Shown here one piece after another: positions 1-64,000 of a stretch of DNA of 64,000 nt. The stretch is taken from the NCBI RefSeq assembly GCF_007994985.1, contig NZ_VOQF01000006.1:248001-312000 (forward strand), in the 5' to 3' direction. Made by a program: the position numbers and the translations under genes. Source of the stretch: Metabacillus litoralis (lineage in GTDB: Bacteria; Bacillota; Bacilli; Bacillales; Bacillaceae). The notes under the pieces are model-generated. The model was not told where the DNA came from and made no database searches. It was given only the letters and a program-made list of their open reading frames with translations. The number at the start of each line of letters is the position of its first letter. Position 1 is the stretch's first letter.

Positions 1-720
1 GCCATTGCCAAACACATGAAGTTCAAATGGGACTCCTTGTGCTTTACATGCATTAGCAAATAAATAGCTATTTTCTACAGGTACATGTTGATCTGTAGCT
101 GTATGCCAAAGAAAAATTGGAGGTGTATGTTCTGACACATGGTTTTCTAATGACATATATTCCAATTCCTCTTTTGTTGGATCTTCACCTAATAGTGCTA
201 AAAAAGAATCTTTATGTACAAAAGAAGTAGATGAGATAACCGGATAGGATAAAATCATAGCATCTGGTCGATTACTGATATTTTCATATTCACCACTGAT
301 TTTTAATTCCTTTGCATCATAGTGAACTGCAAGGCTAGCACTAAGATGCCCGCCTGCTGAAAACCCACAAACCGCTAATTTATTTGGAATGATTTTAAAT
401 ACTCCAGCATTTTTGCGAAGAAACATAACTGCTTTGGATAAGTCCTTTAAAGGTTGCAGTTTTAATGGATTTTGCGCTAATAAATTTGTTGTATATGTGA
501 TGACAAATGTATTGTAGCCTTCTTTATAAAACTCCTTAGCAACAAGCTCTCCTTCAGCAGGAGACACCCTTTGATATCCGCCACCAGGAACGACTATCAT
601 TGCTGGTCTTATTTTCTCATCCTCATCATGAATATATGTAACAATATTCGGCATGAAAAGGCCTTTGACAGGGTATGTATAATCCGTTTTTGTCCAAAGG
701 TGATACGCATTAGTAAGCAA
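1..720 (-). CDS. alpha/beta hydrolase (esterase), 3' end outside window
   Basis: Partial gene running off the left edge. The visible 240 residues carry an oxyanion-loop motif PGGGY, the nucleophile elbow GFSAGGHLSA and the acid region HTATDQHVPVENSY. The catalytic histidine would lie just beyond base 1, after ELHVFGNG. This is the layout of COG0657-type acetyl/carbohydrate esterases. I take the TTG at 720 as start because AGAAGGGGA precedes it by 7 nt; no ATG has a comparable site. It follows the GH105 gene by about 150 bp in the same direction, so a role in removing acetyl or other ester groups from pectin-derived oligosaccharides is plausible. The substrate is inference. Confidence 0.8.
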   Translation of the reverse strand, partial: MLTNAYHLWTKTDYTYPVKGLFMPNIVTYIHDEDEKIRPAMIVVPGGGYQRVSPAEGELVAKEFYKEGYNTFVITYTTNLLAQNPLKLQPLKDLSKAVMFLRKNAGVFKIIPNKLAVCGFSAGGHLSASLAVHYDAKELKISGEYENISNRPDAMILSYPVISSTSFVHKDSFLALLGEDPTKEELEYMSLENHVSEHTPPIFLWHTATDQHVPVENSYLFANACKAQGVPFELHVFGNG

Positions 721-876
721 ACTAATTCCCCTTCTTTCAACAGAAAAAATGAAACACCATAGGTACAGAATGCTGGTGAAATTATCTATCAAAACGATCT
801 CTTTTACTAATCTACTAGACTTAGCTAGTAATGGACTACTAACTAAATCTAGTATTATAGATGAAACAGTGAAAAT

Positions 877-1980
877 TTAGATAAACTCATGTAAAAATTC
901 AGATAAACTTAAAACGGCTAAAGATTGTCCATATGGCATTGTTGTCGTTTTGATTTCCTTATAAAAATCTAACGTATTACCCATACCAGTACCTACTGAG
1001 ACTTTTTGTAGAGCACCTTCTTCGTTAATTTCTTCTACAATTCCCTGAATGGCTTTATAAGCAGTTTCCCGATATTCTTGACCAATATAGCGTTTATGAA
1101 TAGATTTCAAGATTCCATAGGCAAAGCCCGCAGTTGCTGAAGCCTCCAGATAAGATGTTTTATCATTGATTAGTGTATGCCATAATCCGCTTTCATTTTG
1201 AAATTCAGCCAATGTTTCGATCTGTCTTTTTAATGTATCAATAAGGAATTCTCTTAAAAAATCTCCTTCTTTTAGATCTAAAATTTCAATAAATTCCGGA
1301 ATTGCAATGGTAATCCAGCAATTGCCTCTGCCCCATAATGCTTCTGCATAATTGTGATTTTCTTCAAATGTCCAGCCATGAAACCATAATCCTGTTTTAC
1401 GGTCACTTAAATACTTAATATGAATTAAAAACTGTTTTTTTGCTTCTTCAATATATTCTTGTTTATGAAACAGTCTCCCGATTTTAGCTAAAGGTAAAAC
1501 TGTCATCATCAACGTATCATCCCATAGCTGATTTTTATTTTCTGGTCCATAAGTCATGTGTTGAAGACCATCTTCTTTTGTTCGTGGCATATCATGCATA
1601 ACCCACTCGGCCCAATTTTCTAAGTAAGGAACAAATGTCTGGTCCTTTGTTTCCTCATATAAAAATGCTAACGTTAATAACGGGGCCATTGTGTTAACGT
1701 TTTTTGGTGGAACACCTTCTTCAAATCTAGCTTTAAACCATTCTGTGATAATATCTAAAGCCTTTTGACTGTTTGTTAGTTTCCAATATTTGAAGATTCC
1801 GTACAACCCAACACCTTGAGGCCAGTTCCAAACATTCCAACTTTTATCATCAACAACTAAACCATCAAAGTTTAATAAAAATTCACCCGTGTTATCTTTA
1901 ATTTGTGAAAGGTTATCCATTAACACATCTATATAGTTTATAATGTCATTTTTTTCTAAGATAGCTTGTTTTTGAACCAT
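877..1980 (-). CDS. GH105 unsaturated rhamnogalacturonyl hydrolase-like protein
   Basis: A 367-residue cytoplasmic protein without signal peptide. The motifs WNWPQGVGLYG, LWDDTLMM, LWFHGW and WGRGNCW are typical of the alpha6/alpha6-barrel families GH88/GH105 (YteR/YesR type), which hydrolyse the unsaturated uronic acid left at the non-reducing end by polysaccharide lyases; the Asp of WDDT is the expected catalytic residue. I start at ATG 1980 because AGGAGG lies 6 nt upstream. An upstream in-frame ATG (2046) would add 22 residues across that ribosome site. The partner is the esterase downstream. The exact substrate (rhamnogalacturonan versus other unsaturated uronides) cannot be read from sequence. 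Confidence 0.87.
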   Translation of the reverse strand: MVQKQAILEKNDIINYIDVLMDNLSQIKDNTGEFLLNFDGLVVDDKSWNVWNWPQGVGLYGIFKYWKLTNSQKALDIITEWFKARFEEGVPPKNVNTMAPLLTLAFLYEETKDQTFVPYLENWAEWVMHDMPRTKEDGLQHMTYGPENKNQLWDDTLMMTVLPLAKIGRLFHKQEYIEEAKKQFLIHIKYLSDRKTGLWFHGWTFEENHNYAEALWGRGNCWITIAIPEFIEILDLKEGDFLREFLIDTLKRQIETLAEFQNESGLWHTLINDKTSYLEASATAGFAYGILKSIHKRYIGQEYRETAYKAIQGIVEEINEEGALQKVSVGTGMGNTLDFYKEIKTTTMPYGQSLAVLSLSEFLHEFI

Positions 1981-2031
1981 AATATACCTCCTGATAATTT
2001 TAGTCATAGCGTTTAATCTACAAATTCTAAA

Positions 2032-2046
2032 ATAAAGCGCTCTCAA
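2032..2046 (-). promoter_or_regulatory. cre-like box in GH105 leader
   Basis: On the minus strand TTGAGAGCGCTTTAT fits the CcpA consensus WTGNAANCGNWNNCW with two mismatches. It lies between the predicted promoter (2145-2173) and the start at 1980, where a roadblock-type cre would act. Weak call. Confidence 0.35.
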
Positions 2047-2144
2047 ATTAATCTTTTAAATTTCCTAATCACTTTGGATTACTTTTGCTTCACTGTTATT
2101 ACGTGTTTACTTTTTACCACTTTTGTTTGTTTATTTCCACTTTA

Positions 2145-2173
2145 ATTATAGAAAATTAACTCTCTATGGTCAA
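2145..2173 (-). promoter_or_regulatory. sigma-A promoter of the GH105 operon
   Basis: Minus strand TTGACC, 17-bp spacer, TATAAT: a near-consensus sigma-A promoter about 165 bp upstream of the GH105 start. The long leader holds the cre-like box. Confidence 0.65.
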
Positions 2174-2261
2174 TAGCAATATTCGCTTTCTTCTTACCGT
2201 CACTTCTTAAGGAAGCGTATGGTCCTATCTCACTTGGAATAAACTTTTGTAAGCAACAGTA

Positions 2262-2287
2262 AAGCGATGGGATTCTCCCCATCGCTT
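2262..2287 (-). terminator. hairpin after the aminotransferase gene
   Basis: Inverted repeat AAGCGATGGG / CCCATCGCTT with a 6-nt loop, about 60 bp past the aminotransferase stop. The minus-strand T tract is poor, so termination may be weak. Confidence 0.5.
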
Positions 2288-2347
2288 ATATTATAAAGTG
2301 ATACCTACTAAACTCGCTCTTTTTAGGAAAACAGAAGATTGGAAGAT

Positions 2348-3703
2348 TTATAATTGAAAAATACTTTCCTTTAAGATCCTAACAATAAAAGCAAAGTCTT
2401 CTTCAGTAATACTTAATGGTGGAGATAGCTGCAAGACATTATTATAGCCCGCAACGGTATCACCATTTTTACTAATTATTAACCCTTTTTCTTTACAAAG
2501 TCCAATCACTTTATTCACTTTATCTAGACTTGCAGGTTTCTTCGTTTGCTTGTTTTCCACTAGCTCAATTCCTAATAACAGACCTTTTCCACGTATATCT
2601 CCAACAAATGGATGATCTTTAATATCTTCAAGTTCATTTAACAACCGTTCTCCTAACTCTTTAGAACGTTGAACTAGCTTCTCATTCTCCATAATTTCCA
2701 AATTTTTTAGAGCTAAAGCACAAGCAGCCGGATTTCCACCAAAGGTGTTAACATGTCGGAATCGGTCATACTCTTCATTACCACTATAAGCTACGTAAAT
2801 TTCTCTTTTCACTGCAGTTGCTGATAAAGGAAGATATGCACTAGTAATCCCTTTAGCCATTGTAATAATGTCTGGTTTAACATCATAATTCATAAATCCA
2901 AACGGTTTTCCTGTTCGACCGAAACCGCAGATAACTTCATCACAAATAAGTAATGCACCGTGCTTTTCACAAATTTCCTTTACTTTTGACATATACCCAT
3001 CAGGCGGTATTAAAATTCCACCACCTGTAATGATTGGCTCCATAATGACACCAGCTACTGTTTGGCTTAATTCCCATGTCATAACACGATCAATCTCATG
3101 AGCACTTTCCAATGTATGAATATCTTCTGGATTACGATACATATCAGGTGGTGCCACATGCAGAAAACCTTGACCTAAAGGTTCATATTTGTATTTCCGT
3201 TCTGCTTGACCTGTTGCTGCAAGAGCACCCATTGAATTACCATGATAAGCCCGATATCGTGAAATAAACTTATATCGGTTATTATCACCTTTTTGTTGAT
3301 GATATTGCCTGGCAATTTTGAAGGCTGCCTCATTTGCTTCCGAACCACTATTAGAAAAGAAGATGACATAATCGTCTCCAAGCCATTCATTCAATTTTTC
3401 TGCTAGCTTTATGGCAGGAACATGACTATGTGCAAGAGGGTAATAGGGCATCTCCTTTAGTTGTTCGTATGCGGCTTGAGCAAGTTCTTTTCGACCATAG
3501 CCCACGTTTACACACCACAAACCTGACATACCATCTAAGTAGCGATTACCATTTATATCTGTTATCCATGCTCCTTCTGCTTTCGTAATAATCAAATTAG
3601 AAGGATTAGGAGCAGATCCTTTCATTGAATGCCAGAGGTATTTCTCATCTGTTTTCTGCAAATTGTGTGTATGATTGGTTGTTTGCATAATAATCAACCC
3701 CAT
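2348..3703 (-). CDS. class III omega-amino acid:pyruvate aminotransferase (beta-alanine type)
   Basis: About 450 residues of a PLP-dependent fold-type I class III aminotransferase. SNSGSEANEAA (phosphate-binding loop), AYHGNSMGA, CDEVICGFGRTG and the PLP lysine in ITMAKGITSAY are all present. It follows the CoA-acylating semialdehyde dehydrogenase by 22 nt, so the pair probably converts beta-alanine (or a similar omega-amino acid) to malonate semialdehyde and then acetyl-CoA. Taurine-pyruvate aminotransferase is a close relative, but no sulfoacetaldehyde acetyltransferase is present. The start is uncertain: ATG 3703 sits too close to AAAGGA, TTG 3697 has ideal 8-nt spacing, and ATG 3688 is also possible. 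Coordinates give the longest form. Confidence 0.85.
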   Translation of the reverse strand: MGLIIMQTTNHTHNLQKTDEKYLWHSMKGSAPNPSNLIITKAEGAWITDINGNRYLDGMSGLWCVNVGYGRKELAQAAYEQLKEMPYYPLAHSHVPAIKLAEKLNEWLGDDYVIFFSNSGSEANEAAFKIARQYHQQKGDNNRYKFISRYRAYHGNSMGALAATGQAERKYKYEPLGQGFLHVAPPDMYRNPEDIHTLESAHEIDRVMTWELSQTVAGVIMEPIITGGGILIPPDGYMSKVKEICEKHGALLICDEVICGFGRTGKPFGFMNYDVKPDIITMAKGITSAYLPLSATAVKREIYVAYSGNEEYDRFRHVNTFGGNPAACALALKNLEIMENEKLVQRSKELGERLLNELEDIKDHPFVGDIRGKGLLLGIELVENKQTKKPASLDKVNKVIGLCKEKGLIISKNGDTVAGYNNVLQLSPPLSITEEDFAFIVRILKESIFQL

Positions 3704-3725
3704 CTTCCTTTAATAGGTTCAATGA

Positions 3726-5183
3726 TTAGTAACGAGCAGTAAGCATTTTCTTGCGAGTATAAAACTCTACTCCATCTTTACCATTTGCATGAAGATCACC
3801 ATAAAAGGATTTCTTATAACCGGAAAATGGGAAGAATGCCATTGGTGCTGGAACTCCAAGATTGACCCCAAGCATACCTGCATCTATTTCTTCACGAAAT
3901 TCGCGAATTGCGCTAGCACTATCAGTATACAAACAGGCACCATTTGCAAATTCAGATTTATTTGTTAGTTCAATAGCTTTCTCTAAAGTACCTACTCTAA
4001 CGATCGATAAAACCGGAGCAAAAATCTCCTCTTTCCAAATGGACATGTCAATTTGAACATTATCAAAAATCGTTGGTCCAACAAAATAACCTTGCTCTTT
4101 TACTACATCATTTCTTCCATCTCGAATGAGAGTTGCTCCTTCCTCTTCACCACTTTCAATATAATGAACTGTGCGATTTTTATGTGACTTCCGAATAACT
4201 GGTCCAAGGAAAACACCTTCATCTAAACCGTTCCCTATTGTAAGATCATCTGCTGCTTTTTTAAGTCGAGCAATTAATTCGTCAGCAACATGACCAACTG
4301 CAACTACAACTGATGCCGCCATACAACGTTCACCAGCAGAACCAAATGCTGCACCTATAATATTTGTCACAGCATTATCTAAATTTGCATCAGGTAAAAC
4401 GATCGAATGGTTTTTCGCACCAGAAAGAGCTTGAACACGTTTACCGTTAGCAGCTGCTGTTTTATATACATACTCAGCAACAGGTTGAGACCCAACAAAT
4501 GAAACTGCTTTCACATCCTCATTTTCCAAAATACCATTAACAACATCATGTGCTCCATGCACGATGTTTAATACCCCGTCTGGAAAACCAGCTTCTTTAA
4601 ATAATTCTGCCAAGCGATTTGCTAATAAGGGTGTTCGTTCAGAGGGTTTTAATACAAATGTATTTCCACATGCTATTGCCAGTGGAAACATCCAGCAAGG
4701 AACCATCATAGGAAAATTAAAAGGTGTGATCCCTCCTATAACACCTACTGGGTAACGATACATACCAGATTCAATACCAGTCGCAATATCAGGTAGCTGC
4801 TCTCCCATCATTAATGTTGGTGCACCTGCAGCAAATTCAACACATTCAATCCCTCTTTGAACCTCCCCATACGCTTCGGTATAACTTTTACCATTTTCTT
4901 GCGTTATTACCTTCGCTAACTCCTCCCATTTGTCGATTAATAGTTGTTGATAACGAAATAAAAATCGTGCACGTTTCGGTACTGCAACCTTTTTCCATGT
5001 TTTGAATGCTTCTTTTGCCACTTCAACTGCTTGATCTAAATCTTTTCTAGTTGAAATGGGTACTCGTGCTATGATTTCACCAGTTGCTGGATTTGGTACT
5101 TCTTCCATTGACCTACTTTCAGACTCAACCCATTGTCCATTAATAAAGTTTTTTAATGGTTGTACAGTTTCTGTTACTTCCAT
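3726..5183 (-). CDS. mmsA: CoA-acylating (methyl)malonate-semialdehyde dehydrogenase
   Basis: A 485-residue ALDH-superfamily protein of MmsA/IolA type: [12 protein letters not shown] near the N-terminus, [28 protein letters not shown], and the catalytic cysteine in GERCMA. The family makes acetyl- or propionyl-CoA from malonate or methylmalonate semialdehyde with CoA and NAD, cytoplasmically. AGGAGG 7 nt upstream supports ATG 5183. It is the first gene of a two-gene operon with the aminotransferase. No inositol (iol) or valine genes are adjacent, so the beta-alanine role rests on the neighbour. Confidence 0.88.
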
Positions 5184-5227
5184 TTATAAAACCTCCTATG
5201 TTACCGATATTTAAACTTCTTAAACTC

Positions 5228-5259
5228 ATTATATTTGCAATGAACAACATCATTCATTG
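5228..5259 (-). promoter_or_regulatory. mmsA promoter region with inverted repeat
   Basis: A TATAAT lies at 5228-5233 on the minus strand. Just upstream is the inverted repeat CAATGAA-N8-TTCATTG (5238-5259), overlapping where the -35 element would be, as expected for a regulated promoter. No clear -35 hexamer is visible; the regulator is unknown. Confidence 0.4.
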
Positions 5260-5407
5260 GACACTGTGTAAGTTTCTCATTTGAAATTTTCTACATTATG
5301 GGATATACAAAATACAAGTGAGAGATATTTGTGATAAGTCAACATTAAATCAAACAACTTTTTTATGGAATAAATTCTATATTTTACTGAGCTTAAATAC
5401 CCAATGC

Positions 5408-5509
5408 TATGACGACCTTTATCGCAATCCTTCCTCTTGGTTAAGGGCTTCATTGACTCTATGACGACATTTCACATGTCTTTCCTCTCCCTTAAAGCTG
5501 ACTACAGCG
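5408..5509. repeat. imperfect 51-bp tandem duplication in intergenic region
   Basis: CTATGACGAC recurs at 5408 and 5459, followed in both copies by similar TTTCCTC/TTCCTC and TTAAGGG/TTAAAG blocks. Divergent two-copy repeat in the 456-bp gap between mmsA and opuAC; no coding potential seen. Confidence 0.35.
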
Positions 5510-5548
5510 TGAAGGAACAGTCTAGATAGAAAAAATCCAATAAAAAAG

Positions 5549-5589
5549 GCTGTAGACAAACTCGATCTTTTATCGAGTCTGTCTACAGC
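5549..5589 (-). terminator. second terminator after opuAC
   Basis: Hairpin GCTGTAGACA...TGTCTACAGC extended by ACTCGAT/ATCGAGT, followed on the minus strand by a run of six T. Tandem with the hairpin at 5597. Confidence 0.75.
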
Positions 5590-5596
5590 ATGAATG

Positions 5597-5630
5597 AAAA
5601 GGGTAGCTAGTTTATTCTAGCTACCCTTTT
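5597..5630 (-). terminator. terminator after opuAC
   Basis: Perfect 14-bp stem AAAAGGGTAGCTAG / CTAGCTACCCTTTT with a 6-nt loop, starting 10 nt past the opuAC stop, with T-rich 3' arm. Confidence 0.8.
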
Positions 5631-5639
5631 CCATATTAC

Positions 5640-6551
5640 TTATTCTTTTAAATCCTCAATTGAGTCAATATCCATATATGCTGGTACAACTAACCCAAGC
5701 TTAGTTCCTGTAAGGTTTGCACCTAGATCTTCAAAGTTTCCTTCATATTCAGCATAATAATCAGCGTGAGTTGTTGGTAACCATGCGCCTACCATTGCAT
5801 CAGCACTACCATCTGCAATACCAGCCCACATTGGACCTGCATCAACCTGAACTAATTCTACTTCATATCCAACACTTTCTAGAACATTCCCAGCAACATG
5901 TGTGCTTGCAATTACGTCATCCCATGCTACATAAAGAAGCTTAAGCTCTTCACCTTCAACCTCGTTAACACCTTCAGTCCATGCGCTAACTACCTCTTCA
6001 TTTTCACTTACCCATTGTTCTGCTGCTTCAGTTGGTTCATTACCTTCTTGAATTAAATTCATAACTGTTTCAATATGCTCTGGCTCCCAGTTAAATTGAT
6101 CAAGAAGCTTATGAGCATCAGGTTGATCTTCCTTTAATCCTTGACGAGCAATCGTGTTAACATCTTCAGCTCCACCATAGATTCCTTTTGGGTCTTCAAG
6201 GTATTTTAAGTCATAGCTTGCAAATTTCCAGTGTGGACTCCAGCCTGTTACAATGATTGGCTCCTCTTTGTCATATGCCTTTTTCAAAGCTGCGGCCATA
6301 GCAGCACTTGAACCTTCTACTACATCCCAGTCATCTAAACCGTATTCTGGTAAAACTTCATCAATTGTTAACTTCATTAATCCTGCACCAGGATCAATTC
6401 CTACTATTTCATAATCAAGCTGTTCTCCTACAGATGCAGTTGATCCTTCTGATTCTGAAGACGTTGATCCGCTTGTTTCATTTCCTCCACACGCGGCTAA
6501 GCCTACTGTTAGTGTTAATGCTGATGTAATACCTATTAATTTTTTTAACAT
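5640..6551 (-). CDS. opuAC: glycine betaine ABC transporter, substrate-binding lipoprotein
   Basis: A 303-residue OpuAC-family protein. The signal peptide ends at lipobox LAAC, then a Ser/Gly/Glu-rich linker, then the betaine-binding fold with tryptophan-containing motifs VTGWSPHWKFA, LYVAWDDVIAS and DAMVGAWLPTTHADYY that supply the aromatic cage. Membrane-anchored outside the cell. Its ATG overlaps the opuAB stop by 1 nt (TAATG), with AAGGGGG upstream, so it is translationally coupled. It is the last gene of opuAA-opuAB-opuAC and is followed by two terminators. Role: osmoprotectant uptake. Confidence 0.95.
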   Translation of the reverse strand: MLKKLIGITSALTLTVGLAACGGNETSGSTSSESEGSTASVGEQLDYEIVGIDPGAGLMKLTIDEVLPEYGLDDWDVVEGSSAAMAAALKKAYDKEEPIIVTGWSPHWKFASYDLKYLEDPKGIYGGAEDVNTIARQGLKEDQPDAHKLLDQFNWEPEHIETVMNLIQEGNEPTEAAEQWVSENEEVVSAWTEGVNEVEGEELKLLYVAWDDVIASTHVAGNVLESVGYEVELVQVDAGPMWAGIADGSADAMVGAWLPTTHADYYAEYEGNFEDLGANLTGTKLGLVVPAYMDIDSIEDLKE

Positions 6552-7399
6552 TATACTGTTCCCCCTTGTTTTTTCTTACCTATATTTTGTGTGATGCGGT
6601 CTAGTAAAATAGCAATAACAACGATTGCTAGACCTGCTTCAAACCCAACACCAGTTTTAATTTGTGTTACAGCACGATAAACCTCTGTACCAAGTCCTGG
6701 AGCTCCTACCATAGAGGCAATAACAACCATTGATAAAGCCAGCATGATACTTTGGTTAATTCCTGCCATTATCGTTGGCATAGCTAGTGGTAGTTGTACC
6801 TTAAGAAGCTTTTGCTTTGTTGTAGAACCAAATGCTTCAGTTGCCTCAATTAAATCTGCTGGTACCTGCTTAATTCCAAGTACAGTTAAGCGAATTGTCG
6901 GTGGCATCGCAAAAATAACAGATGCAATAACTCCAGGTACCACACCAATACTGAAGAAAAAGATGGCTGGTAGTAAATAAACGAATGCTGGCATAGTTTG
7001 CATCAAATCAAGTATAGGTGTTACTACTTTTCTTACTCTTTCACTTTGTGATGCCCAAATACCAACTGGAATTCCAATCACAATGGAAATCAACACGGCA
7101 GTTAACACAAGAGCCAAAGTTTCTAGCATATCTTCCCAATAACCTAAATTATCAATAAGAAATAAACCTATTAATGCAAATAAAGCAATTCTTATATTAC
7201 AAACCTTCCAAGATAGTAAACTTATAAGAATGATTAATAGAATAGAAGGTATAAAGCCTAAACCAGATACGATTCCTTCAACAAAGAATTCAACACCAGT
7301 AGATATACCATCAAACAATCCATCAAAGGTGTTTGTCATCCAGTCAACTAAAGCATCTATCCAGTCTGCTAAGGGAAGCTTCGGTAAAAATCCTTCCAT
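6551..7399 (-). CDS. opuAB: glycine betaine ABC transporter, permease
   Basis: 282 residues with several hydrophobic spans and the EAA-loop motif EATEAFGSTTKQ that docks on the ATPase. N-terminal stretch without signal peptide, then segments such as IPSILLIILISLLSW and LALVLTAVLISIVIGIP. Matches the BPD_transp_1 permease of the Opu/ProW family in size and position. The ribosome site GGGAGGTGATG lies inside the end of opuAA, 1 nt separating the reading frames, so expression is coupled. Confidence 0.94.
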   Translation of the reverse strand: MEGFLPKLPLADWIDALVDWMTNTFDGLFDGISTGVEFFVEGIVSGLGFIPSILLIILISLLSWKVCNIRIALFALIGLFLIDNLGYWEDMLETLALVLTAVLISIVIGIPVGIWASQSERVRKVVTPILDLMQTMPAFVYLLPAIFFFSIGVVPGVIASVIFAMPPTIRLTVLGIKQVPADLIEATEAFGSTTKQKLLKVQLPLAMPTIMAGINQSIMLALSMVVIASMVGAPGLGTEVYRAVTQIKTGVGFEAGLAIVVIAILLDRITQNIGKKKQGGTV

Positions 7400-7400
7400 C

Positions 7401-8639
7401 TTACATCACCTCCCTAGTTTCTGGTGCTTCAGATTCAGTTTCATTTATATATTGTTCATTTCCAGTAAGTGCACCAATAACAGCACCCTTAATTAAAATT
7501 CCTTTTAATCGGTTATTTTCATCTGTAACTGCAACAGGAATAGTTGCAGCTGACACTTTTTCAAATAAATCTATTAATAACGTTTCCGTTCCAACGACAG
7601 TAGTATCTTTTTCGAGGTAGTACTCTATTGACTGATTTTCTTCAGCTGCTTTTGAAGCATCTTTTGCCGTAATGACACCAAGAAGCTTCTGATGTTTATC
7701 CACAACATATATAGATGAAATTCCTAAGTTCTTCATTAATTTAAGCGCAACACGTGGACCTTTATCAATTTGTACGGTCTCAGCACGCTTCATAACATGT
7801 TGTGCAGTTAGTACCTTCGAAAGATCAACGTCTTCTACGAATCTCTCAACATATTCATTAGATGGACTCATTAATATTTCTTCAGGTGTACCTATTTGTA
7901 CAATGTTACCATCCTTCATAAGGGCGATTCGGTCACCAATACGAAGAGCTTCATCTAAATCATGGGTAATAAAGACAATGGTCTTCTCCATATTAGATTG
8001 TAATTCTAGCAACTCATCCTGCATGTCTTTTCTAATCAATGGATCCAATGCGCTAAAAGCTTCATCCATTAAAAGTACATCAGGATCATTTGCCAGCGCT
8101 CTCGCTAATCCAACACGCTGCTGCATTCCACCACTTAATTGACTTGGGTATTGATTTTCATAGCCATTTAATCCTACTAACTCTAATGCTTCTAATGCTT
8201 TTTTACTTCTTTCTTCCTTTACTACACCTTGAATTTCTAATCCATATTCCGTGTTTTCAAGGACTGTTTTATGTGGAAACAGAGCAAATTTTTGAAAGAC
8301 CATACTTATTTTCTTTCTTCTTACTTCTCTTAGCTCTTCTTTGTTCATTTTCACAACATCTTTACCATCTATTTGAACCTGCCCTAATGTTGGTTCAATA
8401 AGACGATTAAGTAATCGAACTAAAGTAGATTTACCACTACCAGATAAACCCATAATCACGAATATTTCTCCAGCCTTTACTTCAAAGGATGCTCGGTTAA
8501 CACCAACAGTTGAGCCTGTTTCCTTTAAAATTTGTTCCTTTGTTTTCCCTTCCCTAACTAACTGTAAGGCCTTTTTTGATGATTTCCCAAAGATCTTGGT
8601 AACATCATTGACCTTAATCTTTATATGGTTTTCTTCCAT
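7401..8639 (-). CDS. opuAA: glycine betaine ABC transporter, ATPase with CBS domains
   Basis: 412 residues: an N-terminal helix segment, ABC ATPase with Walker A GLSGSGKST, signature LSGGMQQR and Walker B VLLMDEAFSALDP, then two CBS repeats (about residues 280-395) that sense ionic strength in OpuA-type transporters. First gene of the operon, read from a promoter at 8678-8707 and facing the GbsR-family gene across a 254-bp operator region. Length and domain order agree with OpuAA/ProV. Confidence 0.95.
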   Translation of the reverse strand: MEENHIKIKVNDVTKIFGKSSKKALQLVREGKTKEQILKETGSTVGVNRASFEVKAGEIFVIMGLSGSGKSTLVRLLNRLIEPTLGQVQIDGKDVVKMNKEELREVRRKKISMVFQKFALFPHKTVLENTEYGLEIQGVVKEERSKKALEALELVGLNGYENQYPSQLSGGMQQRVGLARALANDPDVLLMDEAFSALDPLIRKDMQDELLELQSNMEKTIVFITHDLDEALRIGDRIALMKDGNIVQIGTPEEILMSPSNEYVERFVEDVDLSKVLTAQHVMKRAETVQIDKGPRVALKLMKNLGISSIYVVDKHQKLLGVITAKDASKAAEENQSIEYYLEKDTTVVGTETLLIDLFEKVSAATIPVAVTDENNRLKGILIKGAVIGALTGNEQYINETESEAPETREVM

Positions 8640-8677
8640 TCTTTCACCTCATTATATTAGCCTCTTAGGACTTCTTA

Positions 8678-8707
8678 ATTATAAACCTAAAACTAATTTT
8701 AGTTCAA
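8678..8707 (-). promoter_or_regulatory. opuA sigma-A promoter
   Basis: Minus strand TTGAAC, 18-bp spacer, TATAAT, about 40 bp upstream of opuAA. The palindromic operator lies immediately upstream. Confidence 0.65.
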
Positions 8708-8730
8708 ACAGTACATATCGTTCCTATCGT

Positions 8731-8770
8731 TCATATAGTACGTACAGAAATAACTGTACGTACTATATGA
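8731..8770. promoter_or_regulatory. perfect palindromic operator, opuA/regulator intergenic region
   Basis: 17-bp perfect inverted repeat TCATATAGTACGTACAG-N6-CTGTACGTACTATATGA. A related half-site GTACATAT and a repeated TATCGTTC lie next to it at 8711-8731. Its position between opuA and the divergent GbsR-family gene makes it the obvious operator for that regulator. Confidence 0.7.
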
Positions 8771-8893
8771 AGATTTTACTTAGAAATGCTCCTTTTTACT
8801 CCTTTTACTTTAATAAAGCAGCCCTTTACATTTCTTTCATAAATATGTAGTGTAGAATTTAAATAATAAGTATTATTTTAGGATGTGAAATAA

Positions 8894-9436
8894 TTGAAGA
8901 ACAATGAAATCTTAGACAGAACCAGGACAATGGTTATAGATTCAATTGCTCAAAATATGATTTTATATGGAATCACCCCCTCCGCAGGACGGTTATACGG
9001 ACTTCTTTTCTATTCCGATAAACCGCTTACGCTTGATGAAATGAAAGAAGAACTCGGGATGAGTAAAACAAGTATGAGTAACTCGGTTAGAAGCTTACTT
9101 GATTTAAATATGGTTGAAAAGGTTTGGGTAAAGGGTGAAAGGAAGGATTTATATACAATAAAAGAAGATTGGTATCAGTGCTTTTTTGACTTTTTTACTA
9201 TCAAATGGAGATCAGCGATCACGACCAATAGCTCGACAATGGAAAAATCAATAGCTCAATTAAAGGAACTTATTGCGGATCCAATGACTTCTGAAGAAAC
9301 CCGTGAGTCTGCCTTACTAGATATTCAAAAACTAGAAGACAGAATTGATTATTATGATTGGCAAAATCGACTCATTGACAGTTTTGAAACAAAGGACATT
9401 CTAAACTTTATACCGATTGAGAAGAAGGAAGAATAG
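8894..9436 (+). CDS. GbsR/MarR-type transcriptional regulator (OpuAR-like)
   Basis: 180 residues with a winged-helix core: GITPSAGRLYGLLFYSD, LTLDEMKEELGMSKTSMSNSVRSL, KVWVKGERKDLY, which are hallmarks of the GbsR family that represses choline and betaine genes in Bacilli. The start is TTG 8894, preceded by AGGATGTGA. It is divergent from opuA; GbsR-family repressors of opuA (OpuAR) are known in other Bacillaceae, so it probably represses opuA through the 8731-8770 palindrome. Effector (betaine or a precursor) is inferred. Confidence 0.85.
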   Translation: MKNNEILDRTRTMVIDSIAQNMILYGITPSAGRLYGLLFYSDKPLTLDEMKEELGMSKTSMSNSVRSLLDLNMVEKVWVKGERKDLYTIKEDWYQCFFDFFTIKWRSAITTNSSTMEKSIAQLKELIADPMTSEETRESALLDIQKLEDRIDYYDWQNRLIDSFETKDILNFIPIEKKEE

Positions 9437-9485
9437 GAAACTTCGTCAAAAATAACTTTATAACACTCAGAAATATATTAAAAAC

Positions 9486-9539
9486 AAAAGCACCCTATAT
9501 AGTCGACATATTATATTGTCTACTGTATAGGGTGCTTTT
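9486..9539. terminator. bidirectional terminator
   Basis: Stem AAAAGCACCCTATA / TATAGGGTGCTTTT with A/T runs on both sides, between the convergent GbsR-family gene and larC2. Confidence 0.8.
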
Positions 9540-9553
9540 TATATTTCATATTG

Positions 9554-10021
9554 TTACTTTAATAATGTCCACACTTGTTCGTATACCTTCTTAAGGGGAA
9601 CTTTATATGTGTTGGCAATTGTTTTACATTCTTCAAATTCTGGAGCCCTTTGGATAACTTGTCCATTATATATTCCTTCTTTTACAGTTACAGGTCCCCA
9701 CTCAGTTTGAATCTGTCTGAATTGCCGTTCTGCTCTAAATACCGTTAATGGATAATATCTTATTCCTAGTGTTGTTGTTTCTTTAAGGAGTATATCTCTT
9801 ATCTGTTCAAGCTTATCCTGATGACATAATAGCTGCAGTAAAATTCCTGGTCTATTTTTTTTCATATAAATAGGAGTATAATAAACATCATTTGCACCTG
9901 ATTCAAAAAGTAAATCCATGACATAACCAAGCCATTCTCCCGAGATATCATCAAGATTCACTTCAACTTTCAGCATTTGATCATCAATATGTTCCTCATT
10001 TGGAGGAGGTTGTAAAACCAT
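9554..10021 (-). CDS. larC2: nickel-pincer cofactor biosynthesis protein LarC, C-terminal half
   Basis: 155 residues matching the C-terminal domain of LarC: VEVNLDDISGEWLGYVMDLL and YYTPIYMKKNRPG. LarC is a CTP-dependent cyclometallase that inserts nickel into the pyridinium dithio-mononucleotide. The ORF is in the -1 frame relative to the N-terminal half, but its own ribosome site GGAGAGGAG 8 nt before ATG 10021 is strong. In this frame a TAA lies 18 nt before the ATG, so it cannot be read simply as the frameshifted tail of the first ORF. Probably made as a separate subunit. Confidence 0.87.
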   Translation of the reverse strand: MVLQPPPNEEHIDDQMLKVEVNLDDISGEWLGYVMDLLFESGANDVYYTPIYMKKNRPGILLQLLCHQDKLEQIRDILLKETTTLGIRYYPLTVFRAERQFRQIQTEWGPVTVKEGIYNGQVIQRAPEFEECKTIANTYKVPLKKVYEQVWTLLK

Positions 10022-10053
10022 ATTAAAAACTCCTCTCCATTACACATTATACT

Positions 10054-10983
10054 TTATTCTCCAATTACAACTCTAAGGACGTTCGGACGATCTTTAAATG
10101 TTTTTGTACCAGCTCCATATCCAATTGCATGAATTTTCATCGATGGAATTGAACAAAACTCCTCAGCTAAAACTGCGACAATAGCAGCTCCTGTAGGGGT
10201 AGTTAATTCAAACCTAACATCACTTTGCTCAATAGGAACACCTATTAACATTTCTAAAGTAGCAGGTGCGGGGACCGGGTAAATTCCATGGTCAATATGA
10301 ATTCTACCTGTTCCTACAGGAATAGATGAAGATTTTACCTTTTTTATTTCTAACTGGTGAATTAAAATAGCAGCTCCCACTATATCAATAATTGAATCTA
10401 CTGCACCCACTTCATGGAAATGGACTTTATCTAAAGGTATCCCATGTATATGACCTTCAGCTACACCTATTTTCCTAAAGATATTTAATGCAGTTTGAGT
10501 TATCTGTTTCGAAAAGCCAGCTGTTTCTATTAAATGTACAATGTCCTTGTAGGTTCTATGATGATGATGCTCATGATGATGATTGTGATCATGTTCGTGA
10601 CTATGCTCATGGTGATGATCGTGATCTTGTTCGTGACTATGCTCATGGTGATGATCGTGATCTTGTTCGTGATTATGCTCATGATGATGGTCGTGATCGT
10701 GCTTGTGACTATGTTCATGATGATGATGATCGTGATCATGCTTGTGACTATGCTCATGGTGATGATCGTGATCATGAGCATGTTTTTTTAAGATTACATC
10801 AAATTTTGTACTTGTAATTCCATTTTTAACAACCTTATTCCATTGAAGTTCATACTCTTCTTCTATATTAAGCTTCTTTAATTCTTCTTCAAGAACAGTA
10901 GGATCAGCGCCAACATCAATAAGAGCACCAATCATCATATCTCCGCTAATCCCAGAAAAGCAGTCTAGATAAAGTGTTTTCAT
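10054..10983 (-). CDS. larC1: nickel-pincer cofactor biosynthesis protein LarC, N-terminal half, His-rich
   Basis: 309 residues. Starts LYLDCFSGISGDMMIGAL, the LarC N-terminal signature, and continues after the insert with VHFHEVGAVDSIIDIVGAA and GIYPVPAPAT, ending with the conserved RPNVLRV. Between residues about 67 and 143 is a His/Asp/Glu tract built of HDHDHHHEHSH-like units, probably nickel storage or delivery. Overlaps the larB stop by 4 nt (ATGA). The ORF stops just where LarC1 ends in species with split larC; LarC2 follows 32 nt downstream. Works with LarB and LarE to make the cofactor for the LarA homologue at 15308. Confidence 0.92.
   Translation of the reverse strand: MKTLYLDCFSGISGDMMIGALIDVGADPTVLEEELKKLNIEEEYELQWNKVVKNGITSTKFDVILKKHAHDHDHHHEHSHKHDHDHHHHEHSHKHDHDHHHEHNHEQDHDHHHEHSHEQDHDHHHEHSHEHDHNHHHEHHHHRTYKDIVHLIETAGFSKQITQTALNIFRKIGVAEGHIHGIPLDKVHFHEVGAVDSIIDIVGAAILIHQLEIKKVKSSSIPVGTGRIHIDHGIYPVPAPATLEMLIGVPIEQSDVRFELTTPTGAAIVAVLAEEFCSIPSMKIHAIGYGAGTKTFKDRPNVLRVVIGE
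10557..10785 (-). repeat. tandem repeats encoding the His-rich tract of LarC1
   Basis: Roughly 36-nt units of CAT/CAC/GAT/GAC codons (minus strand), with near-identical copies such as the two GTGACTATGCTCATGGTGAT blocks on the plus strand. Likely to vary in copy number. Confidence 0.8.
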
Positions 10984-11735
10984 TTTTGATTTTCTCCTTT
11001 TTGTGCTAATTGATGAATTAATACGGCATTGTAAGCAGCACCAAATCCATTATCTATATTAACAACACTAATCCCAGAAGCACATGAATTTAACATCGTT
11101 AATAATGCACTTAAGCCATTAAAATTCGCCCCATAGCCTACACTTGTTGGAACAGCAAGCACCGGGTGATTAACAAGTCCACCAACTACACTTGGGAGGG
11201 CTCCTTCCATCCCTGCAACAACGACAGAAACTGTGGCATTTTGTATTTCCTCTATTGAATCAAATAAACGATGTATACCAGCTACACCTACATCATAAAA
11301 TCTCCGTACATTCGCACCCAATGCTTCAGCTGTAATCGCAGCTTCCTCTGCAACCTTTAAATCTGATGTTCCTGCACATACAATCGCAATATAACTCTCA
11401 CTCTCAACAACTTGCTTCTTATCTTTCCAAAAAAGAATTTGAGCAATTTCATTGTATGTAAATTCAGGATATTCATTTAGGATATGTAATGCTTTATCCT
11501 CGGTAATTCTAGTAACAAGAACATTATTTCCCTTTGAACGAATCGCATTTATAATAGAAAGAATTTGTTCCTTTGTTTTTCCTTCACCATAAATGACTTC
11601 TGGAAACCCTTGTCTTTTTTTACGGTGATGATCAACCTTTGCGAAACCTAAATTCTCGTAGGTTGCAAGCTTACCTTTTGCTTCTTCAATACTTAATGAT
11701 CCTGTTTGCACTTGTTTTAAAATATCCTCAAGCAT
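10980..11735 (-). CDS. larB: nickel-pincer cofactor biosynthesis protein LarB
   Basis: 251 residues. LarB carboxylates nicotinic acid adenine dinucleotide and releases AMP, the first step of the pincer cofactor. Visible signatures: GFPEVIYGEGKT, VCAGTSDLKVAEEAA, DVGVAGIHRL, VAGMEGALPSVVGGL and the cysteine-bearing TMLNSCASGISVVNIDNGFG, where the Cys matches the catalytic LarB cysteine. I prefer ATG 11735 (MLEDILKQV, the usual LarB start) over GTG 11750, which lies within the ribosome site AAGGTGAG. Operon larB-larC1-larC2 with 4-nt overlap to larC1. Confidence 0.94.
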   Translation of the reverse strand: MLEDILKQVQTGSLSIEEAKGKLATYENLGFAKVDHHRKKRQGFPEVIYGEGKTKEQILSIINAIRSKGNNVLVTRITEDKALHILNEYPEFTYNEIAQILFWKDKKQVVESESYIAIVCAGTSDLKVAEEAAITAEALGANVRRFYDVGVAGIHRLFDSIEEIQNATVSVVVAGMEGALPSVVGGLVNHPVLAVPTSVGYGANFNGLSALLTMLNSCASGISVVNIDNGFGAAYNAVLIHQLAQKGENQK

Positions 11736-11808
11736 TGTTCTTTCACTCACCTTAGTATATAAATTTAATTTGCACTTTTTACTTAACTATGTTGTTAGTA
11801 GCTTTCAG

Positions 11809-11824
11809 AAATCAGCACTGATTT
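11809..11824. promoter_or_regulatory. 16-bp inverted repeat upstream of larB
   Basis: AAATCAG-CA-CTGATTT in the 140-bp gap between gntK and larB. No T run follows on the minus strand, so an operator is more likely than a terminator. Confidence 0.4.
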
Positions 11825-11890
11825 AAAGTTTAATAACATCTATTCTACTTAGAATCGTACCTCTTTAATCAGATTGTTAAAGAATCTTCA

Positions 11891-13363
11891 TTAAAAATGC
11901 TTTGCAATATCTCTTACTAATAATGCATATTTTTGATATATCTTTACATATATTTTATGATTATTCTCATTAGGTTTAATGGGAGAACCCATTGGTATAT
12001 TTTCTTTTATTTTTTCAAAGGAAGAAGCTTTATCAAGAGCAACTAATCCTGTCCATGCCGCCCCCCAGGCTGCACTATGGTGACTTTCTGAGACATACAC
12101 TTCTTTTCCAAATACATCAGCAAGCATCTGAAGCCATAAATCTGATCTAGACAACCCACCATTTACATAGATTTTATCAGGTGCTCCAGCTAGATTTTCT
12201 AAACTTTGCCCTATTTGATATAGATTAAATGTGATACCTTCTAAAACCGACCGAACGAAATGCTCTTTCTTATGAGTAACATTCATTCCGAAAAAATTAC
12301 CTCTTGCTTGTTGGTTCCATAGTGGTGCTCTTTCACCATTTATATATGGAAGGAAAATCAACCCTTCGGCACCTGGAGCTACTTTCTTCGCTTCTCCTGT
12401 AAACTCATCAAAGCTTCCGTGATCATTTAAAAGTTCCTTTAACCATTGTAAGGCAATTCCACCATTATTGGTTGGCCCACCTATAATAGAGTAATCCTTA
12501 GTAAAGGTATAACTAAAGGTTTCATGCTTGTCAGTTATTTTAAAGCCATTAGCAAATTGTCTAATTGCTCCACTCGTTCCAGCTGTAATGGCCACTTCTC
12601 CAGGTGAAATAGCTCCTATTCCTAGATTAGCTAATTGTCCGTCTGCAGCTCCTATGACAAATGGTAAATCAGATGATATTCCCATTTCATTCGCCACACC
12701 CTCATTTATGCCCGTTAAAACTTCAGTTGGCGGCACTACTACCGAAAGCTGCTCTTTTTTAATACCTGTTAGTTCCAGTAGCTCACCATCCCAGTCTAGT
12801 GTGTGGGCATTGAATAAGCCTGTAGCAGCAGCCATCGAGTAATCAACAACACGTTGATCAAACCATTTTAGAAGGATATATTCCTTAATCGATAAGAACA
12901 AATATGCATTAAGGTAAGGATCATAATTCTCCTCTTTCATCCATACTAACTTTGAAAGAGGTGACATAGGATGTAGAGGCACTCCCGTTTTCTTGAAAAT
13001 CTCCACTTTCTTTAGATGCTTTAACTTTTCTGCTTGTTCACTGCTTCTCCCATCTGCCCAAATAAGCGCATTTGATAATGGTTGATGATCCTCTCCTAAA
13101 CATATTAATGAATGCATAGCAGAAGAAAATGCAATAGTTAACAATTCGCTTCTTTGGATATTTGCTTTTTCTATAGAGTTACGTACTGCTTGGACGGCAA
13201 AACGTTCGATTTGATTTGGGTCTTGTTCTACCCAGCCTTGTTGAGGGTAAATGGAAGTAATCATTTCTTCTGATTCAGAGATTACATTTCCTTTCAAATC
13301 GAAAACTACTGCTTTTACACTTGTAGTTCCAAGATCAAGACCAATAACAAATTCTCTTGACAT
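11891..13363 (-). CDS. gntK: gluconokinase, FGGY family
   Basis: 490 residues. FGGY kinase with DLGTTSVKAVVFD at the N-terminus, FSSAMHS, WADGRS, PLHPMSPLSKLVW, IKEYI, VDYSMA, the catalytic-Asp region GAADGQLANLG, and NGGIALQW / ERAPLWN. These blocks line up closely with what I recall of Bacillus GntK, better than with xylulokinases. It phosphorylates D-gluconate to 6-phosphogluconate in the cytoplasm. It stands between the larE operon terminator and larB, with its own upstream region (13364-13596). No gluconate permease or gntR is adjacent, so its gluconate is probably made inside the cell from mannonate. Confidence 0.9.
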   Translation of the reverse strand: MSREFVIGLDLGTTSVKAVVFDLKGNVISESEEMITSIYPQQGWVEQDPNQIERFAVQAVRNSIEKANIQRSELLTIAFSSAMHSLICLGEDHQPLSNALIWADGRSSEQAEKLKHLKKVEIFKKTGVPLHPMSPLSKLVWMKEENYDPYLNAYLFLSIKEYILLKWFDQRVVDYSMAAATGLFNAHTLDWDGELLELTGIKKEQLSVVVPPTEVLTGINEGVANEMGISSDLPFVIGAADGQLANLGIGAISPGEVAITAGTSGAIRQFANGFKITDKHETFSYTFTKDYSIIGGPTNNGGIALQWLKELLNDHGSFDEFTGEAKKVAPGAEGLIFLPYINGERAPLWNQQARGNFFGMNVTHKKEHFVRSVLEGITFNLYQIGQSLENLAGAPDKIYVNGGLSRSDLWLQMLADVFGKEVYVSESHHSAAWGAAWTGLVALDKASSFEKIKENIPMGSPIKPNENNHKIYVKIYQKYALLVRDIAKHF

Positions 13364-13596
13364 ATATTCATCTTCCTCTTCAAAAGTATTATTTAAATAG
13401 GCTGATTTCGTAAACTTTGTTGCTTTTAGTAACGTTAAGGAAACAGCATTGTATAAAGTCGAGTGGCATCTTTTCCTAGTAAATTAGAACGTTATATTTA
13501 GTAGAATAACTATTTTTAACATGTAACTAGTACCATTAGCAACAATCTATCAGAAAAGAGCCTTTACTATGATCAATTTTATATTCTTTCCATAAA

Positions 13597-13625
13597 AAAG
13601 GCTCTGGACAAATTCCAAAGCCTTT
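13597..13625 (-). terminator. terminator after larE
   Basis: Hairpin AAAGGCT...AGCCTTT with inner TGGA/TCCA pairing and a minus-strand run of six T, a few bases past the larE stop. Confidence 0.75.
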
Positions 13626-13629
13626 ATGA

Positions 13630-14427
13630 TTACGAAAGAACCTTATTCATACTACCGCTTTTATATCCAATTAAATCTAAGGTTATATACTTATATCCGT
13701 ATTTAGTTAGTTCATCTACGATCTTCTCATGATTTTCAAGAACTTTTTGCATATCATTTGGTTCCACTTCGATTCGCGCCATTTCCTGATGAGTCCGAAC
13801 CCTTACTTGTCGGATATTTAGAGTCTTTAAATATGCTTCTGCTTTTTCGACTCTCGTTAATTTTTCAATCGTAATTTTATCACCATAAGCAATTCTAGAA
13901 GAAAGACATGCAAAAGAAGGCTTATTCCATGTTGCTAAGTCGAGTTCTTTCGATAGTTCTCTTATTTCGTCTTTAAATAAGTTAGCCTCTTGTAAAGGAC
14001 CACGAATTCCCTTCTCTTTCGCTGCTTTCATCCCTGGACGAAATTCATTTAAATCGTCTGCAATGACTCCATATACGATATTTTGAAATCCTTCTTTTTC
14101 CATGACAGGAATCAAATGTTCAAATAAGCTATTTTTACAGAAGTAGCAACGATTTCGATCGTTTTCTGTATACCCCGGAATCGCTAATTCTGATGTTTCA
14201 ATGACTCTGTGTTTGGCACCAATTTTTCCAGCTAATTCTTTTGCTTCTTGCAGCTCACTTGAAGGATATGTTTCAGAATCAGCTGTTACTGCTAACACAT
14301 TTTCAGTACCTAGTGTGTCAACGGCTACCTTCAATAGGAAGGTACTATCTACACCACCAGAAAACGCAACAACAACTGATCCCATCTCTTGGAGAATTGA
14401 CTTTAAGCTAAGAAGTTTCTCATTCAT
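13630..14427 (-). CDS. larE: ATP-dependent sulfur transferase LarE (nickel-pincer cofactor)
   Basis: 265 residues. PP-loop ATPase motif AFSGGVDSTFL, then NRCYFCKNSL and KPSFACLSSRIAYG. LarE adenylylates the dicarboxylated nicotinate nucleotide and installs sulfur. The cysteine in FACLSS is the one sacrificed in single-Cys LarE proteins; here a CxxC (RCYFC) is also present, giving the three-cysteine set linked to [4Fe-4S]-type LarE enzymes that recycle sulfur. Start ATG 14427 is 9 nt after AAAGGAG; ATG 14436 is too close. Last gene of uxaC-larA-SDR-larE. Confidence 0.93.
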   Translation of the reverse strand: MNEKLLSLKSILQEMGSVVVAFSGGVDSTFLLKVAVDTLGTENVLAVTADSETYPSSELQEAKELAGKIGAKHRVIETSELAIPGYTENDRNRCYFCKNSLFEHLIPVMEKEGFQNIVYGVIADDLNEFRPGMKAAKEKGIRGPLQEANLFKDEIRELSKELDLATWNKPSFACLSSRIAYGDKITIEKLTRVEKAEAYLKTLNIRQVRVRTHQEMARIEVEPNDMQKVLENHEKIVDELTKYGYKYITLDLIGYKSGSMNKVLS

Positions 14428-14483
14428 GTTTGTCATCTCCTTTCTATTAAACTGTAGATCTTATATATATTTATAGTTAATTG

Positions 14484-15254
14484 TTATATTGTCATGCTTC
14501 CAAAACCACCGTCTACACGGATAAGTGTACCTGTGACAAAGCTAGACGCATTTTCTGAAGCAAGCCAAACTGCTGCACCTTGAAGTTCATCTGGATTTCC
14601 AAAGCGCTTCATAGGTGTATGATTCATGATCGATTCAACACGTTCTTCACTCAGAATTTTTCTGTTTTGTTCTGCTGGGAAGAAGCCAGGGATGATAGCA
14701 TTAACTCGAATACCATGTGGAGCAAATTCTCTTGCTAAGAATTGCGTCATGCTATTGACTCCTGCTTTTGAAACAGAATACGTAAATACTTTAGAAAGTG
14801 GTGTTGTCGATGAAACAGAAGAGATATTGATAATACTTCCTTTTCTTCCTTGATCAATCATTTTCTTCGCGAAGATTTGACAAGTTACCATCATTCCTTT
14901 TAAGTTAACATCCATTATATCATCCCATTCTTCATCACTTATTTCAAAGAATGGAGTTGCACTATTTTTACCAGGTGCGTTTAAAAGGATATCAAAACCA
15001 CCAGACCATTGCTCGATTTCCTTTACAACATTTTCTAATGATTCACGGTTACTTACATCAGCTTGAAAAGCTTTAGCTGTTCCACCATCTTCTTCAATTT
15101 CAGTAACAACTTGATTTGCCTTTTCAAGGTTACGCCCCACAATAGCAATCTTTGCACCTTGTGCTGACATTCCCTTTGCAATTGATGATCCTAATACACT
15201 ATTACCACCAATAGCAACAGCAGTTTTTCCAGTTAAATCAAATAAATTTGACAT
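14484..15254 (-). CDS. SDR oxidoreductase, probable D-fructuronate reductase (mannonate oxidoreductase)
   Basis: 256 residues, classical SDR: cofactor motif GGNSVLG (variant of TGxxxGIG), LLNAPGKN in place of NNAG, catalytic Ser in INISSVSS, YSVSK and RVNAIIPGFFPAEQNRKIL. The GFFxxEQNR loop is characteristic of SDR-type mannonate oxidoreductases (UxuB/YjmF). It would reduce D-fructuronate, the UxaC product, to D-mannonate with NAD(P)H. Gluconate 5-dehydrogenase is a related alternative. It is the gene after the LarA homologue (53-nt gap) and before larE (56-nt gap), with GGGGGACTT before its ATG. Confidence 0.8.
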   Translation of the reverse strand: MSNLFDLTGKTAVAIGGNSVLGSSIAKGMSAQGAKIAIVGRNLEKANQVVTEIEEDGGTAKAFQADVSNRESLENVVKEIEQWSGGFDILLNAPGKNSATPFFEISDEEWDDIMDVNLKGMMVTCQIFAKKMIDQGRKGSIINISSVSSTTPLSKVFTYSVSKAGVNSMTQFLAREFAPHGIRVNAIIPGFFPAEQNRKILSEERVESIMNHTPMKRFGNPDELQGAAVWLASENASSFVTGTLIRVDGGFGSMTI

Positions 15255-15307
15255 TTACAAGTCCCCCTTTTTTCTCCATAGAAAAATGTTAAGCAATACG
15301 TTAAACT

Positions 15308-16579
15308 TTAATCTTTTAAATTACCTTCATCATTAAATGAAAGCTCAAACAAGTCTGATATCTGTTCCATGTCAGGATGCTCAGCAACATGAGTAAGTAA
15401 AGCCTCAGATACTTCTATTTCAGCTATATCTAATGTGTTTTTAATTCGAACCATTTTCACTTGTGTGAAATCCAATATATTACATGTTTTAATAGCAGCT
15501 TTTATTGCATCTTTATCATTTGCTAGTGTAGTTGCAATCTTTGTTGGAGCACACACTGTTGAAGTTAGTCCGTTTGCATAAGTTACTTCTCTGTCCATTT
15601 TGTCAACAAGGCGTTGTGTTGTAAAATCTGCAGTTCCAACTCCGTTTGCATTTCCTTCTGTTTGATGAGTTAAATCAAGAACAACCATTTTATTTACATC
15701 AGGTCCGCCCTTAGCATATGGTGTTGGATATCGTCCCGTAATATTTGGATCCATACCATCTCCACTTATGTTTTTGCCAATTTCATCTATAACAAGAACA
15801 TCAATTTGCTCAAAAAACAATTTAGGTAATAATTCCTTTGCTAGAGCTTGAAGAGCTGGTTCTTTTTCCTCAATGTCTTCCACAGCAAGAACCTCAACTC
15901 TTGCAACTCTATCAAATGCATTTTCTAGAGTTGCTACACCAAATAAGATTGGGGTTTTTTCCATCATCAGCTTTGCCATCGCAGGAACATTTTCAGCCAT
16001 GTATTTAAAGCCTAATTGATGGGTTGCTTCTGCACCCTTTTGCTTGCCTAAACCAATACTGATCATTTTCATAATGCCACTTTCAACAGGGCCTCTAAAA
16101 GCTGTATGTGGTTTAATACGATTAATGACAACAATTCCATCTGCTTCAGAAGCATATTTGTCTATATAAACTGGTAATCCATTTGACAGTTCCCCTAATT
16201 TGATTACTTCCATAGAAGAACGGATTTCCGCTTTTACACTTTCTTCTGTTACACCAAGATGAGCTAATACCTCTTTTTGCCCCTCAGCAGTTGCTCCACC
16301 ATGACTTCCCATACTTGGTACAATAAATGGCGTAGCTCCCAAATCCTTTAAAAATTGAACTGTGTTTGCTGTAACCTCTACAAGTTTATCCATACCTCGG
16401 CTACCAACTGCAATCGCAATTTCCATTCCAGGCTTTACTTTCGACCTGATGGATTCTTGCTGTAATTTTTCATTTAAAGCTTGATCTATATTCTCTATTT
16501 TCGTGTTATCGAAATTTTGTCTAACTTTCACCATTTTTGGAACCGGGATGTCCTTTAATAAATCCTGAAGAATGCCCAT
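15308..16579 (-). CDS. LarA-family nickel-pincer racemase/epimerase, proposed D-mannonate/D-gluconate 2-epimerase
   Basis: 423 residues, DUF2088/LarA family. Residues that correspond to lactate racemase His108, His174, Lys184 and His200 are visible: His93 (SMGSHGGAT), His158 (NRIKPHTAF), Lys171 (GIMKMISIG) and His187 (GAEATHQLG). The His93-His158 spacing is 65 (66 in LarA) and Lys171-His187 is 16, as in LarA, so nickel and pincer ligands appear intact. The family exchanges the alpha-proton of 2-hydroxyacids. Sitting between uxaC and the fructuronate reductase, and near gluconokinase, the most economical substrate is D-mannonate (C2 epimer of D-gluconate). The reaction is inferred. Ribosome site AAAAGGAG precedes ATG 16579. 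Confidence 0.85.
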   Translation of the reverse strand: MGILQDLLKDIPVPKMVKVRQNFDNTKIENIDQALNEKLQQESIRSKVKPGMEIAIAVGSRGMDKLVEVTANTVQFLKDLGATPFIVPSMGSHGGATAEGQKEVLAHLGVTEESVKAEIRSSMEVIKLGELSNGLPVYIDKYASEADGIVVINRIKPHTAFRGPVESGIMKMISIGLGKQKGAEATHQLGFKYMAENVPAMAKLMMEKTPILFGVATLENAFDRVARVEVLAVEDIEEKEPALQALAKELLPKLFFEQIDVLVIDEIGKNISGDGMDPNITGRYPTPYAKGGPDVNKMVVLDLTHQTEGNANGVGTADFTTQRLVDKMDREVTYANGLTSTVCAPTKIATTLANDKDAIKAAIKTCNILDFTQVKMVRIKNTLDIAEIEVSEALLTHVAEHPDMEQISDLFELSFNDEGNLKD

Positions 16580-16607
16580 TTATATCTGCTCCTTTTGTCT
16601 ATTCAAC

Positions 16608-18011
16608 TCATCGCTCAGAAAAAAACTTTTGTGAGTTAGTGAATCCGATATTTTTAACCATTTGATGTAAAATCGCTTCATCGTTTGGAACTTTTCCTTC
16701 TTCCACCCATTCGCCTAAAATGTTACATAGGATTCTTCTGAAATACTCATGACGAACATATGAAAGAAGACTACGAGAATCTGTTGTCATACCGATGAAG
16801 TGGCTAAGTACACCTAAGTTAGCTAAATCTGTCATTTGGTTTAGCATTCCATTATATTGATCGTTAAACCACCAGCCTGATCCAAATTGGACCTTACCTG
16901 GAATTCCTTCTTCAAAGAAGTTTCCTATCATCGTACCAATCACATAGTTATCACGTGGATTTAAGTTGTAAAGCACTGTTCTAGGTAAAGATCTCGCTTG
17001 GTCTAATGTATCTAAGAATCGTGATAGACCTTCTGCTAATAAATGATCACCAATTGAATCAAAGCCTCCATCAGCACCAATTAATTCTTTCATATACGTG
17101 TTATTATTTCTTAATCCACCCATATGAAGTTGCATAACCCACTCTTTTTCGGCATACATTTTCCCTAATTCAGTAAGAAGATACGAACGATAACCAATTA
17201 ATTCATCACTTGTAAGCTCTTCATTGTTTAAGCGTTTTGAAAAAATCTTCTCTACTTCATTTTTCTCTATTTTCTTGAATGCCATTAGTGGGATATCATG
17301 ATCTGATGCACAACAACCATGCTCAGCAAAGTAATCTACACGTTGCTTTAACGCTTCCACTAATTCATCAAGCTCATTAATGTTAACACCAGAAGCATTC
17401 TCTAGCTTTGTTAGATATTCTTTAAAGCTAGGTCTTTCTAGATATAGAGCCTGATCTGGACGAAATGTTGGTGCAACTGTCACTTGGAAGCTAGAGTCTT
17501 CTTGTAAAAGTTTATGATATTCAAGATTATCAGCTGGGTCATCTGTTGTACCAACAAATTCTACATTTGATTTTTCAATAAATCGACGTGGCTTAAAGTC
17601 CTCAGTTTTTAATTTTTCATTACATTCTTCCCAAATCTCTTTTGCAGTATCCCGAGACAAAAGCTTCGTAATTCCGAAATAAGTTCTTAGCTCCATGTGT
17701 GCCCAGTGGTATAATGGATTTCCAAACAAATGTGGCATTGTTTCTGCCCAAGCCTCAAATTTTTCCCAATCACTAGCATTACCTGTGATGAGTGCCTCTT
17801 TCACTCCGTGAATACGCATAGCTCGCCATTTATAGTGGTCTCCTGCAAGCCAGATTTGTGTAATATTTTCAAATGAATGATTTTCATAGATTTCTTTTGG
17901 ACTTAAATGACAATGATAGTCAAAAATCGGTAGTTCTTTCATTACATTATGATAAAGTTTCTCTGCGGTAGAATTCGTTAGTAAAAAATCATTACTTAAA
18001 AACGTTTTCAT
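16608..18011 (-). CDS. uxaC: glucuronate isomerase
   Basis: 467 residues. Uronate isomerase fold of the amidohydrolase superfamily: metal-binding FDYHCHLSP, HWAHMELRTYFGI, WVMQLHMGGLRNNN, GSGWWFNDQYNGM and GMTTDSRSLLSYVRHEYFRR. Converts D-glucuronate to D-fructuronate and D-galacturonate to D-tagaturonate. First gene of the minus-strand operon with the LarA homologue, the SDR and larE (28-, 53- and 56-nt gaps). GGAGGAG lies 6 nt before ATG 18011. A ROK-type operator at 18221-18245 lies upstream. Confidence 0.95.
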   Translation of the reverse strand: MKTFLSNDFLLTNSTAEKLYHNVMKELPIFDYHCHLSPKEIYENHSFENITQIWLAGDHYKWRAMRIHGVKEALITGNASDWEKFEAWAETMPHLFGNPLYHWAHMELRTYFGITKLLSRDTAKEIWEECNEKLKTEDFKPRRFIEKSNVEFVGTTDDPADNLEYHKLLQEDSSFQVTVAPTFRPDQALYLERPSFKEYLTKLENASGVNINELDELVEALKQRVDYFAEHGCCASDHDIPLMAFKKIEKNEVEKIFSKRLNNEELTSDELIGYRSYLLTELGKMYAEKEWVMQLHMGGLRNNNTYMKELIGADGGFDSIGDHLLAEGLSRFLDTLDQARSLPRTVLYNLNPRDNYVIGTMIGNFFEEGIPGKVQFGSGWWFNDQYNGMLNQMTDLANLGVLSHFIGMTTDSRSLLSYVRHEYFRRILCNILGEWVEEGKVPNDEAILHQMVKNIGFTNSQKFFSER

Positions 18012-18220
18012 TTGTTCTCCTCCAAACCTTTTTTACGCTTTATTAACATTGAGCTGCTATTCCAATTTGTTGCTAGATGCATCAACTATTGCACCATTAG
18101 CATACTCACTTCAATTTACCTTAATCATTTCTTAAGGCTTTCCAGACTCTTTAGAAAAACAGAGACATTTTTTAAAATTTCTTTACTGAGCAAAATATAT
18201 GTTATAATTTACTCATCCTA

Positions 18221-18245
18221 TTAATTAGTTTACAAAACAAATTAA
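18221..18245. promoter_or_regulatory. ROK/XylR-type operator upstream of uxaC
   Basis: Near-palindrome TTAATTAGTTT-N3-AAACAAATTAA (one mismatch), resembling XylR-type ROK operators. The identical 25 bp recur in reverse orientation at 21433-21457 upstream of gnd. A minus-strand TATAAC at 18201-18206 lies just downstream, so binding would cover the uxaC promoter. Confidence 0.75.
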
Positions 18246-18369
18246 TATAATATCTGTAGAATATCACTTCTACTTATACTCGTCAATCATTTGCTTTTAT
18301 AATAGTCCATATTTAAATAATGATTGTTTTTATGTAATACTACTTAATATATAATGATTTTATTGACGA

Positions 18370-18384
18370 ATGTAAACGTTTTAT
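18370..18384 (+). promoter_or_regulatory. cre box upstream of the ROK regulator gene
   Basis: ATGTAAACGTTTTAT matches the CcpA consensus WTGNAANCGNWNNCW with one mismatch, 26 bp before the start codon. Confidence 0.5.
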
Positions 18385-18409
18385 ACCATATACCAAAAGG
18401 GTGATTAAC

Positions 18410-19579
18410 ATGGCAGCTGGCGATTCTGCTTATATAAAGAAAATAAACAGAAGTTTAATAATAGGGAAAATTTTAAAAGAAGGGATGATCTCGAGAGCAG
18501 ATTTATCAAAAATTACAAAGTTAACAAGAGCAACAATTTCTGTTCAAGTAGCTGATTTATTACAAGAAGAACTAATTGTTGAATCTCAGCAAGAACATAA
18601 TACTGTAGGAAGAAAGCCCATCATGCTTTCTTTAAACCGAAAAGCTGGTTATGCACTTGGAATAGATTTGGATTACAAACAAGTCACATTTACCTTATCT
18701 GACTTAGGTGGAAATCCAGTAAAAACCGTGGTTACCGAATTAATGAACTCTAATTATGATGAAATTCTAAAACTGTTAGCAAAAGAGATAAGAAAATTTG
18801 ATGAAAAATGTTCAGAAAGTCGATTTGGTCTTATAGGTGTCGTTATTGGGGTGCATGGCATCGTATCAAAAAAGGAAATCATCGATTTTATCCCTCAGCA
18901 TAAGTGGGAAAATAAGAATCTAAAAGAAGATCTAGCAAAAGAACTAAACATGAATATTCGGATAGAAAATAATGCAAACCTGTGCTCTTTTGCAGAGCAA
19001 GTTTATGAACATCACCAAAGTGAGAATTTAATAAGTATTAGTATGTATTCTGGTATTGGATTGGGTGTCTTAATAAATGGAGAGCTACTTAAAGGATATC
19101 ATGGGTATGCTGGTGAAATGGGACATATGATTGTTGTTCCTGACGGAAAACCTTGTAATTGTGGAAATTCAGGATGTTGGGAATTGTATGCGTCAGAAGC
19201 GAGTCTTTTTTCAGAACTAGAGAATTTACACCAAGTAAAAAATCTAACTTATCAACAAGTAGAGAAATTCATTAACGATCATGATCAGTTAACACTTAAT
19301 CTATTAGCGCAATATATTAAATATTTAACAGTTGGTTTAAATAATATCATAAATTTATTAAACCCAGAAACACTAGTACTAAATAGTGAATTACTAAAGC
19401 TATATCCTGATGCCATTCATGAAATTAAAGCTAATCTTACTTCTTCTGTAAGCCATTATAATGAATTATTTATTTCAGACCTTGGAAAACATGCTGCAGT
19501 AATGGGCGCATGTGCTTTTGCCATAAAGGATTTCTTAGAAGTACCAAATATTAGTTTAACGATTGAACATCAAAGCTAA
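18410..19579 (+). CDS. ROK-family transcriptional repressor (XylR/NagC type) of uronate genes
   Basis: 389 residues. N-terminal winged helix (ISRADLSKITKLTRATISVQVADLLQ), then a ROK sugar-kinase-like domain with GIDLDYKQVTF, GVVIGVHGIV, NANLCSFAEQ, GYAGEMGHMIVVPDG and the zinc-binding CNCGNSGCWELYASE. Start ATG 18410 has AAAAGGGTGAT upstream; GTG 18401 lies within that site. Divergent from uxaC. The operator pair at 18221 and 21433 is the type recognised by this family, so it most likely represses uxaC-larA-SDR-larE and gnd; the inducer may be a uronate or aldonate (inference). Confidence 0.88.
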   Translation: MAAGDSAYIKKINRSLIIGKILKEGMISRADLSKITKLTRATISVQVADLLQEELIVESQQEHNTVGRKPIMLSLNRKAGYALGIDLDYKQVTFTLSDLGGNPVKTVVTELMNSNYDEILKLLAKEIRKFDEKCSESRFGLIGVVIGVHGIVSKKEIIDFIPQHKWENKNLKEDLAKELNMNIRIENNANLCSFAEQVYEHHQSENLISISMYSGIGLGVLINGELLKGYHGYAGEMGHMIVVPDGKPCNCGNSGCWELYASEASLFSELENLHQVKNLTYQQVEKFINDHDQLTLNLLAQYIKYLTVGLNNIINLLNPETLVLNSELLKLYPDAIHEIKANLTSSVSHYNELFISDLGKHAAVMGACAFAIKDFLEVPNISLTIEHQS

Positions 19580-19619
19580 TAAATTAAAACATGGTGGGAA
19601 ATAAGTATTTAAGCTAATG

Positions 19620-19679
19620 AAAAACCCGAATTATTAGGTGATACTTCAATTAATCATTGACCTAATAGTTCGGGTTTTT
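19620..19679 (+). terminator. terminator after the ROK regulator gene
   Basis: Long hairpin AAAAACCCGAA...TTCGGGTTTTT, inner arms TATTAGGT/ACCTAATA, ending in a T run. Confidence 0.85.
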
Positions 19680-19730
19680 ATTTGCTGTCTTCAATAGATT
19701 TTTGATTTTGCTTATTATTTTTAAGAACTA

Positions 19731-19863
19731 GTGGAATGGAGCGGAAGACATTTGACTCCTGCGGGTGCAGAGGAAAGGCTGAGACCCCACAGGCGCGCAG
19801 CTTACGAGGAGGCTTAGCTTCCTCCCCGCGGAAAGCAAATGTCTGCAGCGCAATGGAACGAAC
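19731..19863. repeat. GC-rich dispersed intergenic repeat of Bacillaceae type
   Basis: A 133-bp imperfect palindrome, clearly more GC-rich than its surroundings. The outer arms contain GGAAGACATTTG and CAAATGTCTGCAGCG; the inner part has CTCCTGCGGG, GAGACCCCACAGGCGCGCAG and CCCCGCGGAAAGC. Repeats with this core are common between genes in Bacillus, Oceanobacillus and relatives. It lies in the 367-bp gap between the ROK terminator and the gnd 3' end. Function unknown. Confidence 0.7.
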
Positions 19864-19946
19864 TTCTTTCTTTAAACTTAACTGAATTTAGATTTATTCG
19901 TCTCTTTGTATGACATCTTTAATTATGTCCCAGCATCTTTTTGTCA

Positions 19947-21365
19947 TTATCCCATCCAATTAGTGTGAAAAACTCCTTCTTTATCAACACGTTGATAAGT
20001 ATGAGCACCAAAATAATCACGTTGAGCTTGTAATAAGTTAGCTGGTAATGTTTCGCTACGATAACTATCATAATAAGCAATTGCACTTGAAAAAGCAGGT
20101 ACAGGAATTCCAGTTTCTACAGCTAATGAAATAACCTTACGCAATGCCGTTTGATATTCCTCTACTACCTCTTTAAAGTATGAATCTAAAAGAAGATTGG
20201 CTAAATTAGCATCTCGATCATAGGCTTCTTTAATTTTTTGAAGGAATTGAGCACGAATAATACATCCCCCACGGAAAATCATCGCAATTTCCCCGTAATT
20301 AAGATTCCATTGGTACTCCTCAGATGCTGCTCTCATTTGAGCAAAGCCTTGTGCGTATGAAACAATTTTACTTAAATAGAGAGCTTTACGAACTGCCTCA
20401 ATTAGCTCTTCCTTGTTCCCCTCAAAAGAAGCTTTTTCAGGTCCTTTTAGGAGCTTACTAGCTTTTACACGTTCATCTTTCATTGCAGAAATAAAACGAG
20501 AAAATACAGATTCTGTAATGATAGGAAGAGGCACACCTAAATCAAGGGCATTTTGACTTGTCCATTTACCTGTTCCTTTTTGTCCAGCTGTATCAAGGAT
20601 AACATCAACAAGAGGCTTGCCTGTTTCTTCGTCCTTTTTTGTAAAAATGTCAGATGTAATCTCGATCAGATAGCTGTTTAACTCACCTTGATTCCATTCA
20701 GAAAAAACTTGATGAAGATCTTCAGCATTTAAACCAAGTACATTCTTAAGAATAAAATATGCTTCACAAATTAATTGCATATCTCCATATTCAATTCCAT
20801 TGTGAACCATTTTCACGTAATGACCAGCTCCGTTAGGTCCGATATATGTCACACAAGAATCATTATCAACTTTTGCTGAAATCGCCTGGAAAATTGGTGC
20901 AACAAGCTCATACGCTTCTTTTTGACCGCCAGGCATAATTGAAGGTCCTTTAAGCGCACCTTCTTCACCACCTGAAACACCAGTTCCAATAAAGTGGATA
21001 CCAGTTGATTCTAATTCCTTATTTCGTCTGATTGTATCTTGGAAGAATGTGTTTCCACCATCTATTAAAATATCACCTTTTTCAAGGTATGGTTTTAAAG
21101 AATCAATTGTTGCATCTGTAGCAGATCCTGCCTTTACCATCAATAATATTTTTCTTGGTTTTTCTAGTGAATTAACAAATTTCTCAATTGTCTCAAGGCC
21201 AATGAAATTTTTCCCAACAGCTTCATTCTTTAAAAATTCTTCTGTTTTCTCAAATGAACGGTTAAAAACAGAAACTGAATAGCCTCTACTTTCAATATTT
21301 AGTGCAAGATTTTTCCCCATTACAGCTAATCCAATAACACCTATTTGTTGTTTTGACATAGTCAT
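19947..21365 (-). CDS. gnd: 6-phosphogluconate dehydrogenase, decarboxylating
   Basis: 472 residues, full length. Rossmann motif [46 protein letters not shown], the catalytic-lysine block [17 protein letters not shown] and [14 protein letters not shown]. Oxidises 6-phosphogluconate to ribulose 5-phosphate and CO2 with NADP (or NAD). Transcribed alone from a promoter overlapped by the same 25-bp operator found upstream of uxaC. This links it to uronate breakdown and suggests it is the uronate-inducible Gnd rather than the housekeeping copy. Confidence 0.95.
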
Positions 21366-21417
21366 TTCCTTTCTTAATAGAGATATAAAATTTTATTATC
21401 CTCTAGGATTCCAAAAT

Positions 21418-21457
21418 ATTATAAAACTACTTTTAATTTGTTTTGTAAACTAATTAA
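21418..21457 (-). promoter_or_regulatory. gnd promoter with ROK operator
   Basis: TATAAT at 21418-21423 (minus strand). The operator TTAATTTGTTT-N3-AAACTAATTAA at 21433-21457, read on the plus strand, covers the -35 zone and is the exact reverse complement of 18221-18245. Repressor binding would occlude RNA polymerase. Confidence 0.75.
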
Positions 21458-21509
21458 TTAATAATTGAAGAATACCACCGTATATCATGGTAGTCAAGTA
21501 AGAATATAG

Positions 21510-21533
21510 AGGGTGCCTTTTAAATGGCACCCT
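21510..21533 (-). terminator. hairpin after the esterase gene
   Basis: AGGGTGCC-N8-GGCACCCT, 18 nt past the esterase stop. Weak T tract, so efficiency is uncertain. Confidence 0.5.
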
Positions 21534-21550
21534 ACAATTAAATGTTCATT

Positions 21551-22351
21551 TTATTTCTTCATTAGCCAGTCCAAAACATTTTGAATGTAGCTGTCCCAGA
21601 AATCCCAGTCGTGATTTCCTATTCCTTCTTCATAGACAAATTCCACGCTAGCTTCTTTCAAACGATCTCGAACTGATTGATTCATAGAATATAAGAAGTC
21701 TTCTGTTCCACATGCTTGATATAATTCTGGAATGGTACCAGATTCCTTGCAACTGGTAAGCAGATTAAACAAATCTGCCTGACTTCCTTCAAGATGCGAA
21801 GGATCCTCAAATATATCTTCCCATTTAAACGGACCTGGAATAGTACCTTTTTTTACTTCATCATATAGCATCACAATATCAAGTGCTCCTGATAAACTTG
21901 CAGCTTTAGAATACATTGTTGGATTAGAAAGTGCTAAAAACCAAGCACCATAACCACCCATTGATAAACCTGCAATAAATGTGTCTTCCCTCTTCTTACT
22001 TACTGGAAAGAGGCTTTTAACCAACGTTGGAAGTTCTTTTGAAAAAAATGTATAAAATGCACCGCCATGTTCCATATCCTGATAAAAACTATTTTCTGCA
22101 GAAGCCATTACAACGGCACAACAATGTTTTTGTGCGAACCGTTCTATATTACTGAATCTTGTCCATGAGCTATAGTTCCCATATGCACCATGTAGGAGAT
22201 AAACAACAGGAAGTCCCTTTTCATACTGATAGAAATCTTGGGTGTATTTATCAGTAATTTGTTCATCTCCCTCTGGAGTAGGAATAATTACATTTATTTC
22301 CACAGTACGTTTCAAAGAAAAACTAAAGTAGTTACAATTTATAAGGGCCAT
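21551..22351 (-). CDS. esterase, EstA/esterase-D family
   Basis: 266 residues, alpha/beta hydrolase. VVYLLHGAYGNYSSW (oxyanion region), nucleophile elbow GLSMGGYGAW, acid in CGTEDFLY and histidine in GNHDWDFWD. No signal peptide, so it acts in the cytoplasm. AGGGAGG precedes ATG 22351. It lies 51 nt after the GH31 gene on the same strand, suggesting it de-esterifies an imported glycoside (acetyl, methyl or acyl uronate esters). Relatives include tributyrin esterases and S-formylglutathione hydrolases; substrate unknown. Confidence 0.85.
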   Translation of the reverse strand: MALINCNYFSFSLKRTVEINVIIPTPEGDEQITDKYTQDFYQYEKGLPVVYLLHGAYGNYSSWTRFSNIERFAQKHCCAVVMASAENSFYQDMEHGGAFYTFFSKELPTLVKSLFPVSKKREDTFIAGLSMGGYGAWFLALSNPTMYSKAASLSGALDIVMLYDEVKKGTIPGPFKWEDIFEDPSHLEGSQADLFNLLTSCKESGTIPELYQACGTEDFLYSMNQSVRDRLKEASVEFVYEEGIGNHDWDFWDSYIQNVLDWLMKK

Positions 22352-22402
22352 ATATTACTTCCTCCCTCTAATTTCACAAAGATAAACTTTTTCATGTGTG
22401 GA

Positions 22403-24802
22403 TTATAAATTTACAACATATCCATTATTTTGATCTTTCATTTGCTGACCATTGATGTAAAGGTTTCTTTGTTCATTTTCAAGTAAATAGAATGTAATAG
22501 ACTCATATGGAAGCTTATATTCACCTTTAATTTGATAACTTACATGGATGTTTTCAGAATCAGCTTCCATCTTCACCGAAACGATTGTGTGATTCTCTTT
22601 ATAATTAGCTGAAATACCATCATCCTCAAAAAGATTATAAGAAGCCCTGCCTTCTTCCTTATGTGGGAATAACAAGAAGCCACGTTCATCTTTTTCTTTA
22701 CCGGCAAACGAAGAATCAGCATCATTGATTGGAATTATGCTACCAGCTTTAATTAATAAAGGATTATATTCTATTGGTGCTGGGATTGTAACAGTTTGAC
22801 CACCTTCATACCACTTGGAAGTATGGTAATCATACCAACCACCTTCGTATGTTGGAAGGTACACTGCTCTTTCTCTTTGTCCCTTTTCAACAACTGACGC
22901 AACAAGCATTGATTCACCTAACATGAACTCATCATTTTCTTCAAATGTTTTTTCATCGTTTTCAAACTCATAGAATGTTGGACGAAGAATTGGTTCGTAC
23001 TTGTCATGTGATTGGTATAACGCCGTATATAGATAAGGGAGCATACGATGTCGGAATTTGATTAGGTCACGAATTAGACCTGTTGTTTCTTCATACATCC
23101 AAGGAACATTAACCGTTTTGTCATCATTCCAAGAATGGATCGTAAAGCGTGGATGGAAAATTCCATTTTGTACCCATCTCACTAGTAATTCTGGTTCTGG
23201 AGCTGGACCAGAGAAACCACCGATATCGTGGCCAATATTATAAATACCTGATAAGCTCAAGCCAATACCCATCTTAATATTGTATTTTAATGATTTCCAG
23301 CTAGTATAGTTATCTCCAGACCATGTTTGTACATAGCGCTGCATTCCTGGACTTCCTGATCTAGAAATTAAATAAGGTCTAATCTCAGGTGCAAATTCCT
23401 TTTGTGCTTCATAAGAAGCTTTCATCATAAGAAGTGGTTGAAGAGAACGTACGTTTTCAAAGTTCGTTTCCTCACCAAATCCACTACAAATGGCATTTTT
23501 TGACCAAATTTCAAATTCATTGTTATCATTCCAAGTGGAATCGATTCCATATTCTAAAAGTTGCTCAGTGACTTTTTGTTTCCACCATTTAATTGACTCT
23601 TCATTTGTAAAGTCGATATACGCACCAACTTCATCCCAGAATTGAGCCATTTCAACTTCACCACTGTCATTTAAAATAAACATTTTCTCTTCTTTTAGTT
23701 CATCGAACATTGGGTGATCTTTTAGCAATGCTGGTTTAATATTCGCACACAGTCTTACACCTTTTTCATGGTATTCATTAATAAATCCTTTTGCATCTGG
23801 AAACTTATCAGTGTTCCAATTAAACACATAACGCTTATCTTCAATTGATGTATATCCAGAAGATAATTGGAATGAATCACATATAATATCGTTTTCTTCA
23901 CAGTCTTCAATAAACTTTCTCAATTGCTCCTGTGCATCAGGAGCATCTGTATAAGTCATCGTAGATCCCGAATATCCTAAGCTCCATTTAGGACCAAAGA
24001 TTGTTTTACCCGTTAGCCAAGAATATTTTTTTACAACATCCTTTACTTCAGGTCCTAAAATCACGTAGTAGTCTAAATCCCCCGCCATAGATTGATAATA
24101 TCGATACCAACCATGGTAGTTATCCATCTCATTTCCCATATCAAAAATACTTTGAGCCATATTATCATAAAAAATACCAAAAGAAATGTTTGTTTGTTTA
24201 TTTCTAGTAATATAGAAAGGAATATGTTTATAAAGTGGATCCGTGTGTTGCGCATCATATCCCATCGGATCGATACTTAACATACGGTAACGTTTGCCAT
24301 AACGGTCCGTTTCTCCACTTTTCTCACCTAGTCCAAAGTACTGTTCGTTTAATGTTCTTTGTTGATAATGATAAATTCCTTCTCCAAGAGATCCATCAAG
24401 ATTATAAGCTTGCGTGTTTCGATCTGCTGCAATTTGATGATCATTTCCATTAGAATCTTTTGAGAACCAAGTAACCTTAAATCCATCAAGATTGATTTGT
24501 AGCTTTAATTTTTTCGTTTCTAGTGTGAAATGACTTTCTCCATTTTGATACTTATATTGAGGAAGTGAATATGGTGACAAGTCAAAACGGTCTCTACCTT
24601 TAAGGGGAACGTCATCCATTCCTGGCGCTACTAGCCAAGTATTTTTTTGTTCTAGCTGATCTCCTTTCGATATCATTACTCGTACAATATCTTCTTCTAA
24701 AACAAAAACCTTTGCTAAAACATCAGAGTTCTCTAATTGGAAAAGTAGAGTATTATTTTTTTCGTCTATAAATTGAAACTGATAATTTTCTCTTAACGAC
24801 AT
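22403..24802 (-). CDS. glycoside hydrolase family 31 alpha-glycosidase
   Basis: 799 residues. GH31 catalytic barrel with nucleophile Asp in STWNDNNEFEIW, acid/base region RYVQTWSGDNYTSWKSL and SLSGIYNIGHDIGGFSG, plus N-terminal beta-sandwich (YFGLGEKSGETDRYGKR) and C-terminal beta domains (LFEDDG). No signal peptide: it works on an imported oligosaccharide. GH31 includes alpha-glucosidases, alpha-xylosidases and sulfoquinovosidases; I cannot tell which from sequence alone. Start ATG 24802 has AAAAAGGTGAT upstream; the GTG at 24811 lies within that site. Downstream of the TRAP genes and upstream of the esterase, so likely part of the same import-and-hydrolyse unit. Confidence 0.9.
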   Translation of the reverse strand: MSLRENYQFQFIDEKNNTLLFQLENSDVLAKVFVLEEDIVRVMISKGDQLEQKNTWLVAPGMDDVPLKGRDRFDLSPYSLPQYKYQNGESHFTLETKKLKLQINLDGFKVTWFSKDSNGNDHQIAADRNTQAYNLDGSLGEGIYHYQQRTLNEQYFGLGEKSGETDRYGKRYRMLSIDPMGYDAQHTDPLYKHIPFYITRNKQTNISFGIFYDNMAQSIFDMGNEMDNYHGWYRYYQSMAGDLDYYVILGPEVKDVVKKYSWLTGKTIFGPKWSLGYSGSTMTYTDAPDAQEQLRKFIEDCEENDIICDSFQLSSGYTSIEDKRYVFNWNTDKFPDAKGFINEYHEKGVRLCANIKPALLKDHPMFDELKEEKMFILNDSGEVEMAQFWDEVGAYIDFTNEESIKWWKQKVTEQLLEYGIDSTWNDNNEFEIWSKNAICSGFGEETNFENVRSLQPLLMMKASYEAQKEFAPEIRPYLISRSGSPGMQRYVQTWSGDNYTSWKSLKYNIKMGIGLSLSGIYNIGHDIGGFSGPAPEPELLVRWVQNGIFHPRFTIHSWNDDKTVNVPWMYEETTGLIRDLIKFRHRMLPYLYTALYQSHDKYEPILRPTFYEFENDEKTFEENDEFMLGESMLVASVVEKGQRERAVYLPTYEGGWYDYHTSKWYEGGQTVTIPAPIEYNPLLIKAGSIIPINDADSSFAGKEKDERGFLLFPHKEEGRASYNLFEDDGISANYKENHTIVSVKMEADSENIHVSYQIKGEYKLPYESITFYLLENEQRNLYINGQQMKDQNNGYVVNL

Positions 24803-24917
24803 ATGAATCACCTTTTTCTTCTAGTTATCTTTTACGAATATTACTTAAGCGTTTCATACCTATCTATATTTTTCAGTAGATTAGCAGGTAGTTAACCTGC
24901 TATTAACCTGTATCCAC

Positions 24918-26213
24918 CTAATAGCCAAGTAGTTTCGGGAGAAACATACTAATTTCTGGTATATACGTAACAAGCAGTAAGACTACAATTATCACGATAT
25001 AAAATGGCAAAAGCGGTTTAATAACATCTTCTATATCCAAGTTGGCAATACTCGCCCCTACAAAGAGTGCACTACCAACTGGAGGTGTAATATTTCCAAT
25101 ACTTAAATTCAAAACTAACATAATTCCAAAATGAACCGGATCCAATCCAAAGCTAGTTACTATCGGTAAGAATATTGGTGTAAAGATAACAACAGCTGGA
25201 GTTATATCCATAAATGTACCGATGAATAGTAAGAATATGTTCAAAATTAATAGAATAACAATCGGATTGTCAGAAATACCTAAGATCATATCACTGATAG
25301 CTGTCGGAATACCTGTGAATGCCATCACCCAAGACATAATTGAAGAAGCTGCTACAAGTAAGGTAATAACAGCAGTAATCTCGACTGTCTCCATAATGAT
25401 TCTTGGAATGTCAGTAAATTTAATTTCACGATAAAGCATAGCTAAAATGAAGGTATACGCTACTGCAACAGCAGCCGCTTCAGTAGCAGTGAAGATTCCT
25501 CCCAGAATTCCACCAATAACGATTACAATTAACATTAAACTTGGGATAGCTTCAATAAATGTTTTAATAGCTACTTTAAAAGTAACTTTTTCAGAAATAG
25601 GATAATTTCTCCGTTTTGCAATAATATAACCAACGACCATACAAGCTAAGCCCCACAAAATCCCTGGTATATACCCAGCGATGAATAAAGCAGCTACTGA
25701 TGTTCCTCCACTTACTAGTGAATAAAGAATTAAAGCTCCACTTGGTGGAATAATTAATCCTGTCGGTGCAGAAGCAATATTAACAGCCGCAGAAAATTTC
25801 GGATCATATCCTTCTTTTTTTTGTAATGGTCCCATTACTCCGCCAATCGCCGCTGCTGCTGCAACAGATGAGCCCGAAAGAGAACCAAATAACATATTCC
25901 CTACGACATTTGCATGAGCTAAGGAGCCTGGCATTTTACCAACAAGTACTTTTGCAAAATTGATAAGTCGTACAGCAATTCCTCCATTATTCATTAAGGT
26001 CCCTGCCAGAATGAAGAAAGGTACAGCTAATAAAGTAAAACTATCAAGTCCTGTAACAATTTTTTGTGCTGATGTAAAGATTGCCATATCCAAAGGTATT
26101 ACGATAAGAATAGCTGCCAAAGAAGCAATAACAATACTTACCGAGATAGGCACACTTACAACAAGCATAAGTATGAATACAATAACTAAAACAAGCCCTG
26201 CCTGTAATGCCAT
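24918..26213 (-). CDS. dctM: TRAP transporter large permease (DctM)
   Basis: 431 residues, about twelve hydrophobic segments, with DctM signatures AVPFFILAGTLMNNGGIA, NMLFGSLSGSSVAAAAAIGG, GLIIPPSGALILYS and DITPAVVIFTPIFLPI. Catalytic membrane subunit of a sodium-coupled TRAP transporter. Start ATG 26213 has GGGGAG 8 nt upstream; GTG 26222 is the longer alternative. Follows dctQ. Confidence 0.93.
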   Translation of the reverse strand: MALQAGLVLVIVFILMLVVSVPISVSIVIASLAAILIVIPLDMAIFTSAQKIVTGLDSFTLLAVPFFILAGTLMNNGGIAVRLINFAKVLVGKMPGSLAHANVVGNMLFGSLSGSSVAAAAAIGGVMGPLQKKEGYDPKFSAAVNIASAPTGLIIPPSGALILYSLVSGGTSVAALFIAGYIPGILWGLACMVVGYIIAKRRNYPISEKVTFKVAIKTFIEAIPSLMLIVIVIGGILGGIFTATEAAAVAVAYTFILAMLYREIKFTDIPRIIMETVEITAVITLLVAASSIMSWVMAFTGIPTAISDMILGISDNPIVILLILNIFLLFIGTFMDITPAVVIFTPIFLPIVTSFGLDPVHFGIMLVLNLSIGNITPPVGSALFVGASIANLDIEDVIKPLLPFYIVIIVVLLLVTYIPEISMFLPKLLGY

Positions 26214-26247
26214 AATGTTCACTCCCCTTTACTAAATACCTAAAGCG

Positions 26248-26730
26248 TCATTTATTTAATGAAGAAATCTTTTTATGCTTTGTAAAATGCTCTTTTATAT
26301 GGAGAACAGAATAGAATGAAAATAAAACCCCAGACACAATTAGACTTAAATATAAATACTGCATTGGCATTCCCAAAGCGGATGAAACCTGACCTATTGC
26401 GTTTTGATAAGCTTTTGTTCCTCCTACTAGAAGAATAACTACAATAAACATCAAGACAATTGCTTCAATAAATAAGTTTAAGTATAATTGGTATTTTCCT
26501 GGAATTTTCCTAGAAACAAACACTACGGCTAAATGCTTTTTCTTTCCATAAGCATAGGCAGCTCCAACCATTGTCAACCATATAAGTGCATATCTCAGGA
26601 ACTCTTCAGATACAGTACTAGGAGCATTTAATACGAAACGAGTAAATACTTGCCAACATGCAATTAACACCATAACAATCATTAAGGAGCATGTTAAAAA
26701 CGCTGTAACCCTATCAACCACTTTTCTCAT
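26248..26730 (-). CDS. dctQ: TRAP transporter small permease (DctQ)
   Basis: 160 residues with four membrane segments and the DctQ motifs RFVLNAPSTVSEEFLRYALIW, GAAYAYGKKKHLAV. Small membrane subunit that holds the transporter together. 34 nt upstream of dctM. A strong hairpin separates it from dctP. Confidence 0.92.
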   Translation of the reverse strand: MRKVVDRVTAFLTCSLMIVMVLIACWQVFTRFVLNAPSTVSEEFLRYALIWLTMVGAAYAYGKKKHLAVVFVSRKIPGKYQLYLNLFIEAIVLMFIVVILLVGGTKAYQNAIGQVSSALGMPMQYLYLSLIVSGVLFSFYSVLHIKEHFTKHKKISSLNK

Positions 26731-26757
26731 AGGATCGTCACCTTCTCTTCATATTTT

Positions 26758-26805
26758 ATAGGCCTCTCTTTCTGCATAAGAACTAATCAGAAAAGAGAGG
26801 CCTAT
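26758..26805 (-). terminator. intercistronic hairpin between dctP and dctQ
   Basis: 17-bp arms ATAGGCCTCTCTTTCTG / CAGAAA(A)GAGAGGCCTAT with one bulged A. Lies between binding-protein gene and membrane genes, where such stems commonly stabilise the upstream message and partly terminate transcription. Confidence 0.7.
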
Positions 26806-26817
26806 TATCTTACACGT

Positions 26818-27855
26818 TTATTTAAGATGGCTTTGGAAATCATCAAAATATTTCTTATTTGTTTCATTTTCTGCTGTGTATTTTTCATGTAGAGGTGTTG
26901 CTGCATCGATAAAGGCCTTTTTATCAATCGTATAGAAGTTAACACCCATACCTTCTAATTCTTTAATGTATCCATCAATAGCAGTTGTCCAAACATCTTT
27001 ATGGCTTTCAGTTGAAGCATTCGCTGCATCTTGAATTGCTTTTTGCTGATCTTCTGAAAGCTTATCCCACGCGGCAGTGCTTACAATAACAACATCTGGA
27101 ACATATTGATGTTCTGTGTATGTGTATGCTTTCGCTACTTCTCCATGACCATTTGCTAGTGCACCTTCATTATTCTCTGCACCATCAATTACACCTTGTT
27201 GAAGAGACGTGTATACTTCTCCATATGACATCGGAGTTGGTGACCCACCCATTGCTTCGATCATCGCGATAGATGTTGGACTTTCCTGAACACGAATTTT
27301 TAGTCCCTTCATATCAGCAGGAGTTTCTACTTTTTTGTCAACTGTATAAATACTACGTTGACCTGCATCATACCAACCAATCGCAACATAACCATCGTCT
27401 TTTGTACCTTGGAAAATTTCTTGAACAGCTTCACTATTATCCATTACATGATGATAGTGCTCTTTACTTTGGAATACATATGGTAGTGAGAAGATAGCGT
27501 AGTTTGAATCAAACGCTTCCAAAGCACTTGCACTTACCTTCGCCATATCAAGAGTACCTGATTTTACAAGTTCAATAACATCACGCTCTTGTCCTAATTG
27601 TCCATTTGGAAAAACCTCAATTTTCGCGTTTCCATCTGAATTTTCTTCAGTAAGTTTTGATAGCTCCATTAATGATGTATGAACAGGATGATCTTCCGGC
27701 TGGTTATGTGCTAATCTCAATGAAACAGCTTCTGCACTGCCACCACTTTCTGCATTTCCAGCATTTTCACTCTCACTGTTAGCACCACATGCAGCTAATA
27801 ATGATATAGATAAAATACCTGTTGCTGCCATTGAAAATAATTTTTTCATCTTCAT
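26818..27855 (-). CDS. dctP: TRAP transporter substrate-binding lipoprotein (DctP)
   Basis: 345 residues. Signal peptide with lipobox LAAC, then Ser/Gly/Glu linker, then DctP fold: RLAHNQPEDHPVH, FPNGQLGQERDVIELVKSG, LKIRVQESPTSIAMIEAMGG and SYGEVYTSLQQGVIDGAENN (the Arg before VQESP is the carboxylate-binding arginine). TRAP systems take organic acids; uronates are among the known ligands. Position between a GH31/esterase pair and the uronate block favours glucuronate or a glucuronic-acid-containing oligosaccharide (inference). Divergent from the LacI gene, with a palindromic operator and cre between them. Confidence 0.92.
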   Translation of the reverse strand: MKMKKLFSMAATGILSISLLAACGANSESENAGNAESGGSAEAVSLRLAHNQPEDHPVHTSLMELSKLTEENSDGNAKIEVFPNGQLGQERDVIELVKSGTLDMAKVSASALEAFDSNYAIFSLPYVFQSKEHYHHVMDNSEAVQEIFQGTKDDGYVAIGWYDAGQRSIYTVDKKVETPADMKGLKIRVQESPTSIAMIEAMGGSPTPMSYGEVYTSLQQGVIDGAENNEGALANGHGEVAKAYTYTEHQYVPDVVIVSTAAWDKLSEDQQKAIQDAANASTESHKDVWTTAIDGYIKELEGMGVNFYTIDKKAFIDAATPLHEKYTAENETNKKYFDDFQSHLK

Positions 27856-27979
27856 TGAAATATTCCCCCTATTTAATAATTAAGTAATAACTTTCGTAGT
27901 TAAGTGTAATCCCTTTCATTTGTTATTAAAAAAATACCATTATAATAGATTGCCATGTTGCTTAGTCAAATTCCACGAC

Positions 27980-27994
27980 GGCAAACGCTTTCAA
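27980..27994 (-). promoter_or_regulatory. cre box upstream of dctP
   Basis: Minus strand TTGAAAGCGTTTGCC matches WTGNAANCGNWNNCW except at the last base: catabolite control of the TRAP operon by CcpA. Confidence 0.65.
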
Positions 27995-28032
27995 TCCTCA
28001 TAAAAAATAAAAGGGTTAACGGTAGTTTTCAA

Positions 28033-28052
28033 TAATAACAACGTTGTTATTA
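28033..28052. promoter_or_regulatory. LacI-family operator, 20-bp perfect palindrome
   Basis: TAATAACAACGTTGTTATTA with central CG, the hallmark of LacI-family sites, between dctP and the lacI-type gene. A degenerate copy (TAACAACGTAATTATA) is at 28191-28206 and a 14-bp copy lies inside the regulator gene at 29127-29140. Confidence 0.75.
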
Positions 28053-28121
28053 CAATTACTATCCTACATGATTAACTATTTCTTTTCAAGTACTTTTCTA
28101 AATATTTTCATCTTTTTACTC

Positions 28122-28136
28122 CTGAAAGCGTTTGAC
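28122..28136 (+). promoter_or_regulatory. second cre-like box, dctP/lacI region
   Basis: CTGAAAGCGTTTGAC shares the GAAAGCGTTTG core with the box at 27980, in opposite orientation. The 3' half departs from consensus. Confidence 0.45.
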
Positions 28137-28249
28137 ATTTATATGTTTAACTGTGAAAATATCAATATATATTATTTTTAACTTTAATTTTAACAACGTA
28201 ATTATAAATATAAAAAGATTTTAAAATAAAGATTAGTTGGTGAATTCAC

Positions 28250-29242
28250 ATGATCATTACAATAAAAGATATAGCCAAAAAAATTGGTGTTAGTTATTCC
28301 ACAGTATCAAAAGCTTTAAATGATAGTCCGCTTGTAAAACAAGAAACAAAGGATAAGATTATAAAACTAGCAAAAGAAATGGGATATGAACCAAATTATG
28401 CAGCACAAAGACTTGTTTCTAAACGTTCTAATGTTATCGGGTTAATATGGCCAACATTAGAACGAGTTGCACCATCTGCCTTGATAACAAAGATTAATGA
28501 AGAAATAAGCAAGCACAACTACTCTATGATACTTTCCATAAATTCAATTGAAGAGTCAGTTGAAATGTTTAAGCGTTTCCAAGTAGATGGCGTTATTGTG
28601 TTTAATAGAGATAATATTCATATGCCTAAAACATTTCCAATGCCGATCGTTACTTATGGTGTAAATCAAAACAATTCAATTCCTGTTATTGATGTAAATT
28701 ATAAAGAAGCAATGAATGCAGCTGTTGAGTACTTAAATAAATTAGGACATGAAAACATTGCATTTCTTGGTGACTTTTCTTTTATAGATGAAAGGCAAGT
28801 AGAAAAATATCAAGGATTCCAACAGGCTATGAGAAAATTCGGTCTTAAACTTAATAATTATAATTTGGTTAATACCGGAGGACTTGACTGGTATGATGGA
28901 TACATGGCAACGAATCGTCTCTTGAGCTCCCCCTTTAAACCCACAGCCATTATTGGAACAAGTTACGATATAAGTGCTGGAATAGTCCGTGCACTAAGAC
29001 AAGCAAATTATATTATTCCAAAAGATATGTCTGTCATTAGTTACGATAATATCCCACAAATGGAAAACCTAGAAGTTCCATTAACAAGTTTTGGTGTTCC
29101 TGTTGAAGATATTGCCCAACAGATGGTAACAACGTTGTTAAATTATATTGAAGATAGTGATACAGTGCCTTTAAGCCCTGTACTAACACCAAAAATTGCG
29201 GAACGAACATCTTGTGCTCTAGCTGGAAAAAATAATAAATAG
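28250..29242 (+). CDS. LacI-family transcriptional regulator
   Basis: 330 residues. N-terminal HTH TIKDIAKKIGVSYSTVSKAL with hinge GYEPNYAAQRLVSKRSNVIGL, then a periplasmic-binding-like effector domain (DGVIVFNRD, NKLGHENIAFLGD, SVISYDNIPQME, LTSFGVPVEDIAQQM). ATG 28250. Divergent from the TRAP operon with a matching LacI-type palindrome between them, so it probably represses TRAP-GH31-esterase and itself. The ligand would be the imported sugar acid or a breakdown product. Confidence 0.92.
   Translation: MIITIKDIAKKIGVSYSTVSKALNDSPLVKQETKDKIIKLAKEMGYEPNYAAQRLVSKRSNVIGLIWPTLERVAPSALITKINEEISKHNYSMILSINSIEESVEMFKRFQVDGVIVFNRDNIHMPKTFPMPIVTYGVNQNNSIPVIDVNYKEAMNAAVEYLNKLGHENIAFLGDFSFIDERQVEKYQGFQQAMRKFGLKLNNYNLVNTGGLDWYDGYMATNRLLSSPFKPTAIIGTSYDISAGIVRALRQANYIIPKDMSVISYDNIPQMENLEVPLTSFGVPVEDIAQQMVTTLLNYIEDSDTVPLSPVLTPKIAERTSCALAGKNNK
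29127..29140. promoter_or_regulatory. intragenic copy of the LacI operator core
   Basis: TAACAACGTTGTTA, identical to the 14-bp core of the 28033-28052 operator, inside codons near the 3' end of the regulator's own gene, about 1.09 kb from the main site. Confidence 0.5.
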
Positions 29243-29250
29243 TACGAATA

Positions 29251-29285
29251 GAGGTTGTCCTAAATATACTTAGGCACCTCTTTTT
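29251..29285 (+). terminator. terminator after the lacI-type gene
   Basis: GAGGT...ACCTC hairpin with inner TCCTA/TAGG pairing, followed by TTTTT. Confidence 0.7.
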
Positions 29286-29428
29286 CTCATATAACGAGAT
29301 TTTATCTTTCATGTTGGCATGTTATGATTTACCCCTCTTACAATGCTTCATCCTGAAACTTAAAGCAAAAAAATTTACGATTTTTGATTTAAACAGTCAA
29401 ACCTTGCTTAATTTCGATACACAAAAAA

Positions 29429-29480
29429 GGAGACTTCACAAAAAACCAAGATGCTAATAAGGTATTTTTTGTGAATCTCC
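29429..29480. terminator. orphan terminator-like hairpin
   Basis: GGAGACTTCACAAAAAA...TTTTTTGTGAATCTCC, 16-17-bp arms around a 19-nt loop, in the 370-bp gap between the lacI-type gene and the HPr-like gene. No gene clearly needs it; nothing else is visible in the gap besides the 29251 terminator. Confidence 0.5.
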
Positions 29481-29612
29481 TAATCTCCCTCTTCTAAAGT
29501 AAATAATGTTCGTAGATTCTTAACAATATAATAACAACATTAGAAATGTATTTTTCTAGTGTATTTTTCATAATGGTATACTTACCCTACACATAATAAA
29601 GGGGGAATTAAG

Positions 29613-29912
29613 ATGGATTTTAATAAAAGAGCATCGAATGCTTCAAAATTAGCTAGAGCTGTAGAATCTGGCTCGATAAATGTAAAAGAAATGGCTTCAA
29701 TTGTAAACACCGCAAATAAATTTATATCAAGTATTGTTTTGCATGTAGAAAACAAAACAGTTGATGTTAAAAGTTTTCTTGGCCTAACTGTATCCTTAAT
29801 GTCTAACTCCACTCAATATAAATTAGAAATTCATGGTGATGATGAAGTAGAAGCGAAAAAAGAAATGAAAAATGCTTTTGAGGAACACGGTATTAATGTA
29901 GAGATTAATTAA
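29613..29912 (+). CDS. HPr/Crh-like protein lacking the active-site histidine
   Basis: 99 residues. From about residue 21 it aligns with HPr: INVKEMASIVNTANKF and IVLHVENKTVDVKSFLGLTVSLM. Lining up the conserved Lys/Phe and KTV-x-x-KS blocks puts Asn23 where HPr has phosphorylatable His15 (with Lys25 and Glu26 for Arg17 and Pro18), while Ser54 matches regulatory Ser46. This is the logic of Crh, which signals only through HPr kinase, but the protein has an extra N-terminal stretch of about 8 residues and diverges strongly. AAAGGGGGAA precedes ATG 29613. Monocistronic with its own terminator. Role: possible catabolite-control co-effector (inference). Confidence 0.75.
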   Translation: MDFNKRASNASKLARAVESGSINVKEMASIVNTANKFISSIVLHVENKTVDVKSFLGLTVSLMSNSTQYKLEIHGDDEVEAKKEMKNAFEEHGINVEIN

Positions 29913-29929
29913 TTCTGTTTCTTAAATAT

Positions 29930-29962
29930 AAAATGGAAGGGAGTATTTCTCCTTTCCATTTT
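29930..29962 (+). terminator. terminator after the HPr-like gene
   Basis: AAAATGGAA...TTCCATTTT stem, extended by G-U pairs, then TTATTTTA. The rest of the gap to 30193 shows no gene or clear signal. Confidence 0.7.
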
Positions 29963-30193
29963 ATTTTACACTTTTATATTTGATTAGCTCTTACTTTCCC
30001 CACAAATACTAATTAAATCTGATTACTTTACACCTCTGCTAAGATTTTTAGATTATCTACTCACTAAAATATTTAATCCCACTCTAATAAATTTAAAGTA
30101 AACTTCATTGGACCATTCAGTGTTTATCAGAATGACAATTGGAGCAGTATTTCCGAAATTACGGCAAGGATAATACTACAGAGATTTTCAGAA

Positions 30194-30233
30194 AAAAATG
30201 CTTTTGAAATGATCACATTTCAAAAGCATTTTT
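30194..30233 (-). terminator. terminator after the chemoreceptor gene
   Basis: Perfect 18-bp stem AAAAATGCTTTTGAAATG with a 4-nt loop. Confidence 0.8.
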
Positions 30234-30277
30234 AATTTTAAATCATAGTAGTAACAATGTTAATTAAGCAGCATCTA

Positions 30278-31999
30278 TCAGTTGTCACTTACGATTTTAA
30301 ATTTTGCAACCTGATTTTGTAGAGTTTCGGCTGATTTTGCTAATCGTTCAGAACTTGAGGCAACTTGTTCCATGGAGCTGCTTGTTTGTTGTACAGAGGC
30401 AGCTGTTTCTTCAATTGCTGCTGCAGCTGTTTCCGAAACTTCAGCAATTTCTTCAATTGATTTATTGATTTCATCACTATTGTCCTCTATCGTGCTTAAA
30501 TTTCCTGAAATCAATTGGACACCTTTTGTCATCTCTAGTAAGGCTTGATTTATCTCCTCGAAAGTTTCTCCAGTTGTTTTAATTTGATTTGTTCCATTTT
30601 CAACTTCCACAAAACCAGTTTGTAGTGACTCTGTTACAAGAGTAGAGTCAGCTTGTATATTTCCAACAATAGAAGTAATATCCGCTACAGAGAAGGAAAC
30701 TTGAGCAGCTAGTTTTCTCACTTCATCAGCAACGACCGCAAAGCCCTTACCATGTTCTCCAGCTCTAGCCGCTTCAATGGCAGCATTCAACGCAAGTAGG
30801 TTTGTTTGATCAGCAATGGATTGAATCACTCCAACAAGTTTGGTAATTTCTTCCGACTGCTTTTCTAAAGTTCTGACCTTTTCTACCGCATCTTCAACAA
30901 TCGTATGAATCGTGCTCATTTGCTGAATAGAAGAAAACATTAAATTGCTTCCCTTTTCTGTTAATTCAATCACATTCTTAGAAGATTGATAGACTTCTTT
31001 ACCGCTTTTGCTCGCTTCGTTTACTTTACTGGTAAAAACCCTCATCGAAGAAGCTAATTCATTCGTTGAATTTGCTTGTGTTTCTGAATCTGAAGACAGC
31101 TCTTGTATCGTTAAGGCAACCTGACTACTGCCCTCTGTTACTTCAACAGCAGATTGAGTCAATTCTTCACTTTGTGCTGATACAGATTCTGATACTCTAC
31201 TAATTTCTCCTAGCAATACTCTTATGTTTTCACTCATCTTGTTTGTTGCTTCAAATAATCTTCCAATTTCATCAGAAGATCTTGTCACTATCGGCTCTTG
31301 ACTTAAGTCTCCATTAGCAAGCAATCCCATTCTTTTTGTAACAATTTGAATAGGCTTTGAAATGATTGACGACATATATATAGCGATGACAAACCCTATA
31401 ACAGCTACTACAACACTAACTGTTAAGCCCATAGTAATGTTTGATTCGTTATTAACAAGTAAGTTGTTACCAGCACCTTCAATCATTTTCTCTCGATTAT
31501 TAATTAGATATCTATAGCCGTTCATTATTTCATTTGCAGCTAGCCGAACTGAACCCTCTAGATTTTCTTTTGCAAGCTCCTCGTTTCCGCGTTTGTATAC
31601 AGCAAAGACTTCATTTTGAACCCGTTGTTCCCATTCTATGCTTGAAGATACTAAATCTTTAAGCTCCTCTGAATCACTTATACTTAGAGCTTTATCCTCC
31701 ACTTTCCTGCTTTTTTCTGTATACGTATTAAACTGATCTATATATTCCTGTTTTCCTGTTAATACATATCCCCTTGCAAGCCCGATTCGTTCCGCCATGT
31801 ATTGTCCTAAGGTTTCATCAGCTATTAATAAAGGAATTTGGTGATTTATGATATTCTTCGCATCTGAGTTAATAGATTTAGAAGCAATAAAATTATAAGC
31901 TCCAAAAGCAATAGTTAACAAAATGACTATTGAAAATCCAAGTAGTACTTTTGTTCTGATTGATTTCAACTTAATTTTTTTAAAAAGCTTACTTTTCAT
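30278..31999 (-). CDS. methyl-accepting chemotaxis protein
   Basis: 573 residues. TM1 about residues 18-38, an extracellular four-helix-bundle-like sensor with no PAS or Cache motif, TM2 about residues 190-212, HAMP, then the signalling hairpin with the invariant tip [21 protein letters not shown] and [15 protein letters not shown]. Ends FKIVSDN without a CheB/CheR pentapeptide. It lies directly downstream of the ggu sugar-transport operon, so it may take its signal from a ligand-loaded sugar-binding protein; there is no direct evidence for that. Confidence 0.93.
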
Positions 32000-32027
32000 C
32001 TTCTATCCTCATTTCTATAGATATAAC

Positions 32028-32061
32028 AATAACCCCTTGCCCTCTAGGACAAGGGGTTATT
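32028..32061 (-). terminator. terminator of the ggu operon
   Basis: 12-bp stem AATAACCCCTTG / CAAGGGGTTATT, 12 nt past the permease stop; T tract short. Confidence 0.7.
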
Positions 32062-32073
32062 CCCCATTTGTTA

Positions 32074-33249
32074 TTAAGCTCTTTGTTTACGTGTCATGAC
32101 GTCAAAAATTACTGCTAATGCAAGTACTCCTCCACGAATCATATATTGAGGCGCAATTCCCACACCCAATAAGTTCATTCCATTTGTTAAAGTAGCCATA
32201 ACAATCGCACCAATAACTGCTCCTGTTACTTTACCAACACCACCGGCAGCAGAGACCCCACCAACGAATGCTGCAGCAATCGCATCAAGCTCAAATAATG
32301 TACCAGCAGTTGTTGTAGCAGATTGTAAACGTGCAGTAAATAAAATACCAGATAATGCAGAAAGCATACCCATTGAACCAAAAACTAAGAAGGTAATTTT
32401 ACTTACGTTAATACCAGTAAGATGTGCCGCTTCTGGGTTACTACCTACCGAATAAATATGACGACCAATTACTGTTTTCGTTGTAATAAAATGATAAACA
32501 AGAACAACAAGTAAAATAATCATAACAGTCCATGAAAAACCATTGTAACCAGCCAATAACCAAGTAATATAGCCCATAATACCTGAAACAAATAGTAGCT
32601 GCAGAACAAAAATAGGTTTTGACACAACATCAAATTCATATTTTATCTTATTTTTACGGCTTTTTATTGCACTATAAATGTAGAATAAAATACCAACTAA
32701 CCCAACAAGCAAGGTAAGTAAATGAAACCCACCTACTTCAGCAATTGAAGGAATATATCCATTACCAATTGCATTGAACGCATCATTATCAACGATAATT
32801 GTACCTGTTTTTTCTGTTGCTAATAAAATAGCACCACGATAGATTAACCAACCAGCCAAGGTAGCAACGAACGCTGGAATTCCAACTTTAGCTACTAGAA
32901 AACCTGTAGCAGATCCAGCACAAATACCAAGAATAAGAATGATTGGAATAACAATGAATACAGGCATATTAAACTGCATTAACAGAATTGCTGCTACTGC
33001 TCCAAGAAAGCCTGCTAGAAATCCGATTGATAAATCAATATGGCGAATAACGATAACCAGCATAACGCCGACAGCTAGAACAGCGATATAACCTGCTGAA
33101 TCTAGTAAATTACTAATATTTCGCGAAGACATGAAAAGTCCATTAGTAAGTATTTGAAAAGTAATCATAATAACAATAAGTGCTATATACATACCATAAT
33201 CACGTATATTATGTTTTAATAATCCTTTTAACTCGTTAATATATTTCAT
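32074..33249 (-). CDS. gguB: sugar ABC transporter permease (GguB/XylH type)
   Basis: 391 residues with about ten hydrophobic spans, BPD_transp_2 family: GVMLVIVIRHIDLSIGFLAG, AKVGIPAFVATLAGWLIYRG, YSVGSNPEAAHLTGINV and FVGGVSAAGGVGKVTGAVIGA. It is longer than RbsC-type permeases, with an inserted stretch around residues 190-215, as in the multiple-monosaccharide GguB/XylH group. Follows the ATPase by 11 nt. Confidence 0.9.
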   Translation of the reverse strand: MKYINELKGLLKHNIRDYGMYIALIVIMITFQILTNGLFMSSRNISNLLDSAGYIAVLAVGVMLVIVIRHIDLSIGFLAGFLGAVAAILLMQFNMPVFIVIPIILILGICAGSATGFLVAKVGIPAFVATLAGWLIYRGAILLATEKTGTIIVDNDAFNAIGNGYIPSIAEVGGFHLLTLLVGLVGILFYIYSAIKSRKNKIKYEFDVVSKPIFVLQLLFVSGIMGYITWLLAGYNGFSWTVMIILLVVLVYHFITTKTVIGRHIYSVGSNPEAAHLTGINVSKITFLVFGSMGMLSALSGILFTARLQSATTTAGTLFELDAIAAAFVGGVSAAGGVGKVTGAVIGAIVMATLTNGMNLLGVGIAPQYMIRGGVLALAVIFDVMTRKQRA

Positions 33250-33260
33250 CTTACTACCTC

Positions 33261-34781
33261 CTATTGCGTCGCAAGTTCCATGATCTTTTCCTGACTGGCT
33301 TGTTCTGATGATAATTCACCTTTGATTTCGCCTTCAGCCATAACATACACACGATCGCTCATTCCAAGAACTTCACCAAGCTCTGATGAAATCATAATAA
33401 TACTCATACCTTTATTAATCAGTTCATTCATAACTGTATAAATTTCAAATTTAGCACCAACATCAATCCCGCGTGTTGGTTCATCTAAAATCAATAATTT
33501 CGGTCCAACAAATAACCATTTCCCTAAAGATACCTTCTGCTGGTTACCACCACTTAAATTACCAACAAGCTGCTGTAAAGATGGTGTCTTTATTCCTAAA
33601 GATTCCCTATAGCCTTGGGCAATGACAATTTCTTCGTTTTCATTAACAAATCCATTTGGTGAGATATTTTTCAAGTTACCAATTGAAATGTTGCTTTTAA
33701 TATCTTGTTGCAAAAACAATCCGTCACCTTTTCTATCTTCTGTCACATAAGCAATTCCTGCTTTGATTGCTTCACTCGGATGTTTAAATTTACCTGATTG
33801 TCCTTCTAAAAGTAAATCTCCTTGGATTTTATATTTAGCCGCATTACCAAAGATACTTAATGCAAGTTCAGTACGTCCTGAACCCATTAATCCAGCAATA
33901 CCTACAATTTCCCCTTGCTTCACTTCAAGGTTCACATTACTAACTACATTACGACCAAGTAGTGGATCATAAGCTGTCCAGTTAGATAACTCAAGGACAT
34001 TGGCACCAAAATCTTTCTTTGGACGTTTCGGATAAATATCTTCAATTTCACGGCCAACCATGTTTTTAATAATAGACTCTTCGGTAATTTCTCCCTTTGA
34101 GCCATCTAATGTACAAATTGTCTCTCCGTCACGCAATACTGTTGCTTTATCTGCAATAGCAGTTACTTCTTTTAATTTGTGAGAAATCATAATTGATGTG
34201 ATTCCTTGCTTTTTTAATTCTAGTAGTAGTTGTAGCAGGTTCTCACTATCATCTTCATTTAGTGCAGCTGTTGGTTCATCCAAGATTAGTAGTTTAACTT
34301 CTTTGCTTAGTGCTTTCGCAATTTCTACTAATTGCTGTTTTCCTACACCTAGATCTTTAATGAATGTTTCCGGATTAACTTTTAAGCCTACTTTTGTTAG
34401 CATTTTCTTCGCTTCTACGATGGCTTTATTCCAATCTAAAATACCACCCTTTTGAATCTCATTACCTACGAATATATTTTCATAAACAGTCAAATCAGGG
34501 AACAATGCCAGCTCTTGATAGATAATCGCAATACCAACATCAACACTATCGCTTATTTTGTTAAATTGTTGAACTTCATTATTAAAAACGATATCACCTG
34601 AGTAGTTTCCAAACGGATAAACACCACTAAGCACCTTCATAAGTGTAGATTTTCCAGCACCATTTTCTCCTACTAAAAAGTGGATTTCTCCTCTTTCAAC
34701 TTTAAAATTGACATTAGAGAGCGCCTTCACACCTGTAAATTCTTTTGATATTCCATTCATTTCTAAAATATAATCGCTCAT
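33261..34781 (-). CDS. gguA: sugar ABC transporter ATPase, double domain (GguA/XylG type)
   Basis: 506 residues, two fused ABC domains. First Walker A GENGAGKSTLMKVLSG with signature LGVGKQQLVEIAKAL; second half GLMGSGRTELALSIFG (degenerate Walker A), LSGGNQQKVSLGKWL and LLILDEPTRGIDVG. Typical of carbohydrate-uptake CUT2 transporters for pentoses and hexoses. Separated from the binding-protein gene by a strong hairpin. Confidence 0.93.
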   Translation of the reverse strand: MSDYILEMNGISKEFTGVKALSNVNFKVERGEIHFLVGENGAGKSTLMKVLSGVYPFGNYSGDIVFNNEVQQFNKISDSVDVGIAIIYQELALFPDLTVYENIFVGNEIQKGGILDWNKAIVEAKKMLTKVGLKVNPETFIKDLGVGKQQLVEIAKALSKEVKLLILDEPTAALNEDDSENLLQLLLELKKQGITSIMISHKLKEVTAIADKATVLRDGETICTLDGSKGEITEESIIKNMVGREIEDIYPKRPKKDFGANVLELSNWTAYDPLLGRNVVSNVNLEVKQGEIVGIAGLMGSGRTELALSIFGNAAKYKIQGDLLLEGQSGKFKHPSEAIKAGIAYVTEDRKGDGLFLQQDIKSNISIGNLKNISPNGFVNENEEIVIAQGYRESLGIKTPSLQQLVGNLSGGNQQKVSLGKWLFVGPKLLILDEPTRGIDVGAKFEIYTVMNELINKGMSIIMISSELGEVLGMSDRVYVMAEGEIKGELSSEQASQEKIMELATQ

Positions 34782-34816
34782 CTTTTTGCCTCCTTAACAA
34801 GACAACTTAAAATTTA

Positions 34817-34853
34817 GGAATGAGTGTTAGACAGTAAGTCTAACACTCATTCC
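34817..34853 (-). terminator. intercistronic hairpin between chvE-like gene and gguA
   Basis: Perfect 16-bp stem GGAATGAGTGTTAGAC with a 5-nt loop, no long T run. Placed like the dctP-dctQ hairpin: likely raises binding protein over membrane subunits by partial termination and message protection. Confidence 0.7.
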
Positions 34854-34872
34854 TTGAACTTCTATTTTTCTA

Positions 34873-35991
34873 TTACTCTAGTCCTGTGAATTCACTTGCA
34901 TCATAGTAACCAGAATCGATTAATTCAGCTTTCACGTTATCTTTGTTAACTACAATAACGTCTGTTTGTTTAGCATTAACATCAACACTACCGTTGTTAT
35001 AAGTTCCAGTTGTTTCTGGAGTATTTCCATCAAGGATTGTAACTGCCATACCCATTGCATCTTCAACAAGTGTACGAACATCCTTGAATACTGTCATCGA
35101 TTGTTTATCATCAATTACATATTGAATAGAAGCTTTTTCAGCATCTTGACCAGTTATTGTATAGCTAGAAACTGCACTGTCTGAAGCAAATACATCAGCG
35201 ATTGAACGAGCAGTACCATCATTTGGAGCTAAAATTGCAATATCACCTTTTAGATCGGCACCAGCTGCTGTTAGGTTTGTTTGTGCTTTATTTTTAGCTT
35301 CGTTTGGATCCCAGTTCGTTGTAACCTGACCTAATACTTTACCTAACTCATCACGAGTAAGAGTTGCTTTATCTTTTAACGCTTCTGCTTCACTAGAGTT
35401 AGCGATTACAAAAGTACCATCAGCAATTTTTGGTTGAAGAACTTTCCAAGCACCTTCGAAGAATAAGAATGCATTGTTATCAGATGAAGCACCAGCATAT
35501 AAGTAAAGAGGTACACCAGTTCCTTGTACATTATCAACTAAATATTGACCTTGTGCTTCACCTACAGCAACACTGTCAAATGTTACATAATAATCAACTG
35601 CATCTGTATCAGTGATTAAACGATCGTAAGAAATAACTTTAATTCCTTCTTTTTTAGCCGCTTCTACAGCTGAACCAGCTGCTGGACCGTCATGTGGAGC
35701 GATAATTAATACATCTATTCCTTTACTAATTAACGTTTCAACGTTTTCTTTTTCTTTTGCAGAAGAACCTTGGCTGAATAGAATTTCAGTTGTATATTCA
35801 GAGTCTGCTAGAGCTGCTTTAAATCTTTCTTCATCTTGAACCCATCTTGGCTCATCTTTAGTTGGTAATACGATACCAACGCTTACTTCACTGCTTCCGC
35901 TTCCCCCAGTGCTGCCACTGCTACAAGCTGTTACAAATGTTAATAAAATACCTACTAATAAGACCGAAAGTAATTTAAATCCTTTTTTCAT
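34873..35991 (-). CDS. sugar-binding lipoprotein (ChvE-like), multiple monosaccharide transporter
   Basis: 372 residues. Lipobox VTAC, Ser/Gly linker, then periplasmic-binding fold close to ChvE: VGIVLPTKDEPRWVQDEERFK, ISKGIDVLIIAPHDGPAAGSA, VISYDRLITDTDAVDYYVTFD, LAPNDGTARSIA and ITGQDAEKASIQYVI. ChvE relatives bind several aldoses (arabinose, galactose, glucose, xylose). First gene of the ggu operon, with a cre-like palindrome upstream (36015-36030). Probably induced by the sensor/kinase/regulator system at 37.4-41.4 kb. Confidence 0.9.
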   Translation of the reverse strand: MKKGFKLLSVLLVGILLTFVTACSSGSTGGSGSSEVSVGIVLPTKDEPRWVQDEERFKAALADSEYTTEILFSQGSSAKEKENVETLISKGIDVLIIAPHDGPAAGSAVEAAKKEGIKVISYDRLITDTDAVDYYVTFDSVAVGEAQGQYLVDNVQGTGVPLYLYAGASSDNNAFLFFEGAWKVLQPKIADGTFVIANSSEAEALKDKATLTRDELGKVLGQVTTNWDPNEAKNKAQTNLTAAGADLKGDIAILAPNDGTARSIADVFASDSAVSSYTITGQDAEKASIQYVIDDKQSMTVFKDVRTLVEDAMGMAVTILDGNTPETTGTYNNGSVDVNAKQTDVIVVNKDNVKAELIDSGYYDASEFTGLE

Positions 35992-36014
35992 TCTATTTTT
36001 CCCCCTCTAACTTG

Positions 36015-36030
36015 TTGTAAGTGCTTACAA
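36015..36030. promoter_or_regulatory. cre-like palindrome upstream of the chvE-like gene
   Basis: TTGTAAG-TG-CTTACAA is a perfect 7-bp inverted repeat and fits the cre consensus except for TG in place of the central CG. A weaker half-site (GTAAGCGCT on the minus strand) lies near 36060. The rest of the 300-bp gap holds only the upstream gene's terminator. Confidence 0.55.
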
Positions 36031-36244
36031 ATAAAATATACCATCTAAATTAGGGAATAAGAGCGCTTACTTATAGTACTATTTTATTATTCATCTGTAC
36101 TTTTTTAACATTGTGAATTGGACAAACATCAAATCTGAGAAGTTTTTTTCGGAGACAAAAAAGTCATTGTAGGTATTTTTAAACTCTAATTCTATTTACC
36201 ACATAATATAGGAAAAAGGGGGATTCATCTTCAACCATATAAAA

Positions 36245-36275
36245 AATGGAGCTCGAATTCAATCGAAGCTCCATT
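36245..36275 (-). terminator. terminator of the sensor operon
   Basis: AATGGAGCT...AGCTCCATT stem with a run of six T on the minus strand, 24 nt past the stop of the second binding-protein gene. Confidence 0.8.
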
Positions 36276-36298
36276 CTGTTGATCTATTTTTAAAATGG

Positions 36299-37402
36299 CT
36301 AATCAGATTTATTATTCTTCAAATAAACTTCTTCTCTAGTATGGAAACCGTCAGCAATAATTGTGTCATCTATATTTGTTTGATTAACAATAGTTGGTGA
36401 GAGAAGGATCGAAGGCACTTCCATTTTACCATTGTTTACTTTTACAACATCTCCAATTTCCTCGTCCTTTGCTAGCTTGATGGCAAGCTCAGCAGCTAGA
36501 TCAGTTAGCTCTTTAATTGGCTTATAAATAGTCATTGCTTGCGTTCCATCAACAATACGCTGAATAGCTGCTAGATCTGCGTCTTGACCAGCAACTGGAA
36601 TTTTACCGGCAAGCCCTCGGCTCTCAAGTACCTCAATTACTGCACCAGCTGTCGCGTCATTAGCTGCAATCACCGCATCAATGTTGTTATTATTTGCATC
36701 TAAGGCAAGCTCTATATTATCTTTTGCATTTGCCGGCTCCCAATCTTTCGTCCACTGATCAAATACAATAGTAATATCTCCTTTTTCGATATGTGACTGT
36801 AATACGTCAAATACACCTTTTTTCGCCATATGTGCATTATTATCTGTTTCAGCTCCACCGATATAGACGTACTTACCTTTTGGAACAATACCTAAAATGG
36901 CTTGCGCTTGAAGAGTACCCACCTGTTCATTATCATAAGATAAATACATATCAACTTCTGCATTTTTCACAAGACGATCGTATGATAATACCTTAATTCC
37001 TGCTGAATGTGCTTTCTCTACAATAGCTGCGGTTGATTCTGCGTTATGTGGCACAATGACTAATAAATCAATACCCTTACTAATCATCGTTTCTGCTTGC
37101 CATATTTGCAAAGCATCATCTCCATGTGAAGCCATGACCTCAACCTCTGCACCTAAATCTTCAACTGATTTTTTAAAAAAGTCTCTGTCTTTCAGCCATC
37201 TCTCTTCTGTTAAAGTATCCATTGCAAAGCCAATTTTAATAGGTTGATCTTCCATCTGTTCCTCTGTCGGCTGAAAGTTTCCCGTATTTGATTGTGGATT
37301 AGTGTCATTGTTTCTATTATCCTGTTTTTCACACCCAAGAAGAAATAAAAATAATATAAGTACCAACATTCCTGGATTTCTTAGGGAAAATAACTGTTTA
37401 AT
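36299..37402 (-). CDS. sugar-binding lipoprotein (XylF-like)
   Basis: Periplasmic-binding protein: GFAMDTLTEERWLKDRDFF, SKGIDLLVIVPHNAESTAA, VLSYDRLVKNAEVDMYLSYD, AANDATAGAVIEVL, AGQDADLAAIQRIVDG, all close to XylF/ChvE. Lipobox LLGC. The first ATG (37369) would give a signal peptide starting directly in its hydrophobic core. In frame upstream, AGGAG is followed after 8 nt by ATT (37402), giving N-terminus KQLFSLRNPGM before the core, which supplies the positive charges. No ATG, GTG or TTG lies between, so an ATT start is likely. Last gene of the sensor operon, 24 nt after the response regulator; a second ligand receptor or an extra transporter subunit. Confidence 0.85.
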   Translation of the reverse strand: MKQLFSLRNPGMLVLILFLFLLGCEKQDNRNNDTNPQSNTGNFQPTEEQMEDQPIKIGFAMDTLTEERWLKDRDFFKKSVEDLGAEVEVMASHGDDALQIWQAETMISKGIDLLVIVPHNAESTAAIVEKAHSAGIKVLSYDRLVKNAEVDMYLSYDNEQVGTLQAQAILGIVPKGKYVYIGGAETDNNAHMAKKGVFDVLQSHIEKGDITIVFDQWTKDWEPANAKDNIELALDANNNNIDAVIAANDATAGAVIEVLESRGLAGKIPVAGQDADLAAIQRIVDGTQAMTIYKPIKELTDLAAELAIKLAKDEEIGDVVKVNNGKMEVPSILLSPTIVNQTNIDDTIIADGFHTREEVYLKNNKSD

Positions 37403-37426
37403 TTTAATCGCTCCTATACAAAGGTA

Positions 37427-38968
37427 TTATTCAACTTTAGAAAGCAACTTTTTACGGTACTCTTTTGGAGAAGAATGACAGATTTTTTTAAATACCTTAC
37501 TGAAGTAATTTGGATCATGATAACCAACTTCAAATGTTATTTCTTTTAAACTTTTTGACGGATCTCTCATCAATTTCTTTGCTTTTTCGATACGGCATTC
37601 AGTTAAAAAGTGTATATAGTTGATCCCAAGTTGTTCTTTAAAAATTTTACTAATGTAAATTGGACTTAACCCAACTTCTCTACCAATTGCTTCTAATGAG
37701 ATATCTTTATGAGCATGATCAATAATATATTGTTTAATGTGTTGAATGATATCAGCTTCCATTGCTGCATGATTTTCCTCATGTGACATTCTTAATCTTT
37801 CTAACAAATGACTGGTTTCTGCTCGAAGCTGCCTGTAATCAGTTGACTTAAAGGAATACAGCTGTACATCAGATTCGATTCCCATCTCACTTAATACACG
37901 AGAGGCGATCCAAAACATTTCCATCACTTTTTGCTGGGTTTGCTTTAACATCGTACCTTCCTGCTCTAAACGATCAATAATGGTCGTAATTCTATGAAAG
38001 ATCTCATCCCATTCTCCATTACGGATATGTTCAAAATATTGCTGTTCATTTTGCTTTGTTGTTTCCTCATCAAAGCCAGAGACAAGCGCAGGTAATTCAT
38101 CATAAAATTGAAAACTCCTCGGAATTGACGTATCTCTCGTTGCAACTAACGACTCTTGATACGACTGCCTAATTTGATCTAAAGAGCTGTATACAGTTCC
38201 AATTCCAACAAATAATTTGTTATCTTCACTAGATGAATTTAATGACAAAATCTCCCTAGATAACATCGTAGCTTGATTACGGAATGATTGATCTTTCTTT
38301 CGGAATACTATAATAGGAAGCTGACGTCCATATAAGGCCCCAACCCAAGCATTTCCTGTTTTACTTACTTTTTCTCTTACCGTAGAATAGGAGGCTTCAA
38401 AGCCATTTGGTACAATGACACTAATCACAAACTTTTCTTCTGTTGATTGTATGTCTAACATCTCTAATAATTCTTCTAAATGAATTTCATGAACATGATC
38501 AAACAGCAACTGTGTTACAACATCAGTCTGAAACAAAGACATCGCTTTTTGCAGCGTATATTGCTGCTGTTTGTTTACCTCAAGTCTTTTTTGTTCAACT
38601 CTAATTTGCTCAAGTACTTTCTCAACTGTATCGACTATTTCCTTAACACGACTAGGCTTGACCAAATAATCGACTACACCTAGTTTCATCGCTTCTTTTG
38701 CATAATCAAAAGTGGCATAAGCAGTCACTAAAATAAATTTCAAGTCAGGATGATCTGATTTGATTGTTTCGATTGCCTCAATACCAGTTATACCAGGCAT
38801 TTGAATGTCCATAAATACTAGATCAGGTTGAAATTCTGATACTAATTCAATCGCCACTCTTCCATTTTTAGCTTGTTGAATCGTAATATCGTTAAAATTC
38901 TTCTTTAGAATGGCTTCTAATCCATCTCGTTCAACTTGTTCATCGTCTACAAGTAGTATTTTAATCAT
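37427..38968 (-). CDS. AraC-type response regulator (YesN family)
   Basis: 513 residues. Receiver domain with LVDDE, phospho-acceptor Asp54 (FMDIQMPG) and C-terminal VKPSR, a long linker domain, then two AraC helix-turn-helices (ISLEAIGREVGLSPIYISKIFKEQ; LKEITFEVGYHDPNYFSKVFK). It overlaps the kinase stop by 4 nt (ATGA). Partner of the kinase and sugar-binding protein upstream; the expected target is the ggu/chvE operon, as in known XylFII-LytS-YesN systems of Firmicutes. Confidence 0.92.
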   Translation of the reverse strand: MIKILLVDDEQVERDGLEAILKKNFNDITIQQAKNGRVAIELVSEFQPDLVFMDIQMPGITGIEAIETIKSDHPDLKFILVTAYATFDYAKEAMKLGVVDYLVKPSRVKEIVDTVEKVLEQIRVEQKRLEVNKQQQYTLQKAMSLFQTDVVTQLLFDHVHEIHLEELLEMLDIQSTEEKFVISVIVPNGFEASYSTVREKVSKTGNAWVGALYGRQLPIIVFRKKDQSFRNQATMLSREILSLNSSSEDNKLFVGIGTVYSSLDQIRQSYQESLVATRDTSIPRSFQFYDELPALVSGFDEETTKQNEQQYFEHIRNGEWDEIFHRITTIIDRLEQEGTMLKQTQQKVMEMFWIASRVLSEMGIESDVQLYSFKSTDYRQLRAETSHLLERLRMSHEENHAAMEADIIQHIKQYIIDHAHKDISLEAIGREVGLSPIYISKIFKEQLGINYIHFLTECRIEKAKKLMRDPSKSLKEITFEVGYHDPNYFSKVFKKICHSSPKEYRKKLLSKVE

Positions 38969-40407
38969 TTCTCACCTCTCCTTTCTTTCAAAAGCTTGAT
39001 ACTTACTTTCGTACTAACTCCTAAGGTACTTTCAATTTTCATCACATCTTCCATACTATTAAAAAGACGAAGACGCTTCATTACATTACTTAAGCCAATT
39101 CCAGATGAATGTCCATTTGCTGTATTTACCTTTTCTTCTAATATTTCTTGAATTTTTTCCTCTGTCATCCCAGGACCATTATCTTCCACTTCAATAGTGA
39201 CTAAATCTCCTTCATCTTTAATTCGAAACCAAATCGTACCTCCTTCTTCATTTGGTTCAACGGCATAAATAACAGCATTCTCTACAAGTGGCTGCAAAGT
39301 TAGACCAGGAATCTTAATAGAAAGGCATGATTCATCGATTTCCATATAAAAATTAAGTCTATCGGTATATCTTGTTTTTTGAATATCAATATATTGTTGC
39401 ATCACGTAAACCTCATCATAAAGTGTCATAGGCTTATCCAAATGCTTCAAATTATACCGCAATAAACCAGCGACACTAACTAATAAGTCACTCGTCTCTT
39501 CAGATCCTTCCATATAAGCTTTTTTAGAAAGTGTATTTAACGTGTTAAACAAAAAATGAGGATTAATTTGACTTTGAAGATTACGCAGCTGACTTTCTTT
39601 AAGTAGTAGCCTATTCTGCTGTAATTCATTTTCTAACTGTGCATTATGATGAATATCTGAAATTAAATTGTTAATATTTAAACGCATACGATCAAACGTC
39701 TTCGCTAAAAAGGCAATTTCATCACTCGAATTCACTTCCACTTTTAAATCAAATCTTCCTTTAGACAGCTCGTTTGCCGCAAGTGTTAACTTCTCCACTG
39801 GTTTCGTAATTCTTTGTGAAAACCAATAGGTAAAAAGTAAAAGACCAACCGTAATCAATAATAGTAACCAAGTTCCCAGTTGCTTAAGCTCTTCTGACTG
39901 ATTAATAATCCCTCGATAAAATAAGTCATATGTTTGAAGCTCAAGATCAATTAACGTGAGTGCCATTTCCGAGATATAGTTAGAAATATGAGTTGCTTCA
40001 TTGAATGCTTTCATCGAGTACTCAGTTTCAGCCTCTGAATGGAAAGATAAAGCTGAATCAATTGTCTCCACTAGACTCTCAATCAAGTTAATATAATTAG
40101 TTAAAGCCAACTCATTCTCCACATTTTTAAATGTAGCAACTTCACTCTTCATGCTTTGAATGTCTTTTTTATTCTTAGTAACCGCTTTTAAATTATCATT
40201 AGAAGGAAGTAGTAAAAAGTTATTCAAAGCAGTTACAGTATCTTCACTTTTTCTTGATATTTCATTTAATACTAAATATCGTTCTAGAATACCGTTATAC
40301 TGATCGAGCATTTTTTGGTTATAGGATATGAGCGAAACCCATGTTGTCGCCATAATCAAGAGGACGATTAACACAAGTCCCCAAATTTTCTTTTGTATAC
40401 TGTTCAT
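38965..40407 (-). CDS. sensor histidine kinase (YesM/LytS type)
   Basis: 480 residues. TM1 about residues 10-28, extracytoplasmic helical region, TM2 about 178-198, HAMP (RITKPVEKLTLAANELSKGRFDL), His_kinase domain with phospho-His in QINPHFLFNTLNTLS, and HATPase N and G boxes (LVENAVIYAV, DNGPGM, GIGLSNV). Overlaps both neighbours by 4 nt (ATGA junctions). Likely takes its signal through the membrane from the binding protein encoded just upstream. Confidence 0.93.
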   Translation of the reverse strand: MNSIQKKIWGLVLIVLLIMATTWVSLISYNQKMLDQYNGILERYLVLNEISRKSEDTVTALNNFLLLPSNDNLKAVTKNKKDIQSMKSEVATFKNVENELALTNYINLIESLVETIDSALSFHSEAETEYSMKAFNEATHISNYISEMALTLIDLELQTYDLFYRGIINQSEELKQLGTWLLLLITVGLLLFTYWFSQRITKPVEKLTLAANELSKGRFDLKVEVNSSDEIAFLAKTFDRMRLNINNLISDIHHNAQLENELQQNRLLLKESQLRNLQSQINPHFLFNTLNTLSKKAYMEGSEETSDLLVSVAGLLRYNLKHLDKPMTLYDEVYVMQQYIDIQKTRYTDRLNFYMEIDESCLSIKIPGLTLQPLVENAVIYAVEPNEEGGTIWFRIKDEGDLVTIEVEDNGPGMTEEKIQEILEEKVNTANGHSSGIGLSNVMKRLRLFNSMEDVMKIESTLGVSTKVSIKLLKERRGEK

Positions 40408-41381
40408 TTCAAATCCACCTGTTTCACCATTCGAATATCAGTAAAATAACCGTCTAAATTTAGTGGTAAAACCTCTTTGTTTAACCACTTCATCATATAT
40501 TCCACACTAAGACTCCCCATATTTGAAGGAGACTGCTCAATCATGCCATCAATTTTTCCTTGCTCCAATAATGATAGAGATGTAGGGTCATCGTCAAAAG
40601 AATAAATATAATACGTTTCCGCGTTGGAGCGTCTATCAATTTCCTCTACAAGATTATCAGCAAATTTAGCATTTAACGTGATAAAAGCATCTACATCTGG
40701 TGATCTGTTTAATAAATCCTTAGTTGTGGCAATAACTTGCTCTCTGGTATCTTCTGTTTCTGCTTCAAGCAGTTCAATATCCTGATAATTGTAGAGATAT
40801 TCTTTTATACCCTCTAATCTTTGTGTTTGATAATATTCCTGTCTTTCATCAAGCATGATAGCAACTTTACCGGATTTCCCCATATCCTTTACCAGTTGTT
40901 CTGCAATCATTTTACCTGCTAATAACTGATCAGAACCTACATATGTCCTACGCAGACTTTCTGCCATCGGTACATCATTAGCTATTGTAATAACTGGCAC
41001 ACCATATGAAGACGCTTTCACTTTTGTTAACTCCTTAAATTCCTCTGTATCTAATCCCTGGACAATAATTCCATCTACTTGCGAATATATTGCTATTTCT
41101 ATTTGTTTCAGGAAATCTTCCTGATTATTGCCATAGCTTCCCCAAATCTCAAGCCTTGCTCCATCCCGTTTTGCCTGTTGCCTCGCTCCAGCACTTACTT
41201 GATCCCAAAACGGTGTATCTAATTCCTGAGTAATCAAAATGATTCGCTTGTCAGTAAGCTCCTCAGTTGAGGCCTCTGGTAACTGCCAGTTTGTATCAAA
41301 TACTTCCACTGCAGAATCTACCGTATAATAAAAAAGGATGATACAAGTAATGACGCTTAAAAATTTAATGATACTTCTCAT
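40404..41381 (-). CDS. membrane-anchored sugar-binding sensor protein
   Basis: 325 residues. A single N-terminal hydrophobic segment without lipobox (IIKFLSVITCIILFYYTV) anchors a RbsB/XylF-like binding domain: IILITQELDTPFWDQVSAGA, YSQVDGIIVQGLDTEEF, PVITIANDVPMAESLRRTYVG, DAFITLNAKFADNLVEEI. First gene of the sensing operon; known counterparts bind the sugar and activate the adjacent kinase. The ligand is unknown; pentose or hexose expected. Confidence 0.88.
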   Translation of the reverse strand: MRSIIKFLSVITCIILFYYTVDSAVEVFDTNWQLPEASTEELTDKRIILITQELDTPFWDQVSAGARQQAKRDGARLEIWGSYGNNQEDFLKQIEIAIYSQVDGIIVQGLDTEEFKELTKVKASSYGVPVITIANDVPMAESLRRTYVGSDQLLAGKMIAEQLVKDMGKSGKVAIMLDERQEYYQTQRLEGIKEYLYNYQDIELLEAETEDTREQVIATTKDLLNRSPDVDAFITLNAKFADNLVEEIDRRSNAETYYIYSFDDDPTSLSLLEQGKIDGMIEQSPSNMGSLSVEYMMKWLNKEVLPLNLDGYFTDIRMVKQVDLK

Positions 41382-41510
41382 GAAATGTAACTCCTCTAGA
41401 TTAATAAACTGATTTTCATTATAACAGACAATTAAATTAGTAATATATATTTATCTAACAAATGTTGTTGACTACTCTTGTATGGTTACGGGTTTAACGG
41501 CGGGGGGATT

Positions 41511-41520
41511 TTTGTCGAAA
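41511..41520 (+). promoter_or_regulatory. Spo0A-box-like site
   Basis: TTTGTCGAAA matches the 0A-box core TGTCGAA, about 130 bp upstream of the sensor operon. Single match; functional status unknown. Confidence 0.35.
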
Positions 41521-41527
41521 GTTGTCT

Positions 41528-41627
41528 AATCGATGATAAATTTAAAGAATCGATGATAAATCTGAAAAATCGATGATAAATTCGGAAAATCGATGATAAA
41601 TCCAAAAAATCGCTGATAAAATCCAAT
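41528..41627. repeat. five-copy 20-bp tandem repeat
   Basis: Five units beginning at 41528, 41548, 41568, 41588 and 41608 with consensus AATCGATGATAAAT followed by 6 variable bases; the last copy has CGCTG for CGATG. The 14-bp core is conserved while the 6-bp part drifts. Lies in the 737-bp gap between the sensor operon and rsgI; not coding. Confidence 0.9.
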
Positions 41628-41874
41628 CAGCACTGAATTACTAATGCTTACAAAGGGAGAAGTTTCTTTATTTTATTATTATGACTTATCTTATTGAGTT
41701 TGTTGGCTTTTTGTAAAGGTATTTTTTTAAAGATTGTATCTATTTTAGCTAATTACAGGTTAAAAACACTTAACTATTGTGTAAAAGGGAAACACTTCTA
41801 AAAAGTTAGATTCAACTAGACTTATGTTGTGCTATTTTCTTCAAGTTAAAAGCAAGAAGCTTTAATGTAAGACA

Positions 41875-41921
41875 AAAGAGAGTCAGCCGCACGATAAAAA
41901 TAAGCGATTGACTCCCTCTTT
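41875..41921. terminator. imperfect hairpin in the sensor-rsgI gap
   Basis: AAAGAGAGTCA pairs with TGACTCCCTCTTT around a 23-nt loop. Possible terminator; no adjacent gene end. 41628-41874 shows nothing further. Confidence 0.4.
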
Positions 41922-41984
41922 AAGACTGCCTTCAATATATAATTTTATTAACATCTGTTGTTGGTTCCCGATATAATAAAAAAA

Positions 41985-42018
41985 CGTCTAAAACCCTTAT
42001 TTTAAGGATTTTCAGACG
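41985..42018 (-). terminator. terminator of the sigI-rsgI operon
   Basis: CGTCT...AGACG with inner AAAACCCTTA/TAAGGATTTT pairing, followed by seven T on the minus strand, 100 bp past the rsgI stop. Confidence 0.75.
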
Positions 42019-42118
42019 ACTCTAATTTAGTTGTGTTAATAGGTATATTACACCAAGCTTTAACAATAAATTGTCATTTATTGTTAAGGTTATACCTCCT
42101 CTTCGAATAAGTTATGAA

Positions 42119-43315
42119 TCATTCTCTCTCACTACTCTTGGTCTTCTCATTCTTTTCATCAATGCTTGGATTTTCTTGATCTTTTTCACTTCTTTGATTT
42201 TTATTCTCCTCTGTTTCTTCACTCTCTTTTACAATAGGAGCTTGTTTTATCTTATCTTTTTCTTCATCTCTTCTCTCTACCGGTTTCGGATCTTCTTTTT
42301 GAGGTTTATCTATTGGTTGTTCCTTTTTCACTTCTTTATTTTCCTGCTCATTTATTGACTTTTGTTTGTCCCCACTATTGTCTATTTTCGTTGATGCTTT
42401 TTCCTTTGATTCAGCTTCTTTTTGAATTTGATTTCTACTTTTTTCACTACTATTTTGATCTTCATTTCCTTTTGTTTGATCGTTAGGTACTTGCTCTTTT
42501 TTTGGCTCTTTTATAAAGCCCTTTGATTTTGCTACCTTTTTTTCCGTGTTTTTATGCTGATCAGTATCATTTGGTATCAATTGACTTTCCTTATTAGGTT
42601 GAGATGCCATAGATTTTAATTCTACAATTGTTTTTCCTTTAATATCATTAAGATCTTCTACGAGTTCCTTTTCTACAAGATCTTGATATTGTTTATAATA
42701 ATTTACTGATAGATTTAATTTTTTAGCTTCTTTATATTCAACCAGTGCTGCTTCTTTAACTTCAACTTGGACGTGTTCTCCTTGTACATAAGAGGTTAAA
42801 GCATCATTAATTTCTTTAACAGGCAATGTTAAATCGTCTTCTGCAAGTGAAATTAAGCTTGTTGTAATCATAGGATTTTTAGCTAGATATCCTTTTTTCT
42901 TAGCTTCCTTTACAATTAAATCTATCATAGACAAAACATTTCGATTCGAATCTTTTACAGAAGAAACAATCTTTTCCCCATCCTCATTTAAAGCTATTAA
43001 ATCAATCACTTCCCCTTTGTCGCTAACTTCCATCTCGAGACTCGGGTTAATATCTATGACTAATAAATATGAAGGCTTAACTGTTTGAAAAATAGAAAAT
43101 GAGATAAATGATAAAATTATGAGAGCTGCTACAGATATATATGGTACCCATCTCAAGGAAGAAGCTTTTTCAACATAGGTGATAGATTGTCCTAAAAGTG
43201 GAACCTGTTTAATAGCATTTTTCGGGACATTTTTATATCTACCATTATCTTGAAGTATGACAAGGTGAAGCTCTGTAATCTTCACGACAATTCCTTTATA
43301 TGCTGTATGTTTCAT
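42119..43315 (-). CDS. rsgI: anti-sigma-I factor RsgI
   Basis: 398 residues. Cytoplasmic RsgI_N domain (GIVVKITELHLVILQDNGRYKN), one TM segment about residues 57-75, extracytoplasmic domain beginning with the family signature VIDINPSLEMEV, then a long Lys/Glu/Asn/Gln-rich low-complexity tail. ATG 43315 is preceded by AAAGGAGG and overlaps the sigI stop by 4 nt. No carbohydrate-binding module is fused, unlike the clostridial RsgI proteins. Holds SigI at the membrane until released by stress. Confidence 0.92.
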   Translation of the reverse strand: MKHTAYKGIVVKITELHLVILQDNGRYKNVPKNAIKQVPLLGQSITYVEKASSLRWVPYISVAALIILSFISFSIFQTVKPSYLLVIDINPSLEMEVSDKGEVIDLIALNEDGEKIVSSVKDSNRNVLSMIDLIVKEAKKKGYLAKNPMITTSLISLAEDDLTLPVKEINDALTSYVQGEHVQVEVKEAALVEYKEAKKLNLSVNYYKQYQDLVEKELVEDLNDIKGKTIVELKSMASQPNKESQLIPNDTDQHKNTEKKVAKSKGFIKEPKKEQVPNDQTKGNEDQNSSEKSRNQIQKEAESKEKASTKIDNSGDKQKSINEQENKEVKKEQPIDKPQKEDPKPVERRDEEKDKIKQAPIVKESEETEENKNQRSEKDQENPSIDEKNEKTKSSERE

Positions 43316-44034
43316 AACTCTTCCTCCTTTCCTTGAAAATCGATTATATATGCAGATAGCTGCACCCACTGAGGATTTAGTTTAAGCAGAATAAGTGAGA
43401 TGAAATATTTTCGATGCTTTTCCAATGTCTTCTTAGAATAGCCTGTCTTTTTGCAAAACAAGGACACCGGTAATCTCTTTTTTAAGAAAAAGTGATGTTT
43501 ACACTCAGCATCTAAAATAAACACATCTGACAGTTGATATAATTTTTTCCTAGTATCCTTATGCTTTGGGGAATGCTTTTCAAGCTCCTCAAAAGAAACC
43601 TTGAATTCATTTAGGGCATGATCAAAGTCAATAATTTCATCAACTAGCTCATTAGATGTCAACGAACGACGATAGGTATCTACTGATTTTTCCACATCCA
43701 TCATATTGTTACCTTGTTCAGAATCTACAAAAGTAATAGACAGGTGTTGTTCACTTTTTTCTCTTTTATAAAAATCGATTAAGTCACGCTGTATTAAAAG
43801 ATAGGCATAATTAAGAAATGTTCTACCACTGTGTTGCTCAAACGTATCAATAGCCTTATTAAAGGCAATCAAACTTATACTAGATTCTTCTTCACTCCAG
43901 CTAATATATCGCTTACAAATGTGAGACGCAGTATTGAGAATATATGGGCGATAATGCTGAATTAGTTGCTCTCTAGTCAACTGATCACCATTTTTGCAAT
44001 TTGTAATAACCGAGATAAGCTCATCGTTGTTCAT
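43312..44034 (-). CDS. sigI: RNA polymerase sigma factor SigI
   Basis: 240 residues of the SigI branch of sigma-70: HYRPYILNTASHICKRYISW, SSISLIAFNKAIDTFEQHSGRTFLNYAYLLIQRDLIDFYKR (region 2, shown here as two blocks SSISLIAFNKAIDTF and GRTFLNYAYLLIQRD), and a C-terminal HTH LFCKKTGYSKKTLEKHRKYF. Controls heat and envelope-stress genes in Bacillus. Operon with rsgI. Confidence 0.93.
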   Translation of the reverse strand: MNNDELISVITNCKNGDQLTREQLIQHYRPYILNTASHICKRYISWSEEESSISLIAFNKAIDTFEQHSGRTFLNYAYLLIQRDLIDFYKREKSEQHLSITFVDSEQGNNMMDVEKSVDTYRRSLTSNELVDEIIDFDHALNEFKVSFEELEKHSPKHKDTRKKLYQLSDVFILDAECKHHFFLKKRLPVSLFCKKTGYSKKTLEKHRKYFISLILLKLNPQWVQLSAYIIDFQGKEEEL

Positions 44035-44107
44035 CCTATCACCCGCTTACATAGCCTTTTTTCACTACTGTACATGATATGATATTTGAGGTAAAGGCGT
44101 AATGAAA

Positions 44108-44140
44108 GAAACAACTACCAAAAAGAGTGGTAGTTGTTTC
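44108..44140 (-). terminator. terminator after the repeat-protein gene
   Basis: 13-bp perfect stem GAAACAACTACCA / TGGTAGTTGTTTC, T-rich on the minus strand, 9 nt past the stop. It separates the secreted-protein pair from sigI. Confidence 0.85.
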
Positions 44141-44148
44141 CAAGTTAA

Positions 44149-45066
44149 TTAAGGTCTTTCTGTTTCTTTTCCTTGTTCAGCTTTCTTTCCTGCTTCTTTT
44201 GCTTTTTCAGCTCGTTTTTCTGCTGCTTCTCTTTCTTTCTCAGTTTGCTTTTCTGCTGCTTCTCTTTCTTTCTCAGCTCGTTTTTCTGCTGCTTCTCTTT
44301 CTTTTTCAGCTCGTTTTTCTGCTGCTTCTCTTTCTTTTTCAGCTTGCTTTTCTGCTGCTTCTCTTTCTTTTTCAGCTCGTTTTTCTGCTGCTTCTCTTTC
44401 TTTTTCAGCTTGTTCTTCTGCTATTTCTCTTTCTTTTTCAGCTTGTTCTTCTGCTGCTTCTTCAGACTCTTCTACTTCTTCAGCTTGCTTGTCCGAATCC
44501 ACTTCGTCTTTATCTTCTACTTCTGCTACCTCAGCCTTTTCATCATCTTCTTCATTTTGTTTTGCTTTTTCTTTTGCTGCAGTTGCTTTTTCTAACGCTT
44601 CCTTCTGGTTATCTAATGCTTTGCTAATTCCAGCTTTTGCTGATTCAGGTAAGTCTTCTCTCTCTAATAGAGCCAGTAAATTCTCACTTCTTTTTTCAGC
44701 ATTTTCTTCAACAATTGTAATTACTTCTGAAACATCTTCACCATTTTCTTCTGCTTCTTCAATTGTTTCTTCAATGATATCAACATGTTCTTCATAGTCT
44801 TCGATTAATTCTTTTGCTGTTTCCTCATCGCCGTTATCTAGTTGTTCCTCCGCTTCTACTAAACGGTCCTCGGCATAGTCATCTTGAAGTAATACTTTTT
44901 CCTCGGTATCTTCAGTTAACTCGAATTCTGCTTCTTCTATTAAACTAACTGTTTCGTATAATTCTGAATCTGCACTAACAATCTCTTGTTTCTCTTCAGC
45001 AAACGCCGAAGTTGCCATTAATAATGTCCCTAATGTAAAACCTGATATAACAAATTTTTTCATCAT
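44149..45066 (-). CDS. secreted DUF5667-type protein with 11-residue coiled-coil repeats
   Basis: 305 residues. Sec signal peptide ending SAFA, an acidic helical DUF5667-like region (YAEDRLVEAEEQLDNGD, LIEDYEEHVDIIEETI), then a highly charged tail built from about eight near-exact 11-residue units of type REAAEKRAEKE, with 33-bp DNA repeats at about 44200-44465. An 11-residue period is that of hendecad coiled coils, suggesting a long rigid extracellular rod or wall-bound protein. 13 nt downstream of the small lipoprotein gene and upstream of sigI, so possibly an envelope-stress output. Function unknown. Confidence 0.8.
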   Translation of the reverse strand: MMKKFVISGFTLGTLLMATSAFAEEKQEIVSADSELYETVSLIEEAEFELTEDTEEKVLLQDDYAEDRLVEAEEQLDNGDEETAKELIEDYEEHVDIIEETIEEAEENGEDVSEVITIVEENAEKRSENLLALLEREDLPESAKAGISKALDNQKEALEKATAAKEKAKQNEEDDEKAEVAEVEDKDEVDSDKQAEEVEESEEAAEEQAEKEREIAEEQAEKEREAAEKRAEKEREAAEKQAEKEREAAEKRAEKEREAAEKRAEKEREAAEKQTEKEREAAEKRAEKAKEAGKKAEQGKETERP

Positions 45067-45079
45067 TCTTTATCCTCTC

Positions 45080-45577
45080 TTAGTTAAATTGAATTTGTTT
45101 TTTAAACTCTATAATTTTTGCTCGATTGACTTCATCGTCGTCTACTTTTCCTACAAACGTTACAATATTCATTTTCTCACCAACTTGAGAAATAGAAACA
45201 TCTGTTCGAATGCTTTCTTTACGGTTTGAGTGAAAAGATAACGTTTTATCTGTTTCTTCAATTATAGTGATATCACCAGCACCCACTATTAAATCTCTTT
45301 TGATTGACTTTACATCCTGTTTAGTAGGTAAGATCGTAATGATGGCTTGTAACTTTTCATTTTGAAAGACAACATTTGAATCTTCTTCTTTACTAAATTT
45401 CCAGTCTTTCACTTCACCTATACGAATACCTTTTTCTTTATTTTCATATAAAAACGTTTTAACCTGAACCTGCTTCTCTTTTGAAGGTGAAGTAGCAGAT
45501 GTCGATTCTATCGTTTCCTCCTTCCCACATCCTACTGTAAAAAGGGTTAATGATAAGATGATAAATAGCTTCTTCAT
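45080..45577 (-). CDS. small lipoprotein of unknown function
   Basis: 165 residues. Signal peptide with lipobox TVGC, then a globular domain (KEKGIRIGEVKDWKFSKEED, LQAIITILPTKQDVKSIKRD, MNIVTFVGKVDDDE) that looks like a PsbP/YxeF-type surface domain but is not recognised with certainty. Start ATG 45577 has AGAGGTG 6 nt upstream; GTG 45586 falls in that site. Co-transcribed with the repeat protein. Confidence 0.75.
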   Translation of the reverse strand: MKKLFIILSLTLFTVGCGKEETIESTSATSPSKEKQVQVKTFLYENKEKGIRIGEVKDWKFSKEEDSNVVFQNEKLQAIITILPTKQDVKSIKRDLIVGAGDITIIEETDKTLSFHSNRKESIRTDVSISQVGEKMNIVTFVGKVDDDEVNRAKIIEFKKQIQFN

Positions 45578-45736
45578 TAAATTCACCTCTTGTGTTATGA
45601 GCTTTTATTCTAGGTACCGCATGACAGCTGGCTAACATAGATCAAGTTGACCTTTAGTCCCTATAGCTTTGCGTCACCACCTTTCAGTAGTTTTGCCTTT
45701 ACTATTTATTTAGTTTTCTATATATCTATACTGAAA

Positions 45737-45748
45737 GTTGTCGAATTT
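45737..45748 (+). promoter_or_regulatory. Spo0A-box-like site upstream of the lipoprotein gene
   Basis: GTTGTCGAATTT carries the 0A core TGTCGAA, about 160 bp upstream of the lipoprotein start. Otherwise 45578-45852 shows no gene. Confidence 0.3.
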
Positions 45749-45852
45749 TTGGAGGGTTTTTTAAAAATCTATTATAAAAATGACAGTTTATTTAATTTTA
45801 TTTAATTTATACTTTTAAAAAATGATTCCTAGATTGTTTTTAGTTTCCGGAA

Positions 45853-45943
45853 TAAGTATTGATAAATTAATATCTTTGTATTGTGGCTGTAAAATAAGTT
45901 AATTAAAATTAATGAAATAAATTAAGTCTGTGCAATTTTCGTG
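45853..45943 (+). repeat. 91-bp direct repeat, left copy
   Basis: Pairs with 47854-47944 without indels; I count 14 mismatches (about 85 percent identity). Exact shared blocks include TGTAAAATAAGTTAAT and AAATTAAGTCTGTGC. The copies bracket the decayed block with a 2001-bp offset. Confidence 0.85.
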
Positions 45944-46051
45944 TTTGTGGTCGGTGTTTAATTAATAGAAAATTTTAGTATACGTGTTAATAGTTAACTA
46001 AAGGTCAAATCCTTTTATCTTTCTACTTTTTGTTCTAACGTTACTGTTCAT

Positions 46052-46081
46052 TTGACATATCGAAAATAACCGATATACAAT
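46052..46081 (+). promoter_or_regulatory. arsR promoter with embedded operator, leaderless
   Basis: TTGACA, 18-bp spacer, TACAAT. The inverted repeat ATATCG-N8-CGATAT (46057-46076) fills the spacer, as in autorepressed ArsR genes. The ATG at 46089 lies 7 nt after the -10 box, which is where transcription should begin, so the message should lack a leader. Confidence 0.6.
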
Positions 46082-46088
46082 ATGAACT

Positions 46089-46403
46089 ATGGAACTAATC
46101 GATGTTTTTAAGGCATTATCAAATGAAACACGGCTAAATATATTACAGTGGTTAAAGGAACCAGAGAAGCATTTCCCTAAACAAGGAGCTCATTTGCCAA
46201 AGGAGGTAAATTATAAAGGTGGGGTATGTGTAGGGGATATTCAAGAAAAAGCCAAAGCTTCTCAATCTACTGTATCTCACTACTTAAATATGATGCAGAA
46301 AGCGGGTCTGCTTGAATCTGTTCGTTATAATCAATGGACCTATTATAGAAGAAACGAAGAATTCATTAAACAATTAGCTGAATATTTTAAAACAGAAATC
46401 TGA
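46089..46403 (+). CDS. ArsR-family transcriptional regulator
   Basis: 104 residues. Winged helix: DVFKALSNETRLNILQWL, then VCVGDIQEKAKASQSTVSHYLNMMQKAGLL with recognition helix, and YNQWTYYRRN wing. A single Cys (in GVCVGD) is not a full metal site, so it may be a non-metal sensor of the type that controls adjacent drug/metabolite transporters and SDR genes. No Shine-Dalgarno precedes its ATG; see the leaderless promoter. Its probable target, the downstream transporter, is broken. Confidence 0.85.
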   Translation: MELIDVFKALSNETRLNILQWLKEPEKHFPKQGAHLPKEVNYKGGVCVGDIQEKAKASQSTVSHYLNMMQKAGLLESVRYNQWTYYRRNEEFIKQLAEYFKTEI

Positions 46404-46483
46404 TCGCTTGATTTCTGTATTTTTTTCGAATAGTATATCGATTATTCTAGATATATAAATAAATAGGTAGGAGAGAAAGTCTA

Positions 46484-46850
46484 ATGCGTTACTTTGCATA
46501 TTTACTAGCATTATTAGCAGGAGTTGCCCTAAGTTTTGAAGGAGCAATCTACGGTGAATTAGGCAAATCTATTGGTCAGCTTGAAACAAGTTTTTATAAC
46601 TTCTTTATGTGATCAATCATTCTTGGATTACTGTGGTTATTCTTTGGAAAAGGTAAACTTTCATATGTGGCAGAAGCACCTAAATGGACACTACTTGGAG
46701 GTATTTTAGGGGTTGTTTATTTAACGTCTATAATCATTAGTGTTCCTTTTGTTGGTGTTGGCATAACGATGGTTGCTGTCGTTATTGGTCAACTGGTAAT
46801 GAGCATGGTGATTGAACATTATGGTTGGCTTGGTGGGAAGCATTATTTAA
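46484..46850 (+). pseudogene. DMT-family (YdcZ/DUF606) transporter, broken
   Basis: Good ribosome site (TAGGAGAG) and ATG 46484 start a membrane protein YFAYLLALLAGVALSFEGAI, but codon 43 is TGA (46610-46612) where Gly/Trp is expected; reading continues in the same frame with SIILGLLWLFFGKGKL and FVGVGITMVAVVIGQLVMS, then EHYGWLGG, after which it is joined to an unrelated SDR sequence. Both the nonsense codon and the deletion mark it as dead. Confidence 0.85.
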
Positions 46851-47412
46851 AAAACATTCTCAAATTGATATTTTAGTTAACAATATGGGGATTTATGAAA
46901 TTATGAAATATGAGGACGTCGACGATGATGTGTGGGAAAAGTATATCCGTACTAATGTTCTTGCTGCAAATGGATTATCTAAATTTTACTTACCTAAAAT
47001 GATAAAAAATAATTTTGGTCGAATTATCTTTATTGCGAGTGAAGAAGGAGTTATGCCCTCGGGACAAATGCCTCAATATTGTATGACAAAATCAATGCTA
47101 TTATCATTGTCAAAAAGCCTATCTAAATTAACAATAGGAAAAGAAGTTACAGTCAATACGATCATGCCGGGACCATCACTCTCCGAAAATGTGTATCAAA
47201 TAATTGAGGGGATGTACCCTAATGAAGATATGACTTTTTCAGAAAAGGAGAAAAAATTTATGACTACAAATCTACCTCAATCTGAAATCCAACGATTTAT
47301 CAGGCCAACTGAGATAGGTAGATTAACTACCTTTATATGTAGTCCCTATGCATCCGCTTTTAAAGGTTCTCCAATACGTATGGATGGAGGCATGGTACCG
47401 ACTATTTTCTAG
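46850..47412 (+). pseudogene. SDR oxidoreductase, N-terminally truncated
   Basis: Carries the middle and C-terminal SDR parts (QIDILVNNMGIYE, GRIIFIASEEG, catalytic YCMTK, VNTIMPGPS, IRMDGG) but lacks the nucleotide-binding TGxxxGIG strand and everything before it. An open frame from ATG 46825 (195 residues) runs through transporter sequence in another frame and has no ribosome site. A deletion at about 46845-46865 fused the remnants of two genes. Confidence 0.85.
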
Positions 47413-47422
47413 CACTTTTCCC

Positions 47423-47448
47423 CTTACTCACTTCTCAAGGTGAGTAAG
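47423..47448 (+). terminator. hairpin after the SDR remnant
   Basis: CTTACTCAC-N8-GTGAGTAAG 11 bp past the stop; weak T tract. The following 47450-47760 has no recognisable gene. Confidence 0.55.
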
Positions 47449-47760
47449 AATTCTTTCAAAAAACAAATCTTCGTTAAATGCTCAAAAATATGACCTGTAT
47501 GAGGAAGAAGAATAATGGATTGAACAGGGAGGTTTCATCGGGCCAGACGTGTTAATTCCACTTATCGTTAAAGTGGAATAGTTAGATACTAAAGAGCTCA
47601 CTAGAGAGGCAATACCACTTATCCAATTCAAAAATAAAAGGGTTAGCTATCAAGATAAATAAGAAAAGGGCTAGGCGGTGGAGCTAGACATTAAAACTAA
47701 GTAAATATTTTTCTCATAAAATAACCCCAATCCCTAATATAAGGAACTGAAGCTTCACTC

Positions 47761-47804
47761 TGATGATCCGTGAAGGATTCGAACCCCCGACCCCTACCCT
47801 GTCA
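47761..47804 (-). pseudogene. tRNA 3'-end fragment
   Basis: Minus strand GTCGGGGGTTCGAATCC is a T arm with the invariant GTTCGAAT loop, followed by TTCACGGATCATCA as 3' acceptor strand and end. The 5' half (acceptor, D and anticodon arms) is absent, so it is not a working tRNA. Such 3' tRNA fragments are typical scars of integrase-mediated insertion. The isoacceptor cannot be named. Confidence 0.65.
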
Positions 47805-47853
47805 AAATTGGGTGGGGAATTAATAGAGGTTAAAGTAATAAAATAGAGTTAAT

Positions 47854-47944
47854 TAAGTATTGGTAAATCAACGTTTTTGGCTTTTGGTTGTAAAATAAGT
47901 TAATAGAAATCAATGAAATAAATTAAGTCTGTGCTATTTTTGTG
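47854..47944 (+). repeat. 91-bp direct repeat, right copy
   Basis: Second copy of 45853-45943, just past the tRNA fragment and before scoB. Ends GTGCTATTTTTGTG where the left copy ends GTGCAATTTTCGTG. Confidence 0.85.
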
Positions 47945-47984
47945 CAATATCCAAGGTTTTGTCGATTAAATAATCATACAATTG

Positions 47985-48644
47985 CTAATAGGCATCACTC
48001 AAAACTTGTTCAGTCACAATCAACTCCGGCTCAGTAGAATCAATAACATCCTGAACACTAAAACCTAGAGCTACTTCTATCAATTTTAATCCATCCTCCG
48101 TTACATCAATAACCGCACGATCTGTAATAATTCGATTAACAACATTCTGACCAGTAAAGGGTAACGAACATTTTTTTAGAATCTTGGGCTGGCCGGTCTT
48201 GTTCACATGCTCCATGATGACAATAATCTTTTTGGCCCCGTGAACTAAATCCATTGCCCCTCCCATACCTTTGATCATTTTTCCTGGTATCATCCAGTTT
48301 GCTAAATCACCGTTTTCTGATACCTCCATACCACCTAAAATCGCTAAATCAATATGACCACCGCGTATCATGCCAAATGATTCTGCATTATTAAAGAAGC
48401 TTGCTCCTTTTATGGCCGTTACTGTTTCTTTTCCTGCATTGATTAAATCTGGATCGACCTCCTCTTTTGATGGATAAGGACCAATCCCTAATAACCCATT
48501 CTCTGATTGTAAAACAACCTGCTTATTCTCCGAAATATAGTTTGCAACTATGGTAGGCATCCCTATTCCTAAGTTTACATAGAAACCATCTTGGATTTCT
48601 TTTTCTGCTCTTTGTGCAATTTGTATTCTTACGTTTTTGGTCAT
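47985..48644 (-). CDS. scoB: 3-oxoacid CoA-transferase, subunit B
   Basis: 219 residues. [15 protein letters not shown], the catalytic-glutamate motif [10 protein letters not shown] and [24 protein letters not shown] are diagnostic of the beta subunit of SCOT/AtoA-type CoA-transferases. With ScoA it moves CoA from succinyl- or acetyl-CoA to acetoacetate or a similar 3-oxoacid. Third gene after thiolase and scoA (18-nt gap). Confidence 0.93.
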
Positions 48645-48662
48645 CTTTGTCCCTCCTCTTTT

Positions 48663-49352
48663 TTATGCTTGAACAGTAAGTCGTTCGATTCGCTTTTTAT
48701 GCTTACCAACAATAAGTCCTTGAACATAAATACCTGGTGTATGTATTTGATCTGGGTCTAGTTCTCCTACTTCAACAATTTCCTCTACTTCTGCAATTGT
48801 TATTGTCCCTGCTGCTGCCATCATAGGGTTGAAGTTTTGAGCTGTTTTGCGATAAATTACATTGCCCATTTTGTCTGCTTTCCACGCTTTAATTAAACTA
48901 AAATCAGCTGTAAGGGACTCTTCAAGTAAATACTCCTTCCCATTAAATCCCCTTATTTCTCTACCTTCTGCAATCGGTGTCCCAACTCCAGCTGGGGTGT
49001 AAAAGGCCGGAATGCCTACACCACCTGCACGAATTTTCTCTGCTAAAGAACCTTGTGGGGTTAGTTGTACCTCTAATTCACCGCTTAGTACTTGTCTTTC
49101 AAACTCTTTATTTTCACCAACATAAGATGAAATCATCTTTTTTATTTGTTTATTTTTAAGTAAAAGTCCAAGTCCCCAATCATCAACTCCACAGTTGTTT
49201 GAAATAACGGTCAAATTCTTCACATTCTTCTCACATAGAGCTTTGATGAGGTTCTCTGGTATTCCAACTAGTCCAAATCCCCCAACCATAAGCGTTATTC
49301 CGTCCTTAATATCTTGAACTGCTTCTTCAAAACTAGTAAATATTTTTTTCAA
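48663..49352 (-). CDS. scoA: 3-oxoacid CoA-transferase, subunit A
   Basis: 229 residues. Starts [17 protein letters not shown], then the oxyanion motif [27 protein letters not shown] and [16 protein letters not shown]. Start TTG 49352 is preferred: AAAGAGGTG lies 7 nt upstream, inside the end of the thiolase gene, and the product then begins like other ScoA proteins. ATG 49373 would run through the ribosome site. Confidence 0.92.
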
Positions 49353-49353
49353 T

Positions 49354-50556
49354 TTACTGCACCTCTTTTTCATAGTTTTCTATAATTGTTGAAACTCCTT
49401 GACCACCACCGATGCATAATGCCGCTAAACCATATTTTCCATTTCTTCTTTTTAATTCGTGGATTAATGTCGTCAGAATTCTTGCTCCACTTGCCCCAAT
49501 CGGATGTCCTAAGGCAATGGCTCCACCATTTACATTTAACTTCTCTTTTGAAAATTGAAGCTCTTTTCCAACCGCAAGTGCTTGTGCTGCAAATGCTTCG
49601 TTCGCTTCAATTAAATCCAAATCATTGATTGTAAGATCCGCTTTACTTAATGCTTTTTTCGTGGCTGGCACAGGAGCGATCCCCATAATACTTGGGTCTA
49701 CAGCTGCACTTGCATTAGCACGAATTGTGACTAAAGGTTCGATCCCAAGTTCTTTTGCTTTGCGAAGACTCATCATGAGAACAGCAGCTGCTCCATCATT
49801 AATTCCTGATGCATTCCCCGCGGTTATACGTCCGTCCTTTTTAAAAGCTGGCTTTAGCTTTTCTAATGTTTCTACTGTTGTTTCCACCTTTACATATTCA
49901 TCTGTGTCAAACGAAATTGGTTCTCCTTTTCGTTGAGGAATTTCTACTTCTACAATTTCATCCTTAAATTTCCCTTCTTTTATAGCTATTGCTGCCTTTT
50001 CTTGGCTCCATGCAGCAAATTCATCTTGTTCCTGCCGCGTTACTTCAAATTGGTCACAAATATTTTCTGCTGTAATTCCCATGTGATAATCATTAAAAGC
50101 ACACCACAATCCATCATGAATCATACTATCTATGAGTTTCTGATCTCCCATTCTGTACCCCTCTCTAGCTGCCATAGATAAGTAAGGTGCCTGGCTCATA
50201 TTTTCCATTCCACCAGCAACAACGATTTCGGCATCTCCTGTTAAAATAGCTTGAGTCGCTAAATGAACAGTCTTTAATCCTGATCCACACACTTTATTTA
50301 CCGTGAAAGCAGATACATGTTCAGGAAGGCCTGCATGTATAGCAGATTGTCTTGCCGGGTTCTGACCGAGACCCGCTTGAAGTACATTTCCCATGATGAC
50401 CTCATCAACTTGATCACCCCAAACTCCTACCTGCTCTAGAACAGCCTTTATAACATGTGCACCTAATTGGACGGCACTGAGATTTTTTAAGCTTCCACCA
50501 AATTGACCAATAGGTGTTCTTAAAGCGCTTACAATAACAACCTCATTGTGAACCAT
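49354..50556 (-). CDS. acetyl-CoA C-acetyltransferase (thiolase)
   Basis: 400 residues with all thiolase residues: nucleophile Cys in [17 protein letters not shown] (His) and the second Cys in ALCIGGGQG. Cleaves acetoacetyl-CoA or a longer 3-oxoacyl-CoA. First gene of thiolase-scoA-scoB; the set turns a free 3-oxoacid into acetyl-CoA units. Ketone-body or short-chain oxoacid use is favoured, since the nearby ring-cleavage route does not need a 3-oxoadipate step. Confidence 0.92.
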
Positions 50557-50660
50557 ATACCTTTCCTCCCACTCTATTGTTTAGTCAGAATTTTTAAAAT
50601 ATATTTACTTATTAATTTACAGTATTCCAACTTATGAGTAAAATGAATAATAGTTATATT

Positions 50661-50683
50661 TTTTATTCAAATACAGAATAAAA
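50661..50683. promoter_or_regulatory. LysR-type box upstream of the lysR-type gene
   Basis: TTTTATTC-N7-GAATAAAA, an 8-bp inverted repeat containing the T-N11-A pattern of LysR-family sites, in the 130-bp divergent region with the thiolase operon. It abuts the regulator's ribosome site, suggesting autorepression. Confidence 0.55.
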
Positions 50684-50694
50684 GGGTGATGACC

Positions 50695-51570
50695 TTGGAA
50701 TTAAAGGATCTTCGCTATTTCACAGAAGTAGCAACTTACGGCAGTTTCACAAAGGCAGCTTCAAGCACCTTTATCTCACAGCCAACATTAAGTAAGTCGA
50801 TTAAAAAGCTAGAATCAGAGCTTAAAGTAGAATTAATTGAACGTTCGACACGTAAGTTAATATTGACTGATGCAGGAAAAATTGTCCTTAAGCAAGCTAG
50901 TAAAATATTAGGGGCTACAGATGAACTTTCTATTCTTTTAGATGACTTAATTAATTTGCCAACAGGAAATATTAAGATTGGGATCCCACCATTGATTGGT
51001 ACGCTCTTTTTTCCAGAAATAGCGAAAACATTTAAACAGGAGTTTCCAGAGGTTACCCTAGAATTAGTTGAACTAGGAGCAAAACGAATTGAGCAATTAG
51101 TTGAAGAAGGTCAAGTTGATGTGGGTATCATTGTTTTCCCTACAGATCATAGCAAATTCGATATTACTCCGTTTATTAAAGAGGAGTTCATGCTTTATAC
51201 AAATTCAAAGCATAGATTTGCCGAATTGACTAAGGTCAACCTACCACAACTAGCAGAAGAAAGTTTTATCGTTTTTAATCGGGAATTTGCCTTACACGAA
51301 CTGATTATAAAAGAATGTCAGAAAGTAGGATTTCATCCCAACATTGCTTACGAAAGCTCACAATGGGATTTAATAACAGAACTCGTTGGAGCAGAGCTTG
51401 GTATCACGCTATTACCAAAGTCAATCTATAGAAAGATGGATCAAGAAACCATTAAGATGATTAAATTAACTTCACCGCCTATGTGGGAGCTTGGATTTAT
51501 TACGAAAAAAGAAAGGTATCAATCTTTTGCTGTTAGGGCTCTTTTGAAGTTTGTTGCTGAGAGGTTTTAA
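50695..51570 (+). CDS. LysR-family transcriptional regulator
   Basis: 291 residues. N-terminal HTH DLRYFTEVATYGSFTKAAS...ISQPTLSKSIKKLE, then an LTTR effector domain (IKIGIPPLIGTLFFPEIAK, ELVGAELGITLLPKSI). I start at TTG 50695 because the product then begins MELKDLRYF, the standard family start, and AAAGGGTGAT lies upstream; GTG 50686 and ATG 50689 overlap that site. Divergent from thiolase-scoAB, which it likely activates in response to an acid intermediate. Confidence 0.9.
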   Translation: MELKDLRYFTEVATYGSFTKAASSTFISQPTLSKSIKKLESELKVELIERSTRKLILTDAGKIVLKQASKILGATDELSILLDDLINLPTGNIKIGIPPLIGTLFFPEIAKTFKQEFPEVTLELVELGAKRIEQLVEEGQVDVGIIVFPTDHSKFDITPFIKEEFMLYTNSKHRFAELTKVNLPQLAEESFIVFNREFALHELIIKECQKVGFHPNIAYESSQWDLITELVGAELGITLLPKSIYRKMDQETIKMIKLTSPPMWELGFITKKERYQSFAVRALLKFVAERF

Positions 51571-51621
51571 CAATAAAAACGAAAACATTCAATAAAAAGT
51601 TGGAAAACAATAATACTAAAA

Positions 51622-51657
51622 AAGCTTCACTCTCATAACATCAAGGGAGTGAAGCTT
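51622..51657. terminator. bidirectional terminator
   Basis: 11-bp stem AAGCTTCACTC / GAGTGAAGCTT between the convergent lysR-type and praA genes, A-rich before and T-rich after. Confidence 0.7.
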
Positions 51658-51687
51658 CACAATCATTTTTAGTCATCGATTACTACA

Positions 51688-52500
51688 TTACAATTCCTTT
51701 TTAAAATCAAACGTCATAATTGCATTTCCACTTCCTGAAGATTGAGCATAGGTATGGAATGTTGGATGATATTTATCTCCTAACACACCAAGCATCATAG
51801 CGAGATGACGTCCTCCTCCTTCTACACCAGCAATTTTAGCATATTGGGGTAACATTTCCTTTGCAAGATTCCAGTTCTTTCCCGTAATATAATCAATAAA
51901 CTGTTTATCTAATGCTTGCTCAGAAACAGTCGGCATATGGTGACGTCCTCTTACTAAATTATGAGCAAGAGCACCACTGAATATAAACACATACCTTTTG
52001 TAGTCGCCATTTAGTACATTACCAATTTCTTGCCCCCATTTATATGTTTCATCTAATCCAGCTGCAAGAGTAATAGATAAATTGACAACCGGAACATCTT
52101 CGCTTGGAACAAGATAGCGAAGAGGTACAACGGTGCCATAATCCCACACATATGTTGGATCATTAACTGCAATAACTGGAATTTTTGCTCGTTTACCAGC
52201 CATCACTAATTTTTCGCCTAAACTTTGATCTCCAGGGTACTCGTATTTAACATCAGAAATAATGTCGGGACATTCGAATGCAGTTAAAACACCTTTATGT
52301 GTTTGTGACACATCAACATAATGATGAAATGTTGATTGCCAATGACACGAAACAATAATAACAGCATCTGGTTTTATTGTTTCAATTTTCTCGGAAATAG
52401 CATCCATCTTTGCCACAATATCTTGTTGATATTCAGGTACATTTTCCCGATGACAAATACTTGGAACATGTGCAGCTAAAACACCCAATTCAATTGTCAT
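51688..52500 (-). CDS. praA: class III extradiol dioxygenase, probable protocatechuate 2,3-dioxygenase
   Basis: 270 residues, LigB-type. Iron ligands and acid/base histidines fit LAAHVPSICH near the N-terminus, VSCHWQSTFHHYVDV, and FIFSGALAHNL; GNAIMTFDF closes the family pattern. Cleaves a catechol ring beside the hydroxyls. The following operon processes a hydroxymuconic semialdehyde, and the decarboxylase at 58833 plus 4-hydroxybenzoate hydroxylase point to protocatechuate as substrate, as in the Paenibacillus pra pathway. Homoprotocatechuate dioxygenase is the main alternative. Last gene of the seven-gene operon. Confidence 0.8.
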   Translation of the reverse strand: MTIELGVLAAHVPSICHRENVPEYQQDIVAKMDAISEKIETIKPDAVIIVSCHWQSTFHHYVDVSQTHKGVLTAFECPDIISDVKYEYPGDQSLGEKLVMAGKRAKIPVIAVNDPTYVWDYGTVVPLRYLVPSEDVPVVNLSITLAAGLDETYKWGQEIGNVLNGDYKRYVFIFSGALAHNLVRGRHHMPTVSEQALDKQFIDYITGKNWNLAKEMLPQYAKIAGVEGGGRHLAMMLGVLGDKYHPTFHTYAQSSGSGNAIMTFDFKKEL

Positions 52501-52526
52501 TTTAAACCTCCATTGCTTTAATAAAC

Positions 52527-52724
52527 TTAATTTGATGCATTACGTTTTTCAACTGATTCACCAGCAATTCCCCAATGACTTTTAGGTATTTCAGTTACGA
52601 TCACTCTTACATTCTCTTTCGGAACCTCTAATGTAGTCGTGATTGTTTCCGTAATATCAGCAATCACTCTTTCAATTTTCTCCTTAGGACGTCCTTCCAT
52701 GATGTTAACGTTTACAATTGGCAT
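52527..52724 (-). CDS. praC: 4-oxalocrotonate tautomerase
   Basis: 65 residues. After removal of Met the catalytic Pro1 is exposed (PIVNVNIMEGRPKEK), and Arg residues fit the 4-OT pattern; ends after VTEIPKSHWGIAGES. Interconverts 2-hydroxymuconate and 4-oxalocrotonate. 26 nt before praA. Confidence 0.9.
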   Translation of the reverse strand: MPIVNVNIMEGRPKEKIERVIADITETITTTLEVPKENVRVIVTEIPKSHWGIAGESVEKRNASN

Positions 52725-52766
52725 AATAGAGCCTCCTTTCTATTCTTTTTCTGAAAGCAACCACAC

Positions 52767-53552
52767 TTATTCCCCTACAGAAAAGCTGACTTCGCCTAGT
52801 CCATCTAGCTTAGCTGTTACATGATCACCATACGAAAGTTGGACAGCCCCAGTGATTCCTCCTGTCAAAATAACTTGGCCAGCCTTCAACTTTTCTCCTT
52901 TTCGATGTAGCATGTTCGCTAGCATGGCAACAGAATTCGCAGGGTGTCCTAAAACAGCCGCTCCTGCACCAAGGTCCTTCATTACTCCATTAATCTTTAA
53001 AACAGTTCCAACTAAATCTAATTCTAATTCTTCTGGTTTTCGAATTCTATTTCCCAAAACAACCCTAGAAGAGGATGCGTTATCTGCAATAACGTCTGGC
53101 AACGTAAAATTAAAGTTTTCATAACGGCTATCAATGATTTCAAGTGCTCCACAGACATAATCTGTAGCCGCTAAAACTTGAGCTCCAGTGATACCAGGAC
53201 CTTCAATATCCTTACCTAAAATAAAGGCAATTTCCGCTTCCACTTTCGGATGAATATAGTCAGATAATGAAATTTCTGCTCCATCTTGGATCACCATATT
53301 GTTAAAAATGTATCCATATATTGGTTCTTCTACATTCATTTGGACCATTTTTGCTCGACTTGTAAGTCCCATCTTTGGCCCAATTATGGAATGCCCTTGC
53401 TCCAGCTTCATGTTGACAAGTTCTTCTTGAATAAGATAGGCTTCCTCTACAGTTAAGTTAGGAGATTTATCTAACGTGATTCTTTTTATATCCGTTCGAT
53501 TTGATTCAGCTTCTAATAAATATTTAGCTATTTCTTTATTTGACATATTCAT
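52767..53552 (-). CDS. praD: 4-oxalocrotonate decarboxylase
   Basis: 261 residues of the FAH-like hydratase/decarboxylase family. PKMGLTSRAKMVQMNVEEPI, HPKVEAEIAFI, EIIDSRYENFNF and GGITGAVQLSYGD agree with the decarboxylase branch (XylI/DmpH) rather than the hydratase. Makes 2-hydroxypenta-2,4-dienoate and CO2. Start ATG 53552 is 6 nt after AGGAGGA; ATG 53558 directly abuts it. Acts in complex with the hydratase in other species. Confidence 0.88.
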   Translation of the reverse strand: MNMSNKEIAKYLLEAESNRTDIKRITLDKSPNLTVEEAYLIQEELVNMKLEQGHSIIGPKMGLTSRAKMVQMNVEEPIYGYIFNNMVIQDGAEISLSDYIHPKVEAEIAFILGKDIEGPGITGAQVLAATDYVCGALEIIDSRYENFNFTLPDVIADNASSSRVVLGNRIRKPEELELDLVGTVLKINGVMKDLGAGAAVLGHPANSVAMLANMLHRKGEKLKAGQVILTGGITGAVQLSYGDHVTAKLDGLGEVSFSVGE

Positions 53553-53566
53553 TGTCATTCCTCCTA

Positions 53567-54595
53567 TTAAACACTAAGACTACTTTGTTTTTTATTCGCT
53601 ATTTCAGAAGCCACATCAATAATCATATCCTCTTGACCACCAACAACCTTACGTTTCCCCAATTCTATTAAAATATCACGAGGATCAATGTTAAAGTGTT
53701 TGGCTGCGCGCTGTGCGTGTAATAAAAAGCTAGAATACACACCCGCATAGCCCATCACAAGACTATCTCTTGTAATCTCTTGAGGTTGTTTTAATATAGG
53801 AGATACAATACTTTCCGCTAAATCCATCATCTTATATAAATCGACTCCACTGTTTAACCCTAGTCTTTCTAGTACAGCTACTAAAACTTCTGTCTGCGTA
53901 TTCCCAGCGCCAGCTCCTAAACAGCGTACACTGCCATCTATTCTTGTTGCACCTTCCTCAATGGCAACAAATGTATTAGCCATCGCAAGCGATAAATTAT
54001 TATGAGCATGAAAACCAATATTAATGGTTAGGCTTTGACGAAGGGAACGAATTTTTTCACGAACTTCATTTGGAAGCATGGCTCCGGCTGAATCGACGAC
54101 ATAAACCGTATCTGCTCCATAACTCTCCATTAATTTAGCTTGCTCTACTAACTTATCAACTGGTGCCATATGAGACATCATTAAGAAACCTACCGTCTCC
54201 ATACCAAGTTCTTTTGCTAAAGTAATATGTTGAGGAGCTACATCTGCTTCTGTTACATGAGTAGCAATTCTAGCCATTTTTGCTCCAATACTAGCTGCTT
54301 GCTTCAGCTCATTCATCGTTCCAATTCCAGGTATTAATAAAACAGCCACTTTTGCCTTGTCACAAACCGATACAGCTGCTTCAATCAGTTTCATTTCCTC
54401 CGTTAAAGAAAGACCATATTGTTGGGAAGACCCACCTAAACCATCTCCATGAGCGACTTCCATATAAGGCACTCCGGCATTACTTAATGCACGTGCTACA
54501 TCACGAACTTGGTCGACTGTGTATTGATGACCGATCGCATGACTACCGTCTCGTAAAGCTACTTCTGTAATGAGAACATCTCGGTTATCGTTCAT
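53567..54595 (-). CDS. praF: 4-hydroxy-2-oxovalerate aldolase
   Basis: 342 residues, DmpG-type. ITEVALRDGSHAIGHQYT, MEVAHGDGLGGSSQQYG, GFHAHNNLSLAMANT (metal-binding His pair), RIDGSVRCLGAGAGNTQTE. Splits 4-hydroxy-2-oxovalerate to pyruvate and acetaldehyde and channels the aldehyde to the dehydrogenase encoded upstream. Confidence 0.94.
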   Translation of the reverse strand: MNDNRDVLITEVALRDGSHAIGHQYTVDQVRDVARALSNAGVPYMEVAHGDGLGGSSQQYGLSLTEEMKLIEAAVSVCDKAKVAVLLIPGIGTMNELKQAASIGAKMARIATHVTEADVAPQHITLAKELGMETVGFLMMSHMAPVDKLVEQAKLMESYGADTVYVVDSAGAMLPNEVREKIRSLRQSLTINIGFHAHNNLSLAMANTFVAIEEGATRIDGSVRCLGAGAGNTQTEVLVAVLERLGLNSGVDLYKMMDLAESIVSPILKQPQEITRDSLVMGYAGVYSSFLLHAQRAAKHFNIDPRDILIELGKRKVVGGQEDMIIDVASEIANKKQSSLSV

Positions 54596-54628
54596 TCCAA
54601 ACCATTCCTTTCCGCTAAAACTTCTTGT

Positions 54629-55516
54629 TTAAGAAACAACAGAATTCAGTTTATTTTTAGCCAGTTCTTCCGCTACTTTTACTGCTGAGGCTGTCATGAT
54701 ATCTAGATTTCCAGAGTATTTAGGCAAATAATCTCCTGCTCCTTCAACCTCGATGAATATGGTTACACGGTTTCCGTCAAAAATTGGTTCTGTTCGGAGT
54801 CGATAACCTGGTACATAAGCTTGAACTTGTTTGACCATTTCTTTAATAGATGATGTAATTTTATCTTCATCTATTTGTCCTGGTTCGACAACAGCATAAA
54901 CGGTATCTCTCATTAAAATAGGGGGTTCGGCTGGATTAAGAATAATAATGGCTTTTCCCTTCTTAGCTCCACCAATCTCCTCAATCCCACGTTTCGTCGT
55001 TTGAGTAAATTCATCTATATTCGCTCTTGTTCCAGGACCTGCACTTTTACTTGAAATGGTTGCAACAATTTCGGCATATTCAACAGGGCAAATCTTATTT
55101 ACCGCATGAACAATTGGAATTGTCGCCTGACCTCCGCAAGTAATTAAATTGATGTTAGGAACGTTTAAGTTTTCCCCCAGATTAACCGGAGGGACAACAA
55201 AAGGCCCTCTTGCTGCTGGAGTTAAGTCAAGGACTTGCTTGCCAGCTTCTTTTAAAAGTTTCGCATGTCGAACATGGGCTTTTGCCGATGTTGCATCAAA
55301 GAAAATATCAGCGTCATCACTGTTATTTTCTAAAAATTCCTCTAATCCGTTCGTATAGGTTTGATAACCTCGTTCTCTTGCCCTAAATATTCCATCAGAA
55401 TGAGGATCAATTCCGATCAAAGATGTTAACTCAAGTGTTTCAGATCTTTCTAGCTTCAGCATTAAATCTGTCCCGATATTCCCAGTACCTATGATTGCTA
55501 CTTTTATTTTTCCCAT
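54629..55516 (-). CDS. praG: acetaldehyde dehydrogenase, acylating
   Basis: 295 residues, DmpF-type. Rossmann [26 protein letters not shown], catalytic Cys in [14 protein letters not shown], and [20 protein letters not shown]. Oxidises acetaldehyde to acetyl-CoA with NAD and CoA. Works as a complex with the aldolase (33-nt gap). Confidence 0.94.
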
Positions 55517-55541
55517 ATGAATCTCCTTTCCCCTGAGCTTA

Positions 55542-56321
55542 TTATGAAGAAAAGCGAACTGAAACTTCTCCTAAACGAGCAATTCTTGCTGAAAAGATAT
55601 CGCCTGGTTTTGCTTCTACAGCTGCAGAAAGTGCACCTGAGAGAATAACTTCTCCAGCTTTTAATGGAATATCAAATTCGCTTAATTTATTAGCAAGCCA
55701 TGCTACACAATTTGCCGGATGTCCCATTACGGCTGCTCCAACTCCCGTATTAACGATTTCACCATTTTTTGATAAAACCATGCCAATTTGTTCAAGGTCT
55801 ACAGAATCCACTCGAACAGGTTTTCCACCTAAAACATAATGACTGCTTGAAGCATTATCTGCTATCGTATCTTGTAGTTTGATTTTCCAATCCTTCACAC
55901 GACTATCAACGATCTCTATGGAAGGTAAAATATAATCTGTTGCTTGAAGCACATCAAGTGCAGTTACATTTGGTCCTTTTAAATCCTCTTTTAGCACAAA
56001 CGCAATTTCTGCCTCTACTCTAGGTTGCATAACTCGATCAAAAGATAGCTCAGTTCCATTTCCAACGACCATTTCATCTAGTAAGTGGCCATAATCTGGT
56101 TCATCCACACCAAGTAATTGTTGCATCGCAAGAGATGTTAAGCCAATTTTCTTTCCAACAATTGTTTGACCTTGGGCTAATTTGTGTTTAATAAGTTCTA
56201 ATTGGACGGCGTACGCATCTTGAGTTGTAAAAGTTGGATTTTGTTCAGTTAAAGCCGCAATTCCGACTCTTTCTTTTTCTGCTTGTAATAATTGATTAGC
56301 AAATAACACGGTTGATTCCAT
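55542..56321 (-). CDS. praE: 2-hydroxypenta-2,4-dienoate (2-oxopent-4-enoate) hydratase
   Basis: 259 residues, paralogue of pra[53 protein letters not shown] and [12 protein letters not shown] match the hydratase branch (XylJ/DmpE). Adds water to give 4-hydroxy-2-oxovalerate. The two paralogues were told apart by the [10 protein letters not shown] versus DSRYENFNF region. Confidence 0.88.
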
Positions 56322-56339
56322 CTTGATTGACCTCCTATT

Positions 56340-57803
56340 TTAAAGTTTGATACAAATGTTTTTCAACTCGCTATAAAACTCAAAGCTGTGCATACCGCCT
56401 TCACGACCGATTCCACTTTGCTTCATACCACCAAATGGAGTTCGTAAATCTCTTAAGAACCAAGTATTAACCCAAATAATTCCAGCTTCTACTTCATTTG
56501 CCACTCTATGAGCTCTGCGAAGATCATTCGTCCAAATGGAAGCACTTAGTCCGTAATGAGAATCATTTACTTGAGCAATGACCTCATCCTCTAAATCAAA
56601 TGGAATCACAGTGACAACAGGTCCAAATATTTCTTCACGAACACATCTAGCATTTCGATCTAAGTCTGTAATGATCGTTGGCTCAATAAAATACCCTTTT
56701 TCTAGCCCTGAAGGACGACCTCCACCAATACGGATTGTTCCTCCTTCTTCCTTCGCAAGCTCAATATATCCTAAAACGCGCTCATAATGTTCTTTTCCAA
56801 TCATTGCACCAATTTTTGTTTTTTCATCAAATGGATCTCCAACAACAAGCTCTTTTGTTTTTGCTACAAACTTTTCAATAAACTCTTCATAAACTGGACG
56901 TTCAACATAAATTCTTGATCCACATAAACAAACCTCACCTTGATTGATAAAGCTAGACTTAATAGTTGTTTCTAGTACTTCATCAAGATCAGAATCAGCA
57001 AAGATGATATTTGGGTTTTTCCCGCCTAGTTCATATGAAAGCTTTTTAAGTGAATTTGCTGCTGCCTTCATGATCGCTGTACCAGTAGAGGTTTCACCGG
57101 TGAATGTAATCGCATCTACATCAGGATGTTCTGTTAAAGCTGATCCAGCAGAGTTAGGTCCAAAACCATGTACTACGTTTACAACACCATCTGGTACTCC
57201 AGCTTCTTTACAAATTTCCGCTAAAACGGTTGCCGTCATTGGTGTCCATTCAGCTGGTTTCAATACAGCAGTATTTCCTGCAGCTAAACACGGAGCAAGT
57301 TTCCACGTTAATAGAAGTAATGGGAGATTCCACGGATTGATTAACCCAACAACTCCTACTGGCTTACGTACTGAATAGTTGATGGCTATATCATCATGTT
57401 GATAAGCCTCAGTTCCCATTGTTGTCATGTAGTCAGCAAAGAAATGGAAGTTATAGGCTGCTCTCGGGATATCGATCGTACTTGATAACCAAATTGGTTT
57501 TCCTGTATCAAGAGATTCTAATCGCGCTAACTCATCTTTTCTTTCTAATATTAAATCTCCAATTTTACGTAATACTTTAGAACGTTCTGTTAAAGGCATT
57601 GTTTTCCATCGACCGTTTAGTGCTCTTCTAGCTGCAGATACAGCTAAGTTAATTTCCTCCTCCCCACCTTCAGCTACAGATCCTACTATCTCTTCATTTG
57701 CTGGATTCGTATTTATAAATGTTTTGTTATTCATAGAATCCATGTATTGCCCATTAATAAAATGTCTACAATCAATTCCTGTTGCTGTAGTAATCGCTTC
57801 CAT
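56340..57803 (-). CDS. praB: 2-hydroxymuconic semialdehyde dehydrogenase
   Basis: 487 residues, ALDH superfamily. FINGQYMDSMNNKTFINTNP, GLINPWNLPLLLLTWK, FTGETSTGTAI, ELGGKNPNIIFADSD, catalytic Cys in GEVCLCGSR, and EIFGPVVTVIPF are of the HMSDH branch. Start ATG 57803 has GGAGGA 6 nt upstream; ATG 57809 abuts that site. First gene of praBEGFDCA, controlled from the region shared with the IclR gene. Its 5' end and promoter have a decayed copy at 61135-61355. Confidence 0.92.
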   Translation of the reverse strand: MEAITTATGIDCRHFINGQYMDSMNNKTFINTNPANEEIVGSVAEGGEEEINLAVSAARRALNGRWKTMPLTERSKVLRKIGDLILERKDELARLESLDTGKPIWLSSTIDIPRAAYNFHFFADYMTTMGTEAYQHDDIAINYSVRKPVGVVGLINPWNLPLLLLTWKLAPCLAAGNTAVLKPAEWTPMTATVLAEICKEAGVPDGVVNVVHGFGPNSAGSALTEHPDVDAITFTGETSTGTAIMKAAANSLKKLSYELGGKNPNIIFADSDLDEVLETTIKSSFINQGEVCLCGSRIYVERPVYEEFIEKFVAKTKELVVGDPFDEKTKIGAMIGKEHYERVLGYIELAKEEGGTIRIGGGRPSGLEKGYFIEPTIITDLDRNARCVREEIFGPVVTVIPFDLEDEVIAQVNDSHYGLSASIWTNDLRRAHRVANEVEAGIIWVNTWFLRDLRTPFGGMKQSGIGREGGMHSFEFYSELKNICIKL

Positions 57804-57891
57804 AACCATTCCTCCATTACATAAAATGTTTTCATTTCTTTGTAATGTTAGAATAGTACAAAATCGTCCCTTATAAAACATCAATGTTCTT

Positions 57892-57904
57892 ATATATGGA
57901 ACGA
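57892..57904 (+). promoter_or_regulatory. putative IclR operator, praB side
   Basis: ATATATGGAACGA, about 90 bp upstream of praB. Same motif at 61280-61292 (ATATATGGAACAA) and, inverted, at 57988-57999. Confidence 0.5.
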
Positions 57905-57980
57905 ATTGAAGTTTTTTAAAAAATATTTTGATTATTCTCTTTATTCACTCTATGTGATATAGTGAAAGAAAACCTCATAA

Positions 57981-57999
57981 AGGAATATCGTTCCTCTAT
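57981..57999 (-). promoter_or_regulatory. putative IclR operator, regulator side
   Basis: AGGAA-TATCG-TTCCT palindrome at 57981-57995; the minus strand reads ATAGAGGAACGA, matching the 57892 motif in opposite orientation, 25 bp before the iclR-type start. Confidence 0.55.
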
Positions 58000-58023
58000 G
58001 AACAACAGATTGGAGAGTAAACA

Positions 58024-58809
58024 ATGACGGAAACGACTAAAAAAGATTACACACTTTCATCTGTAAAAAATGCACTTCGTATCTTACGAAAATTTACAAT
58101 GGATCAACCTGAACTAAAAATTACTGAGCTTGCTCGAGAGTTAGACCTTGGTAAAAGTACAGTGAGCAGACTGATGTCAACATTAGCAAGTGAGGGCTTT
58201 GTTGAAAAAGATCCAGAAACACAGCGTTATCGATTAGGTTTATCTATCCTTTCACTTGCAAGTGTTTGTACATCAACTTTTGAGATTCATAAGGAAGCCA
58301 TGCCAGTTTTACATGAACTTGTTGAAAAAACAGGTGAAACTGCTCACCTAGCAATTCTTGATGGCTTAGATGTCATTTACTTACACAAGGTCGAAAGTAA
58401 GCACCATGTACGTGCTTTCACCCATATCGGTAAAAGAAATCCCGCCTATGCAACGAGCTCTGGAAAGGTGCTTTTAGCTTTTAACAATGAACAAAGAGTA
58501 GAAAAAACGATTGAAAACGGATTAGAGCCATTTACACAACATACCATTACAGATCAGAAAACATTAATGGAAACCCTTACAAATATTCGCAAACAAGGTT
58601 ATGCCGTAAGTACGGAAGAAATATCTGAAGGTGTTGTCTCAATTGCTGCTCCAGTAAAAGACTACACAGGACAAGTCATTGCCGCTGTTAATATCGTTGG
58701 ACCTATTCAACGAGTAAACGATCAAACAATTCCATCACATATTAAGAGAGTTGTAGAAGCAGGTAAAGAAATTTCTAGACGTTTAGGTTATCGATTTAAT
58801 CATTATTAA
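58024..58809 (+). CDS. IclR-family transcriptional regulator of the pra cluster
   Basis: 261 residues. N-terminal HTH (LKITELARELDLGKSTVSRLMSTLA) and IclR effector domain (DGLDVIYLHKVES, TSSGKVLLAF, STEEISEGVVSIAAPVKD). PcaR/PobR-type IclR proteins govern aromatic degradation. Divergent from praB and co-directional with praH (23-nt gap). TTGGAGAG precedes ATG 58024. Ligand probably 4-hydroxybenzoate or protocatechuate (inference). Confidence 0.9.
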   Translation: MTETTKKDYTLSSVKNALRILRKFTMDQPELKITELARELDLGKSTVSRLMSTLASEGFVEKDPETQRYRLGLSILSLASVCTSTFEIHKEAMPVLHELVEKTGETAHLAILDGLDVIYLHKVESKHHVRAFTHIGKRNPAYATSSGKVLLAFNNEQRVEKTIENGLEPFTQHTITDQKTLMETLTNIRKQGYAVSTEEISEGVVSIAAPVKDYTGQVIAAVNIVGPIQRVNDQTIPSHIKRVVEAGKEISRRLGYRFNHY

Positions 58810-58832
58810 TACTTAAAAGGAGCTGAATTTCC

Positions 58833-59774
58833 ATGCATGATTTTCACACTCATTTTATTCCCGAAGAAGTCGTTGATTGGATAAAAGACCAAAGAAACAT
58901 CATTAATGCAAGCTGGGAGAAAAAAAGTCAAGATAAAGAAGAATTTTTATCTATTAACAACAAGTGGGTATTTGAACTAAAACAAGAATTCACTAATAAA
59001 TCTTTATATCTAACAGAACAACAAAACATTGGTGTGGATCATTCAGTTGTTTCACCGATTCCTCAGCTATTTTTATATGATTTCCCTTCAGAGATTACAA
59101 GAGAATTAGTAGCTGTTTACAACACATCACTTGCAAAATGGTCACAAGTCCAATCACAAAAAATATCAGCACTTGCCACCGTTTCTCTTAATCACCCTGA
59201 AACTGCTGCACAAGACTTAAGAGATGCAATGAATATGGGATTAAAAGGTGCCATTATTGGACCTGGATTAAACGGTAAATTATTATCAGACAACTCTTTC
59301 ACTCCTTTTTGGGAAGAAGCGAATAAGCAAAAAGCGATCATGTTCATCCATCCTTTATTATGTGAAGATCAACGTTTAAACCAGCGCATGATGCCAAACT
59401 TAATTGGTGTACCTTGGGAAACAACGATTACAGCTACAGATCTCTTACTAAGTGGCCTATTAGATACATACAACAATGTAAAAATTCTCTTGGCACATGG
59501 TGGAGGATTCCTTCCTTATCAAATCGGTCGTTTGAACAAAGGCTTTGAAATGTGGCCACTCGTTTCAAAGAACTTGCAAAAAGAGCCGATCGAGTACTTA
59601 AAAGACTTTTGGTATGATAGCGTCTTATGGAATCCAACTACACTTGACTACTTAGCTAAAACTGTTGGAAAAGAAAGAATTGTTCCAGGGTCCGATTTTC
59701 CATTTGACCTTTGTGAATGGCCACCAGCAAAGCAACTGGCCAAAGGCTCGGAATCTTTACTTCAATCTATCTAG
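58833..59774 (+). CDS. praH: amidohydrolase-type decarboxylase, probable 5-carboxy-2-hydroxymuconate-6-semialdehyde decarboxylase
   Basis: 313 residues of the ACMSD-like amidohydrolase family: metal-binding HDFHTHFIPEEV at the N-terminus, SPIPQLFLYD, GLKGAIIGPGLNG, MFIHPLLC, ILLAHGGGFLPYQ and VPGSDFPFDLCEW. This family removes the ring-derived carboxylate from semialdehydes; here it would convert the protocatechuate 2,3-cleavage product to 2-hydroxymuconic semialdehyde for PraB. AAAAGGAG precedes ATG 58833. Confidence 0.83.
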   Translation: MHDFHTHFIPEEVVDWIKDQRNIINASWEKKSQDKEEFLSINNKWVFELKQEFTNKSLYLTEQQNIGVDHSVVSPIPQLFLYDFPSEITRELVAVYNTSLAKWSQVQSQKISALATVSLNHPETAAQDLRDAMNMGLKGAIIGPGLNGKLLSDNSFTPFWEEANKQKAIMFIHPLLCEDQRLNQRMMPNLIGVPWETTITATDLLLSGLLDTYNNVKILLAHGGGFLPYQIGRLNKGFEMWPLVSKNLQKEPIEYLKDFWYDSVLWNPTTLDYLAKTVGKERIVPGSDFPFDLCEWPPAKQLAKGSESLLQSI

Positions 59775-59786
59775 TAATTTGTTATG

Positions 59787-59849
59787 AAAAGAGGCTGACT
59801 TGAGAGACAATCCCATACCGGGGACTGTCCTCTACTGTCAGCCTCTTTT
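59787..59849. terminator. bidirectional terminator
   Basis: 13-bp stem AAAAGAGGCTGAC / GTCAGCCTCTTTT with further pairing inside the loop, between convergent praH and pobA. Confidence 0.8.
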
Positions 59850-59851
59850 TA

Positions 59852-61078
<1,227 letters not shown>

Positions 61079-61134
61079 TCAAAATATTTTTTATATAGAA
61101 ACTTCTTATTCTAAAAGAGTCCCAATTCTACAAA

Positions 61135-61355
61135 AATATTACTTTAGAACGTTCTGTTAAAGTCTTTGATTTCCAACACCCTTATAAAAGTAACCGCTTC
61201 CATTCCTCATCATGTTTAATTCATTCTCTGTATATATAACATAGTATAAAATTGATCCTTATAAAACACGACTTTTCCTATATATGGAACAATATGATGA
61301 TTTTTCAAATATCTTTTTAGAGCTCTATGAAATATCGAGAAAATAAACCTCAAAA
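61135..61355 (-). pseudogene. decayed duplicate of praB 5' end and promoter
   Basis: ACTTTAGAACGTTCTGTTAA (61141 on) is identical to praB codons at 57574 on; further upstream ATGGAAGCGGTTAC (minus, start codon at about 61203) mirrors the praB start ATGGAAGCGATTAC; then the promoter stretches 61237-61298 and 57851-57912 align (TTATAAAACA, TATATATGGAAC, ATAGTA-AAAAT blocks). About 160 nt of 5' coding sequence between these blocks has been lost. No reading frame survives. Confidence 0.8.
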
Positions 61356-61360
61356 AAAGA

Positions 61361-62608
61361 TTACATCGTTAAATCTATATCTTTAGACTGCTGTATTTTA
61401 ATAGGTGCTGTTTCTTTAATTCCAAAAGTACATATAAACGCAATAAAAGCGGCAATTGCCGTAATCCATAACGGTGCAGTTAAGCTATATTTATCAGCTA
61501 ATACCCCTGCCATCATCGGACCAGCAAATCCTCCAATAATTTCCCCTGTTAAAATAACGAAACTTATCGCAGTAGCAGTAAATCTGCGAGATACAGATTC
61601 AGCTGGCACAATATTCATCACAAGTGGTTGATATCCATTACCAATCGAGAGGATAATCATTGAGATAATTAAAACAACAAAGTTTTGATAATATAATGCG
61701 ATCATGATTGGAAGGAAAATGGCAATAAATGAAAAGATTTTAAGAATAGGTAGTCTTCCTATACGGTCAGAAAGTGCAGGTGCTCCCATTTGCCCAACAA
61801 ACATCATGAGCCCCATAGCTCCAAGCAGCATGCCAATCTGAGCATCTTTATAGTTTGTTGAGTTCGCTAACATCGTTGGAAGAAAAGCGGTAAGAGTCAG
61901 GATGAAGACCATATTACAAGTCCCGATAATTGTGCATAGCCAAACGTTTCTTGTTTTAAATACTTTAAGATAATCTGCTTTCGTTGGTTTTACCAATTGT
62001 TGCTCCTCGTCTTGTTCAACAACAAGTTTGGGTTCTCTTAAATACTTCCATAAGATAAGACCAACGATGATCCCAGGAATGGCGATGATATAAAATGCTG
62101 ATCTCCAGCCTAAGGCTACTGCTAGGGAAACGGTCAAAACTGGTGCCATTGCACCTCCAATTAAAGAGGAAGCGCTTTGGATGACACCCATATTAAATCC
62201 CCTTCTTTTCTCAGAGGACTCCGCCATGACAATCGATTGAACTAACGGCATGACGGGCCCTTCAGCTAATCCCATGATGATTCTCGTCATAATTAAAGCA
62301 AAAAACGAACCGACAAGTCCGGTTAGTAAGGTAGCAATTGAAAAAACAAAAACAAAGATAACGAGCATTACCTTCTTTTTCCCTATAAAATCGGAAAGAC
62401 TAGCGAAGATTAACGTAGAGATTCCAAAGAATAAACTTGTAATCCCAACTGTTAAACCAAGCTGTGTATTTGATAGATTTAAATCCGGTCCCATGATAGG
62501 AAAAACAAACCCTAAACTTAATCGATCTAAAAACACAAGCCCGACAACGAAAAACATAATGATGACAAGGAAATTCTCATAACGTTTGCTTTTGCTTAAT
62601 TCATTCAT
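61361..62608 (-). CDS. MFS transporter, aromatic acid:H+ symporter-like
   Basis: 415 residues, twelve predicted membrane spans. MFS motifs FLDRLSLGFVFP, SLSDFIGKKKVML (loop 2-3), RIIMGLAEGPVMPL and ALSDRIGRLPILK (loop 8-9). Likely imports 4-hydroxybenzoate, protocatechuate or the substrate of the adjacent flavin hydroxylase. Shares the strand with the monooxygenase gene upstream (58-nt gap), so probably co-transcribed. Confidence 0.88.
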   Translation of the reverse strand: MNELSKSKRYENFLVIIMFFVVGLVFLDRLSLGFVFPIMGPDLNLSNTQLGLTVGITSLFFGISTLIFASLSDFIGKKKVMLVIFVFVFSIATLLTGLVGSFFALIMTRIIMGLAEGPVMPLVQSIVMAESSEKRRGFNMGVIQSASSLIGGAMAPVLTVSLAVALGWRSAFYIIAIPGIIVGLILWKYLREPKLVVEQDEEQQLVKPTKADYLKVFKTRNVWLCTIIGTCNMVFILTLTAFLPTMLANSTNYKDAQIGMLLGAMGLMMFVGQMGAPALSDRIGRLPILKIFSFIAIFLPIMIALYYQNFVVLIISMIILSIGNGYQPLVMNIVPAESVSRRFTATAISFVILTGEIIGGFAGPMMAGVLADKYSLTAPLWITAIAAFIAFICTFGIKETAPIKIQQSKDIDLTM

Positions 62609-62666
62609 TCAAATGCCCCCTTATATAATTATTCAAATTGAAAACGCATACATTTTTTATTATTCT

Positions 62667-63821
62667 TTAAACGTTTAACTCAGATAAGAAAGGTTCATTC
62701 ATTTTTTCAAGAGTCATCTTTAAAAACTCTCCAACATTTACTTTTTCCGTCATTCTTCCAGCAGAGGTTAACAATTCCCATTCAACTAATTGGTCGGAAT
62801 TCTCTACAATCATTTTGCAGCGTTCAAAACGTTTTTCCATAAATGCCTCCATTGTTTCTTGAACAGGGAGATTATGTTTTAAAATATCAGCTAAAACAAC
62901 GACATCTTCAATCGCAATTGAAGCACCTTGACCTAGATGTGGAGCTGTACCATGTGCCGCATCACCGACTAGTAAAACATTTCCTTTATACCACGGACTT
63001 TTCATAAGATGCGTAAATATCGGCCGGTAAACCACTTCAGAGGGATCAACAATTTGCTTAGCTATACCAGCAATGATTCCTCCAAATTCAGTCATCCTTT
63101 CCTTTAATAAATTATGCAATTGATTATTAGGAAACTTAGGATTCCCTGGTTCATTTGTTGTAACAAGTAGGTACATTAAGTCATCGGACATAGGAACCAA
63201 CCCTGCTTTAGCGTCCTTTCCATAATAAAAAAGGCCTTTGTCAATTTCTTTTGGTCGTGGTAGATTATACCTCCAAACTCCTTGCCCACTATAACGTTGC
63301 TCAATTTCACCAAACAGTAATGTTCTAACCTTAGAGTTAGCACCGTCTGAGCCGATAACTAAATCGTAAGTGGCAGTTATTCCATTATTCAGCGCGACCT
63401 TAACACCGTTTTCTTTGTTTTCAATTGTATTAACAGTCGTCCCCATATAAATCTTTGTATCTGTTGATTCAACGGCTTCAAACAAAATATTGTGTAGCTG
63501 TCTTCTTGAGATACCATTAACACCAGGGTACCCTACAATGGTTGGGGAAGCTGTATGAAACAAGAAATGGCCTTGACCTGTATAATAATCAAAACCTGGA
63601 TATGAAGTGCCTTGTTCCATACAAGCATCTGCTAAGCCAATTTCATTGAGAGCTCTTAAAGCATTAGGTGGCTGAATAATTCCTACTCCATACACGTTCC
63701 ACTCTAATTCCTTTTCAGCTATTTCTACTTCGATCCCAATTTTATTTAAAGCAATAGCTGCTGACAAGCCACTAATTCCTCCACCAACAACCAGTACCTT
63801 TTTTACATATTGATTTGTCAT
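62667..63821 (-). CDS. FAD-dependent aromatic monooxygenase (salicylate/3-hydroxybenzoate hydroxylase-like)
   Basis: 384 residues. VVGGGISGLSAAIALNK (FAD), IGSDGANSKVR (DG motif) and LLVGDAAHGTAPHLGQGASI (GD motif) place it in class A flavoprotein hydroxylases. It belongs to the salicylate / 3-hydroxybenzoate 6- / 6-hydroxynicotinate hydroxylase branch, not PobA. Substrate unknown. Upstream neighbour (downstream in coordinates) is a cyclase-family gene, so this may be a second aromatic pathway feeding the same cell. Confidence 0.87.
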   Translation of the reverse strand: MTNQYVKKVLVVGGGISGLSAAIALNKIGIEVEIAEKELEWNVYGVGIIQPPNALRALNEIGLADACMEQGTSYPGFDYYTGQGHFLFHTASPTIVGYPGVNGISRRQLHNILFEAVESTDTKIYMGTTVNTIENKENGVKVALNNGITATYDLVIGSDGANSKVRTLLFGEIEQRYSGQGVWRYNLPRPKEIDKGLFYYGKDAKAGLVPMSDDLMYLLVTTNEPGNPKFPNNQLHNLLKERMTEFGGIIAGIAKQIVDPSEVVYRPIFTHLMKSPWYKGNVLLVGDAAHGTAPHLGQGASIAIEDVVVLADILKHNLPVQETMEAFMEKRFERCKMIVENSDQLVEWELLTSAGRMTEKVNVGEFLKMTLEKMNEPFLSELNV

Positions 63822-63882
63822 GCTAGTACCTCCTCACATTTTTTGAAGTGCTTGCAAAACGCTAATTTTAGATTTAGTGCTT

Positions 63883-64000
63883 TTAATCAATGATCGCAAC
63901 TGCCCTCGTCCAGCCTGCGCTCGCTCCCTTTATTTTCACTGGAAACACAGATACTTTAAAGCCATAGGGTGGCAATTGATCTAAGTTTGCTAGTTTTTCA
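63883..64000 (-). CDS. cyclase-family protein (kynurenine formamidase-like), C-terminal end
   Basis: The last 39 residues of a gene that continues past the right edge: LDQLPPYGFKVSVFPVKIKG then ASAGWTRAVAIID and TAA. The LPP-GF-V-FPVKI-GASAGW-RAVA pattern is the conserved C-terminus of PF04199 cyclase-like metal-dependent hydrolases. 61 bp upstream of the flavin hydroxylase in the same direction. Confidence 0.8.
   Translation of the reverse strand, partial: EKLANLDQLPPYGFKVSVFPVKIKGASAGWTRAVAIID

Follow-up and report, generated by a model that had tools for sequence, protein, structure and literature searches.

Tycheposons of marine cyanobacteria are cargo-rich integrative elements located at tRNA genes, and the locus presented here, which also carries cargo-rich elements at a tRNA gene, is likened to them by general description and not by sequence. 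As the closest published parallel, we found the ssrA islands of Dehalococcoides, which lie in tandem: catabolic cargo is stacked 3' of the tmRNA gene together with a 20-bp repeat and serine recombinases, and 15 islands without an integration module were termed possible cis-mobilizable elements (PMC3146451). The CIMEs related to ICESt1 are described as having kept their attachment sites and lost their integration and transfer genes, and they lie beside later arrivals in the same site (PMC5704250). Islands of Islander class A combine an intact tDNA with a 3' fragment, which lies 3' of the gene and in the same strand, and with an anticodon-loop crossover (PMC4383910).

We compared with these systems a locus of Metabacillus litoralis contained in a stretch of 64,000 nucleotides, hereafter the window. 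Like the ssrA islands, it shows stacking 3' of one stable-RNA gene, each element being marked by a repeat of the 3' end of that gene; unlike them, it involves a tyrosine integrase, the anticodon loop of a tRNA-Val gene and a 42-nt fragment followed by a conserved arm (PMC3146451). The array resembles the CIMEs in its tandem accretion and in that no integration genes were found in it, a candidate likeness at the level of sequence (PMC5704250). As in Islander class A, an intact tDNA, a 3' fragment and a probable anticodon-loop crossover are present, but Islander requires an integrase in each island and no integrase was found in the array, which would therefore be left out by design (PMC4383910). 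The locus is a case of tandem accretion of integrase-less, CIME-like islands, a kind already known, and the array putatively works like CIME, ssrA and tDNA islands. A literature search by title found no description of such arrays in Metabacillus.

The locus is very probably the tRNA-distal end of an array in which site-specific integrative elements lie in tandem 3' of a single tRNA-Val(GAC) gene. It was first recognized by two 91-bp repeats, which an earlier note on this DNA had described as indel-free, about 85% identical and bracketing a decayed island. Recomputation returned the same pair (45853-45943 and 47854-47944, 85% identity, gap-free, 2001 nucleotides from start to start). The bracketing was not retained: the two repeats are the same end, in the same orientation, of two successive elements and not the two ends of one island, and what remains of the first element is the block that they enclose. 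The note had also suggested looking for more copies. A search of the 4.88-Mb genome with copy 1 as the query recovered copy 2 (E 8.8e-23), with no other match at E <= 0.001.

The content of the block was largely as announced, with Pfam matches and open reading frames that agree with a regulator, a TGA-bearing transporter and a short-fronted SDR. When the TGA was read through, the transporter matched the Pfam family DMT_YdcZ (E 4.6e-30). The relatives have their matches to the ArsR-YdcZ part and to the SDR part at different sites that are not linked, which sets the joint at window 46834/46835 and bears out the proposed fusion. The statement that the SDR lacks its front half had to be corrected. 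The four SDR relatives examined have stop-to-stop open frames of 269-284 residues with 74-93 residues before the match, and 74-78 residues precede it in the three frames of 269 residues; relative to these, the truncation amounts to approximately 74-78 N-terminal residues (about 28%), and the transporter has lost its C-terminal end too. The features are presented in Table 1.

Table 1. Features of the array end in the window, with the intact tRNA gene to its right (window positions unless a contig is given).
Feature	Position	Strand	Basis or remark
Arm unit 1, putative attachment-site arm of element A	45853..45943	+	its core and tRNA fragment are gone
ArsR-type regulator, element A cargo	46089..46403	+	Pfam HTH_5, E 1.8e-10
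YdcZ-type transporter pseudogene	46484..46834	+	in-frame TGA, C-terminal end lost; intact in relatives
SDR fragment without N-terminal part, fused to transporter remnant	46835..47412	+	joint seen against relatives
Terminator hairpin of tRNA-Val type, end of element A	47719..47760	-	fold z -3.5
tRNA-Val(GAC) 3' fragment, 42 nt, broken in anticodon loop; A/B junction	47764..47805	-	95% to intact gene
Core (anticodon-loop 7-mer CTGTCAA) and junction of element B	47799..47853	+	unit alignment
Arm unit 2, putative attachment-site arm of element B	47854..47948	+	91-bp pair and unit alignment
Element B cargo within window: aromatic catabolism	47985..64000		runs on to ~83.2 kb in extended coordinates
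Intact tRNA-Val(GAC)	C56:360565-360637	same as fragment	outside window

The 3' tRNA fragment reported in the earlier note derives from tRNA-Val(GAC), and the intact gene that shares its 3' end was located in the genome. ARAGORN found no intact tRNA in the 64-kb window; the one intact copy of tRNA-Val(GAC) found lies 64.8 kb rightward of the fragment, which stands on the same strand and on the 3' side of the gene, the feature of Islander class A. In the aligned units described below, identity between fragment and tRNA stops at CTGTCAA, in the anticodon loop, and we infer a crossover in this loop, the position of the cut being read from the sequence. Above 64000, the window numbering is carried on along the contig, window position 1 being C56:248001. 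In the genome, terminator and fragment occur together three times: at 47719-47805; at 83661-83738 (C56:331661-331738), where the copy has decayed (74% over 80 nt, E 6e-8); and at the intact tRNA, starting at 112519. Their alignment scores were 64, 36 and 67, respectively, against a maximum of 14 in one dimer shuffle, and compared with shuffles the hairpins folded with z values of -3.5, -6.1 and -6.2.

These three junctions order the array as remnant A, element B (~36 kb), element C (~29 kb) and the intact tRNA. Element A (45853-47805) is a 2-kb remnant with the ArsR gene, the broken YdcZ transporter and the truncated SDR. Element B, from 47764 to ~83.7 kb, is an aromatic-catabolism cassette with genes for a CoA-transferase, a LigB-type dioxygenase, a DmpG-type aldolase, an aldehyde dehydrogenase, an FAD monooxygenase and a major-facilitator transporter; a thiolase and the finer gene names were assigned by eye from ORF lists. 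Element C reaches as far as the intact tRNA; its cargo includes genes for glycosidases and transporters, also named by eye from ORF lists. The attachment sites have been kept unequally. The left end of B is well preserved and its right end has decayed to 74%; the left core of A is lost and no tRNA fragment was found at arm unit 1; no arm was recognisable in element C. A tblastn search with the full-length integrase of a relative (G005, see below) found no integrase in the array.

In the mechanism that we propose, a tyrosine integrase would insert each element by crossing over in the anticodon loop. Integration would restore the tRNA 3' end and its terminator at one junction, the 42-nt tRNA fragment being left at the opposite one. 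The integrase arm-site region, located just inside the fragment junction, would correspond to the 91-bp unit, which would therefore be present in one copy per element, and older elements would be pushed outward by later arrivals. The order of these events, and an entry of A and B by a G005-type integrase, are presumed. The anatomy, its recurrence in relatives and the exact empty and occupied sites of other elements at the same tRNA were directly observed.

At the tRNA of relative G011, an 11.6-kb element with a full-length tyrosine integrase is bounded by a 47-bp tRNA repeat, and the genome of the window (G000) presents the corresponding empty site. Similarly, G015 carries a 9.3-kb element with an integrase and a 48-bp repeat, for which G001 is the empty site. 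Both pairs concern elements with other integrases (~36% identical to that of G005), and not A or B. Together with the fragment-arm anatomy and the relatives, they agree with the eroding insertion site suggested in the earlier note, and the tyrosine integrases and exact insertions at tRNA-Val also fit its view that the tRNA fragment reflects integrase activity.

An exact empty site of A or B was not found in the relatives: a different cassette occupies the place in G011, and the left flank is not the same in G003. G011 is collinear with G000 as far as 45775, and collinearity resumes at 83430 and extends close to the tRNA, except for a 4-kb stretch near 102.7 kb; between the collinear parts it has one decayed fragment and arm, next to the same left flank, and then a different 31-kb cassette. 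The empty site with a single repeat that had been proposed as a check was thus obtained in approximate form only, the single unit and the flank being as anticipated and the following cassette not. In G003, element B starts at window 47716, at the terminator, the DNA to the left is unrelated, and ~10 kb of the aromatic cluster (50567-60551) is missing. The stretches fetched from G003 and G011 have in common only the fragment and arm, two matches of ~220 bp and the core flank. The left flanks differ among genomes except between G000 and G011, and the SigI/RsgI-like left flank adjoins the array in no relative other than G011, so that the position of the chromosomal left border is uncertain.

Core flank identity was 93-94% in all three pairs of G000, G003 and G011, and between G000 and G003 element B was 84-96% identical against 94% for the core flank, that is, about equally diverged. 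Recent transfer is therefore not established, and old inheritance with loss fits as well. It is possible, if rather unlikely, that the present arrangement came about as elements were inherited, recombined homologously at their shared ends and were lost in some lineages but not in others, A and B having undergone little site-specific insertion in recent times. The cassettes common to G003 or G011, diverged as much as the core flank, and the failure to find a G005-type integrase in the array speak for such a history, but the full attachment-site anatomy at the ends and the two other elements inserted exactly at the tRNA speak against it. Moreover, it concerns the later history of the elements and is compatible with the origin proposed here for their ends.

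The 91-bp unit was compared with 60 genomes, the own genome included, and had strong matches mainly within the genus, most of them adjoined by a copy of the tRNA-Val fragment. The arm was present at 27 places, of which 18 were aligned and the nine others were judged from the adjoining fragment in a separate search. The end of an element has a common layout: a terminator hairpin, a tRNA fragment broken in the anticodon loop, the core, and ~100 bp closing with a paired TGTGCAAT motif, after which the sequences diverge. Fragment, core (consensus AAAATTGGGTGGGGAAT) and arm followed in this order in 15 of the 18 aligned units, most of them with a terminator-like hairpin before the fragment, which supports the earlier suggestion that the repeats are attachment-site arms; the exceptions were copy 1 of the window, one G005 unit and G012 (core only). 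Mean pairwise identity, calculated without the three incomplete units, was 90% for the fragment, 82% for core and junction, 81% for the arm and 39% for the next 45 columns. Among the nine unaligned places, a fragment abutted the arm at three (G011 C1, G020 C297 and G020 C280). Some units were displaced or rearranged: that of G014 (L133) is inverted with respect to the tRNA, that of G004 (L088) lies 1.94 Mb away from its tRNA, a second one of G011 (L134) is on another contig, C1, and that on G003 C13 has a partial arm and no fragment. The assemblies of G005 and G020 were too fragmented for their units to be placed.

These comparisons also bear on how the second copy arose. A local duplication or unequal exchange within one element, with the ArsR-SDR block as later filler, would account for the direct orientation and the 2-kb distance of the pair. 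This is very unlikely, since over the same columns arm 2 is 95% identical to the first G006 unit (G006_1), 93% to G015 and 92% to G003, against 81% to arm 1, and has its own tRNA fragment and core. The reading of the earlier note, in which the 91-bp repeats are the attachment arms of a single island, one on each side, draws on the decayed block enclosed by two direct copies, but the copies stand in the same orientation, and the tRNA fragment lies inside the pair, beside the second copy. In relatives, every unit leads into a long cassette of its own, and the element closes at its opposite end with terminator and tRNA sequence and no second arm. This is presented by one G006 element with both ends, which has fragment and arm on the left (19412-19592 of the oriented stretch) and an integrase piece, terminator and intact tRNA on the right (49109-49526); a single island is, on these observations, highly improbable. 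That the unit is a dispersed intergenic repeat unrelated to integration is hardly credible: many copies exist across the genus, a few of them away from tRNA-Val (G004, G011 C1 and G003 C13), but the tRNA-Val fragment abuts the arm at 18 of the 27 places, and the own genome has two copies only, both at the array.

A search with the core and arm consensus in 80 genomes of the family was positive in 14, that is, 13 of the 21 genomes of the genus (the genome of the window included) and one of the 59 others. In the GTDB genome collection, the core pattern was found in five stretches, corresponding to three contigs of one Bacillus MAG, Metabacillus halosaccharovorans and M. arenae. No match was found in viral contigs, plasmids or phages.

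The full-length integrase of G005 is a 412-residue open frame beside an intact tRNA-Val, with the domains Arm-DNA-bind_4, Phage_int_SAM_3 and Phage_integrase; it lies on a 3.7-kb contig, and its element is not whole in the assembly. Pieces of a G005-type integrase (at least 88% identity) were detected beside the fragment or the tRNA in G002 and G006, directly before the terminator at two G002 junctions and one G006 junction, with shorter traces in G012. Other tyrosine integrases occupy the same tRNA-Val in G011 (L054), G015 (L061) and G008 (L071), and are ~36% identical to the G005 one. Given this identity for the integrases of the G011 and G015 elements, more than one integrase lineage uses the tRNA-Val site.

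Paired TGTGCA motifs were also observed near both ends of the G005 integrase gene. Over 842 kb, where 0.5 matches are expected from dimer shuffles, the paired pattern gave 12: nine of these fell at arm units, and the three others (two of them overlapping) flanked the G005 integrase. The nine matches at arm units are homologous and non-independent, so that the independent part consists of the G005 sites. The paired TGTGCAAT motifs are reported here as putative integrase arm-type binding sites.

A G005-type integrase at an identity of at least 88% was present in 3 of the 21 genomes of the genus, several of which are drafts in which integrases could be missed, and was full-length in one, against 13 of 21 with arms. 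From this disproportion we put forward, as a doubtful and tentative extension, a pool of integrase-less catabolic cassettes with a common arm, spread over Metabacillus and close kin and dependent for their movement on a rare helper integrase that acts in trans, with tRNA-Val as a slow, large-scale array of carbon-pathway cassettes. The G005 integrase would be a candidate helper for such movement. The locus appears as a hot spot where bacilli of the genus stack aromatic and sugar pathways. Comparable stacks in relatives contain other genes for the breakdown of nutrients, and most of them have lost the integrase. The tRNA fragment, core and arm together offer a precise sequence tag for integrase-less islands that are missed by integrase-requiring surveys such as Islander.

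Left of the array, the stretch at window 9569-29560 was considered as a further element and not adopted, no terminator or tRNA remains being found at its borders in G000 or G003. A local-alignment scan of window 1-46000 for terminator and fragment gave a best score of 16, against 14 in one shuffle. Among the genes named by eye in the 20 kb of 9569-29560 are uronate-isomerase-like ones and others of TRAP and LacI type; the stretch recurs inside the tRNA-Val array of G003 in another order.

Just outside the array end, a c-di-GMP-I riboswitch (window 45620-45707, minus strand, 73 bits) precedes a small lipoprotein-like gene (45080-45586). The latter falls within a four-gene module (42119-45586) of SigI/RsgI-like and lipoprotein-like genes, named by eye. 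Two of its proteins were searched, and among the 20 other genomes of the genus only G011 gave a close copy (93-96% identical), at the same array end. Within this region, window 44149-45066 (minus strand) encodes a protein that looks secreted and contains a long tract of nearly identical repeats of the AEKEREAAEK type.

Follow-up and report, generated by a model that had tools for sequence, protein, structure and literature searches.

Promoter capture is familiar from selections carried out in the laboratory; natural cases are, to our knowledge, rarely legible, because the donor and the joint decay. The rnk-citT capture in E. coli (2012) reportedly followed a tandem-duplication route. Promoter capture by deletion or tandem duplication has also been described for Salmonella his and, in E. 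coli and B. subtilis, as a means by which transferred genes were activated (PMC11111574). In Paenibacillus sp. JJ-1b, the genes of the pra cluster are arranged as praRABEGFDCHI, with the hydroxylase gene praI closing the operon (PMC12455638). The locus described here, located in a 64,000-nt stretch of Metabacillus litoralis DNA (the window), resembles the JJ-1b cluster in its protocatechuate 2,3-cleavage genes, PraR, and 4-hydroxybenzoate hydroxylase (PMC12455638), but the Metabacillus hydroxylase gene pobA forms a separate unit, probably with a promoter derived from praB, instead of being the last gene of the operon. In comparison with the PobR–pobA pair of Acinetobacter, the divergent regulator is missing and a relic of praB is found in its place. 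We interpret this relic as a captured copy of the praB promoter that now serves pobA, arising from a partial duplication followed by decay of the coding part and retention of the promoter, with pobA expected to be under PraR control (probability, about 0.8); the duplication itself is nearly certain. Thus interpreted, the case is a natural promoter capture, of a kind known in principle.

Gene neighborhood and the praB relic

The pra gene names are used by analogy with the Paenibacillus set. The protocatechuate meta-cleavage set found in this region comprises a LigB-type dioxygenase, a tautomerase-sized protein, two FAA-hydrolase-type enzymes, 4-hydroxy-2-oxovalerate aldolase, acetaldehyde dehydrogenase, the praB-type dehydrogenase, PraR, an amidohydrolase, and PobA. 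The pra gene set for protocatechuate 2,3-cleavage lies together, hydratase included, the tautomerase being assigned by size and cluster conservation only, and ring cleavage at the 2,3 position is predicted from this gene set. The genes nearest to the relic are as follows.

56340–57803, minus strand: praB, intact hydroxymuconic semialdehyde dehydrogenase gene and source of the relic (TIGR03216, E 1e-204, slightly under the cut-off; Pfam Aldedh)
58024–58809, plus strand: praR, IclR-family regulator gene (Pfam IclR_C, E 2e-52; PcaR/PcaU/PobR subfamily model sub-threshold)
58833–59774, plus strand: amidohydrolase gene, by context likely the pathway decarboxylase (praH-like) (Pfam Amidohydro_2, E 2e-20)
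59852–61057, minus strand: pobA, 4-hydroxybenzoate 3-monooxygenase gene, equivalent of praI (NCBIfam NF006091, E 5e-179)
61361–62608, minus strand: MFS transporter gene upstream of the relic (Pfam MFS_1)

The 303-bp gap between pobA and the MFS gene was aligned with the 5′ part of praB and the praB–praR intergenic region (local alignment of 61058–61360 against 57550–58023), which revealed two collinear blocks. The gap is thus divided as follows.

61058–61121, minus strand: remaining pobA leader with the ribosome site, holding the right breakpoint
61122–61182, minus strand: coding block, relic of praB codons ~63–82 (matches 57559–57615; 23/23 identical core; 0/500 shuffles)
61189–61357, minus strand: promoter block, relic of the praB start region and the praB–praR promoter region, now the probable pobA promoter (matches 57789–57982; 0/500 shuffles, z 16–21)
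61202–61204, minus strand: dead praB start codon (ATGGAAGCG), from relics aligned across four species
61352–61361, strand not applicable: left breakpoint, just past the MFS stop codon

The promoter block holds the start codon, the leader, and nearly the whole divergent promoter region of praB, with an ungapped 94-bp core (57836–57929 and 61224–61317) of 74% identity. None of 500 dinucleotide shuffles reached the observed score for the whole region (z ranging from 14 to 21 over four tests), and the same 0/500 was obtained for the promoter block alone, for the coding block alone, and for the region without its 22-bp block, so that shuffled AT-rich DNA falls far short of the match even when that block is left out. 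The first-pass annotation had described a piecewise alignment to the codons, start region, and promoter of praB with loss of the coding middle, and both statements hold: ~165 bp of praB coding sequence is gone between the two blocks and the reading frame is destroyed, the coding block being out of frame with the relic start codon. It had also located the feature correctly, but its limits of 61135–61355 are replaced by about 61122–61360. A genome search found no third copy of the relic sequence.

These coding remains bear on whether any duplication is needed. Selection could have given both promoters PraR sites and a similar A+T-rich make-up by convergence, and outgroup pobA promoters do bear GTTCC-type operators as well; this explanation is nevertheless refuted by the praB coding blocks, as praB coding sequence and a praB start codon sit in a noncoding place, and the relic promoter is much nearer to the praB promoter of the window (z 14) than to the outgroup pobA/IclR promoters (z 1.5–6.7). 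We regard it as extremely improbable.

The start of pobA is at 61057, behind a conserved AAAGGAGC ribosome site, so that neither refuting condition named in the first-pass annotation applies. The segment 61058–61121 resembles neither praB codons nor other pobA leaders at a significant level, and the folding energy of the pobA leader is within the range of shuffles (−24.9 versus −26.1 ± 3.3), therefore giving no attenuator signal. In the relic, the start codon of praB is kept, but its ribosome site has degenerated. Translation of a short conserved leader peptide from this codon was considered and rejected, because of the damage to that site and because the frames stop early (after 5, 5, 15, or 19 codons). 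The coding block with the 23-bp core showed no special conservation (55/61 between species, not above pobA four-fold sites, p 0.5) and is lost in one relative (G012).

Relics in other Metabacillus genomes

Among 21 Metabacillus genomes searched, with relatives including M. halosaccharovorans and Bacillus sp. J37, pobA is intact in four, and it is preceded by the praB relic in every one of these. The relic is found in five genomes (G000, G005, G014, G012, and G007, the last with a broken pobA), and the remains of a dead praB 5′ end, whose promoter survives and faces pobA as first proposed from the window, are thereby seen directly. The identical middle section of praB is missing in G000, G005, and G014, whereas the G012 relic has kept praB codons ~3–26 in place of the later block. 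The G012 fragment was matched by 0–1/500 shuffles against the praB genes of L009 and L008 but by 104/500 against the praB of the window, and its reading is therefore based on the L008/L009 comparison and on the collinear register. Since different fragments are left in different species, the ancestral praB copy would have been longer than the relic of today, with at least ~80 codons. In the relic region of G012 (L007), a putative lipoprotein gene, with a metallo-beta-lactamase-like fold by eye, is inserted between the MFS gene and the captured promoter.

In G007 (L123, G007:C16:28000-45500, near 12939–12950), a ~10-kb deletion joining the positions of window ~50567 and 60551 has removed the pra cluster entirely, along with the 3′ part of pobA, while the relic and the pobA start are kept. 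PraR is absent from the G007 genome, and the operator there carries a further mismatch (GGTAA).

In a phylogenetic tree, the relics form one clade (98% support) that joins the Metabacillus praB promoters, apart from those of other genera at 85%; the relics share a mean identity of 0.69 with Metabacillus praB promoters, against 0.58 with those of the alkaliphiles. The duplication is accordingly older than these Metabacillus species and younger than their split from the alkaliphiles. Both this tree and the independently decayed fragments in different species back the duplication and decay that had been suggested.

Promoter architecture of praB and pobA

The promoter elements shared by praB and the relic, and the additional site near praR, are as follows.

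57886–57902, minus strand: praB operator GTTCCATATATAAGAAC, 17-bp inverted repeat conserved in all praB promoters examined
57990–58006, minus strand: second, praR-proximal operator-like site (GTTGTTCATAGAGGAAC), with equivalents in L010, L011, L012, and L016
61274–61290, minus strand: IclR-type operator GTTCCATATATAGGAAA, putative PraR site of pobA, aligned with the praB operator at 57886–57902 and at the same position in all relics
61261–61267, minus strand: GTTTTAT box kept from the praB promoter, 6 nt after the operator
61238–61243, minus strand: putative −10 hexamer TATGTT, 30 nt after the operator (TATGCT in three relatives)

All praB promoters examined contain a 17-bp inverted repeat of the form GTTNC-N7-GNAAC or near it. 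The GGAAC operator motif reported by the first-pass annotation is present but makes up merely one half of the repeat at 61274–61290. Compared with the pattern GTTYC-N7-GRAAC, the praB sites have imperfect arms (GTTCC...AGAAC in the window), and the pobA site (GTTCC...GGAAA) is off by one end base, the change of the arm end from GAAC to GAAA being found in all four species with intact pobA. These 17-bp repeats resemble the GTT-11-AAC class of IclR operators, which is over-represented in Firmicutes (PMC8222616). The captured promoter is oriented on the minus strand toward pobA, with operator, box, −10 hexamer, and spacing kept: the GTTTTAT box lies 6 nt past the operator in 9/9 Metabacillus and alkaliphile praB promoters and in 4/5 relics, and the spacing from operator to −10 is exactly 30 nt in 9/9 praB promoters of this group and 4/5 relics, the G012 relic being one base shorter (29 nt). 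The second operator copy near praR, found in Metabacillus and the alkaliphiles, is not kept in the relic. A terminator-like hairpin of 12 pairs (window 57974–58002, minus strand) overlaps this praR-proximal site.

As the neighboring IclR regulator, PraR is expected to bind 61274–61290 and would control pobA together with the pra operon, with transcription of pobA presumably starting near 61230 from the captured promoter. A consensus promoter scan made no call at either the pobA or the praB promoter, and the −35 match is weak; the operator centre at ~50 nt upstream of the expected start, together with the poor −35, would suit activation by PraR, for which the activators PobR and PcaU of Acinetobacter provide the parallel. 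Taken by itself, the operator motif lacks genome-wide specificity (23 matches at one mismatch versus 17 for the control, with an 18-letter pattern for a 17-bp site, usable only with one mismatch), and a wider PraR regulon based on this search was dropped for that reason.

When the window is compared with L008, 54/58 positions of the promoter core and 198/227 of the other relic parts are identical, against 134/157 four-fold sites in pobA and 164/214 in praB. The core is thus the best-conserved part of the relic (p 0.005 against praB four-fold sites), with a slight excess over pobA four-fold sites that is not significant (p 0.17) because so few species are available. The stronger argument for selection is the kept architecture beside coding parts that were lost separately. 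The same evidence weighs against the relic being inert debris with a leftover operator, with pobA transcribed from another promoter in 61058–61130 or by read-through from the MFS operon. Such a view could draw on the pobA leader, which evolves like pobA four-fold sites, and on a 9/12 sigma-70-like match at 61133–61160; but this is the single such match in the region, below the shuffle mean of 2.2, and G012 lacks the block containing it; moreover, the operator, the GTTTTAT box, the −10, and their spacing persist across species, whereas the context of the start codon, the ribosome site, and the coding parts disappeared separately. We therefore consider inert debris unlikely.

Probable ancestral gene order and origin of the arrangement

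In Alkalihalobacillus, Halalkalibacter, Alkalihalophilus, and Halalkalibacterium (L010, L011, L012, and L016), and likewise in a more distant genome (L111), the gene order is IclR gene(s), pobA, amidohydrolase, and praR. With L103 and L105–L107, which also carry an IclR gene divergent from pobA, nine outgroup loci have this divergent regulator and no praB relic, a layout matched by the divergent PobR–pobA pair of Acinetobacter (PMC12455638, PMC8222616). The copies at L010 and the copy at L012 were confirmed as IclR proteins. Two tandem IclR genes diverge from pobA at L010 (8316–9041 and 9111–9842), and likewise at L011, L012, L016, L105–L107, and L111. When the outgroup regulator is sought in the four Metabacillus genomes with pobA, its best match is PraR itself (50%), the next reaching ≤32%, and these genomes thus have no orthologue of the dedicated regulator. 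As the gene order of the alkaliphiles is kept and the local regulator is absent, Metabacillus would most simply have lost the regulator upon capture of the praB promoter, the direction of the swap being judged from synteny. The regulatory rewiring first suggested for the window is supported by these outgroups, and the first-pass annotation was correct on what is present and probably also on its meaning.

A different history, in which no regulator was swapped in Metabacillus, would make the relic the remnant of a full second praB in a former praB2-(ligB)-pobA operon; a promoter of the praB type would then have served pobA all along, the deletion of praB2 having merely shortened the leader. Precedents exist, since pobA lies downstream inside the pra operon in many other Bacillales, and Oceanobacillus (L020/L021) has two praB genes within 10 kb, one before ligB-pobA and the other heading the remaining pra operon. 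The relic is, however, closest to Metabacillus praB (the mean identity of 0.69 given above) and far from Oceanobacillus praB (about 0.5), no praB sequence past about codon 85 was found in the relics, and the lineages sharing the pobA-amidohydrolase-praR-praB order have a divergent IclR gene at pobA with no upstream praB. This history thus appears improbable in comparison with promoter capture.

For the capture itself, we propose that a partial duplication in an ancestor of the Metabacillus subgroup fused the praB promoter, together with the start and no fewer than ~80 codons, to the sequence immediately preceding pobA. In its simplest form, this would be a tandem duplication of pobA-amidohydrolase-praR-praB5′, whose novel joint would be exactly praB5′/pobA in one step; the relic and the praB 5′ end are indeed direct repeats flanking pobA-amidohydrolase-praR. 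A subsequent deletion, reaching from the MFS stop codon to the praR–praB region of the first copy, would have eliminated the redundant copy and, with it, the dedicated divergent IclR gene(s), so that the relic came to lie directly against the MFS stop codon. Decay of the praB coding part would then have proceeded separately in different species, while operator, GTTTTAT box, −10, and spacing stayed. No first-copy remains of pobA, amidohydrolase, or praR were found between the MFS stop and the relic, which fits a deletion but does not prove it, and we put the tandem-duplication route at about even odds.

The left breakpoint is placed with the aid of G003, in which the MFS gene and an FAD-monooxygenase neighbor are present without a pra cluster and DNA similarity to the window ends at 61352. 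The motif AACGAT, common to the MFS end and the praR–praB region, lies on both sides of this breakpoint as possible microhomology; the right breakpoint lies somewhere within 61058–61121. In G003 (L124, about 9974–10020), a ligase-like gene (by eye) comes after the MFS gene, and its own GTTCTATATAGGGGAAC operator lies immediately past the MFS stop; another IclR-type regulon seems to occupy this spot.

As in Metabacillus, the rearrangement at rnk-citT in E. coli placed one gene behind the promoter region of a different one (PMC7299349, PMC11111574), and the general description of promoter capture in PMC11111574 fits the tandem-duplication route. Unlike rnk-citT, the Metabacillus capture is natural, old, and conserved in several species, with the duplicate mostly deleted; its donor is a regulated catabolic promoter next door, and the dedicated regulator has apparently been lost. 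In the laboratory cases, too, a promoter became illegitimately fused to a downstream gene, but these were selections for expression (PMC11111574), whereas the promoter captured in Metabacillus would bring pathway-specific regulation. More tentatively, the capture may also have changed the signal, in that pobA, once induced by 4-hydroxybenzoate via a PobR-like IclR protein, would now respond to the signal of PraR, perhaps the product protocatechuate; this is a possibility that we hold with less than even confidence. If it is true, Metabacillus would offer a natural before-and-after pair for the replacement of a regulator by a promoter duplication that alters the logic of a pathway, and G007 would represent the relic after the death of the regulon. 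This branch of soil bacteria may thus preserve a fossil of a gene passing from one regulator to another, with the donor promoter, the relic, the ancestral regulator layout, the independent decay, and one dead-regulon lineage all readable in a short piece of DNA. Because all these stages are visible, one could test directly what changes when a pathway regulator takes the place of a dedicated one.
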